A stretch of 64,000 nt of DNA from a gamma proteobacterium HIMB30 (lineage in GTDB: Bacteria > Pseudomonadota > Gammaproteobacteria > Pseudomonadales > Litorivicinaceae), in assembly GCA_000227525.2 (NCBI GenBank), contig AGIG01000028.1, positions 186,001-250,000 on the forward strand. The letters run 5' to 3'. The stretch's first letter is position 1. Each line of letters starts with the position of its first letter. Below the pieces are notes generated by a model, which saw nothing but the letters and a program-made list of their open reading frames with translations, searched no databases and was not told where the DNA came from. Shown in pieces: positions 1-64,000 of this stretch. The translations under genes and the position numbers were made by a program.

Positions 1-558
1 CGGCAAGCCTAATAACGGTCCACTTTTGTGGCGAACAATCTGCTCGTAATCTTCAAATGAAATTCTTGATTCTGGGGTCCATTGACAATCGATGGTTTGA
101 CCAGCAGCCATCACACTGATACCCCGCGATAGCATTGTCACCAGTCGAGGCAAATGGTGAATATGATGCGGCGGTAACTGGGCGAGTTCTTCAAATGCAG
201 CACCGATCAAGTCATCACCGAGACAAATCGCGGACGATTTTCCGGCGACCGTCCAAACCGCCGCTTGTCCACGTCGAGTCGAGTCCTCATCCTGAACGTC
301 ATCATGAATCAACGACGCTTGATGCAATAACTCAACGGAGGTCGCAATCGATAATCGCGCGATTTTTTCTAGAGACTGCGAATGGCCGGCTGCGAGTGCG
401 AGTACTGCGCGGGTCCGTGATCCACCCGATGCGAGGTGATCAATAAACAACTGGTTGAGACTGATTTCATCTTTAACGGGCTTCGACCCGTATTGTTTCA
501 GTTTCTCTTCGAGTTCGGCCAGATCGGACTGTAGCAAGCTGAAATCGAACGTTTGCAT
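1..558 (-). CDS. Polyprenyl diphosphate synthase, partial (probable GGPP synthase for retinal/carotenoids)
   Basis: The 186 codons present are the N-terminal part of a trans-isoprenyl diphosphate synthase; the gene continues past the left edge of the window. The family condenses isopentenyl diphosphate with allylic diphosphates in the cytosol. Visible motifs are GGSRTR (residues 45-50, the diphosphate-binding GGKR-like site) and the first Asp-rich motif HDDVQDEDSTRRG (D86, D87, D90, R95-R96). The ATG at 558 is the only sensible start. It lies directly downstream of the proteorhodopsin gene on the same strand, which favours a CrtE role (GGPP for beta-carotene and retinal) over quinone side-chain synthesis by IspB, but chain length cannot be read from the fragment. 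Confidence 0.85.
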   Translation of the reverse strand, partial: MQTFDFSLLQSDLAELEEKLKQYGSKPVKDEISLNQLFIDHLASGGSRTRAVLALAAGHSQSLEKIARLSIATSVELLHQASLIHDDVQDEDSTRRGQAAVWTVAGKSSAICLGDDLIGAAFEELAQLPPHHIHHLPRLVTMLSRGISVMAAGQTIDCQWTPESRISFEDYEQIVRHKSGPLLGLP

Positions 559-604
559 AACATTCCCTTACATCCTTCCGTCCTTGGTTTTTTTGTTGTG
601 TCTT

Positions 605-647
605 CCGTTTTCAATACGCTCAACTCGAATGAACGTATTGAAAACGG
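605..647. repeat. 14-bp perfect inverted repeat overlapping the rhodopsin terminator
   Basis: The arms CCGTTTTCAATACG (605-618) and CGTATTGAAAACGG (634-647) pair perfectly around a 15-nt spacer. The inner arm shares positions 644-647 with the stem of the adjacent terminator and also covers its U-run, so the two hairpins exclude each other in RNA. It sits in the gap between the proteorhodopsin gene and the polyprenyl synthase. On the minus strand it is transcribed after the terminator, so it can act only in read-through RNA, or as a DNA site. Confidence 0.8.
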
Positions 648-669
648 AGCCTCCAAAGAGAGGCTCCGT
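644..669 (-). terminator. Rho-independent terminator after proteorhodopsin
   Basis: Read on the minus strand, ACGGAGCCTC (669-660) pairs with GAGGCTCCGT (653-644) across a six-nt loop, followed by a short U-run. It begins 6 nt beyond the rhodopsin stop codon. It should separate abundant rhodopsin mRNA from the downstream isoprenoid gene, allowing only partial read-through. Confidence 0.85.
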
Positions 670-674
670 AAAGC

Positions 675-1478
675 TTAGGCTGTCGCTGCCGACGCCTTGC
701 TTGTTGATGTCGCTGCGTACCAGATCAACAGACCGAATGCGATCTTGTTAACCACGTCAGCAAGGTTGTAGACGATGTTAAGTGCTTCACTAGCTGCCGC
801 TGTAGTGTTGCCCATGTCGTCGACATACACAAAGTAGCCAAGGACATAACCGAGTGGGTAAATCGCCCAACCGATCGTAACAACCATACGCATTGTGCCG
901 TACGCACTCTGTACTGCTGGTGGTGCTTGATCTGCCGCCATCTTCGCAGCTTCGCCAGCAAAGATTTCGTACAGGATGTAGAACCATCCGAGCATACCGA
1001 TTACGAAGCCTACAGTTACGTTGATGTAACCCGCTTCACCCATGTAGCCTGGTACCAGCATGATGAGAGTACCAATGAGGAGGCGCCAGAAAATGCCGCC
1101 AGACGCGTTGCCAATTGCTCTTAGGATCAAGAAGAACTCGATCATCAAGAGTGGAACGGTCAACAACCAGTCAATGTAACGGTAGACGGTTGGCGTTTCA
1201 CCAGTCGAAATCCAAACATCCCGCATGTAGAAATAGTGAACAGCAGCAATAAAGGTCACGAGGGCCGATACTACTAGCGATGTTTTCCATTTCCCATCGA
1301 CGCTTTGTGTTTCCCAAAGGAAGAACACGGTTGAAGCCATTAAGGCCATTGAAATCAACCAGAATGAAATCCCAACGAAATCATCTGATTGGAGGTTGGC
1401 AGCCGCAAACGCTGTTGATGGCAGCGCAGCGAGCAAGCCGACGGGCGCGAGGCCCTTTATCAGTTTTGTAAATGTCAT
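675..1478 (-). CDS. Proteorhodopsin, green-tuned light-driven proton pump
   Basis: This is a 267-residue, seven-helix type-1 rhodopsin in the inner membrane that pumps protons outward using retinal. The N-terminal 25 residues resemble a cleavable signal peptide. Helix C carries the pump signature D103 (proton acceptor), T107 and E114 (proton donor), i.e. a DTE motif. L111, equivalent to position 105 of the green proteorhodopsin, predicts green absorption. H81 matches the conserved acceptor-partner histidine and K245 in helix G is the Schiff-base lysine. I chose the ATG at 1478 because GAGGAGG lies 7 nt upstream; the longer reading frame starting at 1505 has no such site. Retinal-synthesis genes other than the neighbouring prenyl synthase are outside the window. 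Confidence 0.97.
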   Translation of the reverse strand: MTFTKLIKGLAPVGLLAALPSTAFAAANLQSDDFVGISFWLISMALMASTVFFLWETQSVDGKWKTSLVVSALVTFIAAVHYFYMRDVWISTGETPTVYRYIDWLLTVPLLMIEFFLILRAIGNASGGIFWRLLIGTLIMLVPGYMGEAGYINVTVGFVIGMLGWFYILYEIFAGEAAKMAADQAPPAVQSAYGTMRMVVTIGWAIYPLGYVLGYFVYVDDMGNTTAAASEALNIVYNLADVVNKIAFGLLIWYAATSTSKASAATA

Positions 1479-1803
1479 GTCTTGCCTCCTCAGGCACTGG
1501 AACAAATGTTGTAATATTTTGTTTATCCCATCCTTGTCAGAGACCTAAAACGCAAAAACGGAGCCAGCTCCGTCCTTGTTATTCAGGCGAGCCGTACTCC
1601 GTAACGACAGGGGGAAGTGAATCATAAAATTGAATTAATGACAAATATTTGACAAAAAATAGATAAAAATTGGACGCTTCAAACATTCATCCGAAGCTGC
1701 GCTGTCGATGCATCGCACCCAACAGTTCTCGGAAAAGACACGAATGCAACGCACGTGATTTTAAAAAAGATCAATAATTCAGATGCTTATCGTGGCTTAC
1801 GGG
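1479..1803. other. Intergenic region upstream of proteorhodopsin
   Basis: This 325-bp gap separates the end of the aor operon from the rhodopsin gene, both on the minus strand. It holds a terminator-like hairpin (1558-1573) and an AT-rich stretch around 1620-1670 that could hold the rhodopsin promoter, but I see no convincing -35/-10 pair. No further gene is visible. Confidence 0.6.
1558..1573 (-). terminator. Terminator-like hairpin in the rhodopsin leader/end of aor operon
   Basis: Minus-strand RNA forms ACGGAGC-UG-GCUCCGU (in effect a 6-bp stem with a CUGG tetraloop) followed by UUUU. It lies 230 nt after the aorE stop and 80 nt before the rhodopsin start. It may terminate the aor operon or, if the rhodopsin promoter lies further upstream, act as an attenuator. 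Its stem shares ACGGAGC/GCTCCGT with the terminator after rhodopsin. Confidence 0.6.
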
Positions 1804-2556
1804 TTACTGAGTCGATCCACACACTGGGCATGTCCCTCGCTTTCTTACGGGAACCGCATTCCACTGCGACTCACGCGCGTCATAGAGCAGCATACGCCCC
1901 GACAGGCGACTTTCTCCAAAAACGAGGAAATTGATGATTTCTGTCGCTTGCATGCTTCCGATTGTTCCGGTTAACGGGGCCAAAACGCCGGAAGTACTGC
2001 ACTGATCAACTGTGCTGGGGGTATCTTCAGGTACCACACACGCATAGCAAGGTGCTGCCTCATCACGCAAATCAAAAACAGTGAGCTGACCGATGTAGTT
2101 TATTGCGGTACCGCTCACCAGTGGTTTGCGCGCTTGGAAGCACGCATGGTTGATCGCGTGCCTGGTTTCAAAGTTATCCGACGCATCGACAACCGCATCG
2201 ACAGATCTGACCAGTTGGTCGATCGTTTCCGGCCCCAAGCGCTCCGTCACCGGATGAATTCGACAGCCTCGATTAATCGCCTCAAGCTCAATTTTCGCCG
2301 ACAACGCCTTATTCATTCCAAGACGCGTGTCACGATGTAAAATTTGGCGTTGCAGGTTCGATTCATCAACCTCATCGAAATCACAGACCGTTAACTGCCC
2401 GACTCCGGCCGATGCAAGATAACTTGCGACCGGAGATCCGAGGCCACCCATACCGACAATGAGTACGTGAGCGTTCAGTAAACGCTCTTGACCATCTGTG
2501 TCAAACTCGTCCAGAACGATGTGCCGACTGTATCGCAGCAGTTGCTGGTCATCCAT
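1804..2556 (-). CDS. aorE: MoeB/ThiF-like E1 adenylyltransferase of the AOR operon
   Basis: A 250-residue E1-like enzyme that would adenylate the C-terminal glycine of a MoaD-type sulfur carrier in the cytosol. The nucleotide-binding motif GMGGLGSP is at residues 35-42, followed by the acidic strand end (DFDEVDESNLQRQ). C186 (QCSTSGVLAP) is the likely catalytic cysteine. C170/C173 and C243/C246 form the expected zinc site. It abuts the stop codon of the preceding gene and is the last gene of an operon with a tungsten aldehyde oxidoreductase and a MoaD-like protein, matching aorE of the Aromatoleum AorABCDE arrangement. It is therefore probably dedicated to tungstopterin maturation, although a general MoeB role cannot be excluded. 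Confidence 0.85.
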   Translation of the reverse strand: MDDQQLLRYSRHIVLDEFDTDGQERLLNAHVLIVGMGGLGSPVASYLASAGVGQLTVCDFDEVDESNLQRQILHRDTRLGMNKALSAKIELEAINRGCRIHPVTERLGPETIDQLVRSVDAVVDASDNFETRHAINHACFQARKPLVSGTAINYIGQLTVFDLRDEAAPCYACVVPEDTPSTVDQCSTSGVLAPLTGTIGSMQATEIINFLVFGESRLSGRMLLYDARESQWNAVPVRKRGTCPVCGSTQ

Positions 2557-2859
2557 TTAGCCGCCGCCACGTTTCATCGACCAATCGATCCGCTTTAGGC
2601 ACTCAGCTCGCTCATCATCACTCCCAGACTGAAAAGTCCAGGTGGCTCGCAAAGATGGAAGACGCATTAGTGCGATCACATAATCTGGCAATATTTCGAT
2701 CTGAATATGGATGGAGACCGCGCCATCCCGGACGGTGATCTCATGACCGTCAACTGCGATACCGCCTGGCACCGCTTGTTTGAGTCCGCTAATGTATTCT
2801 TTAGGGGTCGCCGAAACGGTCCTTACAAGCACATCAAGATTGTCTGAGCCAAACATCAT
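2557..2859 (-). CDS. Unknown 100-residue protein of the AOR operon, ending in Gly-Gly-Gly
   Basis: I do not recognise this protein. It has 100 residues, no signal peptide or membrane segment, and looks like a small alpha/beta fold. Its start codon overlaps the stop of the MoaD-like gene and its stop directly abuts the start of the MoeB-like gene, so it is translationally embedded between a ubiquitin-like carrier and an E1 enzyme. Its C-terminus is KRGGG, a free di/tri-glycine tail like that of sulfur-carrier or ubiquitin-like proteins. A role in tungsten-cofactor or AOR assembly is inference from position only. Confidence 0.75.
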   Translation of the reverse strand: MMFGSDNLDVLVRTVSATPKEYISGLKQAVPGGIAVDGHEITVRDGAVSIHIQIEILPDYVIALMRLPSLRATWTFQSGSDDERAECLKRIDWSMKRGGG

Positions 2860-3119
2860 CAGCCTCCCGCGACAGGGGGCCAGATGGCTAAGACTTCACC
2901 CGGACCCAAAATTCGAATCGGTCGATCCTCTGGCTCAATGTACACCCCATCGATGAGCACCAAATGAACCAGGCGCTCAGGAAGGTCATATCTCTCGATC
3001 ACTCGAGCCACACTGTCGGCTTCTCCAACCTTTATTTCGGCTTCATTTTTGACCGAACCAGGAGGGAGAAATTCCGACAGACTTGCGTACAATTTTAATG
3101 TCGCTGTCGCGCTACCCAT
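2859..3119 (-). CDS. aorD: MoaD-like sulfur carrier of the AOR operon
   Basis: An 86-residue beta-grasp protein with the MoaD/ThiS pattern: N-terminal LKLYASLSEFLPPG and a C-terminal PPVAGG tail whose glycine would be adenylated and thiocarboxylated to donate the dithiolene sulfurs of pterin cofactors. Its start overlaps the aorC stop by 8 nt, and the next gene starts in its stop codon, so translation is probably coupled. A separate MoaD inside an AOR operon is typical of tungsten aldehyde oxidoreductase loci and suggests dedicated cofactor assembly. Confidence 0.85.
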   Translation of the reverse strand: MGSATATLKLYASLSEFLPPGSVKNEAEIKVGEADSVARVIERYDLPERLVHLVLIDGVYIEPEDRPIRILGPGEVLAIWPPVAGG

Positions 3120-4440
3120 TCAGAACCATAGGCTGTTGAGCGCAAGCGAGATATGCATCCATCACTCGCAACGGCTCTTCCATTAAAACGTCTTTCCATT
3201 CACCAAGACTAACCTCTCCCTGGATTAATCCACGCAACACACCAACGTGTTGTGTCAACCCAACCGACGTTGCGCCAACCAATACATCATCTTTGAATTG
3301 TAAGCTGATATATCGGTTGTATTTCCGCTCGGACAACTCAACTCCCTCGCCGCCATCAACACCTTCCCATTGTCCAAAGGAGCTTGAAATCAGCCCAAGT
3401 GTATCGAGCACGTTGATCGCGAGAACGCCCGCATGTTCGGCAGACTTACCGGCCATATTCAATGCAGCAATTCGCGCTTGGTCGGCAGCGTTCGGCTGAA
3501 TTGCAGAAACCATCGGTGAATTATTGAACAAATCTGGCGCTTCAGCGACATCACCTGCCGCGTAAATATCAGCAACAGAGGACTGCATGTTGCGGTCAGT
3601 TAAAATACCGTTTGCGACTTTCACGCCTGAACCGTTCAAGAAATCGATGTTTGGTTTCACCCCGGCTGACATCACAACCAGATCGCAGCCAATTTTTTCA
3701 CCAGTCGACAGAGTAACGGTCATCTGATCAGCGCCAATTGGCGCTGATGATGCCCCGCCAAACATATTCTTGATCGAATCCCACAACGATCCACTGGACT
3801 GTCCTGGTGCGGCAATGGTTTCAACCTTAGCCGAGGTGACAACTCGAACACCCTTATCCTGAACCCAGTCTTTGATGATGCCACCAGCTTTGGGCGTCAT
3901 CATCCGAGGAACCATTCGATCACCGAGCTCAACCACTGTCAGGTCAACGCCATTCTTTGCGAACGCCTCTAAAATAATGCAACCAATGAATCCTGCACCA
4001 ACCTGCACCACCTTCTTCCCTTGTTTCGCCAACTCAGCAATTGCTCGCGCGTCTTCCAGGGTCCAGCACGTGTGCACGTGAGGAAGGTCGATACCCGGAA
4101 TTGGTGGACGAATCGGGTGTGAGCCAGTTGCGATCAATAATTTGTCATATTTCTCAGATGACCCGTCGTCTAGAGCCACTGTCTTCGCATCGGAATCGAT
4201 GGCTGTGGCTTTCGCAACCTTATTGGTGATCTTCAGTTTTTTGAAATGTGTTTTTGCTTTACGAAGGTACGTTCCCGCCTCATCGATGTTCCCTTCTAAT
4301 AAGTAAGGGATAGCCATACGTGAGTAAGGCGGCTCGTCTTCTGAACCCACCATCGTGATCTTACCCTTTGGGTCCGCTTTACGGAGCGTTTCCGCGGCAA
4401 TGACTCCAGCTGGTCCATTACCCAGAATGAGATATTTCAT
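3112..4440 (-). CDS. aorC: FAD/NAD(P)-dependent oxidoreductase subunit of AOR
   Basis: A 442-residue pyridine-nucleotide-disulfide-type flavoprotein. It has an N-terminal FAD-binding GNGPAG motif (residues 7-12), a second dinucleotide motif VGAGFIG (147-153) and the late FAD motif AAGDVAEAP. There is no redox-active CxxC of the disulfide reductases. By position it corresponds to AorC, which passes electrons between the polyferredoxin AorA and NAD. The ATG at 4440 is preferred over an upstream in-frame TTG because GAGG lies 8 nt before it. A terminator-like hairpin separates it from aorB. Confidence 0.87.
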   Translation of the reverse strand: MKYLILGNGPAGVIAAETLRKADPKGKITMVGSEDEPPYSRMAIPYLLEGNIDEAGTYLRKAKTHFKKLKITNKVAKATAIDSDAKTVALDDGSSEKYDKLLIATGSHPIRPPIPGIDLPHVHTCWTLEDARAIAELAKQGKKVVQVGAGFIGCIILEAFAKNGVDLTVVELGDRMVPRMMTPKAGGIIKDWVQDKGVRVVTSAKVETIAAPGQSSGSLWDSIKNMFGGASSAPIGADQMTVTLSTGEKIGCDLVVMSAGVKPNIDFLNGSGVKVANGILTDRNMQSSVADIYAAGDVAEAPDLFNNSPMVSAIQPNAADQARIAALNMAGKSAEHAGVLAINVLDTLGLISSSFGQWEGVDGGEGVELSERKYNRYISLQFKDDVLVGATSVGLTQHVGVLRGLIQGEVSLGEWKDVLMEEPLRVMDAYLACAQQPMVLNG

Positions 4441-4476
4441 TGTTAGCCTCAAAATGATGTTATGTCTTCAAGGTAA

Positions 4477-4509
4477 AAAGCCCTCCAACCGAACGGTTTG
4501 GAGGGCTTT
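4477..4509 (-). terminator. Intercistronic terminator-like hairpin between aorB and aorC
   Basis: On the minus strand AAAGCCCTCCAA pairs with TTGGAGGGCTTT, with a CC/GG extension after a one-base bulge and a GTTC loop, and a U-run follows. It lies between two genes of one operon and would reduce expression of aorC, aorD, the unknown gene and aorE relative to the structural subunits aorA and aorB. Confidence 0.75.
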
Positions 4510-4562
4510 CGATTCTCAACTTACACGGACGACAATCCTGTCAATTCCATGAAGCTGTTGGT

Positions 4563-6410
4563 TTACAGCCCGAGGCTCTTACGCTTCTCAGCGGATGGGA
4601 CACCATCTTTGTCCCAACCACGAATCTCGTAGTACTCAGGAAGCATCTCAGGAACACCTGCAACCAAACCTTTCGCAGGGCCTTCTGTTGCAGCCTCAGT
4701 TGTCAACCGTGTTGGCAACTGATCGTCTTCCTTGGTCAAGCCCGCTTCAAGATTGAAAAGCTTCTCCATATTCCAGATCCGCTCACCAACTTCCTGGAGC
4801 TTTTCCTCAGACCAGTCACCTTCACAGGCCGCGTCGATCTGTGGCTGAATATCTCCAAGGCCCCACGCGAAGCTTGTGAAGATACAAAGCCCCGATGCGT
4901 CGAATGCTGCGGTCGCATCCTGGAATGCCATCACAAGACCAGGTTTCCCTTCAGTCACAAGCGGGTCAGTTTTCACTGGAATACCCAGTGTCTCTGACGC
5001 AACGGTGTACGACCGCAAGTGACACGCACCCCGGTTCGATGTTGCATAAGTTAGACCCATGCCTTGAATTCCACGAGGATCATAGGCTGGGAATTCTTGC
5101 CCTTTCACACTCATTGAGAGTTCAGGCTGACCGTACTTTTCGCAGAGACGCTTTGAGCCAAGCCCAATCTCAACACCGAAGCCTTCGCCGTTAGCAGTCA
5201 TTTCAACCAACTCACACAGCGCTTCAGCTGAACCAAATGGAGCCTTTAGGCCAATTTTCTTCTCGTCTAGGGTTCCATTCTCGTACATCTCCATTACGGC
5301 GCCGACCGTGGCTCCGAACGAAATTGGATCGAAACCATGCTCGTTACACACCATCTGCGCATATTGCAACGCCTCAAGGTCCTTGACACCATTTGCTGCA
5401 CCAAGTGCCCATGCTGCCTCATACTCGAGACCGCCAGAGGCGCCGTGGTACTGAGGCTTCTGCTGGACCGAGAAGTGATCCTTATCGATCTTAGAGATTC
5501 GTCCACACGCAATGGTGCAACCAAAGCAAGCCTGATTGGTTACCAGCTGCGCCTTACCGTCGGTCTCACGTGGGGTCGCCATCGCCTCAGCGGAAATATC
5601 ATTGGCACTCTCGAATTTGACGTCCTTGAAATTCCGTGTGGGCAGCGCGCCCATCTCGTTAATGACGTTCATCAGGACCTGCGTTCCGTAGGTCGGAAGT
5701 CCCTCGCCAGTCACCGCGTTTTCAGCGAGAATCTGCTTCTTCTCAGTAGTCACCTTCTGGAATTCCGCTGGATTGGCTACGTTGCCAATTCCCTTGGTTC
5801 CACGGATCGCCACCGCCTTCAGGTTCTTTGATCCCATCACTGCGCCAACTCCGGAACGTCCCGCAGCACGGTGTAGATCATTCACGACACATGAGAACAG
5901 GACCTGATTTTCACCGGCCTTACCAATTGAAGAAATACGAATTTGCGGATCCTGATTTTCCTTCTTGATCTGCTCTTCGGTGTGCCATGTTGACGTGCCC
6001 CAAAGATGAGACGCGTCACGAAGCTCAACCTTGTCGTTTTCGATCATCAAATAAACAGGCTTTGAAGACTTCCCTTCAAAGATCACCATATCCCAACCAG
6101 CGAACTTCATCTCGGCGCCAAAGTAACCGCCCGAGTTCGAGCATGCGATTGCTCCGGTCAGGGGACCTTTGGTTACAACAGTGTAACGACCACCGGTTGA
6201 AGCAATGGTCCCTGTCATTGGACCTGTCGCCATGATGAGTTTGTTGTCAGCCGATAATGGATCGACCTTTGGATCAATTTCTTCGACCAGATACTTAGTC
6301 GCCAGACCTCGTGATCCGAGGTAATCCATCGCCCATTCCATATTCAAAGCTTCAGACGTACAGGTTCCTTTTGTAAGATCTACCCGCAGGATTTGTCGCG
6401 TCCACGCCAT
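4563..6410 (-). CDS. aorB: Tungsten-containing aldehyde:ferredoxin oxidoreductase, large subunit
   Basis: A 615-residue member of the AOR family, which oxidises aldehydes to carboxylic acids at a tungsten bis-pterin in the cytosol. The [4Fe-4S] ligands are visible as CFGCTIAC (C295, C298, C302) and C509 in DASGLC, and the pterin-binding YDPRG motif is at 443-447. E332 and H464 fall where AOR active-site acid/base residues are expected. The whole family length is present. I chose the ATG at 6410 because GGAG lies 8 nt upstream and it gives the typical start of the family; the longer reading frame would read into the upstream gap. It follows aorA by 11 nt. Substrate range cannot be read from sequence. 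Confidence 0.95.
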   Translation of the reverse strand: MAWTRQILRVDLTKGTCTSEALNMEWAMDYLGSRGLATKYLVEEIDPKVDPLSADNKLIMATGPMTGTIASTGGRYTVVTKGPLTGAIACSNSGGYFGAEMKFAGWDMVIFEGKSSKPVYLMIENDKVELRDASHLWGTSTWHTEEQIKKENQDPQIRISSIGKAGENQVLFSCVVNDLHRAAGRSGVGAVMGSKNLKAVAIRGTKGIGNVANPAEFQKVTTEKKQILAENAVTGEGLPTYGTQVLMNVINEMGALPTRNFKDVKFESANDISAEAMATPRETDGKAQLVTNQACFGCTIACGRISKIDKDHFSVQQKPQYHGASGGLEYEAAWALGAANGVKDLEALQYAQMVCNEHGFDPISFGATVGAVMEMYENGTLDEKKIGLKAPFGSAEALCELVEMTANGEGFGVEIGLGSKRLCEKYGQPELSMSVKGQEFPAYDPRGIQGMGLTYATSNRGACHLRSYTVASETLGIPVKTDPLVTEGKPGLVMAFQDATAAFDASGLCIFTSFAWGLGDIQPQIDAACEGDWSEEKLQEVGERIWNMEKLFNLEAGLTKEDDQLPTRLTTEAATEGPAKGLVAGVPEMLPEYYEIRGWDKDGVPSAEKRKSLGL

Positions 6411-6421
6411 TTTATTACTCC

Positions 6422-6892
6422 TTACAAACTTGCGTCGTTGGCTTTCGCAGCCCACTTCCGCATCTTATCTAAACCAGTCCAGTTCGCATCAACGAAAGTA
6501 ATCGCGTCGGTTGGACACGCTTTCGCGCAAGCTGGATCTCCACCGCACAAGTCGCACTTTGCAACCTTGCCGGTCTCCACAACGTAATTGATGGTGCCGA
6601 ACGGACAAGAAATCGTGCACACCTTACATCCCACGCATGTCTCGTCTTGTACTACCTTTGCACCAGTCGTGGCGTCGAGCTTAATCGAGTCAACCGGACA
6701 AGCTTGCATGCACCAAGCCTCATCACACTGCGTACAGGTATACGGTACCTTGCGGCCCTCTTCCTCAAAATTGAAGACTTTTATGCGCGATTGTGATGGG
6801 TTAAATACCCCCGTCTGCTCAAACGAACAAGCCATTTCACATTGAAGACATCCGGTACACTTTTCCGGATCAATGTACAGAGACTTCTGCAT
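6422..6892 (-). CDS. aorA: Polyferredoxin electron-transfer subunit of AOR
   Basis: A 156-residue protein with sixteen cysteines in four groups (C12-C22, C53-C65, C86-C96, C113-C126), sufficient for four [4Fe-4S] clusters, as in the small AorA subunit and in FdhB/HycB-type proteins. It would carry electrons from the tungsten subunit to the flavoprotein AorC. The ATG at 6892 has GAGG upstream; a longer frame to 6970 is not needed. It is the first gene of the aor operon, so the operon promoter should lie in 6893-7142. Confidence 0.9.
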   Translation of the reverse strand: MQKSLYIDPEKCTGCLQCEMACSFEQTGVFNPSQSRIKVFNFEEEGRKVPYTCTQCDEAWCMQACPVDSIKLDATTGAKVVQDETCVGCKVCTISCPFGTINYVVETGKVAKCDLCGGDPACAKACPTDAITFVDANWTGLDKMRKWAAKANDASL

Positions 6893-7038
6893 AACGTACC
6901 TCTTTATTTTAATAACTAAATGTTTAACGGTTCCTAGATCTGTGGCTTTTAACTTGGTGTTGTAAACCACAATTAAATTCCTTCAAAGAGCACACTACCC
7001 TTTCAGAATTAGAGTGTCCAATCATCTTTAGAGATACT

Positions 7039-7069
7039 GGGTATCACGTTAGAAGACCTTGGGTGTCAC
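7039..7069 (-). promoter_or_regulatory. Direct repeat in the aor promoter region
   Basis: GGGTATCAC (7039-7047) and GGGTGTCAC (7061-7069) recur at 22-bp spacing, two helical turns, between the transporter gene and aorA. Read in the direction of aor transcription they are GTGACACCC and GTGATACCC. This is the arrangement expected of a tandem activator site. No regulator is identified. The rest of 6893-7142 is AT-rich with no clear sigma-70 or sigma-54 promoter that I can defend. Confidence 0.4.
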
Positions 7070-7142
7070 TACCATTTCTAACAATTTTAAAATCGGAACG
7101 TCATTCGGTCGCTGACGCCACCCTATTTGACCAAACAATCGG

Positions 7143-8261
7143 TTATTGACTGGTTATTGACGGCCCTAGGTACTTAGACCGAGCGTGCTCCAGCAGCGTC
7201 CCCACGATCAGAGCGAAGAATAGGCCTCCCACGAGTGCAAGCGGGACCATCAAGGCGATGATGACCTGGCAGGAGGGACGCACCTTGAGCAGTTTTGATG
7301 GATCGGCCAAAACCCAAGCTGCAAAAAGTACAAGCGTTGCGATGACCTCAGAAGGAAACGCCCGCATGAGGAGAGTCGCGTAATCTCCGAAGAAAACTGC
7401 AATACCTAAGCATATTAATCCGAAAATAATGATCGATGAACCACCACGAGCTCCCATGCCGTGATGCGCAGCGATCCCACCTGCGCCATGACACATCGGC
7501 ATCGCACCAAGTGGAGCCAACACAACATTTGCCAAACCTGCAGTCACGGCAAATCGTTTTTCAGTTAAATGCTTCGCGCGCTCTGGGAAATAATCTTGGG
7601 CAATCACCGCGGTCAATATCAGTGCATTGGTCAAGGTCAATGCTAATTGCGGCAAAAAAAGGTCTTGTAATGCAAGCACCAGACTACCCCATGAGGGAAT
7701 CATCAGCTCAGGAAGTGACAGCGAAATAGCCGCCGACGGCAAGTCAACAGAGCCCCCAAACAATAGCATGCCAACCAGGATCATCACGATGCAGCTCACA
7801 GATTTGATTGCACTTAACTGCAGTAGCACCAAAAGACCAACAAGGAAAATTAGTGGCAGAAGCTCGATCTGCGACAAGCCAAAAGCAGTCGTGACAAGAC
7901 TGACAGCGAGAGCCAATCGCATCCCATGCAAGACCGTCCTCGGAATCAAACTCTTGAGAGCTCCAATCCAGTTGGTCTGGCTTAGCAGTAGTAAGGTGAC
8001 ACCGAGTAGGATCCCGGTCGCAACTAAGACATCTGGGCCCGCAATTCCGGCAATCCCAGCTGCAGCCACTGCCTTCATTGGCTGAACAGGGATCGGCCGC
8101 TGATAGAAAAGACCCGTACCGATAGCAAACATTCCGAAGCCAAATAACAGACCGACCGGGCTCATCCCAGTGACAAGAATCAATCCGACCACTAAAGGCA
8201 AAAATGTGCCGAGGTCCGCAAAAGCAGCTGAAAATTCATTGAACCGTATACGTAAGGCCAT
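7143..8261 (-). CDS. MOT1-family molybdate/tungstate permease
   Basis: A 372-residue integral membrane protein with about ten hydrophobic segments. It carries the two hallmark regions of the MOT1 (SulP-related) molybdate transporters: FNEFSAAFADLGTFLPL near the N-terminus and PMCHGAGGIAAHHGMGARGG in the second half. Known members import molybdate. Being directly upstream of, and co-directional with, a tungsten-enzyme operon, this one may supply tungstate, which is inference. I chose the ATG at 8261; the frame extends to 8318, but that extension is polar and lacks family similarity. Confidence 0.85.
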   Translation of the reverse strand: MALRIRFNEFSAAFADLGTFLPLVVGLILVTGMSPVGLLFGFGMFAIGTGLFYQRPIPVQPMKAVAAAGIAGIAGPDVLVATGILLGVTLLLLSQTNWIGALKSLIPRTVLHGMRLALAVSLVTTAFGLSQIELLPLIFLVGLLVLLQLSAIKSVSCIVMILVGMLLFGGSVDLPSAAISLSLPELMIPSWGSLVLALQDLFLPQLALTLTNALILTAVIAQDYFPERAKHLTEKRFAVTAGLANVVLAPLGAMPMCHGAGGIAAHHGMGARGGSSIIIFGLICLGIAVFFGDYATLLMRAFPSEVIATLVLFAAWVLADPSKLLKVRPSCQVIIALMVPLALVGGLFFALIVGTLLEHARSKYLGPSITSQ

Positions 8262-8362
8262 CCTGTACCTACTCGCTAAAGAGTCTGCACAGAATATTCC
8301 TTTTCTAGAATCTTGCAATTAGTGGTGATGGATTACTCTGATCAAACCACCCACCGTTATGA

Positions 8363-8565
8363 TCAACATGTGACCTGTCGAGCAAACTCAGCTTCATAGT
8401 CGGGATTCAAGTGAACAACACTTTTACCAAATTCCGACTCGATCACAGTCAGATGCTTCCGTTCATCCGGAACACCGCTTGCAATTAGTAGGACAGGATC
8501 ATTGGCGTCTTTCGCCGCATCGCACAGATAGCCCTACACTCATTGTAGGTCGTCACGCCTAGCAT
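8363..8565 (-). pseudogene. Small frameshifted reading frame of unknown origin
   Basis: On the minus strand an ATG at 8565 opens MLGVTTYNECR. Around 8530 the coding sense continues only in another frame, GYLCDAAKDANDPVLLIASG and onward to a TGA at 8363. Joined, the two give about 68 residues of ordinary protein-like sequence. A one-base error or indel would explain this. I cannot assign a family. The flanks (8262-8362 and 8566-8784) hold no gene, only the leaders of the divergent neighbours. Confidence 0.35.
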
Positions 8566-8784
8566 CGCCTGACTCTTTTGTTAAGAACCAAGTCCAACCT
8601 CGCCATGCGCGCTTCCGGAGAAACGCCTCGGCAAAAAAAAGAGACCCATTCATCGCATGATCAAACTTTGTTCACTTACCTCGAAGCTTAATTTTTCAAC
8701 ATTGTCCAATTCGATTACTATCACAATGTATGCGTTAAGAGCAGTGCGGAAGCCCAACGAAACCAGAGAAAACCCCAGAATTAA

Positions 8785-9492
8785 ATGAAGTTTTCGATCA
8801 AAAATTTAAGTCACACATACGATGGGAAAGTGGAAGCTCTCAAGGATCTGACACTCGAACTTCAGTCGAACTCCGTGACAGCCCTGCTTGGGCCAAATGG
8901 CGCGGGCAAGAGTACTCTTTTCAAAGTTCTCGCGGGGCTCATTCAACCCACCACTGGGCGGATCGAGATTGAGGGCTTGGTGTGGGACCGCTATAACGCA
9001 GAACCGCTAAGTCATATTGGTTTTGTATTCCAAGATCCAACGATTGATCGCATGCGCAGCGGGCGTGCAAATCTGACATACGCCGCCCGCTTACAGGGTC
9101 TTGCTAAGCGGCACTTTCAATCAAGAATCGATGAATTGGTTGATGCATTTGAAATGGGTGAATTCGTAGAACGACCAGTCGGCTCTCTGAGTGGGGGGCA
9201 ACGTCGACGACTTGAGATTGCCAGGGCGCTGATTCATCGCCCAAGCTGGCTCTTTCTCGACGAGCCGTCGACGGGCCTCGATATCGATAATCGTCTCAGA
9301 CTGTCAGAACACCTCCATGACCTGGCAGAGACTGAGAAATGTGGAGTCTTGTGGTGTACGCACATTCCTGACGAGCTCCGTCCCGATGATAACGTCATCA
9401 TCATGAATCGCGGACAACAGGTATTTTCTGGCTCGTTTGATTCTCTCGATGAACTGATGGCGCGGTATAGCGACTTGGTGAGCACGCAATGA
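8785..9492 (+). CDS. ABC transporter ATP-binding protein of the PQQ-dependent alcohol dehydrogenase system
   Basis: A 235-residue ABC ATPase with Walker A GPNGAGKST (residues 36-44), signature LSGGQRRR and Walker B LFLDEPSTG. It is of the drug/lipid-exporter-like (DRR/Nod) type rather than an importer type. Its pairing with the ABC-2 permease that overlaps it by 4 nt, and the nearby PQQ-linked propeller, binding protein and pqq genes, match the conserved ABC cassette found with quinoprotein ethanol/methanol dehydrogenases. The transported substrate of that cassette is not known. No strong ribosome binding site precedes the ATG. Confidence 0.85.
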   Translation: MKFSIKNLSHTYDGKVEALKDLTLELQSNSVTALLGPNGAGKSTLFKVLAGLIQPTTGRIEIEGLVWDRYNAEPLSHIGFVFQDPTIDRMRSGRANLTYAARLQGLAKRHFQSRIDELVDAFEMGEFVERPVGSLSGGQRRRLEIARALIHRPSWLFLDEPSTGLDIDNRLRLSEHLHDLAETEKCGVLWCTHIPDELRPDDNVIIMNRGQQVFSGSFDSLDELMARYSDLVSTQ

Positions 9493-10268
9493 CGAAAAGT
9501 CGGATCGCACCAGCAATCGCTATTTTTCATCGCGAATTTGATCGATTCGTCAAGCAAAAAGCGCGGTGTATTTCGGCGATCGTACGACCGCTTCTTTGGC
9601 TGGTGGTGTTCGCTGCTGGATTTCGAAGCGTTTTAGGTATCGCAATTCAAGAGCCTTACGAAACTTATATTACGTATGATCTCTACGTAACACCGGGGCT
9701 GATCGGCATGATCGCGCTTTTCAACGGAATGCAATCATCGCTCAGCATGGTCTATGACCGTGAAACCGGTAGCATGAAGCTGCTCATGACCGCACCGATT
9801 AGTCGGCGCTTACTATTGACGTACAAACTGCTAGCCACAGCATCGATTTCAACATTACAGACCTATATTTTTATCGGTATCGCTATCCTTTATGGCGTTG
9901 ATCTGCCCTGGCTTGGATTATTGAGCGGCCTACCAACGATATTCATTGCTTCCTATTTTATTGCCCTGATTGGATTGATTTTGGCCAGTCAAATTAAAGA
10001 GCTTGAGAACTTTGCCGGAATCATGAACTTTGTTATTTTCCCAGCGTTTTTCTTATCGAGTGCCCTCTACCCTCTGTGGCAAATCCGCGATACAAGCGAG
10101 GTGGTCTACCAGCTGGCGGTTTTTAATCCTTTCACCTATGTGGTTGAGTCGATTCGTTTTGGAATCCACGACACACCATTGACGCATGCGACAGCAGGAC
10201 TCCTTTCAGCAAGCATCATACTCTCGACGATCGTTCACCGACTCTTTACCTTCGGACAGACGCGTTAA
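9489..10268 (+). CDS. ABC-2 type permease of the PQQ-associated system
   Basis: A 259-residue membrane protein with six predicted hydrophobic segments and the ABC-2 layout: N-terminal cytoplasmic stretch, then paired helices, with the MVYDRETGSMKLLMTAP coupling region near residue 80. It overlaps the ATPase stop (ATGA), so the two are one transcript. It matches the PedC-like permeases found beside quinoprotein alcohol dehydrogenases. Such systems may export or relocate a lipid-like or toxic compound; this is not established. Confidence 0.85.
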   Translation: MTKSRIAPAIAIFHREFDRFVKQKARCISAIVRPLLWLVVFAAGFRSVLGIAIQEPYETYITYDLYVTPGLIGMIALFNGMQSSLSMVYDRETGSMKLLMTAPISRRLLLTYKLLATASISTLQTYIFIGIAILYGVDLPWLGLLSGLPTIFIASYFIALIGLILASQIKELENFAGIMNFVIFPAFFLSSALYPLWQIRDTSEVVYQLAVFNPFTYVVESIRFGIHDTPLTHATAGLLSASIILSTIVHRLFTFGQTR

Positions 10269-10400
10269 TCGATACGATTGCGAGTGGCAATGCCTCACTT
10301 TGGGGTCGACTTTTCAAAACTTCGTTAGATGATTTAACCGAATACAGAGACGGCTACGATGCGGATCAACGGGGTGATTGAGCGAACTGAGAGACGTCAG

Positions 10401-10766
10401 TTAGCTTGTTTGGCAATTAGATTCCGCCGCCAGGGCATATAACACCCCAGAGACTGCAGAAAATTGGTGGACATCAGGCTGACTGTCTAGAGTGCTTAGA
10501 ACAACGCTCGTCAGATTCTGGCTGTTCCAGTCTGAGGGTAAACACACCGGCTCCCCATGCACCATAAAGGCATACGGCTGGGCTTTTAAACGTTCGCGAG
10601 TCTGGTGCCGCGCACCCTCAACGACTCCCATCACAAAGGCAATGCAGGGATCCATTTCTTGTTTGCATTCGTGGAGGAACTGCCCGACGGTGATAAATCC
10701 GCCTTGCGCACAGGCGACCGACGTCACCCCCCAAAAGCACAGACAAACAAAAAGATTTCGTATCAA
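10401..10766 (-). CDS. Small exported protein, Rap1a/Tai-like
   Basis: A 121-residue protein with a signal peptide (cleavage near VACAQG) and a mature part with four cysteines. The pattern C-x6-C-x-(hydrophobic)-GVVEGA, then PVCLP and a C-terminal cysteine resembles the Rap1a/Tai-like fold, used by some immunity proteins but also common in proteins of unknown function. Its start overlaps the stop of the cytochrome c gene (ATGA), so it is the last gene of a quinoprotein dehydrogenase-cytochrome operon. A periplasmic accessory role is therefore likelier than immunity. A distant relative is encoded at 48051-48404. Confidence 0.7.
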   Translation of the reverse strand: MIRNLFVCLCFWGVTSVACAQGGFITVGQFLHECKQEMDPCIAFVMGVVEGARHQTRERLKAQPYAFMVHGEPVCLPSDWNSQNLTSVVLSTLDSQPDVHQFSAVSGVLYALAAESNCQTS

Positions 10767-11083
10767 ATCTCAGGAACCTTCACACTCACTTCAAACGCTG
10801 CATACCAAGAAGCGAGATCCTTGATTTGTGGCTTGGTCAAACCTTTCGCGATAATACTCATACGCCGGTCGTGACGCGCCCCTTTCTGATAATCCACGAG
10901 TGATTTTTCGATGTACAACGCACTCAGACCTGCCAAGTTTGGTGCCTCAGGATCTTTCGATAAGCCATTCTTTCCATGGCACGCCGAACATTGCGCTGAA
11001 AGGGCTTTACCGCTGGCCATGTCTGCGGCCACCGACAGTGAGCTGACGCAAAGGCTCAAACACAGAATTAATACTCGATTCAA
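10763..11083 (-). CDS. Periplasmic class I cytochrome c
   Basis: A 106-residue single-heme cytochrome c with signal peptide (to about SVAA), heme site CSACH and a distal methionine in RRMSIIAKGL. It probably accepts electrons from the quinoprotein encoded upstream at 11141-12391. The start is a TTG at 11083 with GGAG 7 nt upstream. The longer frame to 11116 would start inside a terminator stem and add a non-signal N-terminus, so I reject it. It overlaps the next gene by 4 nt. Confidence 0.85.
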   Translation of the reverse strand: MNRVLILCLSLCVSSLSVAADMASGKALSAQCSACHGKNGLSKDPEAPNLAGLSALYIEKSLVDYQKGARHDRRMSIIAKGLTKPQIKDLASWYAAFEVSVKVPEI

Positions 11084-11101
11084 AGCTACGACTCCAGAAA
11101 A

Positions 11102-11125
11102 TAAAAACCCCGGCAAGTGCCGGGG
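11102..11125 (-). terminator. Rho-independent terminator after the quinoprotein gene
   Basis: On the minus strand CCCCGGC-ACTT-GCCGGGG is followed by UUUUUAUUUU. It lies 16 nt after the dehydrogenase stop and just before the cytochrome c gene, so it probably sets a high dehydrogenase to cytochrome ratio through partial read-through. Confidence 0.9.
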
Positions 11126-11140
11126 TCTTCTTAGGTCAGA

Positions 11141-12391
11141 TTAGCTACCGACGTATGAGATCTTGTAGATCGCGCCAGCGTAATCGTCAGATACGAGCAT
11201 CGAGCCGTCTTTCATCATTGTGATTGACATCGGACGTCCGTCGTACTCTTTATTCTCGTTCAACCAGCCTTCAGCGAACGGCTCCATCTTGGCGTTTCCA
11301 TCTTTATCGATGAATGTCACCATGACACGTGCCCCACAAGGCTCAGTTCTGTTCCAAGAACCGTGCTGCGCTGAGAAGATCGCGTTCTTGTATTTACTTG
11401 GGAACTGGTTCCCAGTGTAGAACGCCATACCCAAATCGGCACAGTGAGCAGTTGTCTCAACCGCAGGATGCACGATACCAGCCGGTACTTTGTCTTTGTC
11501 ATAACCTTCGTCACTAACGCGGACCTTACCACCACCGAACCATGGGTGACCAAAGTGCTGCCCAGCCTTAGTCTGACGGTTCAACTCACCTGGTGGGATA
11601 TCGTCGCCCATACCGTCAACCTGGTTATCTGTCCACCACAGTTCACCAGTCACAGGATGGAAGTCCTGGCCAACCGAGTTACGAACACCGTAGGTGTAGA
11701 CTTCACGGTTCTTACCATCACGATCCATACGGATGATGCCACCGATACCAGTTTCCTTATACAGGTCCATCTTGTCACGAGGAGCCACGTTGTATGGCTG
11801 ACCCAGTGAGATGTAAAGCTTGTTATCAGGCCCGATGTCAACAACCCGCGCCGTGTGGTTGTAGCTCTCTTCTCCCTCGGGGATCAGCTGGCCTTTAGGC
11901 ACCACGTCAACCGCGACAACATCTGGACCCTCAAAGAAGAACTCAGCTGCTGGGAAGACGCGTACCTGGTTACGCTCTGCGATGTACAGGAAGCCATCTT
12001 TCGAGAACTGTACTCCGTTAGGAACATCAAACTCGAGTGATGGAGCAAAGTCTTTCACTTCGTCAGCGACGCCATCGCGATCGCGGTCAGAAACAACCCA
12101 GACCTTGTCTTTACGAGTACCAACAAAAAGCACAGTACCCTGTGGTGCCATCGCCATGTCACGCGCGTCAGGAACGATCGCATACAACTCGATCTTGAAT
12201 CCTTCAGGCATTGTCACGTTTTTGAGGACATTACGGATGTTATCGGCTTTAGCACCATCCTGCTGGATGTAGGTATGGTCTCCCATTCCCTTTCCAGAGG
12301 TGCCGAAAATACCGACGTTATTCTCTTTTGCTACGACGCCTGCAGCGAATGCCATGGCTGCAATCGAAGCTGCTATTTTCTTGAGTTTCAT
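11141..12391 (-). CDS. PQQ-dependent sorbosone/aldose dehydrogenase-like quinoprotein
   Basis: A 416-residue periplasmic six-bladed propeller protein of the soluble glucose/sorbosone dehydrogenase family, which oxidises sugars or related alcohols/aldehydes with PQQ and calcium. A signal peptide (residues 1-21) is followed by family motifs NHTARVVDIGPDNKLY (catalytic-His region), GVRNSVGQDFHPVTGELWWTDN and GHPWFGGG. GGAG lies before the ATG. Downstream genes encode a cytochrome c and a small exported protein; pqqABCDE lies 2.7 kb away. The true substrate is unknown and an alcohol rather than a sugar is possible. Confidence 0.87.
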   Translation of the reverse strand: MKLKKIAASIAAMAFAAGVVAKENNVGIFGTSGKGMGDHTYIQQDGAKADNIRNVLKNVTMPEGFKIELYAIVPDARDMAMAPQGTVLFVGTRKDKVWVVSDRDRDGVADEVKDFAPSLEFDVPNGVQFSKDGFLYIAERNQVRVFPAAEFFFEGPDVVAVDVVPKGQLIPEGEESYNHTARVVDIGPDNKLYISLGQPYNVAPRDKMDLYKETGIGGIIRMDRDGKNREVYTYGVRNSVGQDFHPVTGELWWTDNQVDGMGDDIPPGELNRQTKAGQHFGHPWFGGGKVRVSDEGYDKDKVPAGIVHPAVETTAHCADLGMAFYTGNQFPSKYKNAIFSAQHGSWNRTEPCGARVMVTFIDKDGNAKMEPFAEGWLNENKEYDGRPMSITMMKDGSMLVSDDYAGAIYKISYVGS

Positions 12392-12724
12392 TCAGAATTA
12401 CTCCTTCATTTTTTTATTATTTACACCCGATCCAATTACGATCGAATACTGTGTCTTCCACGCTCACAGATCTCCTGTCTACCTGTTTTTGTCAACAATC
12501 TCAAATAAGTATTAGAACTTTTATGTCTGAGAATATAACAAAAAGATATATTCAAGCTGTGATGTGGTTTCCTATGACCACGCAACATAAGATAACCGAG
12601 TTGAAATCATGCGAGGTAGTAACCCAGTAATACGCGAGTACCACCGCGCTGTTGGCTAATTGCTTTTTATCCCCAACTATCATTATTGAAAAATAAAAAC
12701 GGAAAACGCTCAGGCACCTAGCGC
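12392..12724. other. Divergent promoter region between quinoprotein and beta-propeller genes
   Basis: This 333-bp AT-rich gap should hold both promoters. On the minus strand TTGACA at 12495-12490 is a good -35 element, but the matching -10 is poor. No small gene, RNA gene or strong hairpin is visible. Confidence 0.5.
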
Positions 12725-13705
12725 ATGACAATACGACAACATACCCCTCTTGATTTACTGCGTGTGTTACTTATGGCAATGGCGTTCGCGACTGCCTCCG
12801 TTGCTTATAGCTTTGAAGCGTTGATCAGTAACGAACGATCCGGCGATCTCATTCACATTAACCCACAAGGAAAAACAACCCACGTCGTACGCATCTGCAA
12901 CCGACCGAGGGGTATGACCAAAGGAGCGACAGAGTCTGACGCAGTCATTGCCTGCTCTGATGACAACATGATTGTCGTCTACGATCGCTCCAAACGCGTT
13001 ATCACTTCATCAATCGAATCCGTGCCAGGCGCAATGAACGTCAGCTTCCATCCAACAACGGGCAGGATCATCGTCACCAATGAAGGGATTGCTCAAGCGT
13101 CAGTATACGAGTTAGACACCGGTCGACTGTTGGCAAAACTACCGACCGGACTCGAACCCGACGGCGTTGTAATCACAAATGATGGTCAAACGATTTTCGT
13201 TGCGTCCGAAAACGCGGGCTTAGTTCATGTATTTGATGGAACTTCCTACCAGTCAAAAGGATTGATCCGCACCAATCTCCGCCCACGACGAATCGCTCTG
13301 CTCGATCAAGAACTTTGGGTCTCTTCCGAAATGGGCAGCCGGGTGGAAATCTTTCACGTTGAAACCTTGGAAAAACTTGATGAAGTGATCTTCGCGCCAA
13401 AAGGATTCCGGCCAGAACAGATGACGCCAGTCGATATACTCTTTAATCCGTCGGCCAATGAGGCCTATGTCGCGCTCGGTAGTGCAAATCATGTCGCTGT
13501 CGTCGACATCAACAGCCGGGAAATCACGAAATATATATTGGTCGGTAGACGAGCCTGGGGATTGGGGCTGTCACCTGACGGCAAGGTGCTCGCCGTACTG
13601 AACGGTCTTTCTGATGACTTCACATTCATCGATTTGGATACAAAGCGCCCACTCCTGACGAAACGCGCCGGATTAATTCCACACTCAATCGAGGTGTTCA
13701 AATGA
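12725..13705 (+). CDS. PQQ-system-associated YVTN beta-propeller protein
   Basis: A 326-residue exported protein (signal peptide to about ASVAYS) with repeated beta-propeller units such as LEPDGVVITNDGQTIFVASE and GLSPDGKVLAVLNG. It matches the propeller family found beside PQQ-dependent alcohol dehydrogenases and their ABC cassette. No PQQ-ligating or heme motif is visible, so it is probably a binding or scaffold protein in the periplasm. Its stop overlaps the start of the next gene (ATGA), so the two are translationally coupled. Confidence 0.8.
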   Translation: MTIRQHTPLDLLRVLLMAMAFATASVAYSFEALISNERSGDLIHINPQGKTTHVVRICNRPRGMTKGATESDAVIACSDDNMIVVYDRSKRVITSSIESVPGAMNVSFHPTTGRIIVTNEGIAQASVYELDTGRLLAKLPTGLEPDGVVITNDGQTIFVASENAGLVHVFDGTSYQSKGLIRTNLRPRRIALLDQELWVSSEMGSRVEIFHVETLEKLDEVIFAPKGFRPEQMTPVDILFNPSANEAYVALGSANHVAVVDINSREITKYILVGRRAWGLGLSPDGKVLAVLNGLSDDFTFIDLDTKRPLLTKRAGLIPHSIEVFK

Positions 13706-14889
13706 GACGACTCAGTATCCTCTCTTGCCTGTCGATCCTCATCAGTAGTCATGTCATAGCAACCACCTTTCATATCACTGTGGTCACCGCGATGGATGCT
13801 GAACAAATCAATCGTGGAAAAAGTTTCGCCGGGATACAAACGAAAATTGAGCGCCCGGTTCACCGAGCGATCGATCTTGCACTATCTGAATCGAGCACAA
13901 GTTTCCGCGCTTTTAATATTGATCCTGAGCTACAACGCATCGATCTCAATACCGAAAAGCCCATCGCTCAACAATTGAGATCTATTCACCCTAACGCATT
14001 TGTCATCCTCGACTTACCTAAAACGGTGTTTATCGAGGCAGCGAAGCTCCTCAGCGAAGCAGGTCGTGTCGTTATTAATACGAGACACCCGGATACAGAT
14101 CTTCGAGATTCTCTCTGCCTCCCGATGCTTTATCATACGATTCCATCGCAACGCATGTATTTCGATGCACTCGGTCAGTTCCTGATCTATCGAAACTGGC
14201 GCAAAGTCCTCATCGTGCACGGCCCCACTGATGAGGACCGCGACCGTGTGCGAGTGCTCGAGCAGAGCTTAAAGAAATTCGGTGCCGATATTTCAGATAT
14301 CCGCGAGTTCACTCTGTCACATCATCCAGATGACCGCGATAAAAACAAACCTGAGTTCCTCACCGGCGGAGCTTCCTACGATGTGGTAGCCGTCGTCGAC
14401 AGCGTGAGAGACTTCGGCCGATACATTCCATACAGTACGAGGCGAGCAAGGCCTGTGGTTGGTGATGTTGGGCTAGTTCCGGTCACCTGGCACCGGACCC
14501 TCGAGCGTTATGGCGCACCACAACTGAACGAGCGGTACCAAATATTTGATGGCGAGGATTTATTTCCCGCGAGTGAATCCATGAGTGACTCAGAGTTTTC
14601 AGCTTGGAGTGCCATTAAATTAATCACCAACAGCCTGCCTATTGCCGACCTAACATCAGACGTTCTGGATCCGCGACAAATCCTAAAAGATCCAGATGCT
14701 CAGGTAGATCTCTATAAGGGAACTCGTGGATCCATTAGGAGATGGAACCATCAGTTGCGGCAGCCTATCTTGCTAACCACTGGGGACGCCGTTATCGCGG
14801 TCGCCCCTATGCCCAAGTTCCTGCATCCAAAACATTACACAGATACACTTGGATTCGATGAAAAAGAGTCACCTTGTCGGCTTAACTGA
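13702..14889 (+). CDS. Periplasmic binding-protein-like subunit of the PQQ-associated ABC system
   Basis: A 395-residue secreted protein (signal peptide to about HVIATT) with a type-I periplasmic-binding fold: an N-terminal Rossmann half ending in NAFVILDLPK and a second half with RKVLIVHGPTDEDRDRVRVLE. It belongs to the binding-protein family that accompanies the PQQ-linked ABC ATPase and permease encoded at 8785-10268. Here it is separated from them by the quinoprotein operon and instead fused transcriptionally to the propeller gene. A binding protein combined with an exporter-like ABC pair is unusual, and the ligand is unknown. Confidence 0.8.
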   Translation: MRRLSILSCLSILISSHVIATTFHITVVTAMDAEQINRGKSFAGIQTKIERPVHRAIDLALSESSTSFRAFNIDPELQRIDLNTEKPIAQQLRSIHPNAFVILDLPKTVFIEAAKLLSEAGRVVINTRHPDTDLRDSLCLPMLYHTIPSQRMYFDALGQFLIYRNWRKVLIVHGPTDEDRDRVRVLEQSLKKFGADISDIREFTLSHHPDDRDKNKPEFLTGGASYDVVAVVDSVRDFGRYIPYSTRRARPVVGDVGLVPVTWHRTLERYGAPQLNERYQIFDGEDLFPASESMSDSEFSAWSAIKLITNSLPIADLTSDVLDPRQILKDPDAQVDLYKGTRGSIRRWNHQLRQPILLTTGDAVIAVAPMPKFLHPKHYTDTLGFDEKESPCRLN

Positions 14890-14986
14890 GAAGCATTCAA
14901 ATGTAGTAAATATCTACTACCAAAGGCTTGTTGCGTAATGGCTTAATGATAATGCAAGGATTAGATGCGGTTCTAGCGATTGTCTA

Positions 14987-15015
14987 TTGACAAAAAGTGC
15001 TTGACACCTTATCTA
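14987..15015 (+). promoter_or_regulatory. Sigma-70 promoter for pqqA
   Basis: TTGACA (14987-14992), a 17-bp spacer and TATCTA (15010-15015) give a near-consensus promoter 72 nt upstream of pqqA. A second TTGACA inside the spacer (15001-15006) lacks a good -10 partner. The expected leader is about 65 nt and contains the inverted repeat at 15031-15057. Confidence 0.65.
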
Positions 15016-15030
15016 TTGTTTTGCAACGTG

Positions 15031-15057
15031 TTCCTACTGACCCAGTCAGTATAGGAA
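15031..15057 (+). repeat. Inverted repeat in the pqqA leader
   Basis: TTCCTACTGAC and GTCAG-TA-TAGGAA pair with one two-base bulge around a short loop, ending 29 nt before the pqqA start. It lies just downstream of the predicted transcription start, so it may be an operator or a stabilising 5-prime RNA hairpin. Confidence 0.5.
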
Positions 15058-15086
15058 TAATAAAAACGCTACTGGAGGTAGATATT

Positions 15087-15176
15087 ATGTGGCAAAAACC
15101 AACAGCAATCGAAATGTCATGCGGTTGTGAAATCAACATGTATGCTCCAGCAGAAGGCGATCGTCCTCTGTTCTGA
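15087..15176 (+). CDS. pqqA: PqqA, ribosomally made precursor peptide of PQQ
   Basis: A 29-residue peptide starting MWQKP, as is typical for PqqA, with the crosslinked pair E15 and Y19 in the required E-x3-Y spacing (CEINMY). PqqE joins these side chains and further processing yields PQQ. GGAGGT at 15074-15079 gives strong initiation. It carries two cysteines (C12, C14) immediately before the crosslinked glutamate and an acidic tail, neither of which is usual. A hairpin follows before pqqB. Confidence 0.93.
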   Translation: MWQKPTAIEMSCGCEINMYAPAEGDRPLF

Positions 15177-15185
15177 GTAATGCTG

Positions 15186-15205
15186 AGAGGGGCTTTTGCC
15201 CCTCT
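15186..15205 (+). terminator. Hairpin between pqqA and pqqB
   Basis: AGAGGGGC-TTTT-GCCCCTCT forms an 8-bp GC-rich stem 10 nt after the pqqA stop. There is no U-run directly after it, so it probably acts by partial termination or by stabilising a short pqqA transcript, giving an excess of precursor peptide over the enzymes. Confidence 0.7.
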
Positions 15206-15240
15206 GAGTTCCCATAAAAAAACAACAATAAGGGTTCTGC

Positions 15241-16146
15241 GTGGAATTAATTGTTCTTGGCGCAGCGGCTGGGGGTGGTCTTCCTCAATGGAATTGCGCT
15301 GGCGGTCAAAGCAGTCAGGTCTGGAATAAAACTCGATTACCTCAGTCGCAGGCGAGTGTTGCGATAGGTAATGAGCGCACTGGGTATGTGATCATCAACG
15401 CGTCGCCAGATCTTCGACAACAGATTCTTCAAACACCCCAACTACACCCAAAACCGAACCATCCAGACGGTGTTCGCAACACGCCAATCGCAGCGGTCAT
15501 AGTGACCAATGCGGACGTGGATAACGTAGCTGGCTTACTAAACTTGCGAGAGAAGCAACGATTTAGTATTTACGGTCCAACCAAGGTACTGGAAATCTTG
15601 CAAGAGAACTCAATTTTTGCGGTCTTAGATCCTGAATTTGTTACGCAGCGTCCACTCGAAACTACTGAAACGATAAGCCCGATTCCAGGAGTCGAAATCG
15701 AATTGTTTACGGTGGCGGGAAAAGCGCCTCTCTACCTCGAGGACTCTCTCGGAATTCAATCTGGAGATCTTGGATTCACAAGCGGTATCGAGATCCGCAC
15801 AGCAGCCAGTAAGACATTGGTGATCTCAAGTTGTGCACAAATCGATCAAAAACTGCGAGAACGAATCGAAACGGCAGACCACCTGCTTTTCGACGGTACC
15901 GTTTTCGAAGATGACGAGATGCCGCAACTTGGGCTCGGGGAAAAAACTGGAAGACGCATGGGTCACCTACCGATATCCGGGACCGATGGGCCAATCGTCC
16001 AGCTCGCCCATTGCAACTTAAAAACGAAGCGATTTTTCCACATTAATAACTCGAACCCTATTTGGGATGAACAATCCCTTGCTCATCGGACTATCCGGGA
16101 TGCAGGCTGGGATATTTGTCATGATGGATTGGTATTTGAAATATGA
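15241..16146 (+). CDS. pqqB: PqqB, metallo-beta-lactamase-fold hydroxylase of PQQ synthesis
   Basis: A 301-residue cytosolic protein of the PqqB family with the N-terminal signature GAAAGGGLPQWNC and the fold of metallo-beta-lactamases. Known PqqB acts on the excised Glu-Tyr product before PqqC. The start is GTG at 15241 with AAGGG upstream. Its stop overlaps pqqC (ATGA). Confidence 0.95.
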   Translation: MELIVLGAAAGGGLPQWNCAGGQSSQVWNKTRLPQSQASVAIGNERTGYVIINASPDLRQQILQTPQLHPKPNHPDGVRNTPIAAVIVTNADVDNVAGLLNLREKQRFSIYGPTKVLEILQENSIFAVLDPEFVTQRPLETTETISPIPGVEIELFTVAGKAPLYLEDSLGIQSGDLGFTSGIEIRTAASKTLVISSCAQIDQKLRERIETADHLLFDGTVFEDDEMPQLGLGEKTGRRMGHLPISGTDGPIVQLAHCNLKTKRFFHINNSNPIWDEQSLAHRTIRDAGWDICHDGLVFEI

Positions 16147-16907
16147 CGACGAAACTTTCTCGCGATGAATTTGAAGCTAAGCTGAGAGCAATCGGCGAAG
16201 CTCAATATCACAACAATCATCCTTACCATCATCGGATGTATCAAGGGCAGTGCTCAATCGACGAAATAAGGGCTTGGGCCCTCAATCGGTTTTGTTATCA
16301 ACGCATCATTCCTGTGAAAGATGCATTAATCATGGCCCGACTCAGTGAGACTGAAGATCGGCGTGAGTGGCGAGAAAGGATCGTTGATCATGACGGCGAG
16401 ATTGACGATCACCCCGAGGGTGGGTTACGCCGCTGGCTGGCGCTAACCAGCCAACTAGGATTTACCAAAGAATACGTGATGTCGATGCAAGGCGCCCTTC
16501 CCGCGACCCAATTTGCGTCCAACGCATATCTGACGTTTGTGCAGGAACGCACTGTACTTGAAGCTGTCGCATCCTCACTAACCGAACTGTTTTCGCCAAA
16601 TATCATTGCTGAACGGGTTCAGGGGATGCTTCAGAATTACGATTTCATTACTGAAGAAAGTCTCACCTATTTCTCGTATCGAAAGGCACAAGCGAACCGA
16701 GACTCGAACTGGGCGCTCGATTTTATCGATCGGACCGCCGAGACTCGGGAGGATCAAGAACGTTGCCTTAATGCGTTAAAATTCAAATGCAGCATGCTAT
16801 GGGCAATGCTCGACGCTCTCGCATCAGCCTATCATCTTGGGGGTACTATCCCGCCGGGCGCTTGGGATCCTCAGACACAAACCGGACTGCTGGACAAGAC
16901 CGCATGA
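16143..16907 (+). CDS. pqqC: PqqC, pyrroloquinoline-quinone synthase
   Basis: A 254-residue, cofactor-free oxidase that performs the final ring closure and eight-electron oxidation to PQQ. Typical PqqC features are visible, including YHHRMYQGQCS, WALNRFCYQ, ILD/DHDGE-like metal-free His-rich core and TYFSYRKAQANRDS. The length is normal. It overlaps pqqB and pqqD by 4 nt at each end. Confidence 0.97.
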   Translation: MTTKLSRDEFEAKLRAIGEAQYHNNHPYHHRMYQGQCSIDEIRAWALNRFCYQRIIPVKDALIMARLSETEDRREWRERIVDHDGEIDDHPEGGLRRWLALTSQLGFTKEYVMSMQGALPATQFASNAYLTFVQERTVLEAVASSLTELFSPNIIAERVQGMLQNYDFITEESLTYFSYRKAQANRDSNWALDFIDRTAETREDQERCLNALKFKCSMLWAMLDALASAYHLGGTIPPGAWDPQTQTGLLDKTA

Positions 16908-17188
16908 CGGTCGATCTGATCCCAGCCTCTGTGACGCCGCGATTTGATTATGGCGTGCGCCTGAAGCATGACAAAGTCCGAGAGCGCCACGTGGTACTGG
17001 GTCCTGAAATTCTTATTGAGTTAAACCAAACCGGTACTGCGATTATGAGTGAGATCGATGGCCAATCAACGATTACAGACATCATTTCTCGACTCGCGGC
17101 ACGGTTCGAAGTGAACCCCAATGACATCACTCAGGACGTTATTGAGTTCTGTACATCGATGGTAATGAGGCAGGTTTTGAGGACATGA
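16904..17188 (+). CDS. pqqD: PqqD, peptide chaperone
   Basis: A 94-residue winged-helix-like RiPP recognition protein that binds PqqA and presents it to PqqE. The family pattern GAxIMSEIDGQSTITDII-like segment is present near the middle. The start is the ATG at 16904, which overlaps the pqqC stop; a longer frame from 16787 lies inside pqqC. Its stop overlaps the pqqE start. Confidence 0.93.
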   Translation: MTVDLIPASVTPRFDYGVRLKHDKVRERHVVLGPEILIELNQTGTAIMSEIDGQSTITDIISRLAARFEVNPNDITQDVIEFCTSMVMRQVLRT

Positions 17189-18285
17189 GTCAGGTGACAA
17201 TTCCGGCACCACAAGTATTACTGGCCGAAGTGACACACCGATGTCCGCTACAATGCCCGTATTGCTCAAATCCAACCGAACTGATCAAGAAAGATACAGA
17301 GATCTCGACCACAGATTGGGGTCGTGTATTCGCCGAGGCAGCCGATCTTGGAGTACTCCAGGTCAGCATATCTGGAGGTGAGCCCGCAGCGCGCCGAGAC
17401 TTGACCGAGCTCATTCGTGCAGCACGAGATGCTGATCTTTACGTTAATCTCATTACTTCAGGTATCGGGCTAACGCAAGGTCGTCTGGATGATCTGGTTG
17501 AGGCTGGCTGCGATCACATTCAACTGTCTTTGCAAGATGTCGATTCTGACGGCGCAAAACTCATCAGCAACATGGACAAGAGTCTCGAACGAAAGCTCGA
17601 TTTTGCGCGCTGGGTACGCGAACGATCGGTCCCCCTGACCGTCAATGCGGTGATGCACCGGCTTAACCTTGACCGCCTTCCAGAGATAATTGAACTGGCG
17701 CTGGAACTCGGGGCAAGACGGCTTGAAGTAGCCAATGTGCAATACCACGGGTGGGCAGCACTAAATAAACAGGTCCTGATGCCAACGCAGGAGCAATCGT
17801 CTCGAACAAATCAGATTGTGGCCGAGGCAAGGGAGTCGTTAAATGGCCGGCTCCTCATTGATTATGTGCCAGTCGATCATTACGCCGAGTACCCAAAGTC
17901 CTGCATGAACGGATGGGGCCGTGTTGCGTTAATTGTGGCGCCGGATGGATCTGTTCTTCCCTGCCATAACGCAACCACGCTTAAGCACCTTTCTTTTCCA
18001 AATGTAAGGGATCAATCGTTGACCGCTATCTGGTATGAATCTTCAGCATTTAACGCTTATCGCGGTGATTCATGGATGCCAGAGATCTGCAGATCATGTG
18101 ACCGTAAAGAAATTGACTTCGGAGGCTGTCGTTGTCAGGCACTGGCAATCCTCGGTGATGCATCGGCAGCTGATCCTGTCTGCTCGCGAGCTCATCCGCA
18201 CTCACTTGTGATCGCAACGGATGAGAGCCCTCAAGCTGGCGAAGTCGCGACGAGCGAGCAAATCACCTACCGACCCAACAGTTGA
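17185..18285 (+). CDS. pqqE: PqqE, radical SAM enzyme crosslinking PqqA
   Basis: A 366-residue radical SAM/SPASM protein. C20, C24 and C27 (CPLQCPYC) bind the SAM [4Fe-4S] cluster, SISGGEP is the SAM-binding GGE motif, and C-terminal cysteines (CMNGWG, LPCHNA, CRSCD, GGCRC) bind auxiliary clusters. It forms the carbon-carbon bond between Glu and Tyr of PqqA. It is the last pqq gene; no pqqF-like protease or pqqG is visible in the window. Confidence 0.97.
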   Translation: MSQVTIPAPQVLLAEVTHRCPLQCPYCSNPTELIKKDTEISTTDWGRVFAEAADLGVLQVSISGGEPAARRDLTELIRAARDADLYVNLITSGIGLTQGRLDDLVEAGCDHIQLSLQDVDSDGAKLISNMDKSLERKLDFARWVRERSVPLTVNAVMHRLNLDRLPEIIELALELGARRLEVANVQYHGWAALNKQVLMPTQEQSSRTNQIVAEARESLNGRLLIDYVPVDHYAEYPKSCMNGWGRVALIVAPDGSVLPCHNATTLKHLSFPNVRDQSLTAIWYESSAFNAYRGDSWMPEICRSCDRKEIDFGGCRCQALAILGDASAADPVCSRAHPHSLVIATDESPQAGEVATSEQITYRPNS

Positions 18286-18306
18286 TACTAGGCCTAAGAA
18301 GCATTA

Positions 18307-18322
18307 ACTATCGCTAGATAGT
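18307..18322 (+). repeat. Small palindrome upstream of tupB
   Basis: ACTATC-GCTA-GATAGT lies 131 nt before the tungstate transporter. It is the only dyad I see in the 167-bp gap after pqqE, so it is a candidate operator or weak terminator. I found no copy at the other Mo/W operons. Confidence 0.25.
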
Positions 18323-18452
18323 GGATCGTTCAACTGTCACAGCTGTCAATCAGTCGGACTATATTGAACTACTCCAATAAGAATCGATCATTCTCATACA
18401 GTGACCTGAATGAACGAAAAAAGGTTGATTTACCCAAAAATCCAGACAAAAT

Positions 18453-19190
18453 ATGCATTCCTTCCCAAAAATGAAAAAAAACATATTTATGCTGATAGAA
18501 GCGTTCTCAGAGGCCTTTGGACTCATCTTATCTGCCGACGCAGATCTCTATGAGATCTTGTGGCTATCCATTCAGGTCAGTTTGACAGCGTTGCTCATCT
18601 CAATCGCACTCGGATTGCCGATTGGCACCACGTTGGCAATCGCAAATTTCCCTGGGAAGACTATTTGCATCACGGTCATTAACTCATTGATGGGCATGCC
18701 GCCGGTCGTCATCGGCTTGCTGGTCTATCTGGCCTTGTCTCGGTCAGGACCATTTGGTGTCTTCGGTTTACTCTACACACCAACCGCGATGGTGATTGCC
18801 CAAATGTTGCTGATCACCCCGATTATTGCAGCATTGACCTACCAAGTCATGGAAGACCTACATAAGGAATACCGAGACCTATTCTTCAGTCTCAGTATCC
18901 CACTCGACAAAGCGGTCGCCGCCTACCTGTGGGATGCCCGATATTCTCTGATCACAGCCGTCCTTGCAGGGTTCGGTCGAGCGATATCCGAAGTCGGCGC
19001 GGTAATGATCGTCGGCGGGAATATCGATCACCTCACGCGGGTAATGACCACGGCAATCGCGCTTGAAACCTCCAAAGGCGAGCTCTCGGTCGCCCTCGGG
19101 TTGGGAATCGTTTTATTAGTTCTCGCATTGGTCGTGAACGGATTAGTCACAACTGTACGCACTAGAGCACGGCACTACGGCTATGCGTGA
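18453..19190 (+). CDS. tupB: Tungstate ABC transporter permease TupB
   Basis: A 245-residue inner-membrane permease with about five helices and the BPD-transporter EAA region (FGRAISEVGAVMIVGGN). This sequence region is typical of TupB/WtpB-like tungstate permeases. It is followed by its ATPase with an 8-nt overlap and by the TupA binding protein. The start is uncertain, since neither the ATG at 18453 nor the one at 18471 has a clear ribosome binding site. Confidence 0.9.
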   Translation: MHSFPKMKKNIFMLIEAFSEAFGLILSADADLYEILWLSIQVSLTALLISIALGLPIGTTLAIANFPGKTICITVINSLMGMPPVVIGLLVYLALSRSGPFGVFGLLYTPTAMVIAQMLLITPIIAALTYQVMEDLHKEYRDLFFSLSIPLDKAVAAYLWDARYSLITAVLAGFGRAISEVGAVMIVGGNIDHLTRVMTTAIALETSKGELSVALGLGIVLLVLALVVNGLVTTVRTRARHYGYA

Positions 19191-19896
19191 AATCCGACAT
19201 TCTGGACAACCCAATCTACAAATCCGCATCAACAATCTTTGTCTCGATATGCGTGGTTCTCGGTTACTTGACCAAATTGATCTGATACTCAAACAACCCG
19301 GTGTAACGATGATTCTTGGACCGAACGGCGCGGGTAAAAGCCTTCTTTTGAAGTGCATCCATGGGCTGTTATTTCCAACATGGGGCTCTATCGACTTCGA
19401 TGGATTGAACAAGAATCCAAAGCAAGCGATGGTTTTTCAGAAGCCGATACTTCTTCGTCGTTCTGTCATGGACAACATGCGCTTTGCAGACCAAGGAACG
19501 CAGACCGACACTGAGCTAGAACAAGCGCTTGACTCAGTTCAGTTACTCGAAAAGATAGACCATCCTGCAACACAGCTCTCCGGTGGTGAACAGCAACGGC
19601 TCGCGCTTGCACGTGCGTTGTTGACCAAACCCGATCTTCTGCTGCTGGATGAGCCAACCGCGAGCCTTGATCCCGCATCGGTTGTGATTATCGAGAAGCT
19701 GATTCAACAGGCCACTCAACAACACATCAAGAGTATTTTCATCTCGCATGATATCGGCCAGGCAAAACGCTTATCGGCAGACGTTATTTTTTTAAATCGT
19801 GGACAGGTCGTTGAGTATTCAGACGCTGCTTCATTTTTTTCGGATCCCCACTCCGATGAGGCAAGAGCCTTTTTGAGTGGGGAAATTGTTTTGTAG
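19183..19896 (+). CDS. tupC: Tungstate ABC transporter ATP-binding protein TupC
   Basis: A 237-residue ABC ATPase with GPNGAGKS (Walker A, about residues 46-53), signature LSGGEQQR, LLLDEPT (Walker B) and the switch histidine in SHDIG. There is no C-terminal TOBE regulatory domain, as is usual for TupC. Overlaps at both sides place it in one transcript with tupB and tupA. Confidence 0.9.
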   Translation: MREIRHSGQPNLQIRINNLCLDMRGSRLLDQIDLILKQPGVTMILGPNGAGKSLLLKCIHGLLFPTWGSIDFDGLNKNPKQAMVFQKPILLRRSVMDNMRFADQGTQTDTELEQALDSVQLLEKIDHPATQLSGGEQQRLALARALLTKPDLLLLDEPTASLDPASVVIIEKLIQQATQQHIKSIFISHDIGQAKRLSADVIFLNRGQVVEYSDAASFFSDPHSDEARAFLSGEIVL

Positions 19897-19924
19897 TCCT
19901 CTAACAACGAGAGAGTTAAAAACC

Positions 19925-20737
19925 ATGAGACATCCAATTATCAAACAGCTCAGCTTTGTTGCACTTTGCAGTTTCAGTATCTTTTCATTTGCAGACTCAA
20001 TCATTGTCCAGTCGACCACCTCCACCAAAAACTCCGGGCTCTACGATTACATTCTTCCAAAAGTGTCGACAGACATCGGCATCAAAGTGAACGTGGTTGC
20101 GGTCGGTACAGGGCAGGCCATCAAAAATGCGCAACGCTGTGATGGAGATGTCTTACTCGTTCATGCGAAACCGTCGGAAGAGCGGTTTGTTGCACAGGGT
20201 TTTGGCATTGAGCGGTTTGATCTTATGTATAACGATTTCGTGATTATCGGTCCATCTGACGATCCAGCGTTAATCAAGGGATCGAATGATGTGTCCGAGG
20301 CGCTTAAAAAAATCGCTGTAGCCGAGGCCATCTTCACATCGCGGGGAGATGACTCAGGAACACATAAAGCAGAAGTCAGGCTTTGGAAAGACAGTACGAT
20401 CGACCCTACCAAAGCATCAGGACAGTGGTATCGGGAAACAGGATCCGGAATGGGTGCAACACTCAACATCGCTGTCGGAATGAATGCTTACGCCCTAACC
20501 GATCGAGCAACCTGGACCAAATTTGGTAACAAGGGCGACTTTCAGATTCACGTCGAGGGGGATCAAAAGCTTTTCAATCAATACGGCGTGATTCTCGTGA
20601 ATCCGGAAAACTGTCCAAACGTGAACGCGGCGGCTGGTCAAAAATTGATTGATTGGTTATTGTCAAAAACAGGACAAGACGCCATCGCGTCATATCAGGT
20701 GAACGGTAATCAACTGTTCTACCCCAATGCTCGTTAG
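19925..20737 (+). CDS. tupA: Tungstate-binding periplasmic protein TupA
   Basis: A 270-residue exported protein (signal peptide to about FSFA) with the oxyanion-binding signature QSTTSTKNSGL right after cleavage and SRGDDSGTHKAE, both diagnostic of TupA. Known TupA proteins bind tungstate far more tightly than molybdate. I chose the ATG at 19925 because the frame upstream overlaps tupC and would spoil the signal peptide. The gene order B-C-A differs from the common A-B-C order. Confidence 0.93.
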   Translation: MRHPIIKQLSFVALCSFSIFSFADSIIVQSTTSTKNSGLYDYILPKVSTDIGIKVNVVAVGTGQAIKNAQRCDGDVLLVHAKPSEERFVAQGFGIERFDLMYNDFVIIGPSDDPALIKGSNDVSEALKKIAVAEAIFTSRGDDSGTHKAEVRLWKDSTIDPTKASGQWYRETGSGMGATLNIAVGMNAYALTDRATWTKFGNKGDFQIHVEGDQKLFNQYGVILVNPENCPNVNAAAGQKLIDWLLSKTGQDAIASYQVNGNQLFYPNAR

Positions 20738-20760
20738 CCATCGATCGTTAAAGGAAGAGC

Positions 20761-21510
20761 ATGCGCCGCCAATCAATTTTAGCCGCAGGTAGCATGCTCG
20801 GTTTGCTTCCGAAACTGTTGAAAAACTGCTTCGGTACAACCCCGTCATCCATCACAACATCATTTGGGCCTTCAGGCGCGCTCAGGTCAAAAATTGAAGC
20901 GGGACAGTCTTGTGCGCTGTTTATTAGCGCAACTGCTGCCCACACCGATGCATTAGTAGAAAAGCAAATCCTCCAAACTTCCAACCTATTGGGGCTCAAC
21001 CCGACTGTTTTACTTCATCAGAAATCACTGAACGCATCTAAGGAGTCGGCGCTGAATCGCATTCTGGACCCAAATCTAACGCTCGGAATGTCGACCACCG
21101 GGCTCGATCCCTCGGCAGATGAATTCGAGATATTACATAAGATTTCGTCAATAGCTGGCGTAAACCTGCAGGCACTGCGATCACGGACGCGAATTATTAC
21201 CGGTGGTCGCGAGACTCCCAATTCACCGCAAGGTCGGAATCAATATGGGTGGATCATGGAGACCCAAGATGTCGATCTGCTACTGACCTTTCAATCCAAC
21301 GCGATTGAGGCGATTGCGGACAATCCACAACTCCAGTTCTGCAACCTTCCGGAGAAAGTCAGGGTCAACGGATTCTATGGTATTGGTATTTCTTCGGACG
21401 CGGACCAAGAACTGGTTCGGTTTTATCATTGGGTGTTAAGCGACTTCGGTCAGGAGTATCTGAGAGAAAACGGGTTCGAGGCCATCACAAACAGCCGTTC
21501 AGCCGGATGA
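20761..21510 (+). CDS. ModA-like periplasmic oxyanion-binding protein without its own transporter
   Basis: A 249-residue exported protein with RR in its N-terminal signal (MRRQSILAAG). The early FGPSGALRSKIEAGQSCALFIS segment matches the first binding loop of ModA-type proteins, and TTGLDPSADEFEI resembles the second. It follows tupA by 23 nt with a good GGA site, so it is probably co-transcribed with the tungstate transporter and may present another oxyanion to TupBC, or act as a sensor. Its 3-prime end overlaps the convergent regulator by 26 nt. Confidence 0.75.
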   Translation: MRRQSILAAGSMLGLLPKLLKNCFGTTPSSITTSFGPSGALRSKIEAGQSCALFISATAAHTDALVEKQILQTSNLLGLNPTVLLHQKSLNASKESALNRILDPNLTLGMSTTGLDPSADEFEILHKISSIAGVNLQALRSRTRIITGGRETPNSPQGRNQYGWIMETQDVDLLLTFQSNAIEAIADNPQLQFCNLPEKVRVNGFYGIGISSDADQELVRFYHWVLSDFGQEYLRENGFEAITNSRSAG

Positions 21511-22351
21511 CACCCAGGTCCGTCACGTCGTAACCCGCATAGCGGTCAACTTCCACCCGAAACTCATCAGACAGAGCGAAGCGCAGGAGGGTTTGAATTT
21601 CAGTTTCAAAATATGCGAACCGGTCAATCAACAAATCAAAATGTTCGATGCAAATAGGGACGAAACCTAATCGGTACCGGTCAGCAAACGAACGCAGTCC
21701 GAAAGTAGCGTCAGCCTCACCCTCGACAATTGACAATGCGGCTTCGGTCTCGTTTCGAGCGGTTCGAACGGATTGAATGGAGAGTAGGTCAACCTGAGAT
21801 CTCGACAGATGAGTTTCGAACAACAGCTGCGCGGCAGCACCTGCTTGCCTTGAGACAAATCGCTTACCTTGAAGATCAGCGAGTTGTTGAATATGAGAGT
21901 CAGGACGCACAATCAGACCGCGTTCGCGTTTTGCCCAATGCATCAAGATCGATGGCGAGTGTTCAAGGTAGTCTTTAACGAACTCGGTGTTCCACCCCGG
22001 ATTCGCCGAGTTTTCAATATGGATGCCGCAAGCAATACCCTCCCGATTCTTGTATCGCTCAAACCCATCCATCGAACCATTGAGAGAAGCAGGAAGTCCA
22101 CAACCCGAAGCACTTATTGCCCAATCAAACAACGGATCGTGGGAGCCCAGAATGACTGCGGGACGTTGGGTTACGTCGCCCGTGAGCCCACCCTTTTGAT
22201 GAATCCACTGGGTAATTTCAAGTTTAGGGAATAAAAGTTTGCCAGTTGCCTTGGCGCATGGAATCTCTCCGCGAGAAGCCAAATCATAGACCTTTCGCTC
22301 CTTCAGCCGGAGTAACCCTGCAACTTCCTTTGTCGTCAGAAATTCGGACAA
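21485..22351 (-). CDS. Helix-turn-helix regulator with a periplasmic-binding-protein-like domain (candidate Mo/W sensor)
   Basis: A 288-residue cytosolic protein. Residues 1-52 form an excisionase/MerR-type DNA-binding helix-turn-helix (LTTKEVAGLLRLKERKVYDL), and the remainder is a PBP-like domain of the kind linked to oxyanion binding. Regulators of this build are common near molybdate/tungstate uptake genes. Convergent placement against tupBCA and the ModA-like gene suggests it senses Mo or W and controls uptake. This is inference; the sequence does not identify the ligand. Confidence 0.75.
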   Translation of the reverse strand: MSEFLTTKEVAGLLRLKERKVYDLASRGEIPCAKATGKLLFPKLEITQWIHQKGGLTGDVTQRPAVILGSHDPLFDWAISASGCGLPASLNGSMDGFERYKNREGIACGIHIENSANPGWNTEFVKDYLEHSPSILMHWAKRERGLIVRPDSHIQQLADLQGKRFVSRQAGAAAQLLFETHLSRSQVDLLSIQSVRTARNETEAALSIVEGEADATFGLRSFADRYRLGFVPICIEHFDLLIDRFAYFETEIQTLLRFALSDEFRVEVDRYAGYDVTDLGVIRLNGCL

Positions 22352-22402
22352 GCGCGAAATCCTTTCAAGTCAATCGTGGTGCTAGCATACACCAGCGGTC
22401 AG

Positions 22403-23098
22403 TTAGAAATAAGGAATCGCAACCTGTTTGATTCGCTCAACAAGAAGGTGACTGCTGATTGCAAAATTAACACCTGCGTCGATGTCCGCCTCTTTGGTGA
22501 AAATCGCCGCGATCATGCCCACCAAAACACCATTCTCGTCGACAAGTGCACCACCCGACGAACCCGGATTGACGGCTGCGTCTGTTTGAATAAAGTCTTC
22601 GATCGGATTAAAGCCGATTCCGACACGATGGATTCCAGAGACCACGCCGCAGCTAATGCTCACCCCCAAACCAAAGGGGTTGGCAATCGCACAGACGTGC
22701 TGGCCAGGGGTCACACTGGTGGTCGTTAAGTGGAGTGCCGGTCGAAAGGTTGGGGTCCGGAGTAAAGCGATATCTGCATCCCTGTCTATCCACAGAATCT
22801 CGGCGTCATGCAAAGTACCCTGATCGGAATCACGAATCTGAACGCGCGTTGCCTGATTAACCACATGTGCTGCAGTTAGTACCAAATCCGAGTTGCGTTT
22901 CGGTTCAAGCGAGATTGAAATGCCGCTCCCCTCGGGTGCGACGCCTCGAGGAGCACCAAAGCCCGGCTTTTCGTGCCCAGGCCAGGTGGGGATGACGGCA
23001 ATGACTGAGCGGTGCGTGTTATTCCAAGTGTGCTTGCCATGCTCAGCCAATGCAACGGTCGTACTGAACGCCAATAGCAGCGCTACAATTACCCTCAT
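22403..23098 (-). CDS. Exported trypsin-like (S1C/HtrA-type) serine protease without PDZ domain
   Basis: A 231-residue periplasmic protein with signal peptide (to about VALA) and a complete trypsin-like triad: H in LTAAHVVN, D in DADIALLR and S in NPGSSGGAL. No PDZ domain follows, unlike DegP/DegS. Its start overlaps the stop of the WD40-cytochrome gene (ATGA), placing it at the tail of the formate dehydrogenase operon. A quality-control or processing role there is inference. Confidence 0.85.
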   Translation of the reverse strand: MRVIVALLLAFSTTVALAEHGKHTWNNTHRSVIAVIPTWPGHEKPGFGAPRGVAPEGSGISISLEPKRNSDLVLTAAHVVNQATRVQIRDSDQGTLHDAEILWIDRDADIALLRTPTFRPALHLTTTSVTPGQHVCAIANPFGLGVSISCGVVSGIHRVGIGFNPIEDFIQTDAAVNPGSSGGALVDENGVLVGMIAAIFTKEADIDAGVNFAISSHLLVERIKQVAIPYF

Positions 23099-24414
23099 TG
23101 AGGCGATGTGGCTCGCTTCAGGTAACTAATCAGGTCAGCTCGATCTTGTTCGCCTTTAATCCGTTGCACCGGCATTTTCGACCCCGGTGTGACGACATCA
23201 GGGCCGTCTTTAAATAACCGATCAATGGTCTCTTCATTCCAAACAAGGTCCATCGCAATCAGTTCTTTAGAATACGGATAATCAACAACGGCACCGACCT
23301 TCCGTCCAAATACGCCATACAAAGTTGGACCTGCACGACGCTTACTTGAAGGTGTCAAGCTGTGACATACGCTACATTTTCGAGCGAACTGTTTTTCACC
23401 GTTATCGATCGGCTGATCCGGATGGAAGCGGCGATCACTGTCAGCCAGAGGATGGGGCACAATAAAGTCGCTGAGATTGATTTTCGTAATCCAGTCATCC
23501 AAGCCTGCGAAATAAAGGGTCTGCGCATTATTCCCCAGTTGCATGGCCCATATCGGGCCTTTCACCGCATTAAAATCGTGCTGAATCTCACCGACCACAG
23601 CATCGGCGATCACAATCCGCCCCTCGGCGGTTCCGAAAGCCATTTTTTCAGACGCTCGATCAATCGAGACGGCTAGTACTGGTGGGCCGCCTACCCAGAG
23701 ATCGATGGATGGTCCCGAGTTATCCAGACTGATGCTCTTCATCACCCCATTGGATCCACCAAAAGCGATGACGTTGAGCTCCGCAGAGAGTTCCATCACA
23801 TTGATGCCAAATCCGTTTCGAGCCAGGCTTCGAACATAGTCCCCTGAACTGATGTTCCATAAACGGATGTGACCGTCACCGCCTGCTGACACAATCTGGT
23901 CGTCATTGGGCATAAATTGAGCGGCATTCACAGGACCGCGATGTCCCTCAAAGAATCGGATCAATGACTGGTCCGATATATCCCACAATCCGACTCTACG
24001 GTCCCAGCTTGATGATAAAAGACGCTGGCTCGCATCATCGAATTCAAGATGGATGACCTTGGCGGTGTGTCCGTTGAGGGCGACGGGCTGGGGTATAGCA
24101 GAGGGATTCTTCAGATCAGAAACAGCCCACAACAGGATTTGGTTATCGTCGCCAGCTGTCGCGAGCCATTCACCGTCAGGGGAGAAAGTCGCCGTGTTGA
24201 CCGCTGCGTTATGTCCTATCAACTGTTTGAGCTCAGTCATTGACTCTGTGTCCCAAACAACTGCTGTGTAATCAAAGCTCGTGCTCACGAGCAGATTTAG
24301 CTCAGTTGAATGCGCGAGACCCTTGATTGGCCCGCCGTGAGCAGTGTACCGATCAAAAGCCATCGACTTAGCGACAATAAATATCGAGGCGAAAAAAAGA
24401 ATCACAAATCGCAT
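23095..24414 (-). CDS. WD40 beta-propeller fused to a C-terminal cytochrome c domain
   Basis: A 439-residue exported protein (signal peptide to about KSMAF). Roughly residues 25-315 are WD40 repeats (for example VVWDTES, LLWAVSD, GLWDISD, RLWNISS). The last 110 residues are a class I cytochrome c with KCSVCHS and a distal methionine in GSKMPVQR. The ATG at 24414 has GGAG upstream. It follows the TusA-like gene of the formate dehydrogenase operon, so it may bind or accept electrons from the periplasmic enzyme; this is unproven. Confidence 0.85.
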   Translation of the reverse strand: MRFVILFFASIFIVAKSMAFDRYTAHGGPIKGLAHSTELNLLVSTSFDYTAVVWDTESMTELKQLIGHNAAVNTATFSPDGEWLATAGDDNQILLWAVSDLKNPSAIPQPVALNGHTAKVIHLEFDDASQRLLSSSWDRRVGLWDISDQSLIRFFEGHRGPVNAAQFMPNDDQIVSAGGDGHIRLWNISSGDYVRSLARNGFGINVMELSAELNVIAFGGSNGVMKSISLDNSGPSIDLWVGGPPVLAVSIDRASEKMAFGTAEGRIVIADAVVGEIQHDFNAVKGPIWAMQLGNNAQTLYFAGLDDWITKINLSDFIVPHPLADSDRRFHPDQPIDNGEKQFARKCSVCHSLTPSSKRRAGPTLYGVFGRKVGAVVDYPYSKELIAMDLVWNEETIDRLFKDGPDVVTPGSKMPVQRIKGEQDRADLISYLKRATSPQ

Positions 24415-24450
24415 ACTGATCTCCAAGCTCAGCTTGTGTCATCCGTTCCG

Positions 24451-24744
24451 TTAGTCAGCCATCCTTATAATGAATTCGTAGGGTGGATCGATCGATTGCA
24501 TCGAGACCACGTGGTGACCAGCGAGCTTGCAATAGGCAGGAACATCTTTCAGTGTCGTCGGGTCGCTGGTTTGCAATCGAATCGTCGAGCCTGGCTGGAG
24601 CGGCTCTATCCGCTTTTTTAATTTGAGTACTGGTAATGGACACCGGAGACCGACCACGTCGATCTCCAGGTCCCAATCGGCACGATCAATCAAGTCTGAC
24701 TGAGGGCGCCGACTGGACTTCCGCCGACGAGAAGCCCATTTCAC
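24451..24744 (-). CDS. TusA-like sulfur-transfer protein of the formate dehydrogenase operon
   Basis: A protein of up to 97 residues with the TusA/SirA core VVGLRCPLPVLKLKKRI, whose CPxP cysteine carries persulfide in family members. The start is uncertain: the ATG at 24744 gives a long basic extension overlapping the preceding micro-gene out of frame, while a TTG at 24693 gives a domain-sized 80-residue protein. Its place in an fdh operon suggests sulfur supply to the Mo/W cofactor, in concert with FdhD encoded at 39405-40292. That link is inference. Confidence 0.75.
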   Translation of the reverse strand: MKWASRRRKSSRRPQSDLIDRADWDLEIDVVGLRCPLPVLKLKKRIEPLQPGSTIRLQTSDPTTLKDVPAYCKLAGHHVVSMQSIDPPYEFIIRMAD

Positions 24745-24811
24745 TCAGCACGAAATACGCGCCGACAGATACAACCGCGGTAAAAGCAAACGCTGCTAAC
24801 ATCGTCTTCAT
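24686..24811 (-). CDS. 41-residue single-pass membrane micro-protein in the fdh operon
   Basis: The ATG at 24811 overlaps the fdhC stop codon (ATGA) and opens a 41-residue frame ending at 24686. The sequence begins MKTMLAAFAFTAVVSVG, continues AYFVLSEM and ends SAPSVRLD, i.e. one hydrophobic helix with a short polar tail. Translational coupling and normal composition support a real gene. It may be a small subunit or assembly factor of the membrane-bound formate dehydrogenase; I do not recognise a family. Confidence 0.65.
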   Translation of the reverse strand: MKTMLAAFAFTAVVSVGAYFVLSEMGFSSAEVQSAPSVRLD

Positions 24812-25989
24812 CGTGCGTCTCCAACTTGTTGAATCGGAGCACCTTTAGCTTCCTCTTGTTCAACCCACAGATCGTGATGCTGGCGTGCCCATTCAAGATC
24901 GACCTGGCCGTTGCCCATCGCATCAAATGCACCTTCCATCCCAACACTGCCGATGTAGATGTGTGCGACGATCGCAATAATCATCGTAATGGCCACAATC
25001 GCATGCCATAAATGTGCGAGTTGCATTTCTTCATGCGGAAGTAATTCAGTTGACAAACCCATTGCCGGGAAGATCGTATTAATCATCCCGAAAGTCTTGG
25101 CGAACATTGGCAACTCGAATGGGAATAACAAGGAGAGCCCTGACATTGAGACTGAAGCGCCAAGAATGATCGTCATCCAAAAGATCAGCTTTTGGCCGCC
25201 ATTGAACTTCCGTGCCGATGGGTGAGCGTTTCCAACAATACCACCGCCCTTTGCGAACCACTCGAGATCGAGTTTGTTTGGAATGTTGTGTGCAACCCAC
25301 ATCACGAAAATCGCCACTAATGATGCCATAAAGACCCAGGCAATATTGTTGTGTACCCAAATAGAGAACGTTGCAATTGCTGAATTGGCTTCATGTCCGA
25401 AAACAGGAATGATGACCGAGCGACCAAACAACAGTAATAGCCCCGTACACGCAAGCATGATGAATGAGCCTGCGAGACACCAATGCCCAAAACGTTCAAA
25501 CGACTTGAATCGTTCGATAGTCTGCCCAGACGGCCCGCCTTCAATTGTCATGCGTCCGCGCAGGAAGTAAAAGGCGGCCAGTGCGATGATAATGCCGCCA
25601 ATACCATAGCCAGCAAATGCTTGAATCCCACCCTGCCGTGTCAATAACCAGCCCATACCGCCGTCTTGCACTAAAACTTCCGCTGCGTGGCTATTATTGG
25701 ATACTTTGATTTCGGTCTCAGAATACCGGATACCGCGGTATAAATCTGAGCTTGAGACTCCCCCTAATGAACCGAGCTTGTCAGAGATCGCTTTCGCGTT
25801 CTCGGGGTTCCCTAAATTTTCACGACGAAATGATTCGTCGACTTCGAGTCCTTTCTGTCGCGCAAGAATATCTTCTAGCGTCTGCGCTCCGCCTGTTGAT
25901 GCACGTTGACCCTCGTCTTGGGAATGAGCCGGAGTCACGGCAAACGTTAAAAGTGCGATCAAATACGCACCCAATACCTTTAATTTCAT
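24808..25989 (-). CDS. fdhC: Formate dehydrogenase cytochrome b (gamma) subunit
   Basis: A 393-residue protein with signal peptide (to about PAHS), an N-terminal extension of about 130 residues with one extra helix, and a C-terminal four-helix cytochrome b556 domain of the FdnI/FdhC type. Helix histidines (for example FGHWC, HNIA, AHIYIG) can ligate two hemes. It would anchor the formate dehydrogenase and pass electrons to the quinone pool. GAGG precedes the ATG. The gap to fdhB holds a strong hairpin. Confidence 0.9.
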   Translation of the reverse strand: MKLKVLGAYLIALLTFAVTPAHSQDEGQRASTGGAQTLEDILARQKGLEVDESFRRENLGNPENAKAISDKLGSLGGVSSSDLYRGIRYSETEIKVSNNSHAAEVLVQDGGMGWLLTRQGGIQAFAGYGIGGIIIALAAFYFLRGRMTIEGGPSGQTIERFKSFERFGHWCLAGSFIMLACTGLLLLFGRSVIIPVFGHEANSAIATFSIWVHNNIAWVFMASLVAIFVMWVAHNIPNKLDLEWFAKGGGIVGNAHPSARKFNGGQKLIFWMTIILGASVSMSGLSLLFPFELPMFAKTFGMINTIFPAMGLSTELLPHEEMQLAHLWHAIVAITMIIAIVAHIYIGSVGMEGAFDAMGNGQVDLEWARQHHDLWVEQEEAKGAPIQQVGDAR

Positions 25990-26028
25990 GACGACCTCAG
26001 GAATGGTTGTTGAGTTGTTATCACAGAG

Positions 26029-26048
26029 GGGCGGGGAGATCCCCGCCC
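26029..26048 (-). terminator. GC-rich hairpin between fdhB and fdhC
   Basis: GGGCGGGG (26029-26036) and CCCCGCCC (26041-26048) form a perfect 8-bp stem with a four-nt loop 13 nt after the fdhB stop. There is no long U-run, so it is probably a stability or attenuation element setting the ratio of FdhAB to the membrane subunit. Confidence 0.6.
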
Positions 26049-26061
26049 TTCCGTTTGGCTG

Positions 26062-26670
26062 TTAGCCGCCTTTCTTCTCGTAGGCAGTTCCCCAGCCCCA
26101 TGCACCTGAACCGAAGCCACGGGTCACGACTCGCTCACGATAAATCGCAGCGACATCGTCACCGTCGCCGGCCAAAAGTGCTTTGGTCGCGCACTGCTCG
26201 GCACACGCAGGAAGCTTTCCTTCAGCAATACGGTTACTTCCGTATTTCTGGAATTCAGCCTGCGAGTTGTCCTCTTCAGGACCACCGGCACAGAATGTGC
26301 ACTTATCCATCTTGCCTCGTGAACCGAAGTTACCCGCTTGCGGGAACTGTGGCGCACCGAACGGACACGCATAGAAGCAGTAGCCGCAACCGATACACAG
26401 GTCTTTTGAGTGCAACACGACACCGTCGTCTGTTTGGTAAAAACAGTCGACAGGACAGACAGCCATACAAGGCGCGTCTGAACAGTGCATACAAGCCACA
26501 GAGATTGACCGCTCGCCTGGCTTACCATCGTTGATGGTCACAACCCGACGGCGGTTAATGCCCCAAGGCACCTCGTTTTCGTTCTTACACGCGGTTACGC
26601 AAGCGTTGCATTCGATGCAGCGCTCGGAGTCGCATAGGAACTTGGCTCTCGCCTTTCCACCTAATGACAT
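26062..26670 (-). CDS. fdhB: Formate dehydrogenase iron-sulfur (beta) subunit
   Basis: A 202-residue ferredoxin-like subunit with four cysteine groups for [4Fe-4S] clusters: CIECNAC...C, CMHCSDAPC...C, CIGCGYC...C and CTFC...CAEQC. It links the catalytic subunit to the cytochrome b. A strong GGAGG site precedes the ATG, and it follows fdhA by 12 nt. Confidence 0.93.
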   Translation of the reverse strand: MSLGGKARAKFLCDSERCIECNACVTACKNENEVPWGINRRRVVTINDGKPGERSISVACMHCSDAPCMAVCPVDCFYQTDDGVVLHSKDLCIGCGYCFYACPFGAPQFPQAGNFGSRGKMDKCTFCAGGPEEDNSQAEFQKYGSNRIAEGKLPACAEQCATKALLAGDGDDVAAIYRERVVTRGFGSGAWGWGTAYEKKGG

Positions 26671-26682
26671 AATTTATCCTCC

Positions 26683-29571
26683 TTACGCCGGCATGATTCG
26701 ACATAGGGTACATTTCGATTCCTGCATTTGAGTCACCGAGTCGTAGCCGTATGTACAAACTGTGTTAGCGGATTCCCCAAGAACGTATGGATCAGCTCCA
26801 TCTGGGTACTTGGCACGAAGGTCTTCGCCTTGGAACATTCCACCAAAATGGAATGGCATAAATGCAACACCGACGCCAACACGCTCGGTGACCATTGCTT
26901 GGACTTTCACTTTTCCGCCTTCAGGGCCTTCAACCCAGACCATGTCTCCATCACGAACGCCGAGATTATTTGCGTCACGCGGATGGACTTCGACAAACAT
27001 CTGTTGCTGAAGCTCTGCTAGCCAAGGGTTTGAACGTGTTTCATCACCACCGCCCTCGTACTCAACCAAACGACCTGAAGTCAAAATGATTGGGAAGTCT
27101 TTCGAGAAGTCGTTCTTCTGGATCGACTCATAGAGAGTTGGCAGACGATACGCAAACCGATCTTCGTAGGTTGGATAATCCTTCACGAGATCGCGACGGT
27201 TTGTGTACAGAGGCTCACGATGCAACGGTACTGGATCTGGGAAGTTCCATACCACTGTCCGTGCTTTTGCGTTACCAAATGGCGCACACTCGTGCTTAAT
27301 CGCGACGCGCTGGATACCACCTGACAAGTCAGTCTTCCAGTTCGTCTTCGCACCAGCAACCTTATCGATCGCCGCACGCTCATCGGCTGTCAGATCCTTA
27401 TCCCAGCCCAGATCCATCAGCATTTGCATGGTGAATTCTGGATAGCCGTCTTTGATCTCAGAGCCTTGTGAGTACACACCTTCAGCGAGTAGATTTTCGC
27501 CGTCTCTTTCAACACCGAATCGTGCACGGAAGGTCAAACCACCTTTCGAAACGGGCTTCGACATATCGTAGAGGTTTGGTGTACCTGGGTGCTTCATCTC
27601 AGCTGTGCCCCAAGCTGGCCATGGCATACCGTAATAATCACCGTCGCAAGGACCGCCAACTGCTTGCAGTGTGGTCTTATCAAACGTGTGCTGGTTCGCC
27701 ATATGCGCTCTGATCCGCTCCGGAGACTGGCCGGTGTAACCGATCGTCCACATACCACTATTGAATTCACGGGTAATGTCTTCAATCAGCGGCTCATCAC
27801 CATTGACCTTAATGTTGCGGAAGAAACGATCAGAGAAACCGAACTTGTCCGCAAACAACTTCATGATCACGTGATCTGGCTTCGACTCGAACAATGGATC
27901 GACTACTTTCTCACGCCACTGGATTGAGCGGTTTGACGCTGTTACCGAGCCATACGTCTCAAACTGCGTGGTCGTTGGAAGTAGATACACACCATCTTTA
28001 CGGTCATGGAGGACTGCGGAAACGGTTGGGTGTGGATCGACCACGACCAACAGGTCGAGTTTTTCCATCGCAACCTTCATATCAGCCTGACGCGTCTGAG
28101 AGTTTGGAGCGTGACCCCAAAGAACCATTGCGCGAGTATTGTTTGGCTGACCAAGGTTTTCTTTCGCTTCCAAGACACCGTCGATCCAACGAGAAACAGG
28201 AATACCCGTCTCGTTCATCATGGCCTTGTCCTTACCATCTTTGGTCTTCATAGTCGCAAAACGACCCTTCAACCAATCGAGGTCTTCTTCCCAAACACGC
28301 GCCCAGTGCGCCCATGAGCCTGGCTTCAAGCCGTAGTAGCCTGGCAGTGTGTTCGCAAGGACACCAAGGTCTGTTGCGCCCTGAACGTTACAGTGACCAC
28401 GGAAGATGTTGGTTCCGCCACCTGACGTACCCATGTTGCCCAAAGCCAACTGCAGGATACAGTAAGCGCGGGTATTGTTATTTCCGTTGGTATGCTGTGT
28501 TCCACCCATACACCAAATGACAGTGCCTGGACGATTATTAGCCAGAGTACGCGCTACACGCTCGAGCTGTGAGCCCGGAGTTCCGGTAACACGCTCGACT
28601 TCCTCTGGGTTCCACTTGGCGACTTCATTTTTGATGTCGTCCATACCCCAGACACGAGTACGAATGAACTCTTTGTCTTCCCAGCCGTTCTCAAAGACGT
28701 GCCACAAAATACCCCAAATCAACGCGACATCAGTGCCTGGACGGAAACGCACGTACTCGTCCGCGTGAGCGGCAGTTCGTGTGAAACGCGGATCGCAGAC
28801 GATCACAGGAGCGTTGTTTTGCTCTTTTGCTTTCATGATGTGCTGCAGAGACACAGGATGCGCTTCAGCAGGGTTACCACCAATCAAAAAGATCGCTTTT
28901 GAGTTATGAATATCGTTGTACGAGTTTGTCATCGCACCATAGCCCCAGGTGTTCGCAACACCTGCTACAGTGGTTGAGTGACAAATACGCGCCTGGTGGT
29001 CAACGTTGTTCGTGCCCCAGTAAGCAGCAAACTTACGATACAGATATGACTGCTCGTTGTTTGTCTTCGCAGAACCCAACCAGTACACACTGTCTGGACC
29101 GCTCTCTTCACGAATCTTGAGCATTTGATCGCCAATTTCATTGATCGCCTGCTCCCATGAGATACGGGTGTAGGTTCCATTGACCAACTTCATTGGATAC
29201 TTCAAACGACGTTCACCGTGGCCGAGTTCGCGAACCGCTGAACCCTTCGCACAGTGTGCACCCAGGTTAAACGGAGAATCCCAACCAGGCTCCTGTCCAA
29301 CCCAAACGCCATCACGCACTTCTGCCTGGACTGTACAGCCCACTGAGCAGTGCGTACAAACGCTCTTCTTAATTTCAGTTTTTGCATCGCTCGACGCAGA
29401 AGCGGCTGCTTCTACTGAACGTGGCGTCATCGAAAACGCAGCTAAACCACCCACAGCCAGACCAGTAGAACGTAAGAACGTCCGGCGGTCCATTTTATGG
29501 GAGACCACGTTTTTCAGTAAGGATGACACCTGGGAGCCAACTGCTACCCCATTCGCCTTTTTCCTTAGCAT
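26683..29571 (-). CDS. fdhA: Formate dehydrogenase catalytic (alpha) subunit, Tat-exported, Cys type
   Basis: A 962-residue molybdopterin oxidoreductase that oxidises formate to CO2. A Tat signal (MDRRTFLRSTG, residues 27-37) indicates a periplasmic enzyme. C72, C75, C79 and C107 bind the proximal [4Fe-4S] cluster. The metal ligand is C197 followed by the catalytic H198 (QARICHST), so it is a cysteine, not selenocysteine, enzyme. Metal choice (Mo or W) cannot be read, but the tungstate-rich context makes W plausible. GGAGG lies upstream of the ATG. Confidence 0.96.
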   Translation of the reverse strand: MLRKKANGVAVGSQVSSLLKNVVSHKMDRRTFLRSTGLAVGGLAAFSMTPRSVEAAASASSDAKTEIKKSVCTHCSVGCTVQAEVRDGVWVGQEPGWDSPFNLGAHCAKGSAVRELGHGERRLKYPMKLVNGTYTRISWEQAINEIGDQMLKIREESGPDSVYWLGSAKTNNEQSYLYRKFAAYWGTNNVDHQARICHSTTVAGVANTWGYGAMTNSYNDIHNSKAIFLIGGNPAEAHPVSLQHIMKAKEQNNAPVIVCDPRFTRTAAHADEYVRFRPGTDVALIWGILWHVFENGWEDKEFIRTRVWGMDDIKNEVAKWNPEEVERVTGTPGSQLERVARTLANNRPGTVIWCMGGTQHTNGNNNTRAYCILQLALGNMGTSGGGTNIFRGHCNVQGATDLGVLANTLPGYYGLKPGSWAHWARVWEEDLDWLKGRFATMKTKDGKDKAMMNETGIPVSRWIDGVLEAKENLGQPNNTRAMVLWGHAPNSQTRQADMKVAMEKLDLLVVVDPHPTVSAVLHDRKDGVYLLPTTTQFETYGSVTASNRSIQWREKVVDPLFESKPDHVIMKLFADKFGFSDRFFRNIKVNGDEPLIEDITREFNSGMWTIGYTGQSPERIRAHMANQHTFDKTTLQAVGGPCDGDYYGMPWPAWGTAEMKHPGTPNLYDMSKPVSKGGLTFRARFGVERDGENLLAEGVYSQGSEIKDGYPEFTMQMLMDLGWDKDLTADERAAIDKVAGAKTNWKTDLSGGIQRVAIKHECAPFGNAKARTVVWNFPDPVPLHREPLYTNRRDLVKDYPTYEDRFAYRLPTLYESIQKNDFSKDFPIILTSGRLVEYEGGGDETRSNPWLAELQQQMFVEVHPRDANNLGVRDGDMVWVEGPEGGKVKVQAMVTERVGVGVAFMPFHFGGMFQGEDLRAKYPDGADPYVLGESANTVCTYGYDSVTQMQESKCTLCRIMPA

Positions 29572-29642
29572 GAAAATCCTCCTCAGGATTTCTATGAATG
29601 ACTGATCAGGGCCAAATGCAACCTGAGGTCATTCGTTTATTA

Positions 29643-29837
29643 TTAGAACCGTGCTGTCTCGAGATACTTCTTGTAGTGCGCATTCTTGCGAAGACCACTA
29701 TCTTGACGAATCTCTACTTCAGAACTTGCAAGCGCCTGTGTTCCCGCTGTTGCAGCCACCGCTGCAACTGGTAACCCAGTCGTCACAAGTTTCAAGAAGC
29801 CACGGCGCCCTGCCTGTGTTGTTTTCTGTTCACTCAT
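29643..29837 (-). CDS. Formate dehydrogenase region Tat-target protein
   Basis: A 64-residue protein consisting of a Tat signal (RRGFLKLVTTG) and a short conserved tail (GLRKNAHYKKYLETARF). It belongs to the small family found directly upstream of fdhA in many proteobacterial fdh operons, with unknown function. The ATG at 29837 is chosen because GGAG lies 6 nt upstream; an ATG two codons earlier directly abuts that site. Confidence 0.9.
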   Translation of the reverse strand: MSEQKTTQAGRRGFLKLVTTGLPVAAVAATAGTQALASSEVEIRQDSGLRKNAHYKKYLETARF

Positions 29838-29882
29838 GAACATCTCCTTGTTGTGCTTTCACACCTATTTATGCCTATCGGC

Positions 29883-30497
29883 CTACTCGATACGGAAAGA
29901 TTCTTGCTCGATACCCATCAATAGATGGCCTAGGGAGCCAACTGGGGCATAAAGCACAGCACTTTCCGCCTTTTCGAGATCGCTAAAACAATGCGCTGCC
30001 CAGGGAGCAATATGCGCATTGAAAAATTCTTTTTGGACCTGCAACGGCATGGGTTGCCCGAAAGCACCAGTAATCATCCCGGCCATCATTTCACACAATG
30101 CCCCCAGGTGATCTTCTGGCTCAGGGATTCCCTGCTTTCGCTGAATACCTAGTCCGCGCATCTTTGCGCGCAAATCAGCGAGTGGCTTCTCATGCAGGAA
30201 GCCTGTGAGATAGTAGCTCGCGTAAGGCAATACCTCGCCTCTGCCGACACCAATAAATAAAATATTGTATTCACGCTCGACCGCGCCTGCGGTCATTGAT
30301 TTCGCGAGCTGAGAAAGCGTGTTGATTGCTGACCCAACCTCACCAGCATCTCCCTGGAGAGCACCGAGTTGCTCGAGCGTTGATTGGTCCGGAACCTGAA
30401 GCAACAGATTACCTAGCAGCGCGTATAGGTGAGCACGAACCTCATCCTCTGGCGCAATCGGCGGGGTAGTCATTTCAATCGTTGAATCTACGGTCAT
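29883..30497 (-). CDS. TorD-family chaperone for formate dehydrogenase
   Basis: A 204-residue all-helical TorD/DmsD-like protein with the family segment EYNILFIGVGRGEVLPYASYYLTGFLHEKPL. Members bind Tat signals of molybdoenzymes and hold them until the cofactor is inserted. Its position between DUF3306 and the fdh structural genes identifies FdhA as the likely client. Confidence 0.88.
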   Translation of the reverse strand: MTVDSTIEMTTPPIAPEDEVRAHLYALLGNLLLQVPDQSTLEQLGALQGDAGEVGSAINTLSQLAKSMTAGAVEREYNILFIGVGRGEVLPYASYYLTGFLHEKPLADLRAKMRGLGIQRKQGIPEPEDHLGALCEMMAGMITGAFGQPMPLQVQKEFFNAHIAPWAAHCFSDLEKAESAVLYAPVGSLGHLLMGIEQESFRIE

Positions 30498-30595
30498 TTA
30501 TATTCACTCACACATCTTGTCGAGCGGCCCTTCCTTGGCGTTTTTTTAGTCCGTACCATCGGAGGTTACCCCTTTTGTTTAGTTTTGCAAGAAAT

Positions 30596-31255
30596 TTACT
30601 GGAATTGCATCCGCCGCGGACGCGGCAAGACAGGCGCTGGGTTTGAGTCAACGTCCCGATCAATCAAATGATCCGACTCGGCGAGCTCAATGTGTTGAAT
30701 CTCAGTGCCGGATACAGACTCTGTTTCAGAGGACTCACTTTGCAGCGAAATGCCAGGCTCCAGCGTAGCCGGTATTTGATCGGACAGCTCATCATCGATT
30801 GCCTCGATCGCAGCTATCGCTTCGTCTTGCGCATCATCGTCTGCCAAGTTTTCTAGCGCATCCAGGGCCTGTGAGGCATACCCTTTCCCAACCTCATAAA
30901 TCGTCTGCAGATTCTCGATGACCGTTGCGGCATCCGTGTAATCATCGCAGTACTCATCGAGACCATCGATATTCGCCAGCAACGGATTTGTTTTCCAAAA
31001 GGCACGCAACGCGCGAGCCCGGATTCGTTCAGGCACACGACCATCCATGAATTTTTCAACGGTATCGCCAAGCTTTAACGTATCGGGCTCAGGCAGCTCC
31101 AAGATCGACAGAATTTCTTCGTCAGACTTGCCTTCGAATTCGTCCTCAGTCGGCTTCCCTTCGTCAGCGGAGGGAAGAACGACATCAGTGTTGTCAGATT
31201 CCGGCTTGAGCTTCCGCTCCGACCATCTTGATAAGAATCCTTTGTCTTCGCTCAA
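30596..31255 (-). CDS. DUF3306 protein of the fdh operon
   Basis: A 219-residue acidic protein with the DUF3306 N-terminus GFLSRWSERKLK and central segment RIRARALRAFWKTNPLLANIDGLDEYCDDY. Function is unknown, but the family nearly always occurs with DUF3305 and TorD beside formate dehydrogenase. The start is TTG at 31255, overlapping the DUF3305 stop (TTGA), with GAGG 8 nt upstream. Confidence 0.85.
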   Translation of the reverse strand: MSEDKGFLSRWSERKLKPESDNTDVVLPSADEGKPTEDEFEGKSDEEILSILELPEPDTLKLGDTVEKFMDGRVPERIRARALRAFWKTNPLLANIDGLDEYCDDYTDAATVIENLQTIYEVGKGYASQALDALENLADDDAQDEAIAAIEAIDDELSDQIPATLEPGISLQSESSETESVSGTEIQHIELAESDHLIDRDVDSNPAPVLPRPRRMQFQ

Positions 31256-31857
31256 TGTTTCTTCCTCTTCCGCAACGAAGCTGGAGACATGTACACATCA
31301 TTGATTTGACTGACCCGCGGATCACCAATCCCTTCATCAACCTGATCGATCTCCAACCGGTCCCGCTTGCGCTTTTTAAAAGGCTCTTCAACAAAATGAT
31401 GATCAACAAATTGTTGAGCCCAGCTTGCAATGATCGATGGAATCGGAACGGCCTCGACGAGACTAAACCCGCTGTCTAAAAGATCCTGAGCCTCGTACGG
31501 CGACAAAGTCACATCAGTCACTTGCCAGCCACCAGGCGACTCACCGCTCTCATCTTCATCCAAGATCACAAAAGCAGATGGGATCTCCATCGACAATGCG
31601 ACTCGATACGCCTCAACATCGGATCGATAGAGCGTGAGCGACAGCGTTCTTGCGTGATATTGCGTGACATCACCCTCAGAGCGGAGTTCGACCCAATGCG
31701 CAATATCAGCACCGGGAATCAAGCCTGACGGCTTCCAGATTTCCGACGCCCAGCGGGTGACGCCCGGGTGTTTACTCACGATGATTCCCACCGGCATGGA
31801 TATCATCCGCGCAGAAAATAAATCAGACTGGTCGATGTGTTGGCTTGGGTCGCTCAC
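31252..31857 (-). CDS. DUF3305 protein of the fdh operon
   Basis: A 201-residue protein with the DUF3305 signature MPVGIIVSKHPGVTRWASEIWKPSGLIPGA. The function is unknown; it is a fixed companion of DUF3306 in fdh loci. The true start is most likely GTG at 31857, since the longer frame reads into the divergent gene. It is the first gene of the long minus-strand fdh operon, whose promoter must lie in the 93-bp gap shared with the divergent polyferredoxin gene. Confidence 0.82.
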   Translation of the reverse strand: MSDPSQHIDQSDLFSARMISMPVGIIVSKHPGVTRWASEIWKPSGLIPGADIAHWVELRSEGDVTQYHARTLSLTLYRSDVEAYRVALSMEIPSAFVILDEDESGESPGGWQVTDVTLSPYEAQDLLDSGFSLVEAVPIPSIIASWAQQFVDHHFVEEPFKKRKRDRLEIDQVDEGIGDPRVSQINDVYMSPASLRKRKKH

Positions 31858-31950
31858 AGTTTTTTTACCTTGAGATCTTCTTTTTATAGTTTTTGCCCTT
31901 AAGTCGAGTAGTCTATGGTGATACTGAAATAAAAAGATAGCCCCACGATC

Positions 31951-33954
31951 ATGAAAAACAACACGACTCTCGTTTTGTGTCGCTGCGACAGTAGCCTCAA
32001 ATACAACCCTGAGGCCTTTAAAGGCCACGGATTCGATGATGTTATCGTCACCGACCAACTTTGCGGAAACGACCTCGATGTTGCAGTCGCCGCACTAACA
32101 CAACGTGATCAAGTTGTTTTCGCTTGCGAGCAGCAAGCACAGATCTTTGAGCAGTTAACCGAAGAACTCATCACGGAAAATGCACTCAAAGCATCACTGG
32201 ATCTGATTGATTTGAGAGACCGTGCTGGCTGGACGGCAACAGGCGAAAAAGACGCTTTGATCGAAGCGAAACAGCTCGCTTTGTTGGCGGATGCAACGCT
32301 CGACAGACCCGGTACGGCAGCGCGTGAAGTCACTTCATCCGGGACCTGCTTGATCATCGCAAAAGATTCGAGTGTCTTACTATTTGCTGAAACGTTGGGT
32401 GAAGAATTGGCTGTAACATGCGTATTGGAAACACCACCAGCGAACATCAGTCCATCAGGAAACTACGATCTGGCACTTGGACAAATTCAATCCGTAGCCG
32501 GAGGTCTCGGCGCTTTTGATGTCGCCTTTACACAATTCGCTACACTCATTGCAACTGGTCGCGGCGCAACGCAATTTTCTGTACCCAAGGACACTGCATC
32601 ATCAACCTGCGACATCGTCATTGACCTGGTCTCAGAGCAATCACTCCTCGCCGCAGAAGCAACTCGCGACGGCTATTTGAGAGCACCCGATGCGGATGCA
32701 TTCAAGCTCGCTCAACTCGGAGCCCAAGCCAAGGGGCTGGTGGGTACTTTTGAAAAGCCATTGTATGTGAAATATGAAGGCTCAATTTGTGCGCATTCAC
32801 GATCACAAAAGACCGGTTGTACACGCTGTGTCGATACCTGTGGTGCAAAAGCTATCCAGTCCAACGGTGACGGTGTGTATGTGGATCCTGACATGTGTGG
32901 AGGATGCGGCGGTTGTGCATCTGTCTGCCCAACGGGTGCCATTGTCTATGATGATCCGCCTTTCGAATTCATGGTGCAGCGTCTGAAGACACTGATCGAA
33001 ACATTCCAAAATCATGCACAAACATCACCACGAGTGATCTTTATTGACCGTCAATTCGGTCGTCATTTAATCGCAGAGTCCGCTCGCTTCAGTCAAGGCT
33101 TGCCCGCTGATGTAATCCCCTACGAAGTGGATAATGTGGAACTGATTGGACACGCAGAGCTGCTTGCGGCACTCGCTGCCGGTGCGAGTGAAGCGCTCAT
33201 TCTTAAATCGCCAAAGACAGCCAAAACAGCCATCGAGAATCAATCGGCATTGACACACCGGTTGCTAGGGGCGACACGAGTCGATGCTCAACGCGTCAAG
33301 GTCATTGAGGCCAGTGACAGTGCCTCGCTTGAACAAGCCCTCTACGGCACGCGGATGCCAGCACTTAAACATGAAGAAGTTGCATTGCTTGGCGGTCGCC
33401 GCGAGGTCGCCAAACGGGTCACAGCTGCGTTTCTTGGGCACGATGGAGAGTCACCTGCGTCAATCGCCCTCGAGCCCGGTGATCCCTACGGCACGATCGA
33501 GGTCAACTCCGATCAGTGTACATTGTGCCTAGCTTGCGTCTCGCAATGCCCGACCGGCGCCCTCAATGATCGCTCAGATCGCCCTGAAATCAATATCGTG
33601 GAGAACGCGTGTGTCCAGTGTGGCCTCTGCGCCAACACCTGCCCTGAGCAAGCGATCACATTAAAGCCACAGCTCAGCTTCGGACCACAAACGCTCGAAC
33701 AAAGCTCACTTCATGGTGAAGATCCATTCGAGTGTATCGAGTGCGGGCGTCCGTTTGGCGTGAAATCCACGATTGAGCGCATCATTGAGAAGCTCGAAGG
33801 TAATCATTGGATGTATACCGACTCAGACAACACCAAATTGGTGAAGATGTGTGACGACTGCCGCATTAGTGCGCAGTACCACGATGCCAACGCACCTCTG
33901 CGCGGTCCCGATCGTCCAAGAGTCAGGACGACCGATGATTACCTCGATAGCTAA
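31951..33954 (+). CDS. Large [4Fe-4S] polyferredoxin of the fdh region
   Basis: A 667-residue cytosolic protein. Residues 1-275 lack cysteine clusters except an N-terminal CRC. Around residues 280-330 is a cysteine group (CAHSRS..CTRC..C..CGGCGGCASVC). A two-cluster ferredoxin domain follows at about 522-570 (CTLCLACVSQC and CVQCGLCANTC), and two CxxC pairs near 594 and 633 suggest a zinc or additional cluster site. Homologues accompany proteobacterial fdh operons but have no proven function. It is transcribed divergently from the fdh operon and may shuttle electrons or take part in cofactor maturation. Confidence 0.85.
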   Translation: MKNNTTLVLCRCDSSLKYNPEAFKGHGFDDVIVTDQLCGNDLDVAVAALTQRDQVVFACEQQAQIFEQLTEELITENALKASLDLIDLRDRAGWTATGEKDALIEAKQLALLADATLDRPGTAAREVTSSGTCLIIAKDSSVLLFAETLGEELAVTCVLETPPANISPSGNYDLALGQIQSVAGGLGAFDVAFTQFATLIATGRGATQFSVPKDTASSTCDIVIDLVSEQSLLAAEATRDGYLRAPDADAFKLAQLGAQAKGLVGTFEKPLYVKYEGSICAHSRSQKTGCTRCVDTCGAKAIQSNGDGVYVDPDMCGGCGGCASVCPTGAIVYDDPPFEFMVQRLKTLIETFQNHAQTSPRVIFIDRQFGRHLIAESARFSQGLPADVIPYEVDNVELIGHAELLAALAAGASEALILKSPKTAKTAIENQSALTHRLLGATRVDAQRVKVIEASDSASLEQALYGTRMPALKHEEVALLGGRREVAKRVTAAFLGHDGESPASIALEPGDPYGTIEVNSDQCTLCLACVSQCPTGALNDRSDRPEINIVENACVQCGLCANTCPEQAITLKPQLSFGPQTLEQSSLHGEDPFECIECGRPFGVKSTIERIIEKLEGNHWMYTDSDNTKLVKMCDDCRISAQYHDANAPLRGPDRPRVRTTDDYLDS

Positions 33955-34712
33955 GGATTGAATTGGATCGGTTTACCCAGATCAAGCGGCGTCAACGAGT
34001 GCACAAACGCAACAATGTCGTTGATATCGTCCATTTTCAGGTCGATCGGCGCGATCGTGATCAATGCTCGATCTTTCTCAATCCCCGATCCTTCGACCGA
34101 AATCAAAGCCTTGTGTGGCGACACAGCGTAGAACGTCGAAAACCGAATATACCAATCATCGAACGAACGCATTGCGTGGAACGAGGGCGCGTTATCAATG
34201 CCCGCGTACTTATCGGCACGATCAACTTTATGACAACGGCGACAATGGTCGTGCGACAACTCTCGGCCATTCTCAAGATTTCCGACAATGACCATCTCAA
34301 TCGGAGCAACTTCTTGGGCGGTCGCTGGAATCGCGATCTGCTGGCCATCCAGCTCAAAGTCAGCAATTGTTGCCCGACCTGGCTCACTGACAAGCCAGTC
34401 AACAAACGCCTGATAATCAGAGCTCTCGACGGCTTCACCGACAGCAGTCACGTAAACCGTCTCCCCGGAAACCAATTGCAATATCTCAACTCCGGTTTCC
34501 GGACGGTCAGTCACCAATTGAATATCGCCAGCCGATTCAACCCGATCAAACCGAATCCGAGTTTTCAGAGAGAATCTCGGAACCACGTACTGAACCAGTT
34601 CCGACGGAATCACTGTTTCATGGGACAGGCTCAATGCAAAAGCACTTTGAAATCCCATTGCCAACGCACTGATCCATGCAACTGTTATGAGTTTTATTGT
34701 TTTTCTAATCAA
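33951..34712 (-). CDS. Exported cytochrome c-like protein of the fdh region
   Basis: A 253-residue periplasmic protein with signal peptide (to about SAFA). The first half has no recognised domain; the second half has a heme site CRRCH and a C-terminal helix (DDINDIVAFVHSLTPL) typical of class I cytochromes c. The start is probably TTG at 34712 with GAGG 9 nt upstream. It converges on the polyferredoxin gene with a 4-nt overlap and is divergent from the DUF6494-Mrp operon. It may be an electron acceptor for periplasmic formate oxidation. Confidence 0.75.
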   Translation of the reverse strand: MIRKTIKLITVAWISALAMGFQSAFALSLSHETVIPSELVQYVVPRFSLKTRIRFDRVESAGDIQLVTDRPETGVEILQLVSGETVYVTAVGEAVESSDYQAFVDWLVSEPGRATIADFELDGQQIAIPATAQEVAPIEMVIVGNLENGRELSHDHCRRCHKVDRADKYAGIDNAPSFHAMRSFDDWYIRFSTFYAVSPHKALISVEGSGIEKDRALITIAPIDLKMDDINDIVAFVHSLTPLDLGKPIQFNP

Positions 34713-34769
34713 TTGACACCACCTCGTACACTGAGACAAGTCATATCTATCATGACATAGGAGATAGCC

Positions 34770-34967
34770 ATGAGCGAAGACAACTTTAATCTATCAATGC
34801 GGAAGTTTTTAAAATCAGTTGGCGTCACGTCGCAGCAGAAGATCGAAGAGGCGATCCGGGCGATCGACGCGGGTTCGGACTTAACAAGCATCGATTTGAC
34901 AGTCACACTAACGTGCGACGAGATAGGTCTTCGGCATGAGGTCAAAGGCACCGTCGAGCTACCATAA
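34770..34967 (+). CDS. DUF6494 family small protein
   Basis: A 65-residue soluble protein with the family pattern NFNLSMRKFLKSVGVTSQQKIEEAI. It has no known function but is recurrent beside Mrp-type and formate dehydrogenase accessory genes. GGAG precedes the ATG, and it is first in an operon with Mrp, a ligase-like protein and DUF6505. Confidence 0.82.
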   Translation: MSEDNFNLSMRKFLKSVGVTSQQKIEEAIRAIDAGSDLTSIDLTVTLTCDEIGLRHEVKGTVELP

Positions 34968-34987
34968 CTACAGGATAGGACATTGAA

Positions 34988-35839
34988 GTGAGTAATCCCC
35001 AGTTTAAAGATGCAGGCGTCATCGCTACTGACGGCGGCGGGCAAGGCCCAAAAAAAGAAGCCCAACCACCACTTGAGGTAAAGGGCGTCAAGCACATCGT
35101 GGCTGTTGCCTCAGGTAAAGGTGGCGTTGGTAAGTCCACAGTCTCATCCAACCTTGCAGTCGCACTCGCAATGCGCGGACTAAAAGTCGGTCTGCTCGAT
35201 GCCGACGTCTATGGCCCTAGCCAGCCGAGGATGCTCGGTGTGAGTGGTCGACCATCAAGCCCAGACGGTCAGACTATTCTTCCGCTCAGAAATCATGGCG
35301 TCACAGTCATGTCGCTCGGATTGATGATGCCTGATGACGAAGCATTGATTTGGCGTGGACCAATGCTGATGGGGGCACTGCAACAGATGCTGGGACAAGT
35401 GCAGTGGGGACAGCTCGACGTACTGTTGGTCGACCTGCCACCAGGCACCGGTGATGTACAAATGACGTTGAGTCAAAAAGTGAATGTTACCGGCGCTGTC
35501 ATTGTGTCAACACCACAGGATATTGCGCTACTCGACGCCAAGAAAGGGATCGATATGTTCAAGCGTATGGAGGTTCCATTGCTTGGCTTCGTCGAAAATA
35601 TGGCTTCGTTTATTTGCGACGGTTGCGGCAAAGAACATCACCCATTTGGAAATGGTGGGGCCAAAGCAGAAGCTGAGAAGCAAGGTATGCCTTTCCTTGG
35701 CGAAATTCCGCTCGATTTAGCGATTCGCGTTGCCTCCGATGGCGGCGTCCCGATGGTTGTCGCTAAACCGTCAAGTCCTCAAGCAAAAGCGTTCTTAGAC
35801 ATCGCTGATCAGTTAATCGCAAGTGAGGTATTGAATTGA
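34988..35839 (+). CDS. Mrp/NBP35-type iron-sulfur cluster carrier ATPase
   Basis: A 283-residue P-loop protein with the deviant Walker A SGKGGVGKST (residues 42-51), GLLDADVYGPSQPRMLG, and a C-terminal CDGCG motif near residues 209-212 that binds a bridging [4Fe-4S] cluster at a dimer interface. It lacks the N-terminal DUF59 domain of full Mrp. GTG start at 34988. Its place in the fdh accessory cluster suggests cluster delivery to formate dehydrogenase or the polyferredoxin. Confidence 0.9.
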   Translation: MSNPQFKDAGVIATDGGGQGPKKEAQPPLEVKGVKHIVAVASGKGGVGKSTVSSNLAVALAMRGLKVGLLDADVYGPSQPRMLGVSGRPSSPDGQTILPLRNHGVTVMSLGLMMPDDEALIWRGPMLMGALQQMLGQVQWGQLDVLLVDLPPGTGDVQMTLSQKVNVTGAVIVSTPQDIALLDAKKGIDMFKRMEVPLLGFVENMASFICDGCGKEHHPFGNGGAKAEAEKQGMPFLGEIPLDLAIRVASDGGVPMVVAKPSSPQAKAFLDIADQLIASEVLN

Positions 35840-36555
35840 TCTTTGGGGATCTGATTACCGACCCAACCTTTCCACCGTTATTAAGCGGTGAAAAGGTCTC
35901 AAAGGGAGTGGACCCGTTCATTAAAGCAGTCAGTGCTTCAATGATGGGTGGTGAACCAGGAGTCGTTTTCTACGCGGAAGACCAAGAGACGTTAAACGCA
36001 GCGATTACACTGGCGCCCGAAATTGCTTTGAAAGAAAGCGTATCGGTTGTCCATGCGCTGATGTTATCGCTCGCTGATAGTTTAGGTGCGCTTGGGCCAC
36101 CGGAGCTCGCTGTGCATTTTGTATGGCCATGCCAATTCAAAGTGAATGCGGCACGCTGCGGGGGCATCCGGTTCAAAGCCTCAACGACAGAGCCCGATAC
36201 CATCCCTGACTGGTTAGTTGTTGGTCTCACCTTACCCTTTGTGAGACCCGAATCGATTGAACCAGGCTCAGACCCCTCACAAACGTGGTTGTACGAAGAA
36301 GGGTGTATTGAATTGACTGTTCCGCAAGTGATCGAGAGCTGGTCGCGGCATTCGTTGGTCTGGCTAAACTCATTTGAAGACAAAGGCTATGGCGGAATAC
36401 AGGATCATTGGCGAGCAAAGTGCGACTCGATCGGATCAGACGTCACGCATCCAAACACAGGTACATTTGTAGGCACTGACGAGAATGGAAGTTTACTTCT
36501 CAAATGCGACGGAATGACGAGTATTCATAGCTTAATTGATGAGATGGCACCATGA
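35836..36555 (+). CDS. Biotin/lipoate protein ligase-like protein of the fdh accessory cluster
   Basis: A 239-residue protein related to the lipoate/biotin ligase fold, visible in DSLGALGPPELAVHFVWPCQFKVNAARCGGIRFKAST, where the usual lipoyl-binding lysine segment appears altered. The start is TTG at 35836, overlapping the Mrp stop, with GAGG 7 nt upstream. Family members sit in fdh loci of many proteobacteria, and none has a proven reaction that I know of. It overlaps the next gene by 4 nt. Confidence 0.72.
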   Translation: MIFGDLITDPTFPPLLSGEKVSKGVDPFIKAVSASMMGGEPGVVFYAEDQETLNAAITLAPEIALKESVSVVHALMLSLADSLGALGPPELAVHFVWPCQFKVNAARCGGIRFKASTTEPDTIPDWLVVGLTLPFVRPESIEPGSDPSQTWLYEEGCIELTVPQVIESWSRHSLVWLNSFEDKGYGGIQDHWRAKCDSIGSDVTHPNTGTFVGTDENGSLLLKCDGMTSIHSLIDEMAP

Positions 36556-37028
36556 AATTAGCGCGAACGATTCGCCTCGACGAGTCCGATGATAACGTTT
36601 TTGAGAGTCCTGCAAGTGCCGGCGAATGGGCAATTAGCGGAGGCTTTGAGTTTTCGAATTGGAGCGAAGACGATCTTACTGGTAAAGCACGCCAAGCGTT
36701 TTCAAATGGCTGGTTATCACTTGAGTCTTTTGGCAGAGCAACTTTTGTTGCGGTCGCGCCAATTACCGAAGCAGAATACGAAGCGTTGACGCAGACGCTT
36801 GCTCAATACTTCGTAGATCATTACGGTGCGCCTGACATCGAAGCCGCCTTACCGGTTGCGAAAGACGAGCTTGATCACATGCAGAGCATGTGTGAAGACC
36901 ATGAAGACAACACGCTGTTAATGGTTAGCCGCTCGTTGAACGAATCAGGGATTCATGAATCCTATCGCTTCAACAGTCCTCAGGGTGCTTCTCTTGAAAC
37001 ATTTGCTGTTCACGGATCTGTGGACTGA
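36552..37028 (+). CDS. DUF6505 family protein
   Basis: A 158-residue acidic soluble protein matching the DUF6505 pattern (ARTIRLDESDDNVFE near the N-terminus and EWAISGGFEF). The function is unknown. It is the last gene of the DUF6494-Mrp-ligase-like-DUF6505 operon and overlaps the convergent moeA gene by 19 nt. Confidence 0.78.
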   Translation: MKLARTIRLDESDDNVFESPASAGEWAISGGFEFSNWSEDDLTGKARQAFSNGWLSLESFGRATFVAVAPITEAEYEALTQTLAQYFVDHYGAPDIEAALPVAKDELDHMQSMCEDHEDNTLLMVSRSLNESGIHESYRFNSPQGASLETFAVHGSVD

Positions 37029-38296
37029 GAAGGTCTCAAAAACTCTGCGTAAGGGGTGTATCGGACCACCGTACCAGGTTCGATCAACTCTTCCTCAAAC
37101 CCGATCTCAACAAGCCCGTCTGACCAACTGATACTCGAAATTCGACCCGAGCCCTCAGACGGGAACACATCGACTCGGCCGGCTGCATTAATACGCGCTC
37201 GCAGATATTCAGACCGGCCACGCCGTTTGTTCTTCTTAAAATCAGCAACGACCTCATAACCTCGGGGATCTCGCCAAATACCTCCAGCCAACACCTCCAT
37301 TGCGGGTCGCCCAAACACCATCGTGCAAACCCAGGCCGCGACAGGGTTTCCAGGGAGACCAATCACAGGCGTCTCTTTCCAGACCCCGAGCGCCAATGGA
37401 CGACCGGGCTTCAAGGCAATTCGCCAACTGGTGAGCTGGCCCTCCGCTTTCAAAATTGCAGAAATATGGTCTTCATCTCCGGCCGATGCACCACCAGAAG
37501 TGATGATCAAATCACAGCACTCAGCGCCTTGATTCAATGTGTCCCGAACCGTATCACGCGAGTCCTCTACAAGACCCAAATCGATCGCCTCAAATCCAAG
37601 ATCACGCACCATCGATAGAAGCATGAGTCGATTGGCATCATAAATTTGCCAATAGTCAGCTGACTGCCCGGGTTTTCTTAACTCATCACCAGTCGATAAA
37701 ACGCCAACGCGAAGACGTGAAAATACTTCAACCTCAGCAACCCCAGCCGACGCGAGCAACGAAAGATCCGTCGCCGTCAGCCGTCGTCCACGCTTGAATA
37801 TCGGCGTACCAACAATCACATCTTCGCCCGCTTCACGGGTGTTAGACCATTGCTTTAACGGTCCATTGAATGCGATTCGATCTGGCTCAATCGTGCAATC
37901 TTCTTCCAATACAACGGTGTCCACACCATCAGGCAAGATCGCACCGGTCAAAATTCGGACTGCTTGACCTTGTTTTACAGAGCCAGCAAATGGAACACCG
38001 GCTGCTGCCCGCCCATCACATAGCTGCATGATTTGTGGGCCCTCTGGAATTGGACCTGCAAATCCATATCCATCAACCGCTGAATTGGATCCTGGTGGAT
38101 TTGACCTGACTGCTCCAACGTCAGCAGAGAGGATGCGATCTGAAGCGGTTTCAACTGGGATCTGATGTCCTGAGCTCACAACTGTCGATAAGGCGTCTCT
38201 GAGAAGTCTTTTGGCTTCATCGACAGGTGTCCAATCAACGCCTGGTGGCAGTGCGAAACAGTCATTGCGAAGAGGTGGCGGTTGAATTTCAGTCAT
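37010..38296 (-). CDS. moeA: Molybdopterin molybdenumtransferase MoeA
   Basis: A 428-residue enzyme that inserts molybdate (or tungstate) into adenylylated molybdopterin. Typical motifs are NSAVDGYGF, FAGSVKQGQAVRILTGAILPDGVDTVV, TGDELRKPG, SGGASAGDEDH and GLPGNPVAAWV. The ATG at 38296 overlaps the mobB stop; the longer frame would run inside mobB. A single MoeA in a genome region with both W and Mo enzymes implies either a shared insertase or another copy elsewhere. Confidence 0.95.
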   Translation of the reverse strand: MTEIQPPPLRNDCFALPPGVDWTPVDEAKRLLRDALSTVVSSGHQIPVETASDRILSADVGAVRSNPPGSNSAVDGYGFAGPIPEGPQIMQLCDGRAAAGVPFAGSVKQGQAVRILTGAILPDGVDTVVLEEDCTIEPDRIAFNGPLKQWSNTREAGEDVIVGTPIFKRGRRLTATDLSLLASAGVAEVEVFSRLRVGVLSTGDELRKPGQSADYWQIYDANRLMLLSMVRDLGFEAIDLGLVEDSRDTVRDTLNQGAECCDLIITSGGASAGDEDHISAILKAEGQLTSWRIALKPGRPLALGVWKETPVIGLPGNPVAAWVCTMVFGRPAMEVLAGGIWRDPRGYEVVADFKKNKRRGRSEYLRARINAAGRVDVFPSEGSGRISSISWSDGLVEIGFEEELIEPGTVVRYTPYAEFLRPSQSTDP

Positions 38297-38789
38297 GTAC
38301 ATATTTCCAAATGAAATCAGCAATCGAGGATATATCGTTGAGATGGAAAACCGGTATATCAAGTCCGTCGATCTCGTAATCAGAGGCCACAGCGATGATC
38401 GATGGGTTCTCTTCTGCCAGCAAACTGGTTTGACGCTCCGCTCGACGTACCTCAAGTTTTGGAATTGGAGTCTTCTTGAACCCTTCAACCAAAACAAGAT
38501 CGCAAGGCGCCATGCGACTTAATAACTCATCCAACTCAAACTCAGGCTGACTCCGATATTCGTGCATCAAAGCAAATCTCGATCCTCCAGCTAACATCAC
38601 CTCCTGGGCCCCGGCCATACGATGCCGATAACTGTCGGTTCCAGACCGGTCGACATCAACGTTATGATGCGTGTGTTTGACCATCGATACCGTCAATCCG
38701 CGATCCGTCAATTCAGAGACCAATCGTTCCGTCAGTGTCGTTTTCCCCGAGTTTTTCCAGCCAACGACACCAAATACCGGAGTATTCAT
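38289..38789 (-). CDS. mobB: MobB, molybdopterin-guanine dinucleotide synthesis adaptor
   Basis: A 166-residue GTP-binding protein with Walker A GWKNSGKTTL (residues 11-20), VKHTHHNVDVDRSGTDSYRH and DLVLVEGFK. MobB assists MobA in guanylylating the cofactor. It overlaps mobA by 4 nt and moeA by 8 nt. Confidence 0.93.
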   Translation of the reverse strand: MNTPVFGVVGWKNSGKTTLTERLVSELTDRGLTVSMVKHTHHNVDVDRSGTDSYRHRMAGAQEVMLAGGSRFALMHEYRSQPEFELDELLSRMAPCDLVLVEGFKKTPIPKLEVRRAERQTSLLAEENPSIIAVASDYEIDGLDIPVFHLNDISSIADFIWKYVHD

Positions 38790-39412
38790 CGTTGCTCCCC
38801 CTGTTGCGCAATGACAAGGTCTTCTGGCGTATTGACATTAAAAAATGGATCACGCGAGCCTGAGGCGTGTGCAAATTGAACCTCAGCCCCCCCGACCGAA
38901 TCAGTCCAAATCACGATCTTTCGAATACCACTCTGCAATGCGCGACGCAGATCACCCTCAAGCGATACGTGCCAGAGACCAAAGGTTGGATGACGCATCC
39001 ATTTCGACTTTTCATGATCGAAGCTTGATGCGAGAACCACTGGAGCCTGACTTTCCAGCGCTTTCTCCATGGCCCGAGTGACAAAATCAGTGGGAAAAAA
39101 TGGTGTATCGGCCGCGACCGAAGCGACCCAATGAAACTGGTGCTCCCGAGCATATTCAAGCGCAGCAAGTACCCCTGCCAGTGGACCGAGATACCCGGTC
39201 AGCGAGTCAGCGATACAAGGGAGCCCAAACGAGGCAAAACGCTCGGCATCACCGTTGACGTTCAACACAGCTTCATCAACCTGTGGGTGGAGGCGCTCTA
39301 AGACTTCGTCCAGAATTGTCTGCTGCCCGAGTCGCAATAATCCCTTATCTGAGCCGCCCATCCGAGTGGCAAGACCACCCGCAAGCACGACTCCCAAAAT
39401 TCCATCACTCAT
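38786..39412 (-). CDS. mobA: MobA, molybdenum cofactor guanylyltransferase
   Basis: A 208-residue nucleotidyltransferase with the signature LAGGLATRMGGSDKGLL near the N-terminus and VAADTPFFP. It makes the bis-guanine-dinucleotide cofactor used by formate dehydrogenase. The ATG at 39412 overlaps the fdhD stop by 8 nt; the longer frame lies within fdhD. Confidence 0.94.
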   Translation of the reverse strand: MSDGILGVVLAGGLATRMGGSDKGLLRLGQQTILDEVLERLHPQVDEAVLNVNGDAERFASFGLPCIADSLTGYLGPLAGVLAALEYAREHQFHWVASVAADTPFFPTDFVTRAMEKALESQAPVVLASSFDHEKSKWMRHPTFGLWHVSLEGDLRRALQSGIRKIVIWTDSVGGAEVQFAHASGSRDPFFNVNTPEDLVIAQQGEQR

Positions 39413-40292
39413 CAACAGCGCTCTTGCGACGGTGTTTTTTATCTTCTTCTGGCACAGAATCTGGGTCTGTATCAAAGACCAAGCGGTCTTCACCACTCAA
39501 ACAAACAAATTTTCGACCACGCATTCGGCCGATCAACGTGAGGCCCACTTGCTTCGCAATATCGACACCCCATGCGGTGAATCCAGAACGACTGACGAGA
39601 ACCGGGATACCCATCAATGCTGTTTTGATCACCATTTCAGAGGTCAACCGGCCGGTGGTGTACATAATTTTATCATCAGGCGCCACCGCCTCGAGATGCA
39701 TCCACCCTGAAATCTTATCAACTGCATTATGGCGACCGACATCTTCCATATACACCAAGGGCTTGTCTTGCTCGCAGAGAATCGTGCCGTGAATTGCGCC
39801 AGTTTCTAGATACAGGCTTGGTGTTCGGTTAATTAAATGACTAAGACGATAAATCCATGATGTATGCACAGGAGTTGCTGCCAACTTCACTTGATCAACG
39901 CCTTCCATCATGTCGCCAAAGACCGTACCAACCGCACACCCTGATGTTCGCGTTTTTTTACTCAGCTTTTCTTCGTAGTTCGACTCACGCTCTGTACGTA
40001 CAACAACCACTTCTAGTTCTTCGTCGTACTCGACCATTTCAATCACGTCATCCGACTTCAACATTCCCTGATTTTTTAAAAATCCAACTGCGAGGTACTC
40101 GGGATAATCGCCGATGGTCATTGCGGTCACGATTTCTTGAGCATTGAGGTAAATGGTCAATGGGCGCTCTTCGATCACAGATGTTTCAGTCGACTGACCA
40201 TACTGATCAACTCCCTGAATCAGACGCGACAACCGAGGATCATTTGGATTGGGCCGGATCCGATAGGATTCGATGTGATCAAGTGTTGGCAT
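39405..40292 (-). CDS. fdhD: FdhD, sulfurtransferase for formate dehydrogenase
   Basis: A 295-residue protein that transfers sulfur to the Mo/W-bis-pterin before insertion into formate dehydrogenase. C119 in TRTSGCAVGTVFG replaces the two-cysteine loop of the E. coli protein; the single-cysteine GCGQGT-like variant is common elsewhere. EDVGRHNAVDK and YTTGRLTSEMV are conserved family segments. It is first in an fdhD-mobA-mobB-moeA operon of overlapping genes. Confidence 0.95.
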   Translation of the reverse strand: MPTLDHIESYRIRPNPNDPRLSRLIQGVDQYGQSTETSVIEERPLTIYLNAQEIVTAMTIGDYPEYLAVGFLKNQGMLKSDDVIEMVEYDEELEVVVVRTERESNYEEKLSKKTRTSGCAVGTVFGDMMEGVDQVKLAATPVHTSWIYRLSHLINRTPSLYLETGAIHGTILCEQDKPLVYMEDVGRHNAVDKISGWMHLEAVAPDDKIMYTTGRLTSEMVIKTALMGIPVLVSRSGFTAWGVDIAKQVGLTLIGRMRGRKFVCLSGEDRLVFDTDPDSVPEEDKKHRRKSAVDE

Positions 40293-40384
40293 GAAGGATC
40301 TCTATTCTATTATTCGAACTGATTGGGGTTTATCCTACTGCACTTCAAGAATTCCAGCAGTAAAACAAATTTGCGTCAGCACCG

Positions 40385-41581
40385 ATGAGATTCCCAACGA
40401 ACACCCTAGCAATTGCAAATCTGTATGCCCTGTTGAGCGCTATCAACGCGTCAGTGGCACCGATTGTGATTGCGCTCGGCGGACTCACTGGTGCATATCT
40501 CCTATCAGATGATAAGTCGCTGGCAACACTCCCTGTCAGTGGTTTCAATGTCGGCGTCGCACTCATGGCTGGTCCAGCGTCGTTGTTGATGTTCCGAATT
40601 GGTCGGCAAAAGGGTTTTATGGCGGGAGCAATGCTTGGCGTTGTTGGAGTATCAATCGCCGGTATTGCAATTCTTCAGCACAGTTTTCTCTGGTTTTGCG
40701 TTGGCTTGGCGCTGACGGGTGGCGCCAACAGTTTTGTCCAGCAGTATCGATTCGCAGCCTCTGACTTTGTCGATGATGCACTCAAAGCCCAAGCGATTTC
40801 TCGTGTACTGATTGGCGGAATTGCGGCTGCGATTGTTGGCCCGCAGATCGTTCTTCACAACAAAGATCTGCTCTACCCCATTCCGTTCGCTGGTGCATTC
40901 TTAAGCGGTGCAGGTCTATTTTGTATTGGCTTACTAATCATGACACTGCTGCCGAACGAGCGGTCAGAAAAACGAACGCCGGTTGACGTTGAGGAACGGA
41001 CTAAGCAGGAGTTTTTGCGAGACCCAACCTTCTTAACGGCCGTTCTTTGCGGAACAAGCAGCTACGCATTGATGGCTTTTGTCATGACTGCTGCACCACT
41101 TGCCATGGTTGGTTGTGGCTTTGAGGTATCCGACGCAGCGATCGGCATTCAATGGCACGTGCTTGCTATGTTTGTCCCCAGCCTATTTACCGGAAAGCTT
41201 ATTCGTCGTTTTGGCAAGCTTCCAATCATCGCAACAGGCTTAGTCACACTGATGGCATGCTCAGCAGTCGCCTTATCCGGGATCTCAATTGAACATTTTT
41301 ATCTTGCGTTAATCCTGTTAGGTCTTGGTTGGAACTTTGGGTTTATCGGTTCAACAGCCCTTTTAACCGAAACCTATCAAGCACATGAAAAACACACAGC
41401 TCAAGGTCTGAATGACACCATTTTATTTGGTTTCGTGGCATTCGGAAGTCTCAGTTCGGGAGTGGCATATGAGATGGTTGGTTGGGAGACGATGAACTGG
41501 ATCGCTTATCCAATTGGACTGGTTTGTCTTGTGGCCTTATTCTTGGAACGACAACGACATGAATCTGAAGTCGTTCACTGA
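40385..41581 (+). CDS. MFS transporter
   Basis: A 398-residue 12-helix major facilitator with an RIGRQKGFMAG loop between helices 2 and 3. The substrate is unknown. It resembles carriers often found beside FdhD/Mo-cofactor and copper-handling genes, but I cannot assign one. No clear ribosome binding site precedes the ATG at 40385. Its end is 13 nt from the rhodanese start, so they may be co-transcribed. Confidence 0.85.
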   Translation: MRFPTNTLAIANLYALLSAINASVAPIVIALGGLTGAYLLSDDKSLATLPVSGFNVGVALMAGPASLLMFRIGRQKGFMAGAMLGVVGVSIAGIAILQHSFLWFCVGLALTGGANSFVQQYRFAASDFVDDALKAQAISRVLIGGIAAAIVGPQIVLHNKDLLYPIPFAGAFLSGAGLFCIGLLIMTLLPNERSEKRTPVDVEERTKQEFLRDPTFLTAVLCGTSSYALMAFVMTAAPLAMVGCGFEVSDAAIGIQWHVLAMFVPSLFTGKLIRRFGKLPIIATGLVTLMACSAVALSGISIEHFYLALILLGLGWNFGFIGSTALLTETYQAHEKHTAQGLNDTILFGFVAFGSLSSGVAYEMVGWETMNWIAYPIGLVCLVALFLERQRHESEVVH

Positions 41582-41594
41582 AAAGGAATCCACT

Positions 41595-42014
41595 GTGCGA
41601 TTAATTGCATCGATGATCGCGTCGTTTTTGCTCTGTTTCTCTTTACCCACCGTGGCGGATGAAGCGGCCGTGGAGGCGATGACCGAGTATCTCATGTTCC
41701 AAGAGTATGAGTCTGGAATCATTCTTCCCCAACAGATCGATCAATCTGTTTTCGAGGCTGTCACATTCATCGATACCAGAGACCTTGAACAGTTCGAGAA
41801 ACAAACAATTCCAGGCGCGATCCATATTGAATGGCGCCAGGTCCTCGAGCGGATGGATGAAATCCCGACTGAGAAAAAAGTAATTGTGTTTTGTAATACC
41901 GGCTCGCTATCCGCTCAGGCCGCGTTTGCCCTTCGTGTTGCTGGTTTTGATAACGTTGTGGTCATGCAAAGCGGTTTACTGGGTTGGCACGATAATGCCG
42001 CTTACAAACCGTAA
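41595..42014 (+). CDS. Exported rhodanese-like protein
   Basis: A 139-residue protein with signal peptide (to about PTVADE) and one rhodanese domain; the active cysteine lies in VIVFCNTGSLSAQAA, preceded by TFIDTRD and PGAIHIEW. It probably binds or moves sulfane sulfur in the periplasm. The GTG start at 41595 is preferred, with AGGA 7 nt upstream and a clean signal peptide; the longer frame overlaps the MFS gene. Confidence 0.87.
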   Translation: MRLIASMIASFLLCFSLPTVADEAAVEAMTEYLMFQEYESGIILPQQIDQSVFEAVTFIDTRDLEQFEKQTIPGAIHIEWRQVLERMDEIPTEKKVIVFCNTGSLSAQAAFALRVAGFDNVVVMQSGLLGWHDNAAYKP

Positions 42015-42028
42015 ATACAGAGTCAACA

Positions 42029-42409
42029 GTGGTGGAAAAACTGACCAATACGGGAATGAGATTTCGATTATTGAACAATAGAACATCGTGCACTCACCGT
42101 TACTTGATGACCGTATTACTCGGTCTTGTATTGGCAAGTGCTGTCATCCCGCAGGGCTACATGCCATCGGTCACGACCGATGGAGCCCTACAAATCGTTT
42201 TCTGTTCCGCGACAGATCGCTCAGGCATCTCGGTTGAAGCAGATGACCGATGCACTTTCTCGGCTCTCCATTTGGTTGGTCTACATAGCCTTCCGTTCGA
42301 TCGATTGCACGATGAACGTCGAATCATGTTTTTTAAGACTCAACCACTGGGTCCGCTCACAGACAAATATCAACTCGCTTCTGCCCGAGGACCACCCTCG
42401 ATTTCCTAA
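42029..42409 (+). CDS. DUF2946-like membrane-anchored protein
   Basis: A protein of up to 126 residues with one N-terminal hydrophobic segment running into IPQGYMPS and a conserved IVFCSA cysteine, as in DUF2946 proteins, which often occur beside copper proteins. The start is uncertain: GTG at 42029 or ATG at 42056. It precedes the copper chaperone gene, so a role in copper handling is likely but unproven. Confidence 0.65.
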   Translation: MVEKLTNTGMRFRLLNNRTSCTHRYLMTVLLGLVLASAVIPQGYMPSVTTDGALQIVFCSATDRSGISVEADDRCTFSALHLVGLHSLPFDRLHDERRIMFFKTQPLGPLTDKYQLASARGPPSIS

Positions 42410-42447
42410 GACGATATTTCTCAATATGTGTGTCACAGGAGATCAGT

Positions 42448-42942
42448 ATGCACAAACTACTTACCGGGCTTTGCGTTGCCCTTCTATCAATCCAGAGTGT
42501 GGCGATGGACAAAGACCATCACAAGAGCCATCACCATCAGTCCAACTCATTTGTTACCGTCGAAGTCGAGGGAATAGTCCTATCGAATTTCCGAGCCCGT
42601 GCGAGTATTGGACAAATGAAGAATTCAGGCGCTTATGGTGAAATTCAATCGACCACCAATGATCGACTGATTCGAGCGTCGAGCTCGGTTGCCGCTGTTG
42701 TGGAGCTCCACGAACACATTAACGACGATGGCATCATGCGGATGCGCGAAGTCGAAGGTGGGCTCGTTCTAAAGGCAAATCAGTCAATGATCATGAAGCC
42801 AGGCGGATATCACATTATGCTCATCAGCCTCCACAAACCCCTTAAGGCGGGTGACATGATGGATTTATCACTCCAATTTGAATCCGGAAAATTAATCGAG
42901 CTGTCGATCCCCGTGGTGTCAATCAAAAAAATGCATCATTGA
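42448..42942 (+). CDS. Periplasmic copper chaperone PCu(A)C
   Basis: A 164-residue exported protein with signal peptide, a His-rich N-terminus (DKDHHKSHHHQ) and the PCu(A)C copper site H-x-H...M...M spread over ELHEHINDDGIMRM and PGGYHIML. Members deliver Cu(I) to the CuA site of cytochrome oxidase. The ATG at 42448 with AGGAG upstream is used. A hairpin follows the gene. Confidence 0.88.
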   Translation: MHKLLTGLCVALLSIQSVAMDKDHHKSHHHQSNSFVTVEVEGIVLSNFRARASIGQMKNSGAYGEIQSTTNDRLIRASSSVAAVVELHEHINDDGIMRMREVEGGLVLKANQSMIMKPGGYHIMLISLHKPLKAGDMMDLSLQFESGKLIELSIPVVSIKKMHH

Positions 42943-42970
42943 CGAACGAACGCGTCTGCTGAATACTCAT

Positions 42971-43000
42971 CCTCGTTATATTTTTCAGAACATAACGAGG
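42971..43000 (+). promoter_or_regulatory. Inverted repeat before modA: candidate Mo-box, also terminator-like
   Basis: CCTCGTTAT (42971-42979) and ATAACGAGG (42992-43000) are perfect inverted 9-mers with a 12-nt spacer. The CGTTATAT-type half sites resemble ModE-binding Mo-boxes. In RNA the same repeat would form a stem followed by a U-run (GTCGTTTTTG), so it also looks like a terminator for the copper chaperone gene. The right arm contains the GAGG(G) that serves as the modA ribosome binding site. Confidence 0.6.
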
Positions 43001-43007
43001 GTCGTTT

Positions 43008-43766
43008 TTGCGCCGTCTAGCCATCCTTTTCTTTTGCACAATCGCAAGCTCGATTGCGCAGGCAGACCGCGTCATGGTGTTTGCGGCCGCGAGCCTCAAA
43101 AATGCATTGGATGAGATTGCCGCATCGTTTGAACAAACCGAGCCACACTCGGTTGTGTTTAATTTTGCCGGATCCTCACAACTGGCTCGTCAAGTCATCG
43201 CTGACGCTCCTGCTGACGTCTTAATCACAGCCAACACCCTGTGGATGGATGAAGTTGAAAAAGCACGATCAATCCAACCGGATAGCCGATTTGACGTAAC
43301 GAGTAACCAACTCGTGATTGCCTCAAATCAAAAACAGACCATTCAACTCAATCCCGAGAATCTTCATAACTCACTCTCAGGAAAACGGGTTGCCATGGCT
43401 TTGGTCGATGCAGTGCCCGCAGGAATGTACGCCAAACAGGCACTCAGTCATTTTGGTGTCTGGGATGCTATCAAAGCATCGGTCGTACAAGCTGACAACG
43501 TTCGATCAGCACTTCGATTTGTCGCTCTTCAAGAAACACCTTTGGCCATCGTGTACCACAGTGATGTGATCTCCGAGAACAACATCTATGTCGCTGCGAT
43601 TTTTCCGGAGGAGTCGCATACAACAATTCTTTATCCAGCCGCTCTCACAATGCATGGGGTCCAATCAGATGGGGCGATTCGTTTCCATCAGTATCTGCAA
43701 ACAAGTGATGCGCAACAGATACTGAGTCGACATGGTTTTCGACCACTGATCGGGAAGCAACGATGA
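43008..43766 (+). CDS. modA: Molybdate-binding periplasmic protein ModA
   Basis: A 252-residue exported protein (signal peptide to about IAQA) with ModA binding loops FAAASLKNALDEI, NFAGSSQLARQ and ADVLITANT. The start is TTG at 43008, with GAGGG 6 nt upstream that is part of the inverted repeat. It overlaps modB by 4 nt. Confidence 0.94.
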   Translation: MRRLAILFFCTIASSIAQADRVMVFAAASLKNALDEIAASFEQTEPHSVVFNFAGSSQLARQVIADAPADVLITANTLWMDEVEKARSIQPDSRFDVTSNQLVIASNQKQTIQLNPENLHNSLSGKRVAMALVDAVPAGMYAKQALSHFGVWDAIKASVVQADNVRSALRFVALQETPLAIVYHSDVISENNIYVAAIFPEESHTTILYPAALTMHGVQSDGAIRFHQYLQTSDAQQILSRHGFRPLIGKQR

Positions 43767-44458
43767 CAGACTGGCTTTCACCACCTGAAATTGAAGCCAT
43801 TCTTCTTTCACTCAAAGTGGCTTTTTGGGCCACGCTCATCAGTTTGCCATTCGGTATTGCTGTTGGATTCATCTTGGCACGGTTCGAATTTCCCGGAAAA
43901 CAGGTTGTAAATGGGCTGGTTCACCTTCCGCTGATACTTCCTCCCGTTGTCACGGGCTTCATTCTTCTGAAACTTTTCGGGACTCAGGGACCGATCGGAA
44001 GTGTTCTGAAAGAGTTAGGGATCGTGATTGCGTTCTCTTGGACAGGGGCCGCATTGGCAGCAGCGATCATGGCATTTCCGCTGATGGTACGCGCCATCCG
44101 GTTATCTTTCGAAACCATCGATTCCCGTCTTGAGGATGCGGCGCGAAGCCTCGGGGGTCATCGATGGCATGTGTTTTGTGTCGTCAGCCTCCCGCTGGCT
44201 CTCCCTGGTGTTGTCACTGGAGCGATTCTCGCTTTTGCCAAAGCAATTGGTGAATTTGGTGCCACCATCACCTTTGTTTCCAATATCCCAGGTGAGACTC
44301 GCACACTACCGTCTGCTGTGTATTCGTTCATGCAAGTACCCGGTGGTGAGGAATCAGCATATCGGCTTGTCATTTTGGCTGTCCTTGTCTCAATGACTGC
44401 TTTGATTCTCTCTGAATGGCTCGCTAAGCGTGTCAAAACTGTTGTGGAAGGAACATGA
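43763..44458 (+). CDS. modB: Molybdate ABC transporter permease ModB
   Basis: A 231-residue five-helix permease with the motif LPLILPPVVTGFILL and the coupling EAA-like segment AKAIGEFGATITFVSNIPGETRTLP, both characteristic of ModB. It overlaps modA and modC by 4 nt each. Confidence 0.95.
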   Translation: MTDWLSPPEIEAILLSLKVAFWATLISLPFGIAVGFILARFEFPGKQVVNGLVHLPLILPPVVTGFILLKLFGTQGPIGSVLKELGIVIAFSWTGAALAAAIMAFPLMVRAIRLSFETIDSRLEDAARSLGGHRWHVFCVVSLPLALPGVVTGAILAFAKAIGEFGATITFVSNIPGETRTLPSAVYSFMQVPGGEESAYRLVILAVLVSMTALILSEWLAKRVKTVVEGT

Positions 44459-45099
44459 CATTATCTGTTGATTTTCAAGTGTCACTGCCGACTTTCGATC
44501 TGGTTGTCGCATTTGATGCGCCATCAGGAATTACAGCCATTTCTGGTCATTCAGGTGCAGGAAAAACAACCTTGATCAATGCGCTTGCCGGGTTACTGAC
44601 GCCGAATCGCGGGCATATTGAAACGGATGGTCGGGTATTGTTCTCAAGCGAACTCGAAATCAACTTAACGCCTGAGAGCCGACAGATTGGCTACATCTTT
44701 CAAGATGCGCGACTGTTTCCACACCTCACGGTGATACAAAATCTGAAATGTGGACGGTGGTTTCGTCGACTCCCGGCGAACCCATCGATCATCGAGGACA
44801 TCGTCACGTTATTGGGTATCGAACAACTGCTGTCTAGACGGCCTTCGCAACTGTCTGGAGGCGAGAAACAACGGGTTGCTATCGGTCGTGCACTATTATC
44901 AGAACCTGAAGTCATTTTGGCCGATGAGCCGTTATCCTCCTTGGACACCAACAGAAAGGCAGAAATACTTCCCTACTTCGAGATGCTCAGAGATCAATTG
45001 AATATCCCAATCGTTTATGTTTCTCATGACGCTGATGAAGTCGCTCGGTTGGCGACAACCCACCTACGACTCGATCACGGAAAGATCATAGCGCCCTAG
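44455..45099 (+). CDS. modC: Molybdate ABC transporter ATPase ModC, lacking the TOBE domain
   Basis: A 214-residue ABC ATPase with Walker A GHSGAGKTT (residues 31-39), signature LSGGEKQR and Walker B VILADEPLSS. Typical ModC proteins are about 350 residues with a C-terminal molybdate-sensing TOBE domain; here the protein ends soon after the switch region (YVSHDADEV), so this feedback domain is absent. The gene ends 12 nt before a convergent gene. Confidence 0.93.
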   Translation: MTLSVDFQVSLPTFDLVVAFDAPSGITAISGHSGAGKTTLINALAGLLTPNRGHIETDGRVLFSSELEINLTPESRQIGYIFQDARLFPHLTVIQNLKCGRWFRRLPANPSIIEDIVTLLGIEQLLSRRPSQLSGGEKQRVAIGRALLSEPEVILADEPLSSLDTNRKAEILPYFEMLRDQLNIPIVYVSHDADEVARLATTHLRLDHGKIIAP

Positions 45100-45111
45100 C
45101 GACTAATTTGC

Positions 45112-45996
45112 TCAAGGGTCTGATTGAGGAGTCGGCATATACATGACATAACGGTTGGCCATGTACTGCGTTTGCAATGTTTGATTCCGCTCGATGCGAA
45201 TTAATAAGAACAATAGGGCGCTTAACGAAAACATCACAAGGCAAACCAGCGTCAGTACCGCATTTCGTTGCATCTGTTGATCAGAGATCGCAAGAGCAAG
45301 CTGGTAATCAGCCATTGCCGACGCTTGCTGATCTGATCCGCGGGCCATTGACAGCGCACGATCAGACACTTGTTCGGCAAACCACTGCACATGCAATAGT
45401 GGGTATTCGATTAAGAAACGATCAACACGCTCACGTGCTTGACCAGCGACCGCCGCGTTGGTCGGGAAAAATGCCGGTTTCAACGAAGCTTCCATCACGT
45501 GATCAAAAAACAATGTTGCAAACGACAGGTCAGGAATACCCGGCTGCAGACTCAGCCGTTGATGGGTGTGCGCAATAAGCCGAGCAACTTTCTCACGACG
45601 GTCCTCATCTTTTGCGACACCCCGAGACGCGAGTAATGACTCGAGAAGCGCCGACCCTGATTGAATCGCTTTTCGTTCTTTGTCAGTTAAATCGACTTTA
45701 GCGAGATCGACCGGAATGACCACTTGAGGCCAAAGAATTTGACCTTGTAACAGACGATCCGAAAATTGCTCGAATTCGGTGATTTGAGGCGCGTTAAATC
45801 CGGTATTTGCTGTGTGGGTAGGAATGGTGGGAGCGTCAGAGACGACCACCAGGGCAGAGAAGTATGCCGTCCCTGTCAATCCGAGGATTGCAAGTAATGC
45901 GAAACAGACAAGGAAAAATCCACGAAAGAAATCCGCGAACCGATGAAATAATGCATCAGGCGAGATCAGTTTCTTGATGACGGAATCACGTGCCAT
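45112..45996 (-). CDS. Two-helix membrane protein downstream of bactofilin
   Basis: A 294-residue protein not recognised by family. A cytoplasmic N-terminus is followed by a helix near residues 25-50, a periplasmic helical region of about 180 residues (PPL-rich and Ala/Gln-rich) and a second helix near 245-267 with a short cytoplasmic tail. It lies 10 nt after the bactofilin gene, so it belongs to a peptidase-bactofilin-membrane protein operon and may act in envelope shape or positioning. Confidence 0.7.
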   Translation of the reverse strand: MARDSVIKKLISPDALFHRFADFFRGFFLVCFALLAILGLTGTAYFSALVVVSDAPTIPTHTANTGFNAPQITEFEQFSDRLLQGQILWPQVVIPVDLAKVDLTDKERKAIQSGSALLESLLASRGVAKDEDRREKVARLIAHTHQRLSLQPGIPDLSFATLFFDHVMEASLKPAFFPTNAAVAGQARERVDRFLIEYPLLHVQWFAEQVSDRALSMARGSDQQASAMADYQLALAISDQQMQRNAVLTLVCLVMFSLSALLFLLIRIERNQTLQTQYMANRYVMYMPTPQSDP

Positions 45997-46005
45997 CTTG
46001 AACCA

Positions 46006-46467
46006 CTAGGTTGAAGAGGTTGCTTTCGCGCGTGATGCTGGTTTTTGTGTGGCTGTCGCTTCCATTGCAGCATCACCGAATGCCAGTGCACCTTCAGTCT
46101 TGGCTGCCGGCTTCTTACCACTTAGTGCGGTGATATCCAATTCAGACTCCGAGAACTGACAATTACCATTCATGCGAGCGCCACGAGCGACCGATAACGA
46201 TTGATAATGGATGTCACCCTCGATAATTGCTGTCTCTTCGAGAATCAATTCACAGGCTGTGATCGAACCACTGACTCGACCAGAGATTTTCACCTCACGC
46301 CCAAATACGCGTCCCTTGACGACACCCGAGCTTCCAATCGTCAGATGGCCAGTCTGCACATCTCCTTCGACCGTGCCATCCACATGGATATTGCCTTCAG
46401 AAACCAAATTTCCTGAAACGACAAGGTTTGGCGCGAGAACAGCAAAAGTATCATTGGGTGACTTCAT
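46006..46467 (-). CDS. Bactofilin, polymer-forming cytoskeletal protein
   Basis: A 153-residue bactofilin with the beta-helical core GNIHVDGTVEGDVQTGHLTIG, GVVKGRVFGREVKISGRVSGS, and short disordered ends. It polymerises without nucleotide and often recruits cell-wall enzymes. The ATG at 46467 has GGAG 7 nt upstream. The M23 peptidase gene directly before it is a common partner. Confidence 0.93.
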   Translation of the reverse strand: MKSPNDTFAVLAPNLVVSGNLVSEGNIHVDGTVEGDVQTGHLTIGSSGVVKGRVFGREVKISGRVSGSITACELILEETAIIEGDIHYQSLSVARGARMNGNCQFSESELDITALSGKKPAAKTEGALAFGDAAMEATATQKPASRAKATSST

Positions 46468-46483
46468 TGCTTGACTCCTGTTA

Positions 46484-47764
46484 TCACTTCGCGTCTGCGA
46501 CGGTGAGTTCTTGTTCTTTGAAAACATAACGTCCTGCTTCGATAAATTGATAGGGATCGACTGGTTTGCCTTGCACACGCACTTCATAGTGAACATGTGG
46601 GCCTGTGGAACGACCGGTGCTACCCACCTCGCCAAGAATGTCGCGGTGATCTAACGAATCGCCTTTCTTCACATGAATCTTCTTCAAATGCCCATAAGCC
46701 GTTTCGATGCCACATCCGTGATCTATAAGAACAAATCGACCATACCCACCCTTACGACCAGCAAAGGTGACAACGCCAGGTGCGGTTGCTCGAACTCGCG
46801 TTCCGGGCCATGCTCCCAAATCAACACCTTCATGCCAATCTGGTTTTTTCGTAAATGGATCTTTACGGTTTCCGAATTTACTGGTGAGGTTGTAATAGTC
46901 GACTGGCGGAGAGAGCGGTGCGCATGCCAGTAATGATTGCAGTGCTTGCAGATCTTGGCTCAATATCATCAAACGGTCTGATCGATCCTGAAATTTTTCA
47001 AAAATATGTTCGCCCCCACTCGCCTCTCGTAGTGGACCACCGGTTCCGAAAGACGGTGAAAAACCAGCAAATTCAGGATCCGATAACGGCGTTCCATCAA
47101 TGGTCGCGAACCCTTTGGACAAAGTTTGCGTCATCGTGTCGTGCAAAACTTCCATGGCTTCTGTTTGCGTTTCGTAGGCATTTGCCAGATCTGCTGCGAC
47201 ATTACTCAACCATGAGCCAACAGCATCGAGTGACTCCGGCGCCTGCCGGCCTGAAATTTCAGCGACTGAATCCGACATATCCAGAACCAGCTGCGTCAAA
47301 TCTGCGTTCGTTTGTTCAACCTCACGGATCCGTGTATCCAATTGGCTTTGAAACCACGGAATGAAGGCGATGATGGTCTCTGGCGACGACTGCTCCAGAA
47401 CAACATCTGACGCATTCCGAATCGCATTAAATCGCGAGGCCCATTCCTCATTTTTACGAATCTCTGCGTTATAGGCTTGACGCAATTCATACGCATTTTT
47501 TTGATCGGTTTCGAGTTGCGCGATAAATGCTTGATTCTCAGCAACTGTCATGGCGAGTTCTGACTCGACTGCCAAACGCGCATCGTAATTCCAGGAAAAT
47601 CCGATTGATGCAACGGTCGACCAGATAACAACAAGCGCCGCCACACCGATCACCGACAGCTGATGCCACGTCTTTAGCACGAAATAACGCGTATCAGACC
47701 CTGACCGAATGACCAGTGACCGTTCTGGGAATCGCGCAATCATTGTTCGGATAGCTGTTAGCAT
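46484..47764 (-). CDS. M23 family (LytM) metallopeptidase with membrane anchor
   Basis: A 426-residue protein: cytoplasmic N-terminus, one helix near residues 37-57, a coiled-coil region (about 70-150), a linker, and a C-terminal LytM domain with zinc ligands H and D in WHEGVDLG and HxH in GPHVHYEV. All ligands are present, so it should be an active peptidoglycan endopeptidase. I use the ATG at 47764; GTG at 47773 is an alternative. It is paired with bactofilin. Confidence 0.93.
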   Translation of the reverse strand: MLTAIRTMIARFPERSLVIRSGSDTRYFVLKTWHQLSVIGVAALVVIWSTVASIGFSWNYDARLAVESELAMTVAENQAFIAQLETDQKNAYELRQAYNAEIRKNEEWASRFNAIRNASDVVLEQSSPETIIAFIPWFQSQLDTRIREVEQTNADLTQLVLDMSDSVAEISGRQAPESLDAVGSWLSNVAADLANAYETQTEAMEVLHDTMTQTLSKGFATIDGTPLSDPEFAGFSPSFGTGGPLREASGGEHIFEKFQDRSDRLMILSQDLQALQSLLACAPLSPPVDYYNLTSKFGNRKDPFTKKPDWHEGVDLGAWPGTRVRATAPGVVTFAGRKGGYGRFVLIDHGCGIETAYGHLKKIHVKKGDSLDHRDILGEVGSTGRSTGPHVHYEVRVQGKPVDPYQFIEAGRYVFKEQELTVADAK

Positions 47765-48050
47765 AAGATCCACTTATTATCAGTCTTACCAAATTGGGGC
47801 AGAGCGAATCGTGGTCTTTGCATCCAACTCGGCCGATCATTGTTGGCTAGATTGCACATCGTTTCAACCATAATATGGGCTAATACCATGATTGCAGAGC
47901 ACCAATTGTTGCGAAACACAGACCCGCACATGGATCGATATCCATCTAGCGACTCGTTTACGTTCAGCAATGCCAACAACACTGATTTCATGTTAAAAAT
48001 ATCGACAATTGATCCGATAACTTAAACCATTGAACGTGTTTGAGGTCTCA

Positions 48051-48404
48051 ATGAAACGAACGACTCGCGTGCTCATTTTTCTGATCACCACAAGCTTTGG
48101 TACGCATGCATCGGCGTACTCAGGCGAACTCTGGTTGTCGCAAGCAAACCAGGCATTCGGGACACCTGCGAGCATGCTCGCACATGGCTTTCTCGCAGGA
48201 GTTGTGCACAGCTGGAACAATCGCCGTGAGCAAAACTCGCAAACTTTGTGCTTCGACGCGCCAGCAGATCAAATGCAAATTCGAAATTTAATGGAAATCG
48301 TTAAAGACTATATCAGTGATCGAGATCCTGACCTTGCAGCCCCCGCTCAAGGCGTCATTCGAGTTGCAATGATGGGTCGTTTTCCGTGTCGGAATGAGAA
48401 TTAA
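48051..48404 (+). CDS. Small exported Rap1a/Tai-like protein
   Basis: A 117-residue protein with signal peptide (to about ASAYS) and a mature domain ending in a cysteine (RFPC). Its pattern GFLAGVVHSW and LCFDAPADQMQIRNLMEIVKDYI resembles the protein encoded at 10401-10766. GAGG lies 5 nt before the ATG. It is alone on its strand and overlaps the convergent neighbour by 4 nt. Confidence 0.7.
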   Translation: MKRTTRVLIFLITTSFGTHASAYSGELWLSQANQAFGTPASMLAHGFLAGVVHSWNNRREQNSQTLCFDAPADQMQIRNLMEIVKDYISDRDPDLAAPAQGVIRVAMMGRFPCRNEN

Positions 48405-49231
48405 AGCTGTTTCTCAGACAGAATCAGTTCGCGACGGTGATCCTGATACGCGCGCATAATCGATGGATCCACTTTTTGGCATTGTAAAACATCCCCTGAC
48501 GACAACTGCATCGACAGATTTTCGCGATCCAACATCCCCAGTTCCACTCCAAACCGATCAACGAATCGGTATGTTTCAACCGTTGTCTCCGTCGCTGTAG
48601 CGATTGGATAAGTGATTGCTTCTTTTGCATCAAAGCGCCATAACGATAACTCCATATTCGGATGCGCGACTTGCATCACATATTGATGCTCAGGTGGACC
48701 AAGAAGCTCTGTTGGCGCCTGATTTGGTGCGCACTCCAAACCAGCATAATCATCGAGCTTCCCCGTCGCATCCAACAGGTGTGTCCACACATCGGTCGGG
48801 TTGTTCACACGCATCACAAAATTCATCGCGTGCGAGCTGTTAATCACATCGTCGGGGTGAAGGCTCAAAACAAACGCCTGTAATGCAGACTGAGTATCTG
48901 GAGAATAAAACCCTTCAGCCCTCAGTTTTGAACTCATTTGCGACGGCTCACCGCCAACGCGAAGAACCTCTCGAGCCTGCCTGAGTTGCCGAGCAAATAC
49001 ATCGGGCTTCTCTAAAGCGATTTGAGTCAGATATTGCTGTTCCGATGGCGTTTCAATCGCGATCAGTTTCGCGATCTTAGCCTGCCTGTCTGCGTCCGAA
49101 ACAAAAGTCACGTCCGAGCGATACAGCCCTTCGGCCATTGCCGAAGTCGCTAGAACCGCACAGGTCACTAAACAAAATAATGGAGCGTTCATAGCACCGA
49201 CTCTACCGAGCTTTCGCTCAATTGACATCAT
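48401..49231 (-). CDS. Exported protein of unknown function
   Basis: A protein of up to 276 residues, not recognised. A signal peptide is present if the start is the ATG at 49192 (MNAPLFCLVTCAVLATSAMA); starting at 49231 adds 13 residues. Rich in helices, with a segment on FVSDADRQAKIAKLIAIETP and a later beta-rich part. It follows PPK2 with a one-base overlap (TAATG), so it belongs to the FbpABC-PPK2 transcript. Confidence 0.65.
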   Translation of the reverse strand: MMSIERKLGRVGAMNAPLFCLVTCAVLATSAMAEGLYRSDVTFVSDADRQAKIAKLIAIETPSEQQYLTQIALEKPDVFARQLRQAREVLRVGGEPSQMSSKLRAEGFYSPDTQSALQAFVLSLHPDDVINSSHAMNFVMRVNNPTDVWTHLLDATGKLDDYAGLECAPNQAPTELLGPPEHQYVMQVAHPNMELSLWRFDAKEAITYPIATATETTVETYRFVDRFGVELGMLDRENLSMQLSSGDVLQCQKVDPSIMRAYQDHRRELILSEKQL

Positions 49232-49974
49232 TATTTCGATAACTCTCCCAATCGTTCAATCACACCTAAATTGTATGCGAACGTTCTTGGCGTGAGGTTG
49301 GCTTCCAAGGAATCACTGACCGCGCGTAGCGCAGCCAAACGTCCCGGCTTCTTTCGATTGGTATCAATCCGATGCCACGGACTGACTGCACATCGTGAAA
49401 CCATGGCATCAAAAGCAAGTTCGTAATCGGCTCGATGAGCGAAGCTTTCGATGTCACTGACCGTGAGCTTCCACCGTTTTTGAGGCTCCGCAGCACGACG
49501 TAACAATCGCGTGCGATGAGTCTCGGCATCAGTTTCTAGAGACAGCTTGATCAGCGTGATCTGGTTATCCTGGAGCATTTTCTCAAAGGCATTAATTTCA
49601 GAAATACTCGATTCATACTCACCATCTGGCAATCCGTGCTCAACCCGCTCAACAAGGAGACGCCCGTACCAAGACCGGTCAAAAATTGCGATCTGGCCAG
49701 GTGCAGGAAGTCGATTCCAGAAACGCCACAGAAATGGATGACCTGCCTCTTTCTTGCTCGGTGGACCAATCGGATAAACTGCGAATCCACGAGGATCCCA
49801 GGCATACGACAATTCTTGGATCACACCACCCTTACCAGCTGCATCGTAACCTTCGAGTACGATAATGGCTTGACTGTTTTGACGAAAGATTGCGATTTGC
49901 GCCAGACGTAACCGCTGACGCAGCTCCCGAAGTGTAGCTTGATAGCCAGACGCTGAAAGATCAGCACTGGTCAT
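49231..49974 (-). CDS. ppk2: Polyphosphate kinase 2 family protein
   Basis: A 247-residue PPK2 with Walker A GYDAAGKGG (residues 42-50), YPIGPPSKKE and DRSWYGRLLVERVEG-like Walker B/lid segment at 99-110. PPK2 uses polyphosphate to phosphorylate nucleoside mono- or diphosphates; the class cannot be set from sequence here. Its start overlaps the fbpC stop (ATGA), an unusual place for this gene. Confidence 0.9.
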   Translation of the reverse strand: MTSADLSASGYQATLRELRQRLRLAQIAIFRQNSQAIIVLEGYDAAGKGGVIQELSYAWDPRGFAVYPIGPPSKKEAGHPFLWRFWNRLPAPGQIAIFDRSWYGRLLVERVEHGLPDGEYESSISEINAFEKMLQDNQITLIKLSLETDAETHRTRLLRRAAEPQKRWKLTVSDIESFAHRADYELAFDAMVSRCAVSPWHRIDTNRKKPGRLAALRAVSDSLEANLTPRTFAYNLGVIERLGELSK

Positions 49975-51017
49975 TTCGGGAAAACCACCAAATGCTCAAT
50001 ATCAAGACTGACACCAATCAATTCCCCAATCGTATGGTTGTGATGTGATGGAGCCAAGCAGCCAAGGATGACCCCATTATCCAGCTTCACCTCATACAGG
50101 TGATGAGCACCCCGAAAGTGCTTACCGACGAGCGTCGCCTGATAGCTCGAATCATCATCATGTATAAGATCGTCGGGCCTTAAGAATATTTGCACATCCG
50201 AATTAATGGGATACTCAAGGTCCTCATCATTCGTCAGCAGACCCAGCGGGCTTGAGACCGAACGAGGACCCTCGATCGTCGCATCGATCATTTCCCCAGG
50301 GCCGACAAAATGCGCGACAAATGGATCGGTGGGCTCATGATAAAGATTAAATGGCGTATCAAACTGGCAGATATGTCCGTCGTGCATCACGGCAATGCGG
50401 TCGGCAAAGTCGAATGCTTCGCGTTGATCGTGGGTTACCAACAACGAACAGATTCCATCACTTTTTAGAATCGTTCTCACTTCACTGGCAAGACGACCGC
50501 GAAGTTCCGTATCGAGGCCCGAAAACGGTTCGTCCAGTAGGAGTAACTTTGGCTTGGGTGCCATCGCTCGAGCCAAAGCCACGCGTTGCTGCTGTCCGCC
50601 TGAGAGTTCATGTGGATACCGTTGACCCAACCCGGTCAAACCAATCAAATCAAGTAACTCAGCAATCCGTTTGTACTGGCTCGTTTCTGACCAACCCGTC
50701 AATCCGAAGGCAATGTTGTCTGCAACAGTGAGGTGGGGGAATAGCGCAATATCTTGGAAGACCATACCCACGCCACGCTCCTCGGGTGGGATGCGGTGAC
50801 GTTCGGTGGACAGTAACTCGTTGTCCAGCCAAATTTCGCCCGAGTCGAGCTCTTGAAATCCCGCAATCGCACGCAACAGCGTCGACTTTCCACAACCGCT
50901 TGGGCCCAGTAAGCAACCCAGCTCCTGTGGTTTAAGTCCCAATGTGACATCGTCAACAATTAATCCGTCTTGGTATGACAGGTTAACGTTCCTGATCATT
51001 AAAGCAGCTGTATCCAC
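49971..51017 (-). CDS. fbpC: Iron(III) ABC transporter ATP-binding protein FbpC
   Basis: A 348-residue ATPase with Walker A GPSGCGKST, signature LSGGQQQR and Walker B LLLLDEPFSG, followed by a C-terminal TOBE-like domain of about 110 residues. The start is GTG at 51017 with AGGA upstream, 2 nt after the permease stop; the longer frame would start inside the permease gene. It overlaps ppk2. Confidence 0.9.
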   Translation of the reverse strand: MDTAALMIRNVNLSYQDGLIVDDVTLGLKPQELGCLLGPSGCGKSTLLRAIAGFQELDSGEIWLDNELLSTERHRIPPEERGVGMVFQDIALFPHLTVADNIAFGLTGWSETSQYKRIAELLDLIGLTGLGQRYPHELSGGQQQRVALARAMAPKPKLLLLDEPFSGLDTELRGRLASEVRTILKSDGICSLLVTHDQREAFDFADRIAVMHDGHICQFDTPFNLYHEPTDPFVAHFVGPGEMIDATIEGPRSVSSPLGLLTNDEDLEYPINSDVQIFLRPDDLIHDDDSSYQATLVGKHFRGAHHLYEVKLDNGVILGCLAPSHHNHTIGELIGVSLDIEHLVVFPK

Positions 51018-51019
51018 GT

Positions 51020-52666
51020 TTATTCCTGAGTCACTGATCGGTTTAACCAAATAACAGGGACGAGACCCACCAACACGATCAATATGGATGGGACAGACGC
51101 ATCAACAAGACGCTCATCACCTGCGAGCTCGTAAGCTTTGACCGCGAGCGTGTTGAAATCAAAAGGCCGCAAAATCAATGTCGCCGGCAACTCTTTTAAA
51201 ATATCGACGAAACAAACCAAGATCGCAGTGAACACAGACCCTCGGATCAATGGAACATGTAATTTTGAAATGACGCCAAACTGATTTAATCCCAAAAGTC
51301 GCCCACTTTGATCAATACTCGGGCGGATACGAGATAAGCCGCTTGTGAGATTCCCGGTCGCGACAGTTAAGAATCGCACAAGATATGCAAAAACCAAAGC
51401 CACCAAAGTCCCCGATAGCCATAGCGATGGAGCAACTCCGAAAGGAGCAAGGCCACTCGAGATGAATCGATCGACAGCGCCAAAAGGAATCAACACGCCA
51501 ATCGCGACGACGACGCCGGGTAACGCATAGCCGAGCCCCACGAATGTGGTCGTATGATTGAGCCACTGGGATGGATACAAGCGATTGGCATAACAGATCA
51601 CTAGAGCGACCATCACGATAAAGAGGGATGCAAAGCCCGCCAAAAAGAAACTACTGACAATCAAGCTCCACATCGACTGCATTTCAGCGAAAAACAATGC
51701 CCAGTAACTGAGGATTCCTGTTGGTAATAAAAACCCAAAAAAGACCGGCAGGATACATAAGATTTGAGCGACAGTTTGTCTCCAGCCGGTCAAAACCACA
51801 CTGGTCTGATTCAGCTTCCGGAGTCGGTCTGAGTAATATCGAACCTTACTCCGTGAGGCTTTTTCGAAAACAACGAAAAAGAAAACACAGCCTAAGAGTA
51901 AGGTACTCAATTGAGCAGCACCAACAGGGTCGCCAAATCCGTAATATGTTCGGACAATCCCAGTGGTAAAGGTTTGCACACCAAAAAATTGAACAGTTCC
52001 GAAATCAGCCAAAGTCTCCATGACTGCTAGCAAGGTCCCGGCTGCGATCGCAGGACGAGCCATCGGGATGACAATACGCGTTAATACCCGCCAGCGACCT
52101 TGCCCGAGTGTGTAGGCAGCCTCCATTAGATTGGCCGATTGCTCCATAAATGCGGCACGAGCAAGCAAGTACACATAGGGGTACAACACCAAACTCAACA
52201 TCAAAGCGGCGCCGGGTAATGAGCGGATATTCAACAACGGGCTCATCAGCCAATCAGGTGCACCAGCATCCCTCAAAAAGGTGAGGACTGGGCCACTGAA
52301 GTCGAGCACTCCGGTATAGGTGTAAGCGAGAATGTAGGCCGGATAAGCCATTGGAAGTAATAACAACCACGACAAAATACCCCGCCCTTTGAATCGATAA
52401 AATGAAATGATCCACGCAGCCGGGACACCAAGCATGACGACCCCAATGGCCACTAAGATCGACAGCAATAGAGAGTTGAGGGCGTATCGACCCAATAACG
52501 TATCAAACAGGTGGGACCACGCATCGGACACGCCTGTGATCACAAAACTGACAACCACCAAAATAGGCAATGCCACACAGAGTGCGGCAATGATCGTAGT
52601 TAGAAGCAATCCGTTAGGCCGGTTGAATGCCCAACGGACTGATTGATGATTTGAAGTTATTGCCAA
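51020..52666 (-). CDS. fbpB: Iron(III) ABC transporter permease FbpB (fused double permease)
   Basis: A 548-residue protein with two consecutive permease halves (about twelve helices), each with a coupling motif (METLADFGTVQFFG and FVDILKELPATLIL). This build is typical of FbpB-type ferric transporters. TTG start at 52666 overlapping the binding-protein stop by 10 nt. Confidence 0.92.
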   Translation of the reverse strand: MAITSNHQSVRWAFNRPNGLLLTTIIAALCVALPILVVVSFVITGVSDAWSHLFDTLLGRYALNSLLLSILVAIGVVMLGVPAAWIISFYRFKGRGILSWLLLLPMAYPAYILAYTYTGVLDFSGPVLTFLRDAGAPDWLMSPLLNIRSLPGAALMLSLVLYPYVYLLARAAFMEQSANLMEAAYTLGQGRWRVLTRIVIPMARPAIAAGTLLAVMETLADFGTVQFFGVQTFTTGIVRTYYGFGDPVGAAQLSTLLLGCVFFFVVFEKASRSKVRYYSDRLRKLNQTSVVLTGWRQTVAQILCILPVFFGFLLPTGILSYWALFFAEMQSMWSLIVSSFFLAGFASLFIVMVALVICYANRLYPSQWLNHTTTFVGLGYALPGVVVAIGVLIPFGAVDRFISSGLAPFGVAPSLWLSGTLVALVFAYLVRFLTVATGNLTSGLSRIRPSIDQSGRLLGLNQFGVISKLHVPLIRGSVFTAILVCFVDILKELPATLILRPFDFNTLAVKAYELAGDERLVDASVPSILIVLVGLVPVIWLNRSVTQE

Positions 52667-53670
52667 CCGGCGCGATCCATTAATTTAACAGCCTGCTTGT
52701 TATTGACCCCCAAGATACTCAAATTCAAGGCGTCCGATTTGAATTCGCCCAATGAAGCAATGGTGGGTGACGGTTCGACACCCGTAACGACCGGATATTC
52801 ATGATTAATGGCAGCATAATAGGCTTGCGCATCGCCTGAGACCATAAATTCGAGTAATTGAACTGCCTCGGCAGGGTTTTTTGCGTGTTGAGTCACCGCC
52901 ATCCCTGAAACGTTAATATGCGCGCCACGGTCAGCTTGGTTTGGCCAAAACACGCCGAGCTTTTGGACGACTTCGCGATCTTCAGGTTTTTTCGAGTCAA
53001 TCAAACGACCAAAATAGTATGTGTTGGCAATCGCAAGGTCACACTGGCCGGCTGCTGCCGCGCGGAGTTGGTCTGTATCACCGCCTGTTGGCTTACGAGC
53101 AAGGTTAGACATCAGACCTTCAGCCCACTCTAGAGTCGCCTCTTGACCATTGGCTTTAATCATCGACGCAACCAACGACTGGTTGTAAATGTTACTTGAT
53201 GACCGGATACAAATACGATTTTTCCATTGCGAATCCGTTAATGCTTCATAGGTCGAGAGCTCCGACGGATTAACCCGATCCTTGACATAGAAAATGGGGC
53301 GGGATCTGACGGTCAATCCAAACCATTGATGATCAACATCGCGAAGGTTTTCAGGGATTTTTTCGGACAACGTTGTGCTGTCGACTGTTGCGAGCACCCC
53401 GGCCTCCTTCGCACGATGCAAGTTTCCGGCATCAACTGTGACCAACACATCTGCAGGCGTCGCGGCGCCCTCAGCCTGAATCCGAGATAACAACGTATTC
53501 GCTTTACCGGTAATCAGATTCACTTCAATTCCAGTTTTTGCTGTGAAGCGGTCAAGAAGGGGAACAATCAACGCGTCTTTACGCGCAGAATACACATTCA
53601 CTTCAGCCGCCATGGTTTGACCAGCAAAAGATAGAGCGATCAGGCTTAACAGGATTCGGGGGGCAGGCAT
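52657..53670 (-). CDS. fbpA: Iron(III)-binding periplasmic protein FbpA/FutA type
   Basis: A 337-residue exported protein (signal peptide to about TMAA) with the family start EVNVYSARKDALIVPLLDRF and the paired tyrosines of the iron site in NTYYFGRL. It would bring ferric iron to FbpBC. The ATG at 53670 with GAGGAGAG upstream is used. A Fur-like dyad lies 52 nt before it. Confidence 0.92.
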   Translation of the reverse strand: MPAPRILLSLIALSFAGQTMAAEVNVYSARKDALIVPLLDRFTAKTGIEVNLITGKANTLLSRIQAEGAATPADVLVTVDAGNLHRAKEAGVLATVDSTTLSEKIPENLRDVDHQWFGLTVRSRPIFYVKDRVNPSELSTYEALTDSQWKNRICIRSSSNIYNQSLVASMIKANGQEATLEWAEGLMSNLARKPTGGDTDQLRAAAAGQCDLAIANTYYFGRLIDSKKPEDREVVQKLGVFWPNQADRGAHINVSGMAVTQHAKNPAEAVQLLEFMVSGDAQAYYAAINHEYPVVTGVEPSPTIASLGEFKSDALNLSILGVNNKQAVKLMDRAGWQ

Positions 53671-53721
53671 TTCATCTCTCCTCATATTCAGTGGAGGAGA
53701 GATTACGTCAATGCAAACTTA

Positions 53722-53740
53722 AATGCAACACATTCGCATT
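53722..53740. promoter_or_regulatory. Candidate Fur box upstream of fbpA
   Basis: AATGCAACACATTCGCATT is a 19-bp dyad (AATGC/GCATT outer arms) that partly fits the Fur consensus on the minus strand; the inner match is weaker. Its position between the divergent-free upstream gap and a ferric transporter start is the main support. Confidence 0.4.
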
Positions 53741-53753
53741 TAGATTTGTATGT

Positions 53754-54191
53754 TCAATCGACTTCAGACCAGCCAATTCCAACTAATTGATTTGCCTTAA
53801 ATAGCAGTGCGCGAAGCTCTTCTACACCATCCACTTGGGCTCGAAAATACAGCACGTCATACACCTCGCCACCTTTAATGTAGTGATCCGCCAGTGTGGT
53901 TCCATGATCAACATTCGCAGCAGGCCCAAGAATCTCCAGCACCTCATCTTTCGTTTGCCCTACTTCAACTTTTGCAAGTCGATCAGCATTCAGCTCGAGT
54001 ACAACATCATTCGCCGTTACAGGCTCTGAAACGACCGCCGTTTCCTCAGAAGGTGGGCCGTCCATCGTTGGTTCAGCTATCGCGGAGTCTTCATCTGACG
54101 TCCAAAATTTCATATCGAATGTCCACGATTCCGGAATCATCGAACAGGCTGTCAGACTGAAAGATGCCAAGAGGATAATGAGTAATCGCAT
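53754..54191 (-). CDS. Lipoprotein of unknown function
   Basis: A 145-residue protein with a lipoprotein signal (LTACSM, lipidated cysteine near residue 15), an acidic Ser/Glu/Pro-rich linker, and a C-terminal domain like SmpA/OmlA or DUF3192 (KVEVGQTKDEVLEILGPAANV). Outer-membrane-associated folding or stress role is possible. The ATG at 54191 is preferred over the upstream TTG. Confidence 0.75.
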   Translation of the reverse strand: MRLLIILLASFSLTACSMIPESWTFDMKFWTSDEDSAIAEPTMDGPPSEETAVVSEPVTANDVVLELNADRLAKVEVGQTKDEVLEILGPAANVDHGTTLADHYIKGGEVYDVLYFRAQVDGVEELRALLFKANQLVGIGWSEVD

Positions 54192-54207
54192 GTTAAACCC
54201 TTTCTTT

Positions 54208-54225
54208 TTCAATACCGCTATTGAA
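54208..54225. repeat. Short palindrome before the lipoprotein gene
   Basis: TTCAATA-CCGC-TATTGAA is a perfect 7-bp dyad 17 nt upstream of the lipoprotein start. It may be an operator or a weak RNA hairpin near the ribosome binding site; no U-run follows on either strand in terminator position for nagA. Confidence 0.3.
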
Positions 54226-54257
54226 CATCAACCAAGCGCTGTTGTCGCCCTTAACGA

Positions 54258-55343
54258 TCAAACCTCATAGATCGGCTGCCCATTAATCCACACCGATTCG
54301 ATAGTTTGGCCCCGAAACGTCACAAAATCAGCCAGGTTCCCACGGACAATCGCCCCGTATTTGGCCAAGCCGAGCCAAGACGCCGAGCGTGAACTTGTCA
54401 TTGCTGCAATTTCTGGCCATTCCAATCCAAATTGACGCAAGGTATTCACTGTAACTTCCGCAGTGGCCGCACTTCCTGCCAGTGTTCCATCGCTCAAACG
54501 CACAACATCATCTTTTTTGAATACCCGATGCGTTCCCAACTGATATTCACCATCAGGCATGCCAGCAGCAGAGGTGGAATCCGTCACAGAATACAACTGC
54601 GAGATTTGCTGCCTTGCTAACTGAAAACAGGGTTCTGTGACATGAACGCCATCACAAATGATTTCCGAATACTGAGCCGCTAACAGTGCAGCTTGCGAGA
54701 CTCCAGGACAACGATGATGAACGCCCGTCATTGCGTTAAAGAGGTGTGTGACCCCAGCCCCTCGTTCAAACAACTCGCGAGCACGATGATAGTCACATCC
54801 CGAATGCCCGATCTGCAATCTCACGGCAAATTCGTCGGCAAGCACAGGAAGAACGCCGTCTGGGTCTTGTTCTGGCGCATAGGTCATGACACGCACAACG
54901 CCAGACTCGAACCAAGATCGAACCTTCGATGGATCAACACGACGTGTCAGTGCAGGTTGCGCACCCAGCTTCCCTTCACTCAAATACGGTCCCTCGAGAT
55001 GAACACCCAAGCAACGCGCTTCAGAATGATCGCGGTTGTCCATCACCACTTTTGTCGCCTCGATAACTTGATCAATCGATGCATCATCGGCTGTCACAGT
55101 CGTCGCCAGAAAAGCAGTCAGACCGTATCGGGCGTGCGTACGGGCAAGCTGGCGGATACCAGCCATTCCGTCCATAACGTCTCCGCCACCTCCGCCATGA
55201 ATATGGCAGTCAACAATTCCCGGAAGCACAATTCGATCATCCACCTGCGCCGACTCGGAGATGGATTGAATGGTCGAACTAAATTCAATCGATCCTCTGA
55301 GCACTCCACCCGGAGTGACAAGATGACCAGATAACTCAGGCAT
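54258..55343 (-). CDS. nagA: N-acetylglucosamine-6-phosphate deacetylase NagA
   Basis: A 361-residue amidohydrolase with metal-site motifs DCHIHGGGGGDVMDG, HLEGPYLS, GHSGCDYHRA and HLFNAMTGVHHRCPG. It deacetylates GlcNAc-6-P to glucosamine-6-P. The ATG at 55343 has GGGAG 5 nt upstream and overlaps the kinase stop by 8 nt. No glucosamine-6-P deaminase (nagB) is visible here. Confidence 0.93.
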   Translation of the reverse strand: MPELSGHLVTPGGVLRGSIEFSSTIQSISESAQVDDRIVLPGIVDCHIHGGGGGDVMDGMAGIRQLARTHARYGLTAFLATTVTADDASIDQVIEATKVVMDNRDHSEARCLGVHLEGPYLSEGKLGAQPALTRRVDPSKVRSWFESGVVRVMTYAPEQDPDGVLPVLADEFAVRLQIGHSGCDYHRARELFERGAGVTHLFNAMTGVHHRCPGVSQAALLAAQYSEIICDGVHVTEPCFQLARQQISQLYSVTDSTSAAGMPDGEYQLGTHRVFKKDDVVRLSDGTLAGSAATAEVTVNTLRQFGLEWPEIAAMTSSRSASWLGLAKYGAIVRGNLADFVTFRGQTIESVWINGQPIYEV

Positions 55344-56196
55344 ACGACTCCCAATAGTCAATCGTCAATTGCGATCGATGTTGATCGATATAGGCAAGAC
55401 CATCAAGTGCATCGCCCTGCGACTCGATGACGTGATAACCCAACGATTGAATTCGGGGCGAGTAAACAGGAGATAACCCGCCAACGAGGGCAATGGGAAG
55501 ATGTTTTGGAAAATCTTCGATCAAATCAATCAACGCCATCAGTCCCTCCGAAACAATATCGGCGCTCAACGAGACTTGAACCTCAGCTTCCACGATCGCT
55601 TTAGCCAATGAAGCAAATTGTCGGGGCTGAGCGGCGTTCGCAAATTCCATCCACTGAATCACAGATTGACCAATACCCAGTCGATCAATCAAAAGCTGAT
55701 GCGATTGATTAATCAAGCCTCGATCAGCAAGCCAAACCAATTTCTGTAGACAACGCAACCCAATCCAAGCGCCGCCACCCTGATCGGCCAGCATAAAACC
55801 AAAGCCGCCCCGTTTAAAAAGCTGCCGGGATTCGTCCAACCACGCAAAGGCAACACCCGTCCCGACGGTCAAACAGCCGCCAGGCATTCCACAATGCGCG
55901 CCAAATAACCCAGAGTCGCGATCTGAAACCAACAATGTTTCACAGGGAGAATTGGATAAAAATGCTGAGCGCTGTTTGGCATATTCTGATCCAGCCAGAC
56001 CCGCAACACATCTCACCGGCATCGGCACCCCAGCCAGAGTGATTGCCTGCATGATCTGCTCCCAGCAAACATCAGCCCCCAGACCGAGATTTGAGGGGCC
56101 GGTCACAGCCTCTGATATGACTGTCTGATCTGCTTGATTGAGAAACCGAACCCGAGTCTTGGTGCCGCCTCCATCAATCAATGCAATCAGCTTCAT
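55336..56196 (-). CDS. BadF/BcrA-type N-acetylglucosamine kinase
   Basis: A 286-residue ATPase of the ASKHA superfamily with phosphate-1 motif IDGGGTKTRVRF (residues 7-18) and GGCLTVGTGVAFAW and QGGGAWIG segments. Together with NagA it would convert amino sugar to glucosamine-6-P. It overlaps the decarboxylase by 4 nt and nagA by 8 nt. Confidence 0.87.
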   Translation of the reverse strand: MKLIALIDGGGTKTRVRFLNQADQTVISEAVTGPSNLGLGADVCWEQIMQAITLAGVPMPVRCVAGLAGSEYAKQRSAFLSNSPCETLLVSDRDSGLFGAHCGMPGGCLTVGTGVAFAWLDESRQLFKRGGFGFMLADQGGGAWIGLRCLQKLVWLADRGLINQSHQLLIDRLGIGQSVIQWMEFANAAQPRQFASLAKAIVEAEVQVSLSADIVSEGLMALIDLIEDFPKHLPIALVGGLSPVYSPRIQSLGYHVIESQGDALDGLAYIDQHRSQLTIDYWESYA

Positions 56197-57356
56197 ACCA
56201 AGTGTCCGTATCCTTGCCGTAGTTCCGGAAGCGCTCGTGTCACCACCGCAGGCGGCGCGATTCCATTAAACTGCGTTGCACTGGCCAAGGTGTATGCTCC
56301 CATCTCATGAAAGACGATCACATCGTTCATATTCAGTATCGGAAATTCAGGGTATCGACCAAGCTCATCAATGGAATCACAGGTCGGTCCTGCAAACACG
56401 CAAGGGGATAACTCATCACTCGAGGTAAAGACTGACATACGATACTGCATTCCGTCGAACAACCGACCAGACTGTGCTCCATAGACACCATCATCGAGGT
56501 AGAACCACCAACCGTCACGACGTTTCGCACGGCCAACGACTTTGCAGACCAAGGCCATCGATGGTGCGGAGATGACTCGACCAGGCTCCGCTAGGATTTC
56601 AAGATGCTGAGGGACTCGCTTCAAGACCTCACGAATCGGATGACAAAATGTATCGAGATTGACTGACTCACCGATGTAATGCGCTGGGAAACCGCCGCCG
56701 ATGTCAATTCGAAGAATTTCGGGCAGGCACTCATCTTTAATCTGCTCACACAAATCCAAACACACACCAAGCGCATCGGCATGCGTATTGGCCGTTGCAG
56801 CCTGTGACCCCACATGAAAGCACAGGCCATCAACCCGAATTCCAGAATCGTTGGCCACATCCAAAATACTCAAAGCGTCCTGCTGCGGTGCTCCAAACTT
56901 GCGACTCAAATCAATCGGAGCGTCAGGGGCAATAAACGACAATCGCAACATCACCCGAATCGAGTGCCGATAGGGGATCAATTTCCATAACTCATCCACA
57001 TTATCCACAACAAAGGTGGTGACACCGGCAGCAACCGCTTTTTCGATCTCAGTGTCTGTTTTGATTGGATGGGTATGAATCATCCGAGATGCGTGAATCC
57101 CCTCGTGCTCGAGCATCTTGATCTCTGCTGCACTTGCCACGTCGAAACACCCACCCTCATTGGCCACGGTTTGTAACAAGCCCGGGTAAGGATTCGATTT
57201 CACTGCGTAATATAAGGTGACCCCCGGAAGAGCGCTCGACAATTCATTCCACTGCCGACGACAGATTTCGGGGTCAAATACCAACGAGGGTGTTGTCTCA
57301 ATCAAACCGAGCCAAGTCGACGCAGATTCACGCGGAAAGACGTTGATCAATACCAA
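56193..57356 (-). CDS. Ornithine-decarboxylase-like PLP enzyme (fold III)
   Basis: A 387-residue alanine-racemase-fold decarboxylase. K53 in YYAVKSNP binds PLP, GGGFP and EPGR follow, and C326-D in GPTCDSIDE matches the catalytic C-D of ornithine decarboxylase rather than LysA (GPVCES). It would make putrescine from ornithine, or act on lysine. The TTG at 57356 is close to GAGG; the TTG at 57350 has better spacing. It is first in an operon with GlcNAc kinase and nagA. Confidence 0.85.
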   Translation of the reverse strand: MVLINVFPRESASTWLGLIETTPSLVFDPEICRRQWNELSSALPGVTLYYAVKSNPYPGLLQTVANEGGCFDVASAAEIKMLEHEGIHASRMIHTHPIKTDTEIEKAVAAGVTTFVVDNVDELWKLIPYRHSIRVMLRLSFIAPDAPIDLSRKFGAPQQDALSILDVANDSGIRVDGLCFHVGSQAATANTHADALGVCLDLCEQIKDECLPEILRIDIGGGFPAHYIGESVNLDTFCHPIREVLKRVPQHLEILAEPGRVISAPSMALVCKVVGRAKRRDGWWFYLDDGVYGAQSGRLFDGMQYRMSVFTSSDELSPCVFAGPTCDSIDELGRYPEFPILNMNDVIVFHEMGAYTLASATQFNGIAPPAVVTRALPELRQGYGHLV

Positions 57357-57416
57357 ATCCTCAAATCGGTTCAGGGACGCGGCATCATAGAGAAATTAAC
57401 TGAAATTTCAAGGAGA

Positions 57417-59309
57417 TTAAGCAATATCTGCCATATGACCACTCGCTTCCAGCCATTGCTTCCGATCTGATGCTCGCTTCTTACCCAGCAACCGATCCAT
57501 CACTTCATCTGTCCCGGCTGATGCGTCCGAGTCGTCAAGGACCAACTGCACCAGTCGTCTCGTATCAGGGTCCATGGTTGTCACGCGCAACTGGCCTGGA
57601 TTCATCTCGCCCAATCCCTTAAAGCGAGTCACACTCATTTTTCCAGTCCGCTTTTCTGCACTCAGGCGATCCAAAACACCTTGCTTCTCAGCGTCATCGA
57701 GTGCGTAGAACACCTCTTTACCCACATCAATCCGGTAGAGCGGAGGCATCGCAACAAAGACATGGCCCTGCTCAACAAGTGGCCTAAAATGCTTCACAAA
57801 CAGCGCACACAAAAGCGTCGCAATATGCAGTCCGTCACTATCGGCGTCAGCTAAAATACATACCTTACCGTATCGAAGACCAGTGAGATCGGAAGAGCTC
57901 GGGTCGACACCAAGTGCGACTGCGATGTCATGGACTTCCTGCGAAGCCAAAATCTCATCTGACTCGACTTCCCAGGTATTCAAGATCTTGCCACGAAGCG
58001 GCATCACTGCTTGGAATTCACGATCACGTGCTTGCTTCGCCGAACCGCCTGCAGAATCACCCTCCACCAGGAACAGTTCACCAGCAAGTGCATCACCACC
58101 GGCGCAGTCTGCAAGCTTGCCTGGTAGCGCTGGTCCTTGCGTTACTTTTTTACGCGCGACCTGTTTCCGAGATTTCAGGCGACGCTGCGCTGCTGCGATA
58201 GCGATCTCGGCCAATTGGTCACCAATCGCGGTATTGGAATTCAGATACAAACTGAAGGCATCCCGAACAACACCACTAACAAACACTGCACACTCGCGCG
58301 AACTTAATCGCTCTTTGGTCTGCCCGGAAAATTGCGGATCCTCAAGTTTGACGCTCAGCACATAAGCACATCGTTCCCATAAATCGTCAGGCGATAGTTT
58401 CAGCCCACGTGGAATCAGATTTCGGAACTCACAGAACTCGCGTAGCGCGTCCATCAAACCTGTTCTCAAACCGTTCACATGCGTGCCACCTTGAGCCGTC
58501 GGAATCAGATTGACGTATGACTCTGTGACTAACTCACCGCCCTCTGGCAACCAAGTCAATGCCCATTCCACCGCTTCATGCTCTGCAGAAAATGCACCTG
58601 TGTAGGGTGTCTCTGGCACCGAAAAAGACTCACCAACCTCCGACTGCAGATAATCAGTCAGGCCATTCTCGAAACACCAACTTTCCGATTCGCCAGTTTT
58701 TTCGTCATTCAGACAAATTGTCAGACCTGAACACAAAACGGCTTTTGCGCGTAACAAATGACGCAAACGCACCACAGAAATATTCGCCGAGTCAAAATAT
58801 TGTGGGTCAGGTTTGAAACGTACGGTCGTACCCACGTCTTTCTTCAAACATGAACCGACTTCCCTTAAGTCACGAACCTTGTCACCGTTTGCAAATCCAA
58901 TGTCATATCGCTTTCCGTCGCGACGAACTTCAACATCCACTGCAGTCGACAGTGCGTTCACCACGCTGACACCGACACCATGCAAACCACCTGAGAATTG
59001 GTAATTCTTATTGGAGAACTTACCTCCGGCATGAAGCTTTGTAAGAATCAGTTCAACGCCTGGAATACCTTCTTCAGGGTGTAGGTCGACAGGCATGCCT
59101 CGACCGTTATCAGTCACAGAAACAGACCCATCAGACAACAGCACAACATCAATACGATTGGCATGACCAGCAAGCGCTTCGTCCACCGAATTGTCGATGA
59201 CCTCTTGTGCCAAATGATTAGGACGGGTTGTGTCTGTGTACATGCCTGGGCGGCGTTTAACGGGATCTAGTCCTGAAAGGACCTCAATATCCTGTGCCTG
59301 ATAACTCAT
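57417..59309 (-). CDS. parE: DNA topoisomerase IV subunit B
   Basis: A 630-residue type IIA topoisomerase ATPase subunit. The GHKL domain motifs VIDNSVDEALAG, VTDNGRGMPVD and GLHGVGVSVVNAL and TOPRIM motif LFLVEGDSAGGSAKQARDR are present. RRPGMYTDTTRP matches ParE rather than GyrB. The ATG at 59309 fits the conserved start; it overlaps the preceding gene by 26 nt. Confidence 0.95.
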   Translation of the reverse strand: MSYQAQDIEVLSGLDPVKRRPGMYTDTTRPNHLAQEVIDNSVDEALAGHANRIDVVLLSDGSVSVTDNGRGMPVDLHPEEGIPGVELILTKLHAGGKFSNKNYQFSGGLHGVGVSVVNALSTAVDVEVRRDGKRYDIGFANGDKVRDLREVGSCLKKDVGTTVRFKPDPQYFDSANISVVRLRHLLRAKAVLCSGLTICLNDEKTGESESWCFENGLTDYLQSEVGESFSVPETPYTGAFSAEHEAVEWALTWLPEGGELVTESYVNLIPTAQGGTHVNGLRTGLMDALREFCEFRNLIPRGLKLSPDDLWERCAYVLSVKLEDPQFSGQTKERLSSRECAVFVSGVVRDAFSLYLNSNTAIGDQLAEIAIAAAQRRLKSRKQVARKKVTQGPALPGKLADCAGGDALAGELFLVEGDSAGGSAKQARDREFQAVMPLRGKILNTWEVESDEILASQEVHDIAVALGVDPSSSDLTGLRYGKVCILADADSDGLHIATLLCALFVKHFRPLVEQGHVFVAMPPLYRIDVGKEVFYALDDAEKQGVLDRLSAEKRTGKMSVTRFKGLGEMNPGQLRVTTMDPDTRRLVQLVLDDSDASAGTDEVMDRLLGKKRASDRKQWLEASGHMADIA

Positions 59310-59766
59310 TCGTGTTGATTCCGTATGCTGAAAGATCGGCGAGGCCATGATGTAAACAATAGGAGAGCCATTCGCTCAAAAATTGATCCAATTGCTCTCG
59401 CTCATTCGGTTGGACCATGGATGGATTTGGATAGGGGTATGCGCCTTGAATAAAGTCTGATGAGCTCTCGTCTGTCACTTCAGCCAGCTGCATATCGTGA
59501 TAAAGCCGGACTGTGAATGCGGGCAAAGGAACCCAAGTACATCCCCCACGCAACAAACTACACTGGCTTTCACACAACCCGGTGTAGGGCCCAAGATCGG
59601 TAAAACGCATCCTCACAAGACAGTCTTGGCCACCGAAGGGTAATACAAACTGGAGGCTGTCGTCGGGACCAAAACGACGGGCAAGGCGCAACAGCAAACT
59701 GTAATTCAATCCACAGCTTGTGTGATGCTTCCTTAAATTCGGTACGTGGCGAGCCTTCTGAGGCAA
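59284..59766 (-). CDS. DUF1249 (YqiB-like) protein
   Basis: A 160-residue soluble protein of the DUF1249/YqiB family (LCESQCSLLRGGCTW and GLNYSLLLRLARR). Function is unknown. TTG start at 59766 with GGAG 6 nt upstream. Position between nudF and parE matches E. coli gene order, though cpdA and yqiA are missing. Confidence 0.82.
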   Translation of the reverse strand: MPQKARHVPNLRKHHTSCGLNYSLLLRLARRFGPDDSLQFVLPFGGQDCLVRMRFTDLGPYTGLCESQCSLLRGGCTWVPLPAFTVRLYHDMQLAEVTDESSSDFIQGAYPYPNPSMVQPNEREQLDQFLSEWLSYCLHHGLADLSAYGINTNELSGTGY

Positions 59767-59782
59767 GTCACTCTCCTTCCAG

Positions 59783-60397
59783 TCAATAAGAATAGTTCAT
59801 TTGCAGCCACTGTAATCCGATGATTGCGGCTCCGTTGTTTACCTTTCCAGTCTGCAATGCTTCTAGGGCTGACGCAATGGAAATCACATGGACTTTGAGA
59901 TCTTCATACTCCCCAGCTTGACCTCGATAACGAGAGATTCCAGAGACATCACAGGACGCGAAAAATAAATGAATCAACTCATTAGAGCCACCAGGACTCG
60001 GATAATAAGTAAACAAGAGTTGGGGGTCGTCGAGAAGCGTGAGCCCGGTCTCTTCAAGCACTTCCCGATGACAAGTTTGTAACGGAGATTCGTTGTCATC
60101 ACAAATTCCCGCCACCCACTCAAGCATCCAAGGACTGTCTTCCAAATCTGACATGGCTGCGCCAATCCGAAACTGCTCCACCATCACAAGCTCTTTGCGC
60201 GCTAGATCACACAAGATCACAACAACGGCGGGCGTTCGAATGAATAGCTCTCGATGCATCGGTCCAATCAACTCAGCCTGGTACCCGCGATGCGTTAGCG
60301 TCAGTTGATCAAGTTGAAAAAAGCCATCAGCTAACCGAGTGGTTGCTTGAAGATCCCAATCATTTGTTCCGAATTGCGGCTTCGGCCATTCAGCCAT
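59783..60397 (-). CDS. nudF: ADP-ribose pyrophosphatase (Nudix)
   Basis: A 204-residue Nudix hydrolase with the box G-x5-E-x7-REVLEETGL (GICDDNESPLQTCHREVLEETG, split around residues 92-113). It cleaves ADP-ribose to AMP and ribose-5-P. It overlaps thiD by 8 nt. Confidence 0.92.
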   Translation of the reverse strand: MAEWPKPQFGTNDWDLQATTRLADGFFQLDQLTLTHRGYQAELIGPMHRELFIRTPAVVVILCDLARKELVMVEQFRIGAAMSDLEDSPWMLEWVAGICDDNESPLQTCHREVLEETGLTLLDDPQLLFTYYPSPGGSNELIHLFFASCDVSGISRYRGQAGEYEDLKVHVISIASALEALQTGKVNNGAAIIGLQWLQMNYSY

Positions 60398-61196
60398 TAT
60401 TCCCCCAGAGCGCCCAAAAATGGTTCACAGGTCCATGTCCTTCACCCACATTCAATTGATCAGCAGCAGCGATCGCACCGCTGATGTAATCCTTCGCTTC
60501 GGCGACGGCAACGTCAACCGGATGCCCTTGACCCAAATACGAGGCTAGGGCGCTCGACAGGGTGCAGCCAGTTCCATGCGTGTTCGTTGTTTCAACTCTC
60601 GCAGTCTCAAACCACTGAGCCTGGCCTTCAGAGATCAACAAATCAGGGGACTCTTCCGTTAACAGATGCCCTCCTTTTAACAGAACGGCTTCTGGCCCCA
60701 GTGCAAGGAGCATCCGTGCTTGATGTTGCATCAAATCACGATTGACTGCCTCAGACGTATCGAGAAGGTCAGCAGCTTCAGGCAAATTCGGAGTGATTAC
60801 AGTTGCTTGTGGAATCAGAACATCACGTAAAGCCGAAATCGCATCTGCATGCAATAACCGATCGCCACTCTTTGCGACCATCACTGGATCAACAACCACA
60901 GGGCATGACAGGGTTTCTAGAAACTCAGCGACTGCCTCAGTCACCTCAGGCGTTCCCAGCATGCCCACTTTCACCGCATCGATCCGAATATCATGCGCAA
61001 CCGTTCGCATTTGCTGCTTCAAAAAATCGACAGCAACTGGGTAGATCGCGTCAACACCAACGGTGTTCTGCGCTGTGAGCGCTGTAATCACGCTAAGACC
61101 ATATGCGCCGGTTGCCGAAATGGCTTTCAGGTCAGCCTGAATCCCGGCTCCACCACCTGAGTCCGAACCAGCAATCGTTAGAATATTTGCGTACAT
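60390..61196 (-). CDS. thiD: Hydroxymethylpyrimidine/phosphomethylpyrimidine kinase
   Basis: A 268-residue ribokinase-fold kinase of thiamine synthesis with TIAGSDSGGGAGIQADLKA near the N-terminus and the anion-hole GTGCTLSSALAS near residue 210. The start at 61196 has GGTGG upstream. It is divergent from lptM. Confidence 0.95.
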   Translation of the reverse strand: MYANILTIAGSDSGGGAGIQADLKAISATGAYGLSVITALTAQNTVGVDAIYPVAVDFLKQQMRTVAHDIRIDAVKVGMLGTPEVTEAVAEFLETLSCPVVVDPVMVAKSGDRLLHADAISALRDVLIPQATVITPNLPEAADLLDTSEAVNRDLMQHQARMLLALGPEAVLLKGGHLLTEESPDLLISEGQAQWFETARVETTNTHGTGCTLSSALASYLGQGHPVDVAVAEAKDYISGAIAAADQLNVGEGHGPVNHFWALWGNNG

Positions 61197-61259
61197 TTTC
61201 CACCCTAAGTTTCAAAACAGTGTAGCCGGTTTCGGGGCAAATCCGGGTATACTTCACCA

Positions 61260-61376
61260 ATGAAAAGATTACTAACCACTCTCATTATCAGTACAAGCCT
61301 ATTCTTGGGCGCTTGCGGGCAAACTGGGCCGCTATTTCTGCCCGATCAACCCGATAAAACAGTTGATGGCCGCTAG
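61260..61376 (+). CDS. lptM: LptM (YifL-like) small lipoprotein
   Basis: A 38-residue lipoprotein: MKRLLTTLIISTSLFLGAC signal with lipidated C19, then the conserved GQTGPLFLPD core. LptM helps LptD mature in the outer membrane. It lies upstream of lysA and dapF, as in many gammaproteobacteria. It is too short for automated ORF cut-offs of 60 codons. Confidence 0.92.
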   Translation: MKRLLTTLIISTSLFLGACGQTGPLFLPDQPDKTVDGR

Positions 61377-61378
61377 TC

Positions 61379-62635
61379 ATGGATCATTTTCAATACCGTG
61401 ACGGCGCTTTGTTTGCCGAAGATGTTCCTGTTTCAGTCATTGCCTCTCAATTTGGCACACCCTGTTTCATTTACTCAAAAGCGACCCTAGTGAGACACTT
61501 CCGTGCCTATGCGGATTCACTCACAGACATCCCGCACTTAATTTGTTATGGCATGAAAGCGAATTCCAACCTTGCGGTGTTACAAACACTGGCAAAAGAG
61601 GGAGCAGGTTTCGACATCGTCTCGATCGGAGAGCTCGAACGTGTCATTAAGGCCGGCGGCGATCCAGCCAAAGTTGTGTTCTCGGGCGTTGGAAAGCAAG
61701 ACTTTGAGCTGCGACGCGCCCTCGAAGTTGGAATCCATTGCTTTAACGTCGAGTCACTTGCGGAACTCGAACATCTGAACGCGATCGCAATTGAGATGGG
61801 AAAAGTCGCACCTGTCTCACTACGCATAAACCCTGACGTCGACCCAAAGACTCATCCCTATATTTCGACAGGATTGAAGGCAAATAAATTCGGTATCGCA
61901 CACGAAGATGCGATCGCAGCCTATCGTCGCTCCAGTGAATTACCTGGATTGAGTCCTGTTGGAATCGATTGTCACATCGGTAGCCAGCTCACCGACGTGT
62001 CACCGCTCATTGAGTCACTGGATAAATTATTGAGCCTCATTGACCAACTCGCCGACATCGGAATTCAGCTAGAACACATCGACCTCGGTGGCGGGCTCGG
62101 CGTAACTTACGACCAAGAAACACCACCACACCCGTCTGAATATTTGGCGTTGGTCAAAGAGCGACTGGCCGGTCGTAATCTCACCTTGGTCCTTGAACCT
62201 GGACGTTCGATTGCAGCCAATGCGGGAATATTCGTCACCAAGACAATTTTGACGAAAACAAATCAGGATCAGCATTTTGCGATTGTCGATGGTGCGATGA
62301 ACGACCTTATCAGGCCAAGTCTTTATGGTGCTTGGCAAAATATCGTTCCGGTTGATACCACCGAAAAACCGGGACAAATTGAGGCGAGTTTTGACATCGT
62401 TGGGCCAGTGTGTGAATCAGGAGACTTTCTCGGGAAAGCACGCACACTGAGGATCCAAGAAGGTGATTTGCTCGCTGTCCGGTCTGCCGGCGCATATGGC
62501 TTTGTCATGGGATCTAATTACAACACTCGCGGGAGAGCGCCAGAGATTTTGGTCGATATAGACCAAGTTCATCTCATTCGTGAGCGAGAGACGATTAATA
62601 GTCTCTGGGCACTTGAACATACGGTGGATGACTAA
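61379..62635 (+). CDS. lysA: Diaminopimelate decarboxylase
   Basis: A 418-residue fold-III PLP enzyme, with K60 (GMKANSN) binding PLP, GGGLGV, EPGRSI and the catalytic GPVCESGDFL. It makes lysine from meso-diaminopimelate. It follows lptM by 2 nt and shares one base with the dapF start. Confidence 0.96.
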   Translation: MDHFQYRDGALFAEDVPVSVIASQFGTPCFIYSKATLVRHFRAYADSLTDIPHLICYGMKANSNLAVLQTLAKEGAGFDIVSIGELERVIKAGGDPAKVVFSGVGKQDFELRRALEVGIHCFNVESLAELEHLNAIAIEMGKVAPVSLRINPDVDPKTHPYISTGLKANKFGIAHEDAIAAYRRSSELPGLSPVGIDCHIGSQLTDVSPLIESLDKLLSLIDQLADIGIQLEHIDLGGGLGVTYDQETPPHPSEYLALVKERLAGRNLTLVLEPGRSIAANAGIFVTKTILTKTNQDQHFAIVDGAMNDLIRPSLYGAWQNIVPVDTTEKPGQIEASFDIVGPVCESGDFLGKARTLRIQEGDLLAVRSAGAYGFVMGSNYNTRGRAPEILVDIDQVHLIRERETINSLWALEHTVDD

Positions 62636-63474
62636 TGCGCGTTCACTTCACAAAGATGCACGGTCTAAGCAATGACTTCGTCGTCATTGACGCAGTCAGT
62701 CAGCACGTCAGCTTACGATCGAGCCAGATTCAAAAGTTAGCTGATCGCAATACAGGCATCGGCTTTGATCAGCTGTTATTGATCGAGCCACCATCGAGGC
62801 CTGACGCGGATTTTGACTATCGAATCTTTAATTCAGACGGCGGCGAAGTCGAGCATTGTGGTAATGGTGCGCGCTGTTTCGCTAAATTCGTTACGGATCG
62901 AGAATTAACAACCAAACCTGTCATCACGGTGAATACCTCGCGCGGCTTAATCGAGCTAACACTCACAGAGACAGGTCTTGTCCGCGTAAACATGGGGCAA
63001 CCCGCACTCGATCCAACAACACTCCCTTACCAAGGGCCTCCCGAACCCGATCAAACACACACAGTCGTGCTTGAGACACCCAATGGAGCGCGATCCTTTG
63101 GTCTGATTAGCATGGGGAATCCTCATGCCGTGACCGTAGTCGATTCTGTCGATGCGACTGCTGTGTCTGATATTGGCCAAGCGATTCAAAATTCGCCGCA
63201 ATTTCCAGATTCAGTGAATGTTGGATTCATGGAAATCATATCCCCCACGGAAATCCGACTACGCGTGTTTGAACGAGGCGTCGGCGAGACACTGGCCTGC
63301 GGAACGGGTGCCTGTGCTGCGATGGCTTATGGCCACCTACTTGGACAACTCGATCAGGATGTGATTGTTGCAACTCGAGGCGGAAACCTGCAGATTGAGT
63401 GGCAAGGAGAGGGGTACGATTTAATGATGACCGGTCCTGCAGAATCTGTTTTTGAAGGAGAGTTTCGCCTGTGA
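62635..63474 (+). CDS. dapF: Diaminopimelate epimerase
   Basis: A 279-residue epimerase with both catalytic cysteines, C75 (HCGNGARCF) and C222 (ACGTGACA). It converts LL- to meso-diaminopimelate. The stop overlaps the next gene (GTGA). Confidence 0.97.
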   Translation: MRVHFTKMHGLSNDFVVIDAVSQHVSLRSSQIQKLADRNTGIGFDQLLLIEPPSRPDADFDYRIFNSDGGEVEHCGNGARCFAKFVTDRELTTKPVITVNTSRGLIELTLTETGLVRVNMGQPALDPTTLPYQGPPEPDQTHTVVLETPNGARSFGLISMGNPHAVTVVDSVDATAVSDIGQAIQNSPQFPDSVNVGFMEIISPTEIRLRVFERGVGETLACGTGACAAMAYGHLLGQLDQDVIVATRGGNLQIEWQGEGYDLMMTGPAESVFEGEFRL

Positions 63475-64000
63475 CAATCACAGCTGATCAGATCGCTGAA
63501 TACCTTCAGGATCACTTAGATTTCTTTGAACAGCATCCTGAGCTCGCTCGAGAACTCAAACTCCCCACAGACTCCGGCGATGCAATCTCTTTGGTTGAAT
63601 TCCAATTACGGAAATTGCGTGATCATATCCGCCAGCTCGAAAAAGAAAACGATCATATGATCGAGACTGCGCGAATAAACAGTGTGTTATTTGAAAAAAC
63701 TCGGTCACTTGTTTTATCGCTACTCGATGCGCGAGATCTGGCTGATCTGGCAATCGTGCTTGATGAAAAGCTTGCCAACGGATTTGATATCCCAGTGGTA
63801 CGGCTTCTTTTATCGGATCAATTCAACATCGTTGACGGACTGTCTCTAATTCAGGCTGTCAAAGCAGAATCACTCGAAGAGGGCGGCAAACTTGCACAAA
63901 CCGTGTCTGATAAAGCACCGTCGATCGGACGCCTGACAAGAGATCGTCGAACAGCATTATTTGGCGAGGATGCTGATACCATCGAAAGCTCTGCGACGCT
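63471..64000 (+). CDS. DUF484 protein, partial
   Basis: The first 176 codons of a DUF484 protein, cut by the right edge. The N-terminus (AEYLQDHLDFFEQHPELARELKLP) and the predicted coiled coil (LRKLRDHIRQLEKENDHMI) are typical; a GAF-like domain begins near residue 85. Start is GTG at 63471. DUF484 commonly follows dapF and precedes xerC, so xerC probably lies outside the window. Confidence 0.88.
   Translation, partial: MTITADQIAEYLQDHLDFFEQHPELARELKLPTDSGDAISLVEFQLRKLRDHIRQLEKENDHMIETARINSVLFEKTRSLVLSLLDARDLADLAIVLDEKLANGFDIPVVRLLLSDQFNIVDGLSLIQAVKAESLEEGGKLAQTVSDKAPSIGRLTRDRRTALFGEDADTIESSAT

Follow-up and report, generated by a model that had tools for sequence, protein, structure and literature searches.

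The closest described systems are the FDH3-type formate dehydrogenases (NF038355) and formate dehydrogenase N of E. coli (Fdh-N, FdnGHI), and the locus described here resembles both in its alpha, beta and gamma subunits, the Tat signal of the alpha subunit, the cytochrome b gamma subunit, and the TorD-type and formate_TAT genes located upstream. Neither a microprotein nor a WD40-cytochrome c is known to be among the parts of Fdh-N, whereas this locus adds both. The Fdh-N beta subunit has a C-terminal transmembrane (TM) helix, which is absent from the 202-residue beta subunit found here. The window (the whole stretch of DNA analysed, 64,000 nucleotides) contains the following features in this region:

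21485..22351, minus strand: HTH plus PBP-like regulator (PF12727, PF12728)
22403..23098, minus strand: trypsin-like (HtrA-related) protease, PDZ-less, 231 aa, leader-like N-terminus (Trypsin_2)
23095..24426, minus strand: seven-blade WD40 propeller with C-terminal cytochrome c (Pfam); alternative ATG at 24414
24451..24693, minus strand: TusA-like sulfur-carrier protein, 80 aa (PF01206); open frame from 24744, probable start TTG 24693
24686..24811, minus strand: microprotein, 41 aa, single-TM, of an FDH3-associated family (alignment, co-occurrence, pS/pN)
24808..25989, minus strand: fdhC, cytochrome b subunit with a long N-terminal extension (TIGR01583, 131.1 bits, above the cut-off of 115.85)
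26062..26670, minus strand: fdhB, FDH3-type iron-sulfur subunit, 202 aa (NF038355, 342.6 bits, above the cut-off of 240)
26683..29571, minus strand: fdhA, formate dehydrogenase alpha subunit (molybdopterin domains, Tat signal)
29643..29843, minus strand: formate_TAT-like small protein, upstream of fdhA (TIGR02811, 35 bits, below the cut-off of 48.45)
29883..30497, minus strand: TorD/NarJ-type chaperone (PF02613, 109 bits)
30596..31255, minus strand: DUF3306 gene (PF11748, 65.7 bits)
31252..32058, minus strand: DUF3305 gene (PF11749, 117.5 bits)
39405..40292, minus strand: FdhD sulfurtransferase (PF02634, 247.7 bits)

The fdhA product shows the motifs RRTFLRSTG and RICHSTT, the latter with a Cys at what we take to be the active-site position, and not Sec. 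It scores 471 bits against the Fdh-alpha model TIGR01591, below the cut-off of 666.25; since this model is not specific for FDH3, the shortfall weakens the equivalog claim only. In FdhC, the TIGR01583 match spans residues 158-379, and His 169, 213, 329 and 343 are invariant in the 29 sequences aligned, so the quinone route looks intact. The predicted FdhC model (pLDDT 78; residues 19-36 and 58-107 are of low confidence) gives no hint of partners. The DUF3306 and DUF3305 genes are usual FDH3 neighbours and show the same order at the other loci opened, and relatives of the HTH/PBP-like regulator were found at 15 of the 80 WD40-cytochrome loci recovered in a reverse search.

Downstream of fdhABC, the four genes listed by an earlier note on this DNA were all found in their places on the minus strand: the microprotein, the TusA-like protein, the WD40-cytochrome c and the PDZ-less protease. 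The same note described them as joined mostly by 4-nt overlaps, which is true of two of the four junctions (fdhC with the microprotein gene, and the WD40-cytochrome gene with the protease gene) and wrong for both junctions of the TusA-like gene. For this gene, TTG 24693 is the most likely start by comparison with the same-genus locus L054 (8-nt overlap), and it is separated from the WD40-cytochrome gene by a gap of 24 nt, which widens to 36 nt should the latter gene begin at the ATG at 24414.

The distribution of the microprotein and the WD40-cytochrome was surveyed in 398 genomes across the phylum, where FDH3 was defined as an FDH3_beta match over the NF038355 cut-off and was present in 61 genomes. 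The microprotein profile matches in 31 of the 398 genomes, 30 of them with FDH3, at 1.4-14.3 kb from fdhB; the sole match among the 337 other genomes was judged spurious. WD40-cytochromes of at least 420 bits were found in 22 genomes, all of which have FDH3 and the microprotein, at no more than 12.7 kb from fdhB, and the next match below them (174 bits) is to WD40 alone. Eight of the 30 microprotein genomes have no WD40-cytochrome. Most of the seeds of both profiles came from FDH3 loci, and the Fisher tests of co-occurrence treat genomes as independent, ignoring shared ancestry. In the reverse search, the 80 WD40-cytochrome loci show fdh genes in 72 cases and the microprotein in 71; seven of the eight remaining genomes have FDH3 elsewhere, and in five of the eight the microprotein lies 1.5-3.1 kb from fdhB. 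In three genomes from the same class as the window, a full-length WD40-cytochrome (376-472 bits) sits on a stretch that carries no FDH genes. In two of them FDH3 is on another contig, of which the 9.0 and 4.9 kb viewed contain no microprotein, and in the third, G087 (93% complete, about 300 contigs), no FDH3 over the cut-off was found. We conclude that the microprotein and the WD40-cytochrome almost certainly belong to the FDH3 system: in the bacteria sampled, both are almost confined to species with FDH3, and so they are probably unnoticed parts of the enzyme. In the open-licence PMC papers searched, no WD40-cytochrome or microprotein of formate dehydrogenase is recognised, and a dedicated family model was found for neither protein.

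Both partners are absent from 31 of the 61 FDH3 genomes, and hence FDH3 in general can do without either. Twenty-nine of these 31 fall in a 35-row clade of the FdhA tree which comes wholly from the window's own class, and on this tree at least five changes of state are required for the microprotein and seven for the WD40-cytochrome. The 75 FdhA rows, with presence labels assigned by hand from locus data and the protease counted per genome, contain the microprotein in 35 rows, the WD40-cytochrome in 28, and TusA and the protease in seven each. Free variation of the neighbours among genomes, which the earlier note had set against its own reading of the operon tail as a periplasmic docking and quality-control module, is thus not seen for the microprotein and the WD40-cytochrome and is in large part seen for TusA and the protease. 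The module survives insofar as the WD40-cytochrome, and the microprotein even more, are not chance neighbours; a single unit of all four genes is not supported, TusA and the protease being much rarer and the microprotein occurring also without the WD40-cytochrome. TusA and the protease are optional extras, and the locus as a whole has an even chance of being a periplasmic-facing FDH3 accompanied by two accessory proteins specific to the family and a pair of optional helpers.

The microprotein behaves like a genuine gene, as judged from its 90% identity with the same-genus copy, a pS of 0.86 with a pN of 0.06, and its recognisable presence in 30 of the 398 genomes. M1, L22 and R39 are invariant in an alignment of 23 members. 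No shared model was found in NCBIfam (matches in at most four of the 23 members, best E 0.18) or in Pfam (at most two members, best E 0.00029, to an unrelated capsid model), nor any credible relative among solved structures (best E 2.4, to a flagellin). Weak candidates at L105 and L251 were left out of the counts, and L037, which shows the microprotein only as pieces in two frames, was scored absent. In the plasmid records examined (40 listed of 64), the microprotein either has no annotation or is called a hypothetical protein. It may equally well prove to be, or not to be, a small single-TM subunit that stabilises or assembles FdhC/FdhB, and its N-terminus would lie inside and its conserved V-R-L-D-like tail outside. 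A somewhat less probable alternative, which still deserves weight, is an assembly factor or regulator of FdhC insertion that is not a subunit of the finished enzyme. The tiny size of the protein, the quite different tails of some relatives and its variable position, on either side of the WD40-cytochrome gene or kilobases distant, agree with this alternative, but its gene follows fdhC immediately, overlapping it by 4 nt, both in the window and at the same-genus locus, an arrangement that suggests translation coupled to that of a subunit. Two plasmid operons opened without a WD40-cytochrome gene also contain the microprotein directly after fdhC.

In the WD40-cytochrome, Pfam confirms the WD40 domain and a Cytochrom_C domain (PF00034, 32.0 bits, cut-off 21.3), and the predicted model (pLDDT 92.2) shows 28 propeller strands, equal to seven blades, with the cytochrome c beyond residue 340. 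The CxxCH at 351-355 (C351, C354, H355) and Met418 are invariant in both sets compared (26 and 43 sequences), so that the sequence has the CxxCH and distal Met expected of a class I cytochrome c. Divergence of the WD40-cytochrome correlates with that of fdhC (r 0.85, 62 loci), and the value between fdhA and fdhB is lower (0.70). We consider it possible, at rather less than even chance, that the propeller docks on the periplasmic side and that the enzyme passes electrons to the c heme, which would link it to the cytochrome c pool. This outlet would run parallel to the quinone route of the intact FdhC, as a facultative redox partner; against it, a second electron outlet is not required if the quinone route is intact. 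The protein could instead serve as a scaffold for docking or assembly, or as a redox-sensing maturation checkpoint, forming a quality-control module with the protease, which we regard as unlikely, if worth keeping in mind. WD40 propellers are typical protein-docking platforms, and the best fold matches are a bacterial WD40 domain (5yzv) and WDR5; among solved structures, the best 60 of 1007 matches are all WD40-type propellers, as judged from their names and from which part of the profile they match. However, conservation is highest in the heme domain, with its invariant CxxCH and Met418 (21 invariant columns in 100, against nine of 296 in the propeller), and this strict conservation points to electron transfer over mere scaffolding.

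The protease also bears on the scaffold reading. It matches Trypsin_2 (PF13365) with 87.5 bits and shows no PDZ domain in the Pfam scan; H78, D109 and S181, consistent with a catalytic triad, and C136 and C150 are invariant in 14 sequences. Among 339 genomes its distinct subfamily was found in six, each of which also has FDH3 and the WD40-cytochrome, and in the window's lineage it lies directly after the WD40-cytochrome gene. This lends a little to the quality-control role proposed earlier, but the six are only a part of the at least 19 WD40-cytochrome genomes among the 339 searched, and in four of them the protease lies outside the locus. Among the protease relatives scanned, seven carry PDZ and one (L246) does not. 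A role for the protease in policing the exported enzyme, limited to some lineages, is conceivable and rather doubtful.

Another possibility is that the WD40-cytochrome serves a different periplasmic dehydrogenase, for instance a PQQ-dependent one, and lies near FDH3 as both belong to C1 metabolism. The window contains pqqBCDE about 5-8 kb from the WD40-cytochrome gene, and in Tateyamaria pqq genes follow the WD40 gene. Nevertheless, pqqB, pqqC and pqqE were not found next to any of the 80 loci from the reverse search, in a scan of 75 further loci (FDH3 or plasmid) they turned up only in Tateyamaria, and nearly every genome with the WD40-cytochrome has FDH3. A PQQ dehydrogenase partner was rejected on these neighbourhoods as nearly refuted, leaving this explanation highly improbable.

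Returning to FDH3 as the partner, both proteins could be joined in a branched five-subunit enzyme, in which formate electrons would pass either via FdhC to quinone or directly via the WD40-heme subunit to the periplasmic cytochrome c pool, with the microprotein as a docking pin whose invariant Arg tail would sit in a propeller channel, much as Arg peptides insert into WDR5. Still, R39 is also kept where no WD40-cytochrome was found (L055-L058, L070 and L076), which counts against the docking pin, and the whole arrangement, a construction of our analysis, seems improbable.

The TusA-like protein matches PF01206 with 68.8 bits, contains the CPLP motif and scores 62.6 bits against the NCBIfam TusA equivalog, below its cut-off of 78. 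Relatives lie directly after the microprotein gene at L054 and L121-L123, and more divergent ones at L055, L056 and L058. With a probability just under even, TusA would supply sulfur, through FdhD, for the Mo/W cofactor; FdhD is likely its downstream partner.

In this survey, this FDH3 type is met in many marine roseobacters and some rhizobia. If two of its subunits have so far gone unseen, enzymes that are purified or transplanted may lack components, and an outlet leading straight from formate to cytochrome c, if true, would alter how much energy formate oxidation yields. The microprotein offers, besides, a clean test case of how proteins this small escape notice.

The added proteins can each be compared with known systems. 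The TusA-like protein shares PF01206 and the CPLP motif with TusA and YedF (FdhU); it differs from these systems in falling below the TusA equivalog cut-off and in accompanying an alpha subunit with Cys, not Sec. It is also single-domain, whereas YedF is described as two-domain in PMC5322559. The protease resembles HtrA/DegP in its Trypsin_2 domain, H-D-S triad and leader-like N-terminus, and differs in having no PDZ, in scoring below every HtrA model cut-off listed (for TIGR02037, 135 bits against 416.2) and in forming a separate high-scoring subfamily with two invariant Cys. The WD40-cytochrome carries a beta-propeller and a cytochrome c on one chain, as does cytochrome cd1 nitrite reductase. 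The latter has an eight-bladed d1 propeller and an N-terminal cytochrome c, whereas the protein of this locus, which is not NirS-like, shows seven WD40 blades followed by a C-terminal cytochrome c.

The formate dehydrogenase (FDH) operon of the window is encoded on the minus strand and shows the following gene distribution:

26683-29571, minus strand, fdhA, alpha subunit
26062-26670, minus strand, fdhB, beta subunit
24808-25989, minus strand, fdhC, gamma subunit
24686-24811, minus strand, microprotein of 41 residues, downstream of fdhABC
ending at 24451, minus strand, TusA-like protein
23095-24426, minus strand, WD40-cytochrome c
22403-23098, minus strand, trypsin-like protease
after the protease gene, minus strand, HTH-PBP regulator

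FdhB scores above the FDH3_beta cut-off (342.6 bits versus 240) and FdhC above that of the gamma subunit, and FdhA is below the general Fdh-alpha cut-off. Junctions described earlier as mostly 4-nt overlaps include two of this length, one overlap most likely of 8 nt and one short gap. Adjoining the operon on the opposite strand, 13702-21510 contains pqqBCDE together with the genes of an ABC transporter, presumably of the tungstate type, that has two substrate-binding proteins; pqq genes are also found 3' of the WD40 gene on the Tateyamaria plasmid (L037). At 33951-34739, upstream within this FDH cluster, lies a gene for another, divergent cytochrome c (PF00034, 23.4 bits).

In the phylum sample, 61 of 398 genomes show FDH3_beta above cut-off. 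The microprotein profile matches 31 genomes: 30 are FDH3 genomes, with the match 1,427-14,263 bases from fdhB in the same contig, and the other (G656; 22.9 bits, within a 727-residue frame, FDH3 not above cut-off) was taken for spurious. The WD40-cytochrome profile reaches at least 420 bits in 22 genomes, all of them FDH3-positive, 1,995-12,666 bases from fdhB; below these, scores drop to 174 bits and belong to WD40-only proteins. All 22 also contain the microprotein, which is found alone in eight genomes, and the remaining 31 of the 61 FDH3 genomes contain neither. Association with FDH3 gives Fisher p values, uncorrected for shared ancestry, of 5e-27 for the microprotein (G656 counted against) and 3e-20 for the WD40-cytochrome. 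Both profiles were seeded largely from FDH3 loci, and divergent members elsewhere could be missed.

An alignment of the WD40-cytochrome was also searched against 84,980 species genomes. Among the best 80 of 550 relatives, 72 loci have fdh genes in the retrieved stretch, 71 the microprotein, 13 a protease match and three a TusA gene. The protease of locus L131 is probably an ordinary HtrA-like protein, because it gives just 209 bits with the subfamily profile. Seven of the eight loci lacking fdh genes are in genomes with FDH3_beta elsewhere, and one (L124) starts at a contig end; five of these eight genomes carry the microprotein 1.5-3.1 kb from fdhB in the same contig. In plasmids, 18 records cover at least 80% of the WD40-cytochrome. 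Eight such regions were examined: seven show FDH3 genes within the stretch, and in the eighth, an unannotated Methylobacterium bullatum record, the scan found no fdh. A plasmid search with the microprotein gave 64 matching records, from four roseobacter genera among the matches listed, and two further plasmids examined show the order fdhA-fdhB-fdhC-microprotein, with no WD40 gene there. On the plasmid of Tateyamaria omphalii, the region of fdhC, WD40-cytochrome and microprotein (7786-10393 of locus L037) is split across frames, by decay or sequencing error.

Evidence against a strict link comes from the class sample (at least 369 genomes), where three genomes with a full-length WD40-cytochrome were traced: G131 (472 bits), G211 (379) and G087 (376). 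FDH genes were not found in the stretches around it (2.75 kb in G211). In G131 and G211, FDH3_beta lies on other contigs, in whose stretches (9.0 and 4.9 kb, respectively) the microprotein was not found, and G087 (93% complete, about 300 contigs) shows no FDH3_beta above cut-off.

The FdhA tree contains 75 rows and was built by a quick method, with SH-aLRT branch support and without bootstrap. Labels for the microprotein were set by hand from locus scans and genome-wide matches, those for the WD40-cytochrome and TusA by hand from locus scans, and the protease was scored per genome; order-sample rows (L054, L118-L120) and plasmid rows were scored on the retrieved stretch only. Three rows (L086, L088, L094) count as microprotein-positive on genome-wide matches just beyond the retrieved stretch, and L115 on a genome-wide match, its locus scan giving just 10.5 bits. 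The 24-row clade including the window contains the microprotein in 21 rows, the WD40-cytochrome in 16, TusA in five and the protease in seven; a second clade of 16 rows contains them in 14, 12, two and none, respectively, and the other 35 rows contain none of the four. Minimum state changes are five, seven, three and four, in the same order. From the clade counts and the fewest changes on this tree, the microprotein is a constant companion, the WD40-cytochrome a frequent one, and TusA and the protease are occasional. The earlier note suggested that the WD40-heme protein and the protease could form a periplasmic docking and quality-control module, an idea to be abandoned if the neighbours varied freely among genomes with this fdh type: the surveys give good support for the microprotein and WD40-cytochrome, which track FDH3, belonging to the FDH3 system, and leave TusA and the protease as only occasional companions.

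The window, its same-genus row and three same-order rows cluster together (SH-aLRT 99), and this cluster joins twelve rows including Sagittula, Alloyangia, Salipiger, Sulfitobacter and Tateyamaria (SH-aLRT 99), a grouping which suggests an alphaproteobacterial source of the operon. Among the matches listed, the nearest named WD40-cytochrome relatives, at 67-73% identity, come from a Litorivicinus record and three gammaproteobacterial MAGs; a Litoricola MAG follows (58%). The source genome has 2.17 Mb in 36 contigs.

The microprotein shows a hydrophobic stretch at 4-22 and Lys at position 2, and the tail of the window copy ends V-R-L-D. M1, L22 and R39 are invariant in 23 aligned members, and no Pfam or NCBIfam model, none of them credible, is common to more than four of the 23. 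In the window lineage (five sequences, ten pairs), pS is 0.74-0.99 and pN 0.06-0.20. Very weak microprotein-like frames lie directly beside fdhC at two loci, L105 (6559-6771) and L251 of Sinorhizobium meliloti (5265-5531), and the counts may underestimate the extent of the family.

The AlphaFold2 model of the WD40-cytochrome (43 sequences; mean pLDDT 92.2, pTM 0.87) shows 28 strands forming seven blades at 25-317, followed by a helical cytochrome c. Its top Foldseek matches are WD40 domains, those of bacterial PkwA (5yzv) and WDR5, and among the library matches (25 of 44 Pfam families listed; NCBIfam) there is nothing beyond Cytochrom_C and WD40-type models of a general kind. Invariant columns are 21 of 100 in the cytochrome part and nine of 296 in the propeller. 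Its distances correlate with those of FdhC (r 0.85, 62 loci), the highest of ten gene pairs, compared without an unlinked control gene.

Searched against 339 genomes, the protease subfamily profile, built from 14 members all found beside FDH3 or the WD40-cytochrome, gives 288-425 bits in six and no other score above 240. These six genomes are all FDH3-positive and carry the WD40-cytochrome; the protease is within the FDH3 locus in just two (the window and G612), and at least 55 kb away or on another contig in the other four. The domain scan found a PDZ domain in seven relatives (L065, L140, L160, L181, L188, L243 and L245) and none in the proteases of the window and G630 (L246). A longer FDH3-associated protease (frame of 719-758 residues) is located outside the FDH3 locus in G405 (L243, 1402-3558; two trypsin stretches and one PDZ by Pfam) and G380 (L244, 1243-3516), both of which carry the WD40-cytochrome. 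TusA-like genes lie directly 3' of the microprotein gene in the window lineage; three same-order genomes have more divergent ones at this position, and two more loci (L083 and L094) have one adjoining the WD40-cytochrome.

We propose that the microprotein would be a one-helix subunit and the WD40-cytochrome a periplasmic electron-transfer partner. Among the invariant residues of FdhC are His 169, 213, 329 and 343, which we take, from Fdh-N, to be the b-heme ligands; electrons can therefore reach quinone without the WD40-cytochrome, which would be a side outlet or sensor, the quinone route running through FdhC. TusA would hand sulfur to FdhD within a local cofactor island, an idea which fits the FdhD, MobA-like and ModA-like genes further along from the operon.

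The FDH3 enzyme is already known, and its microprotein and WD40-cytochrome appear undescribed in the open-licence PMC literature searched. Passages of PMC4464133 on fdh-operon neighbours, which do not name a WD40 or cytochrome c protein, give these as DUF3305, DUF3306, a TAT protein and a 4Fe-4S protein.
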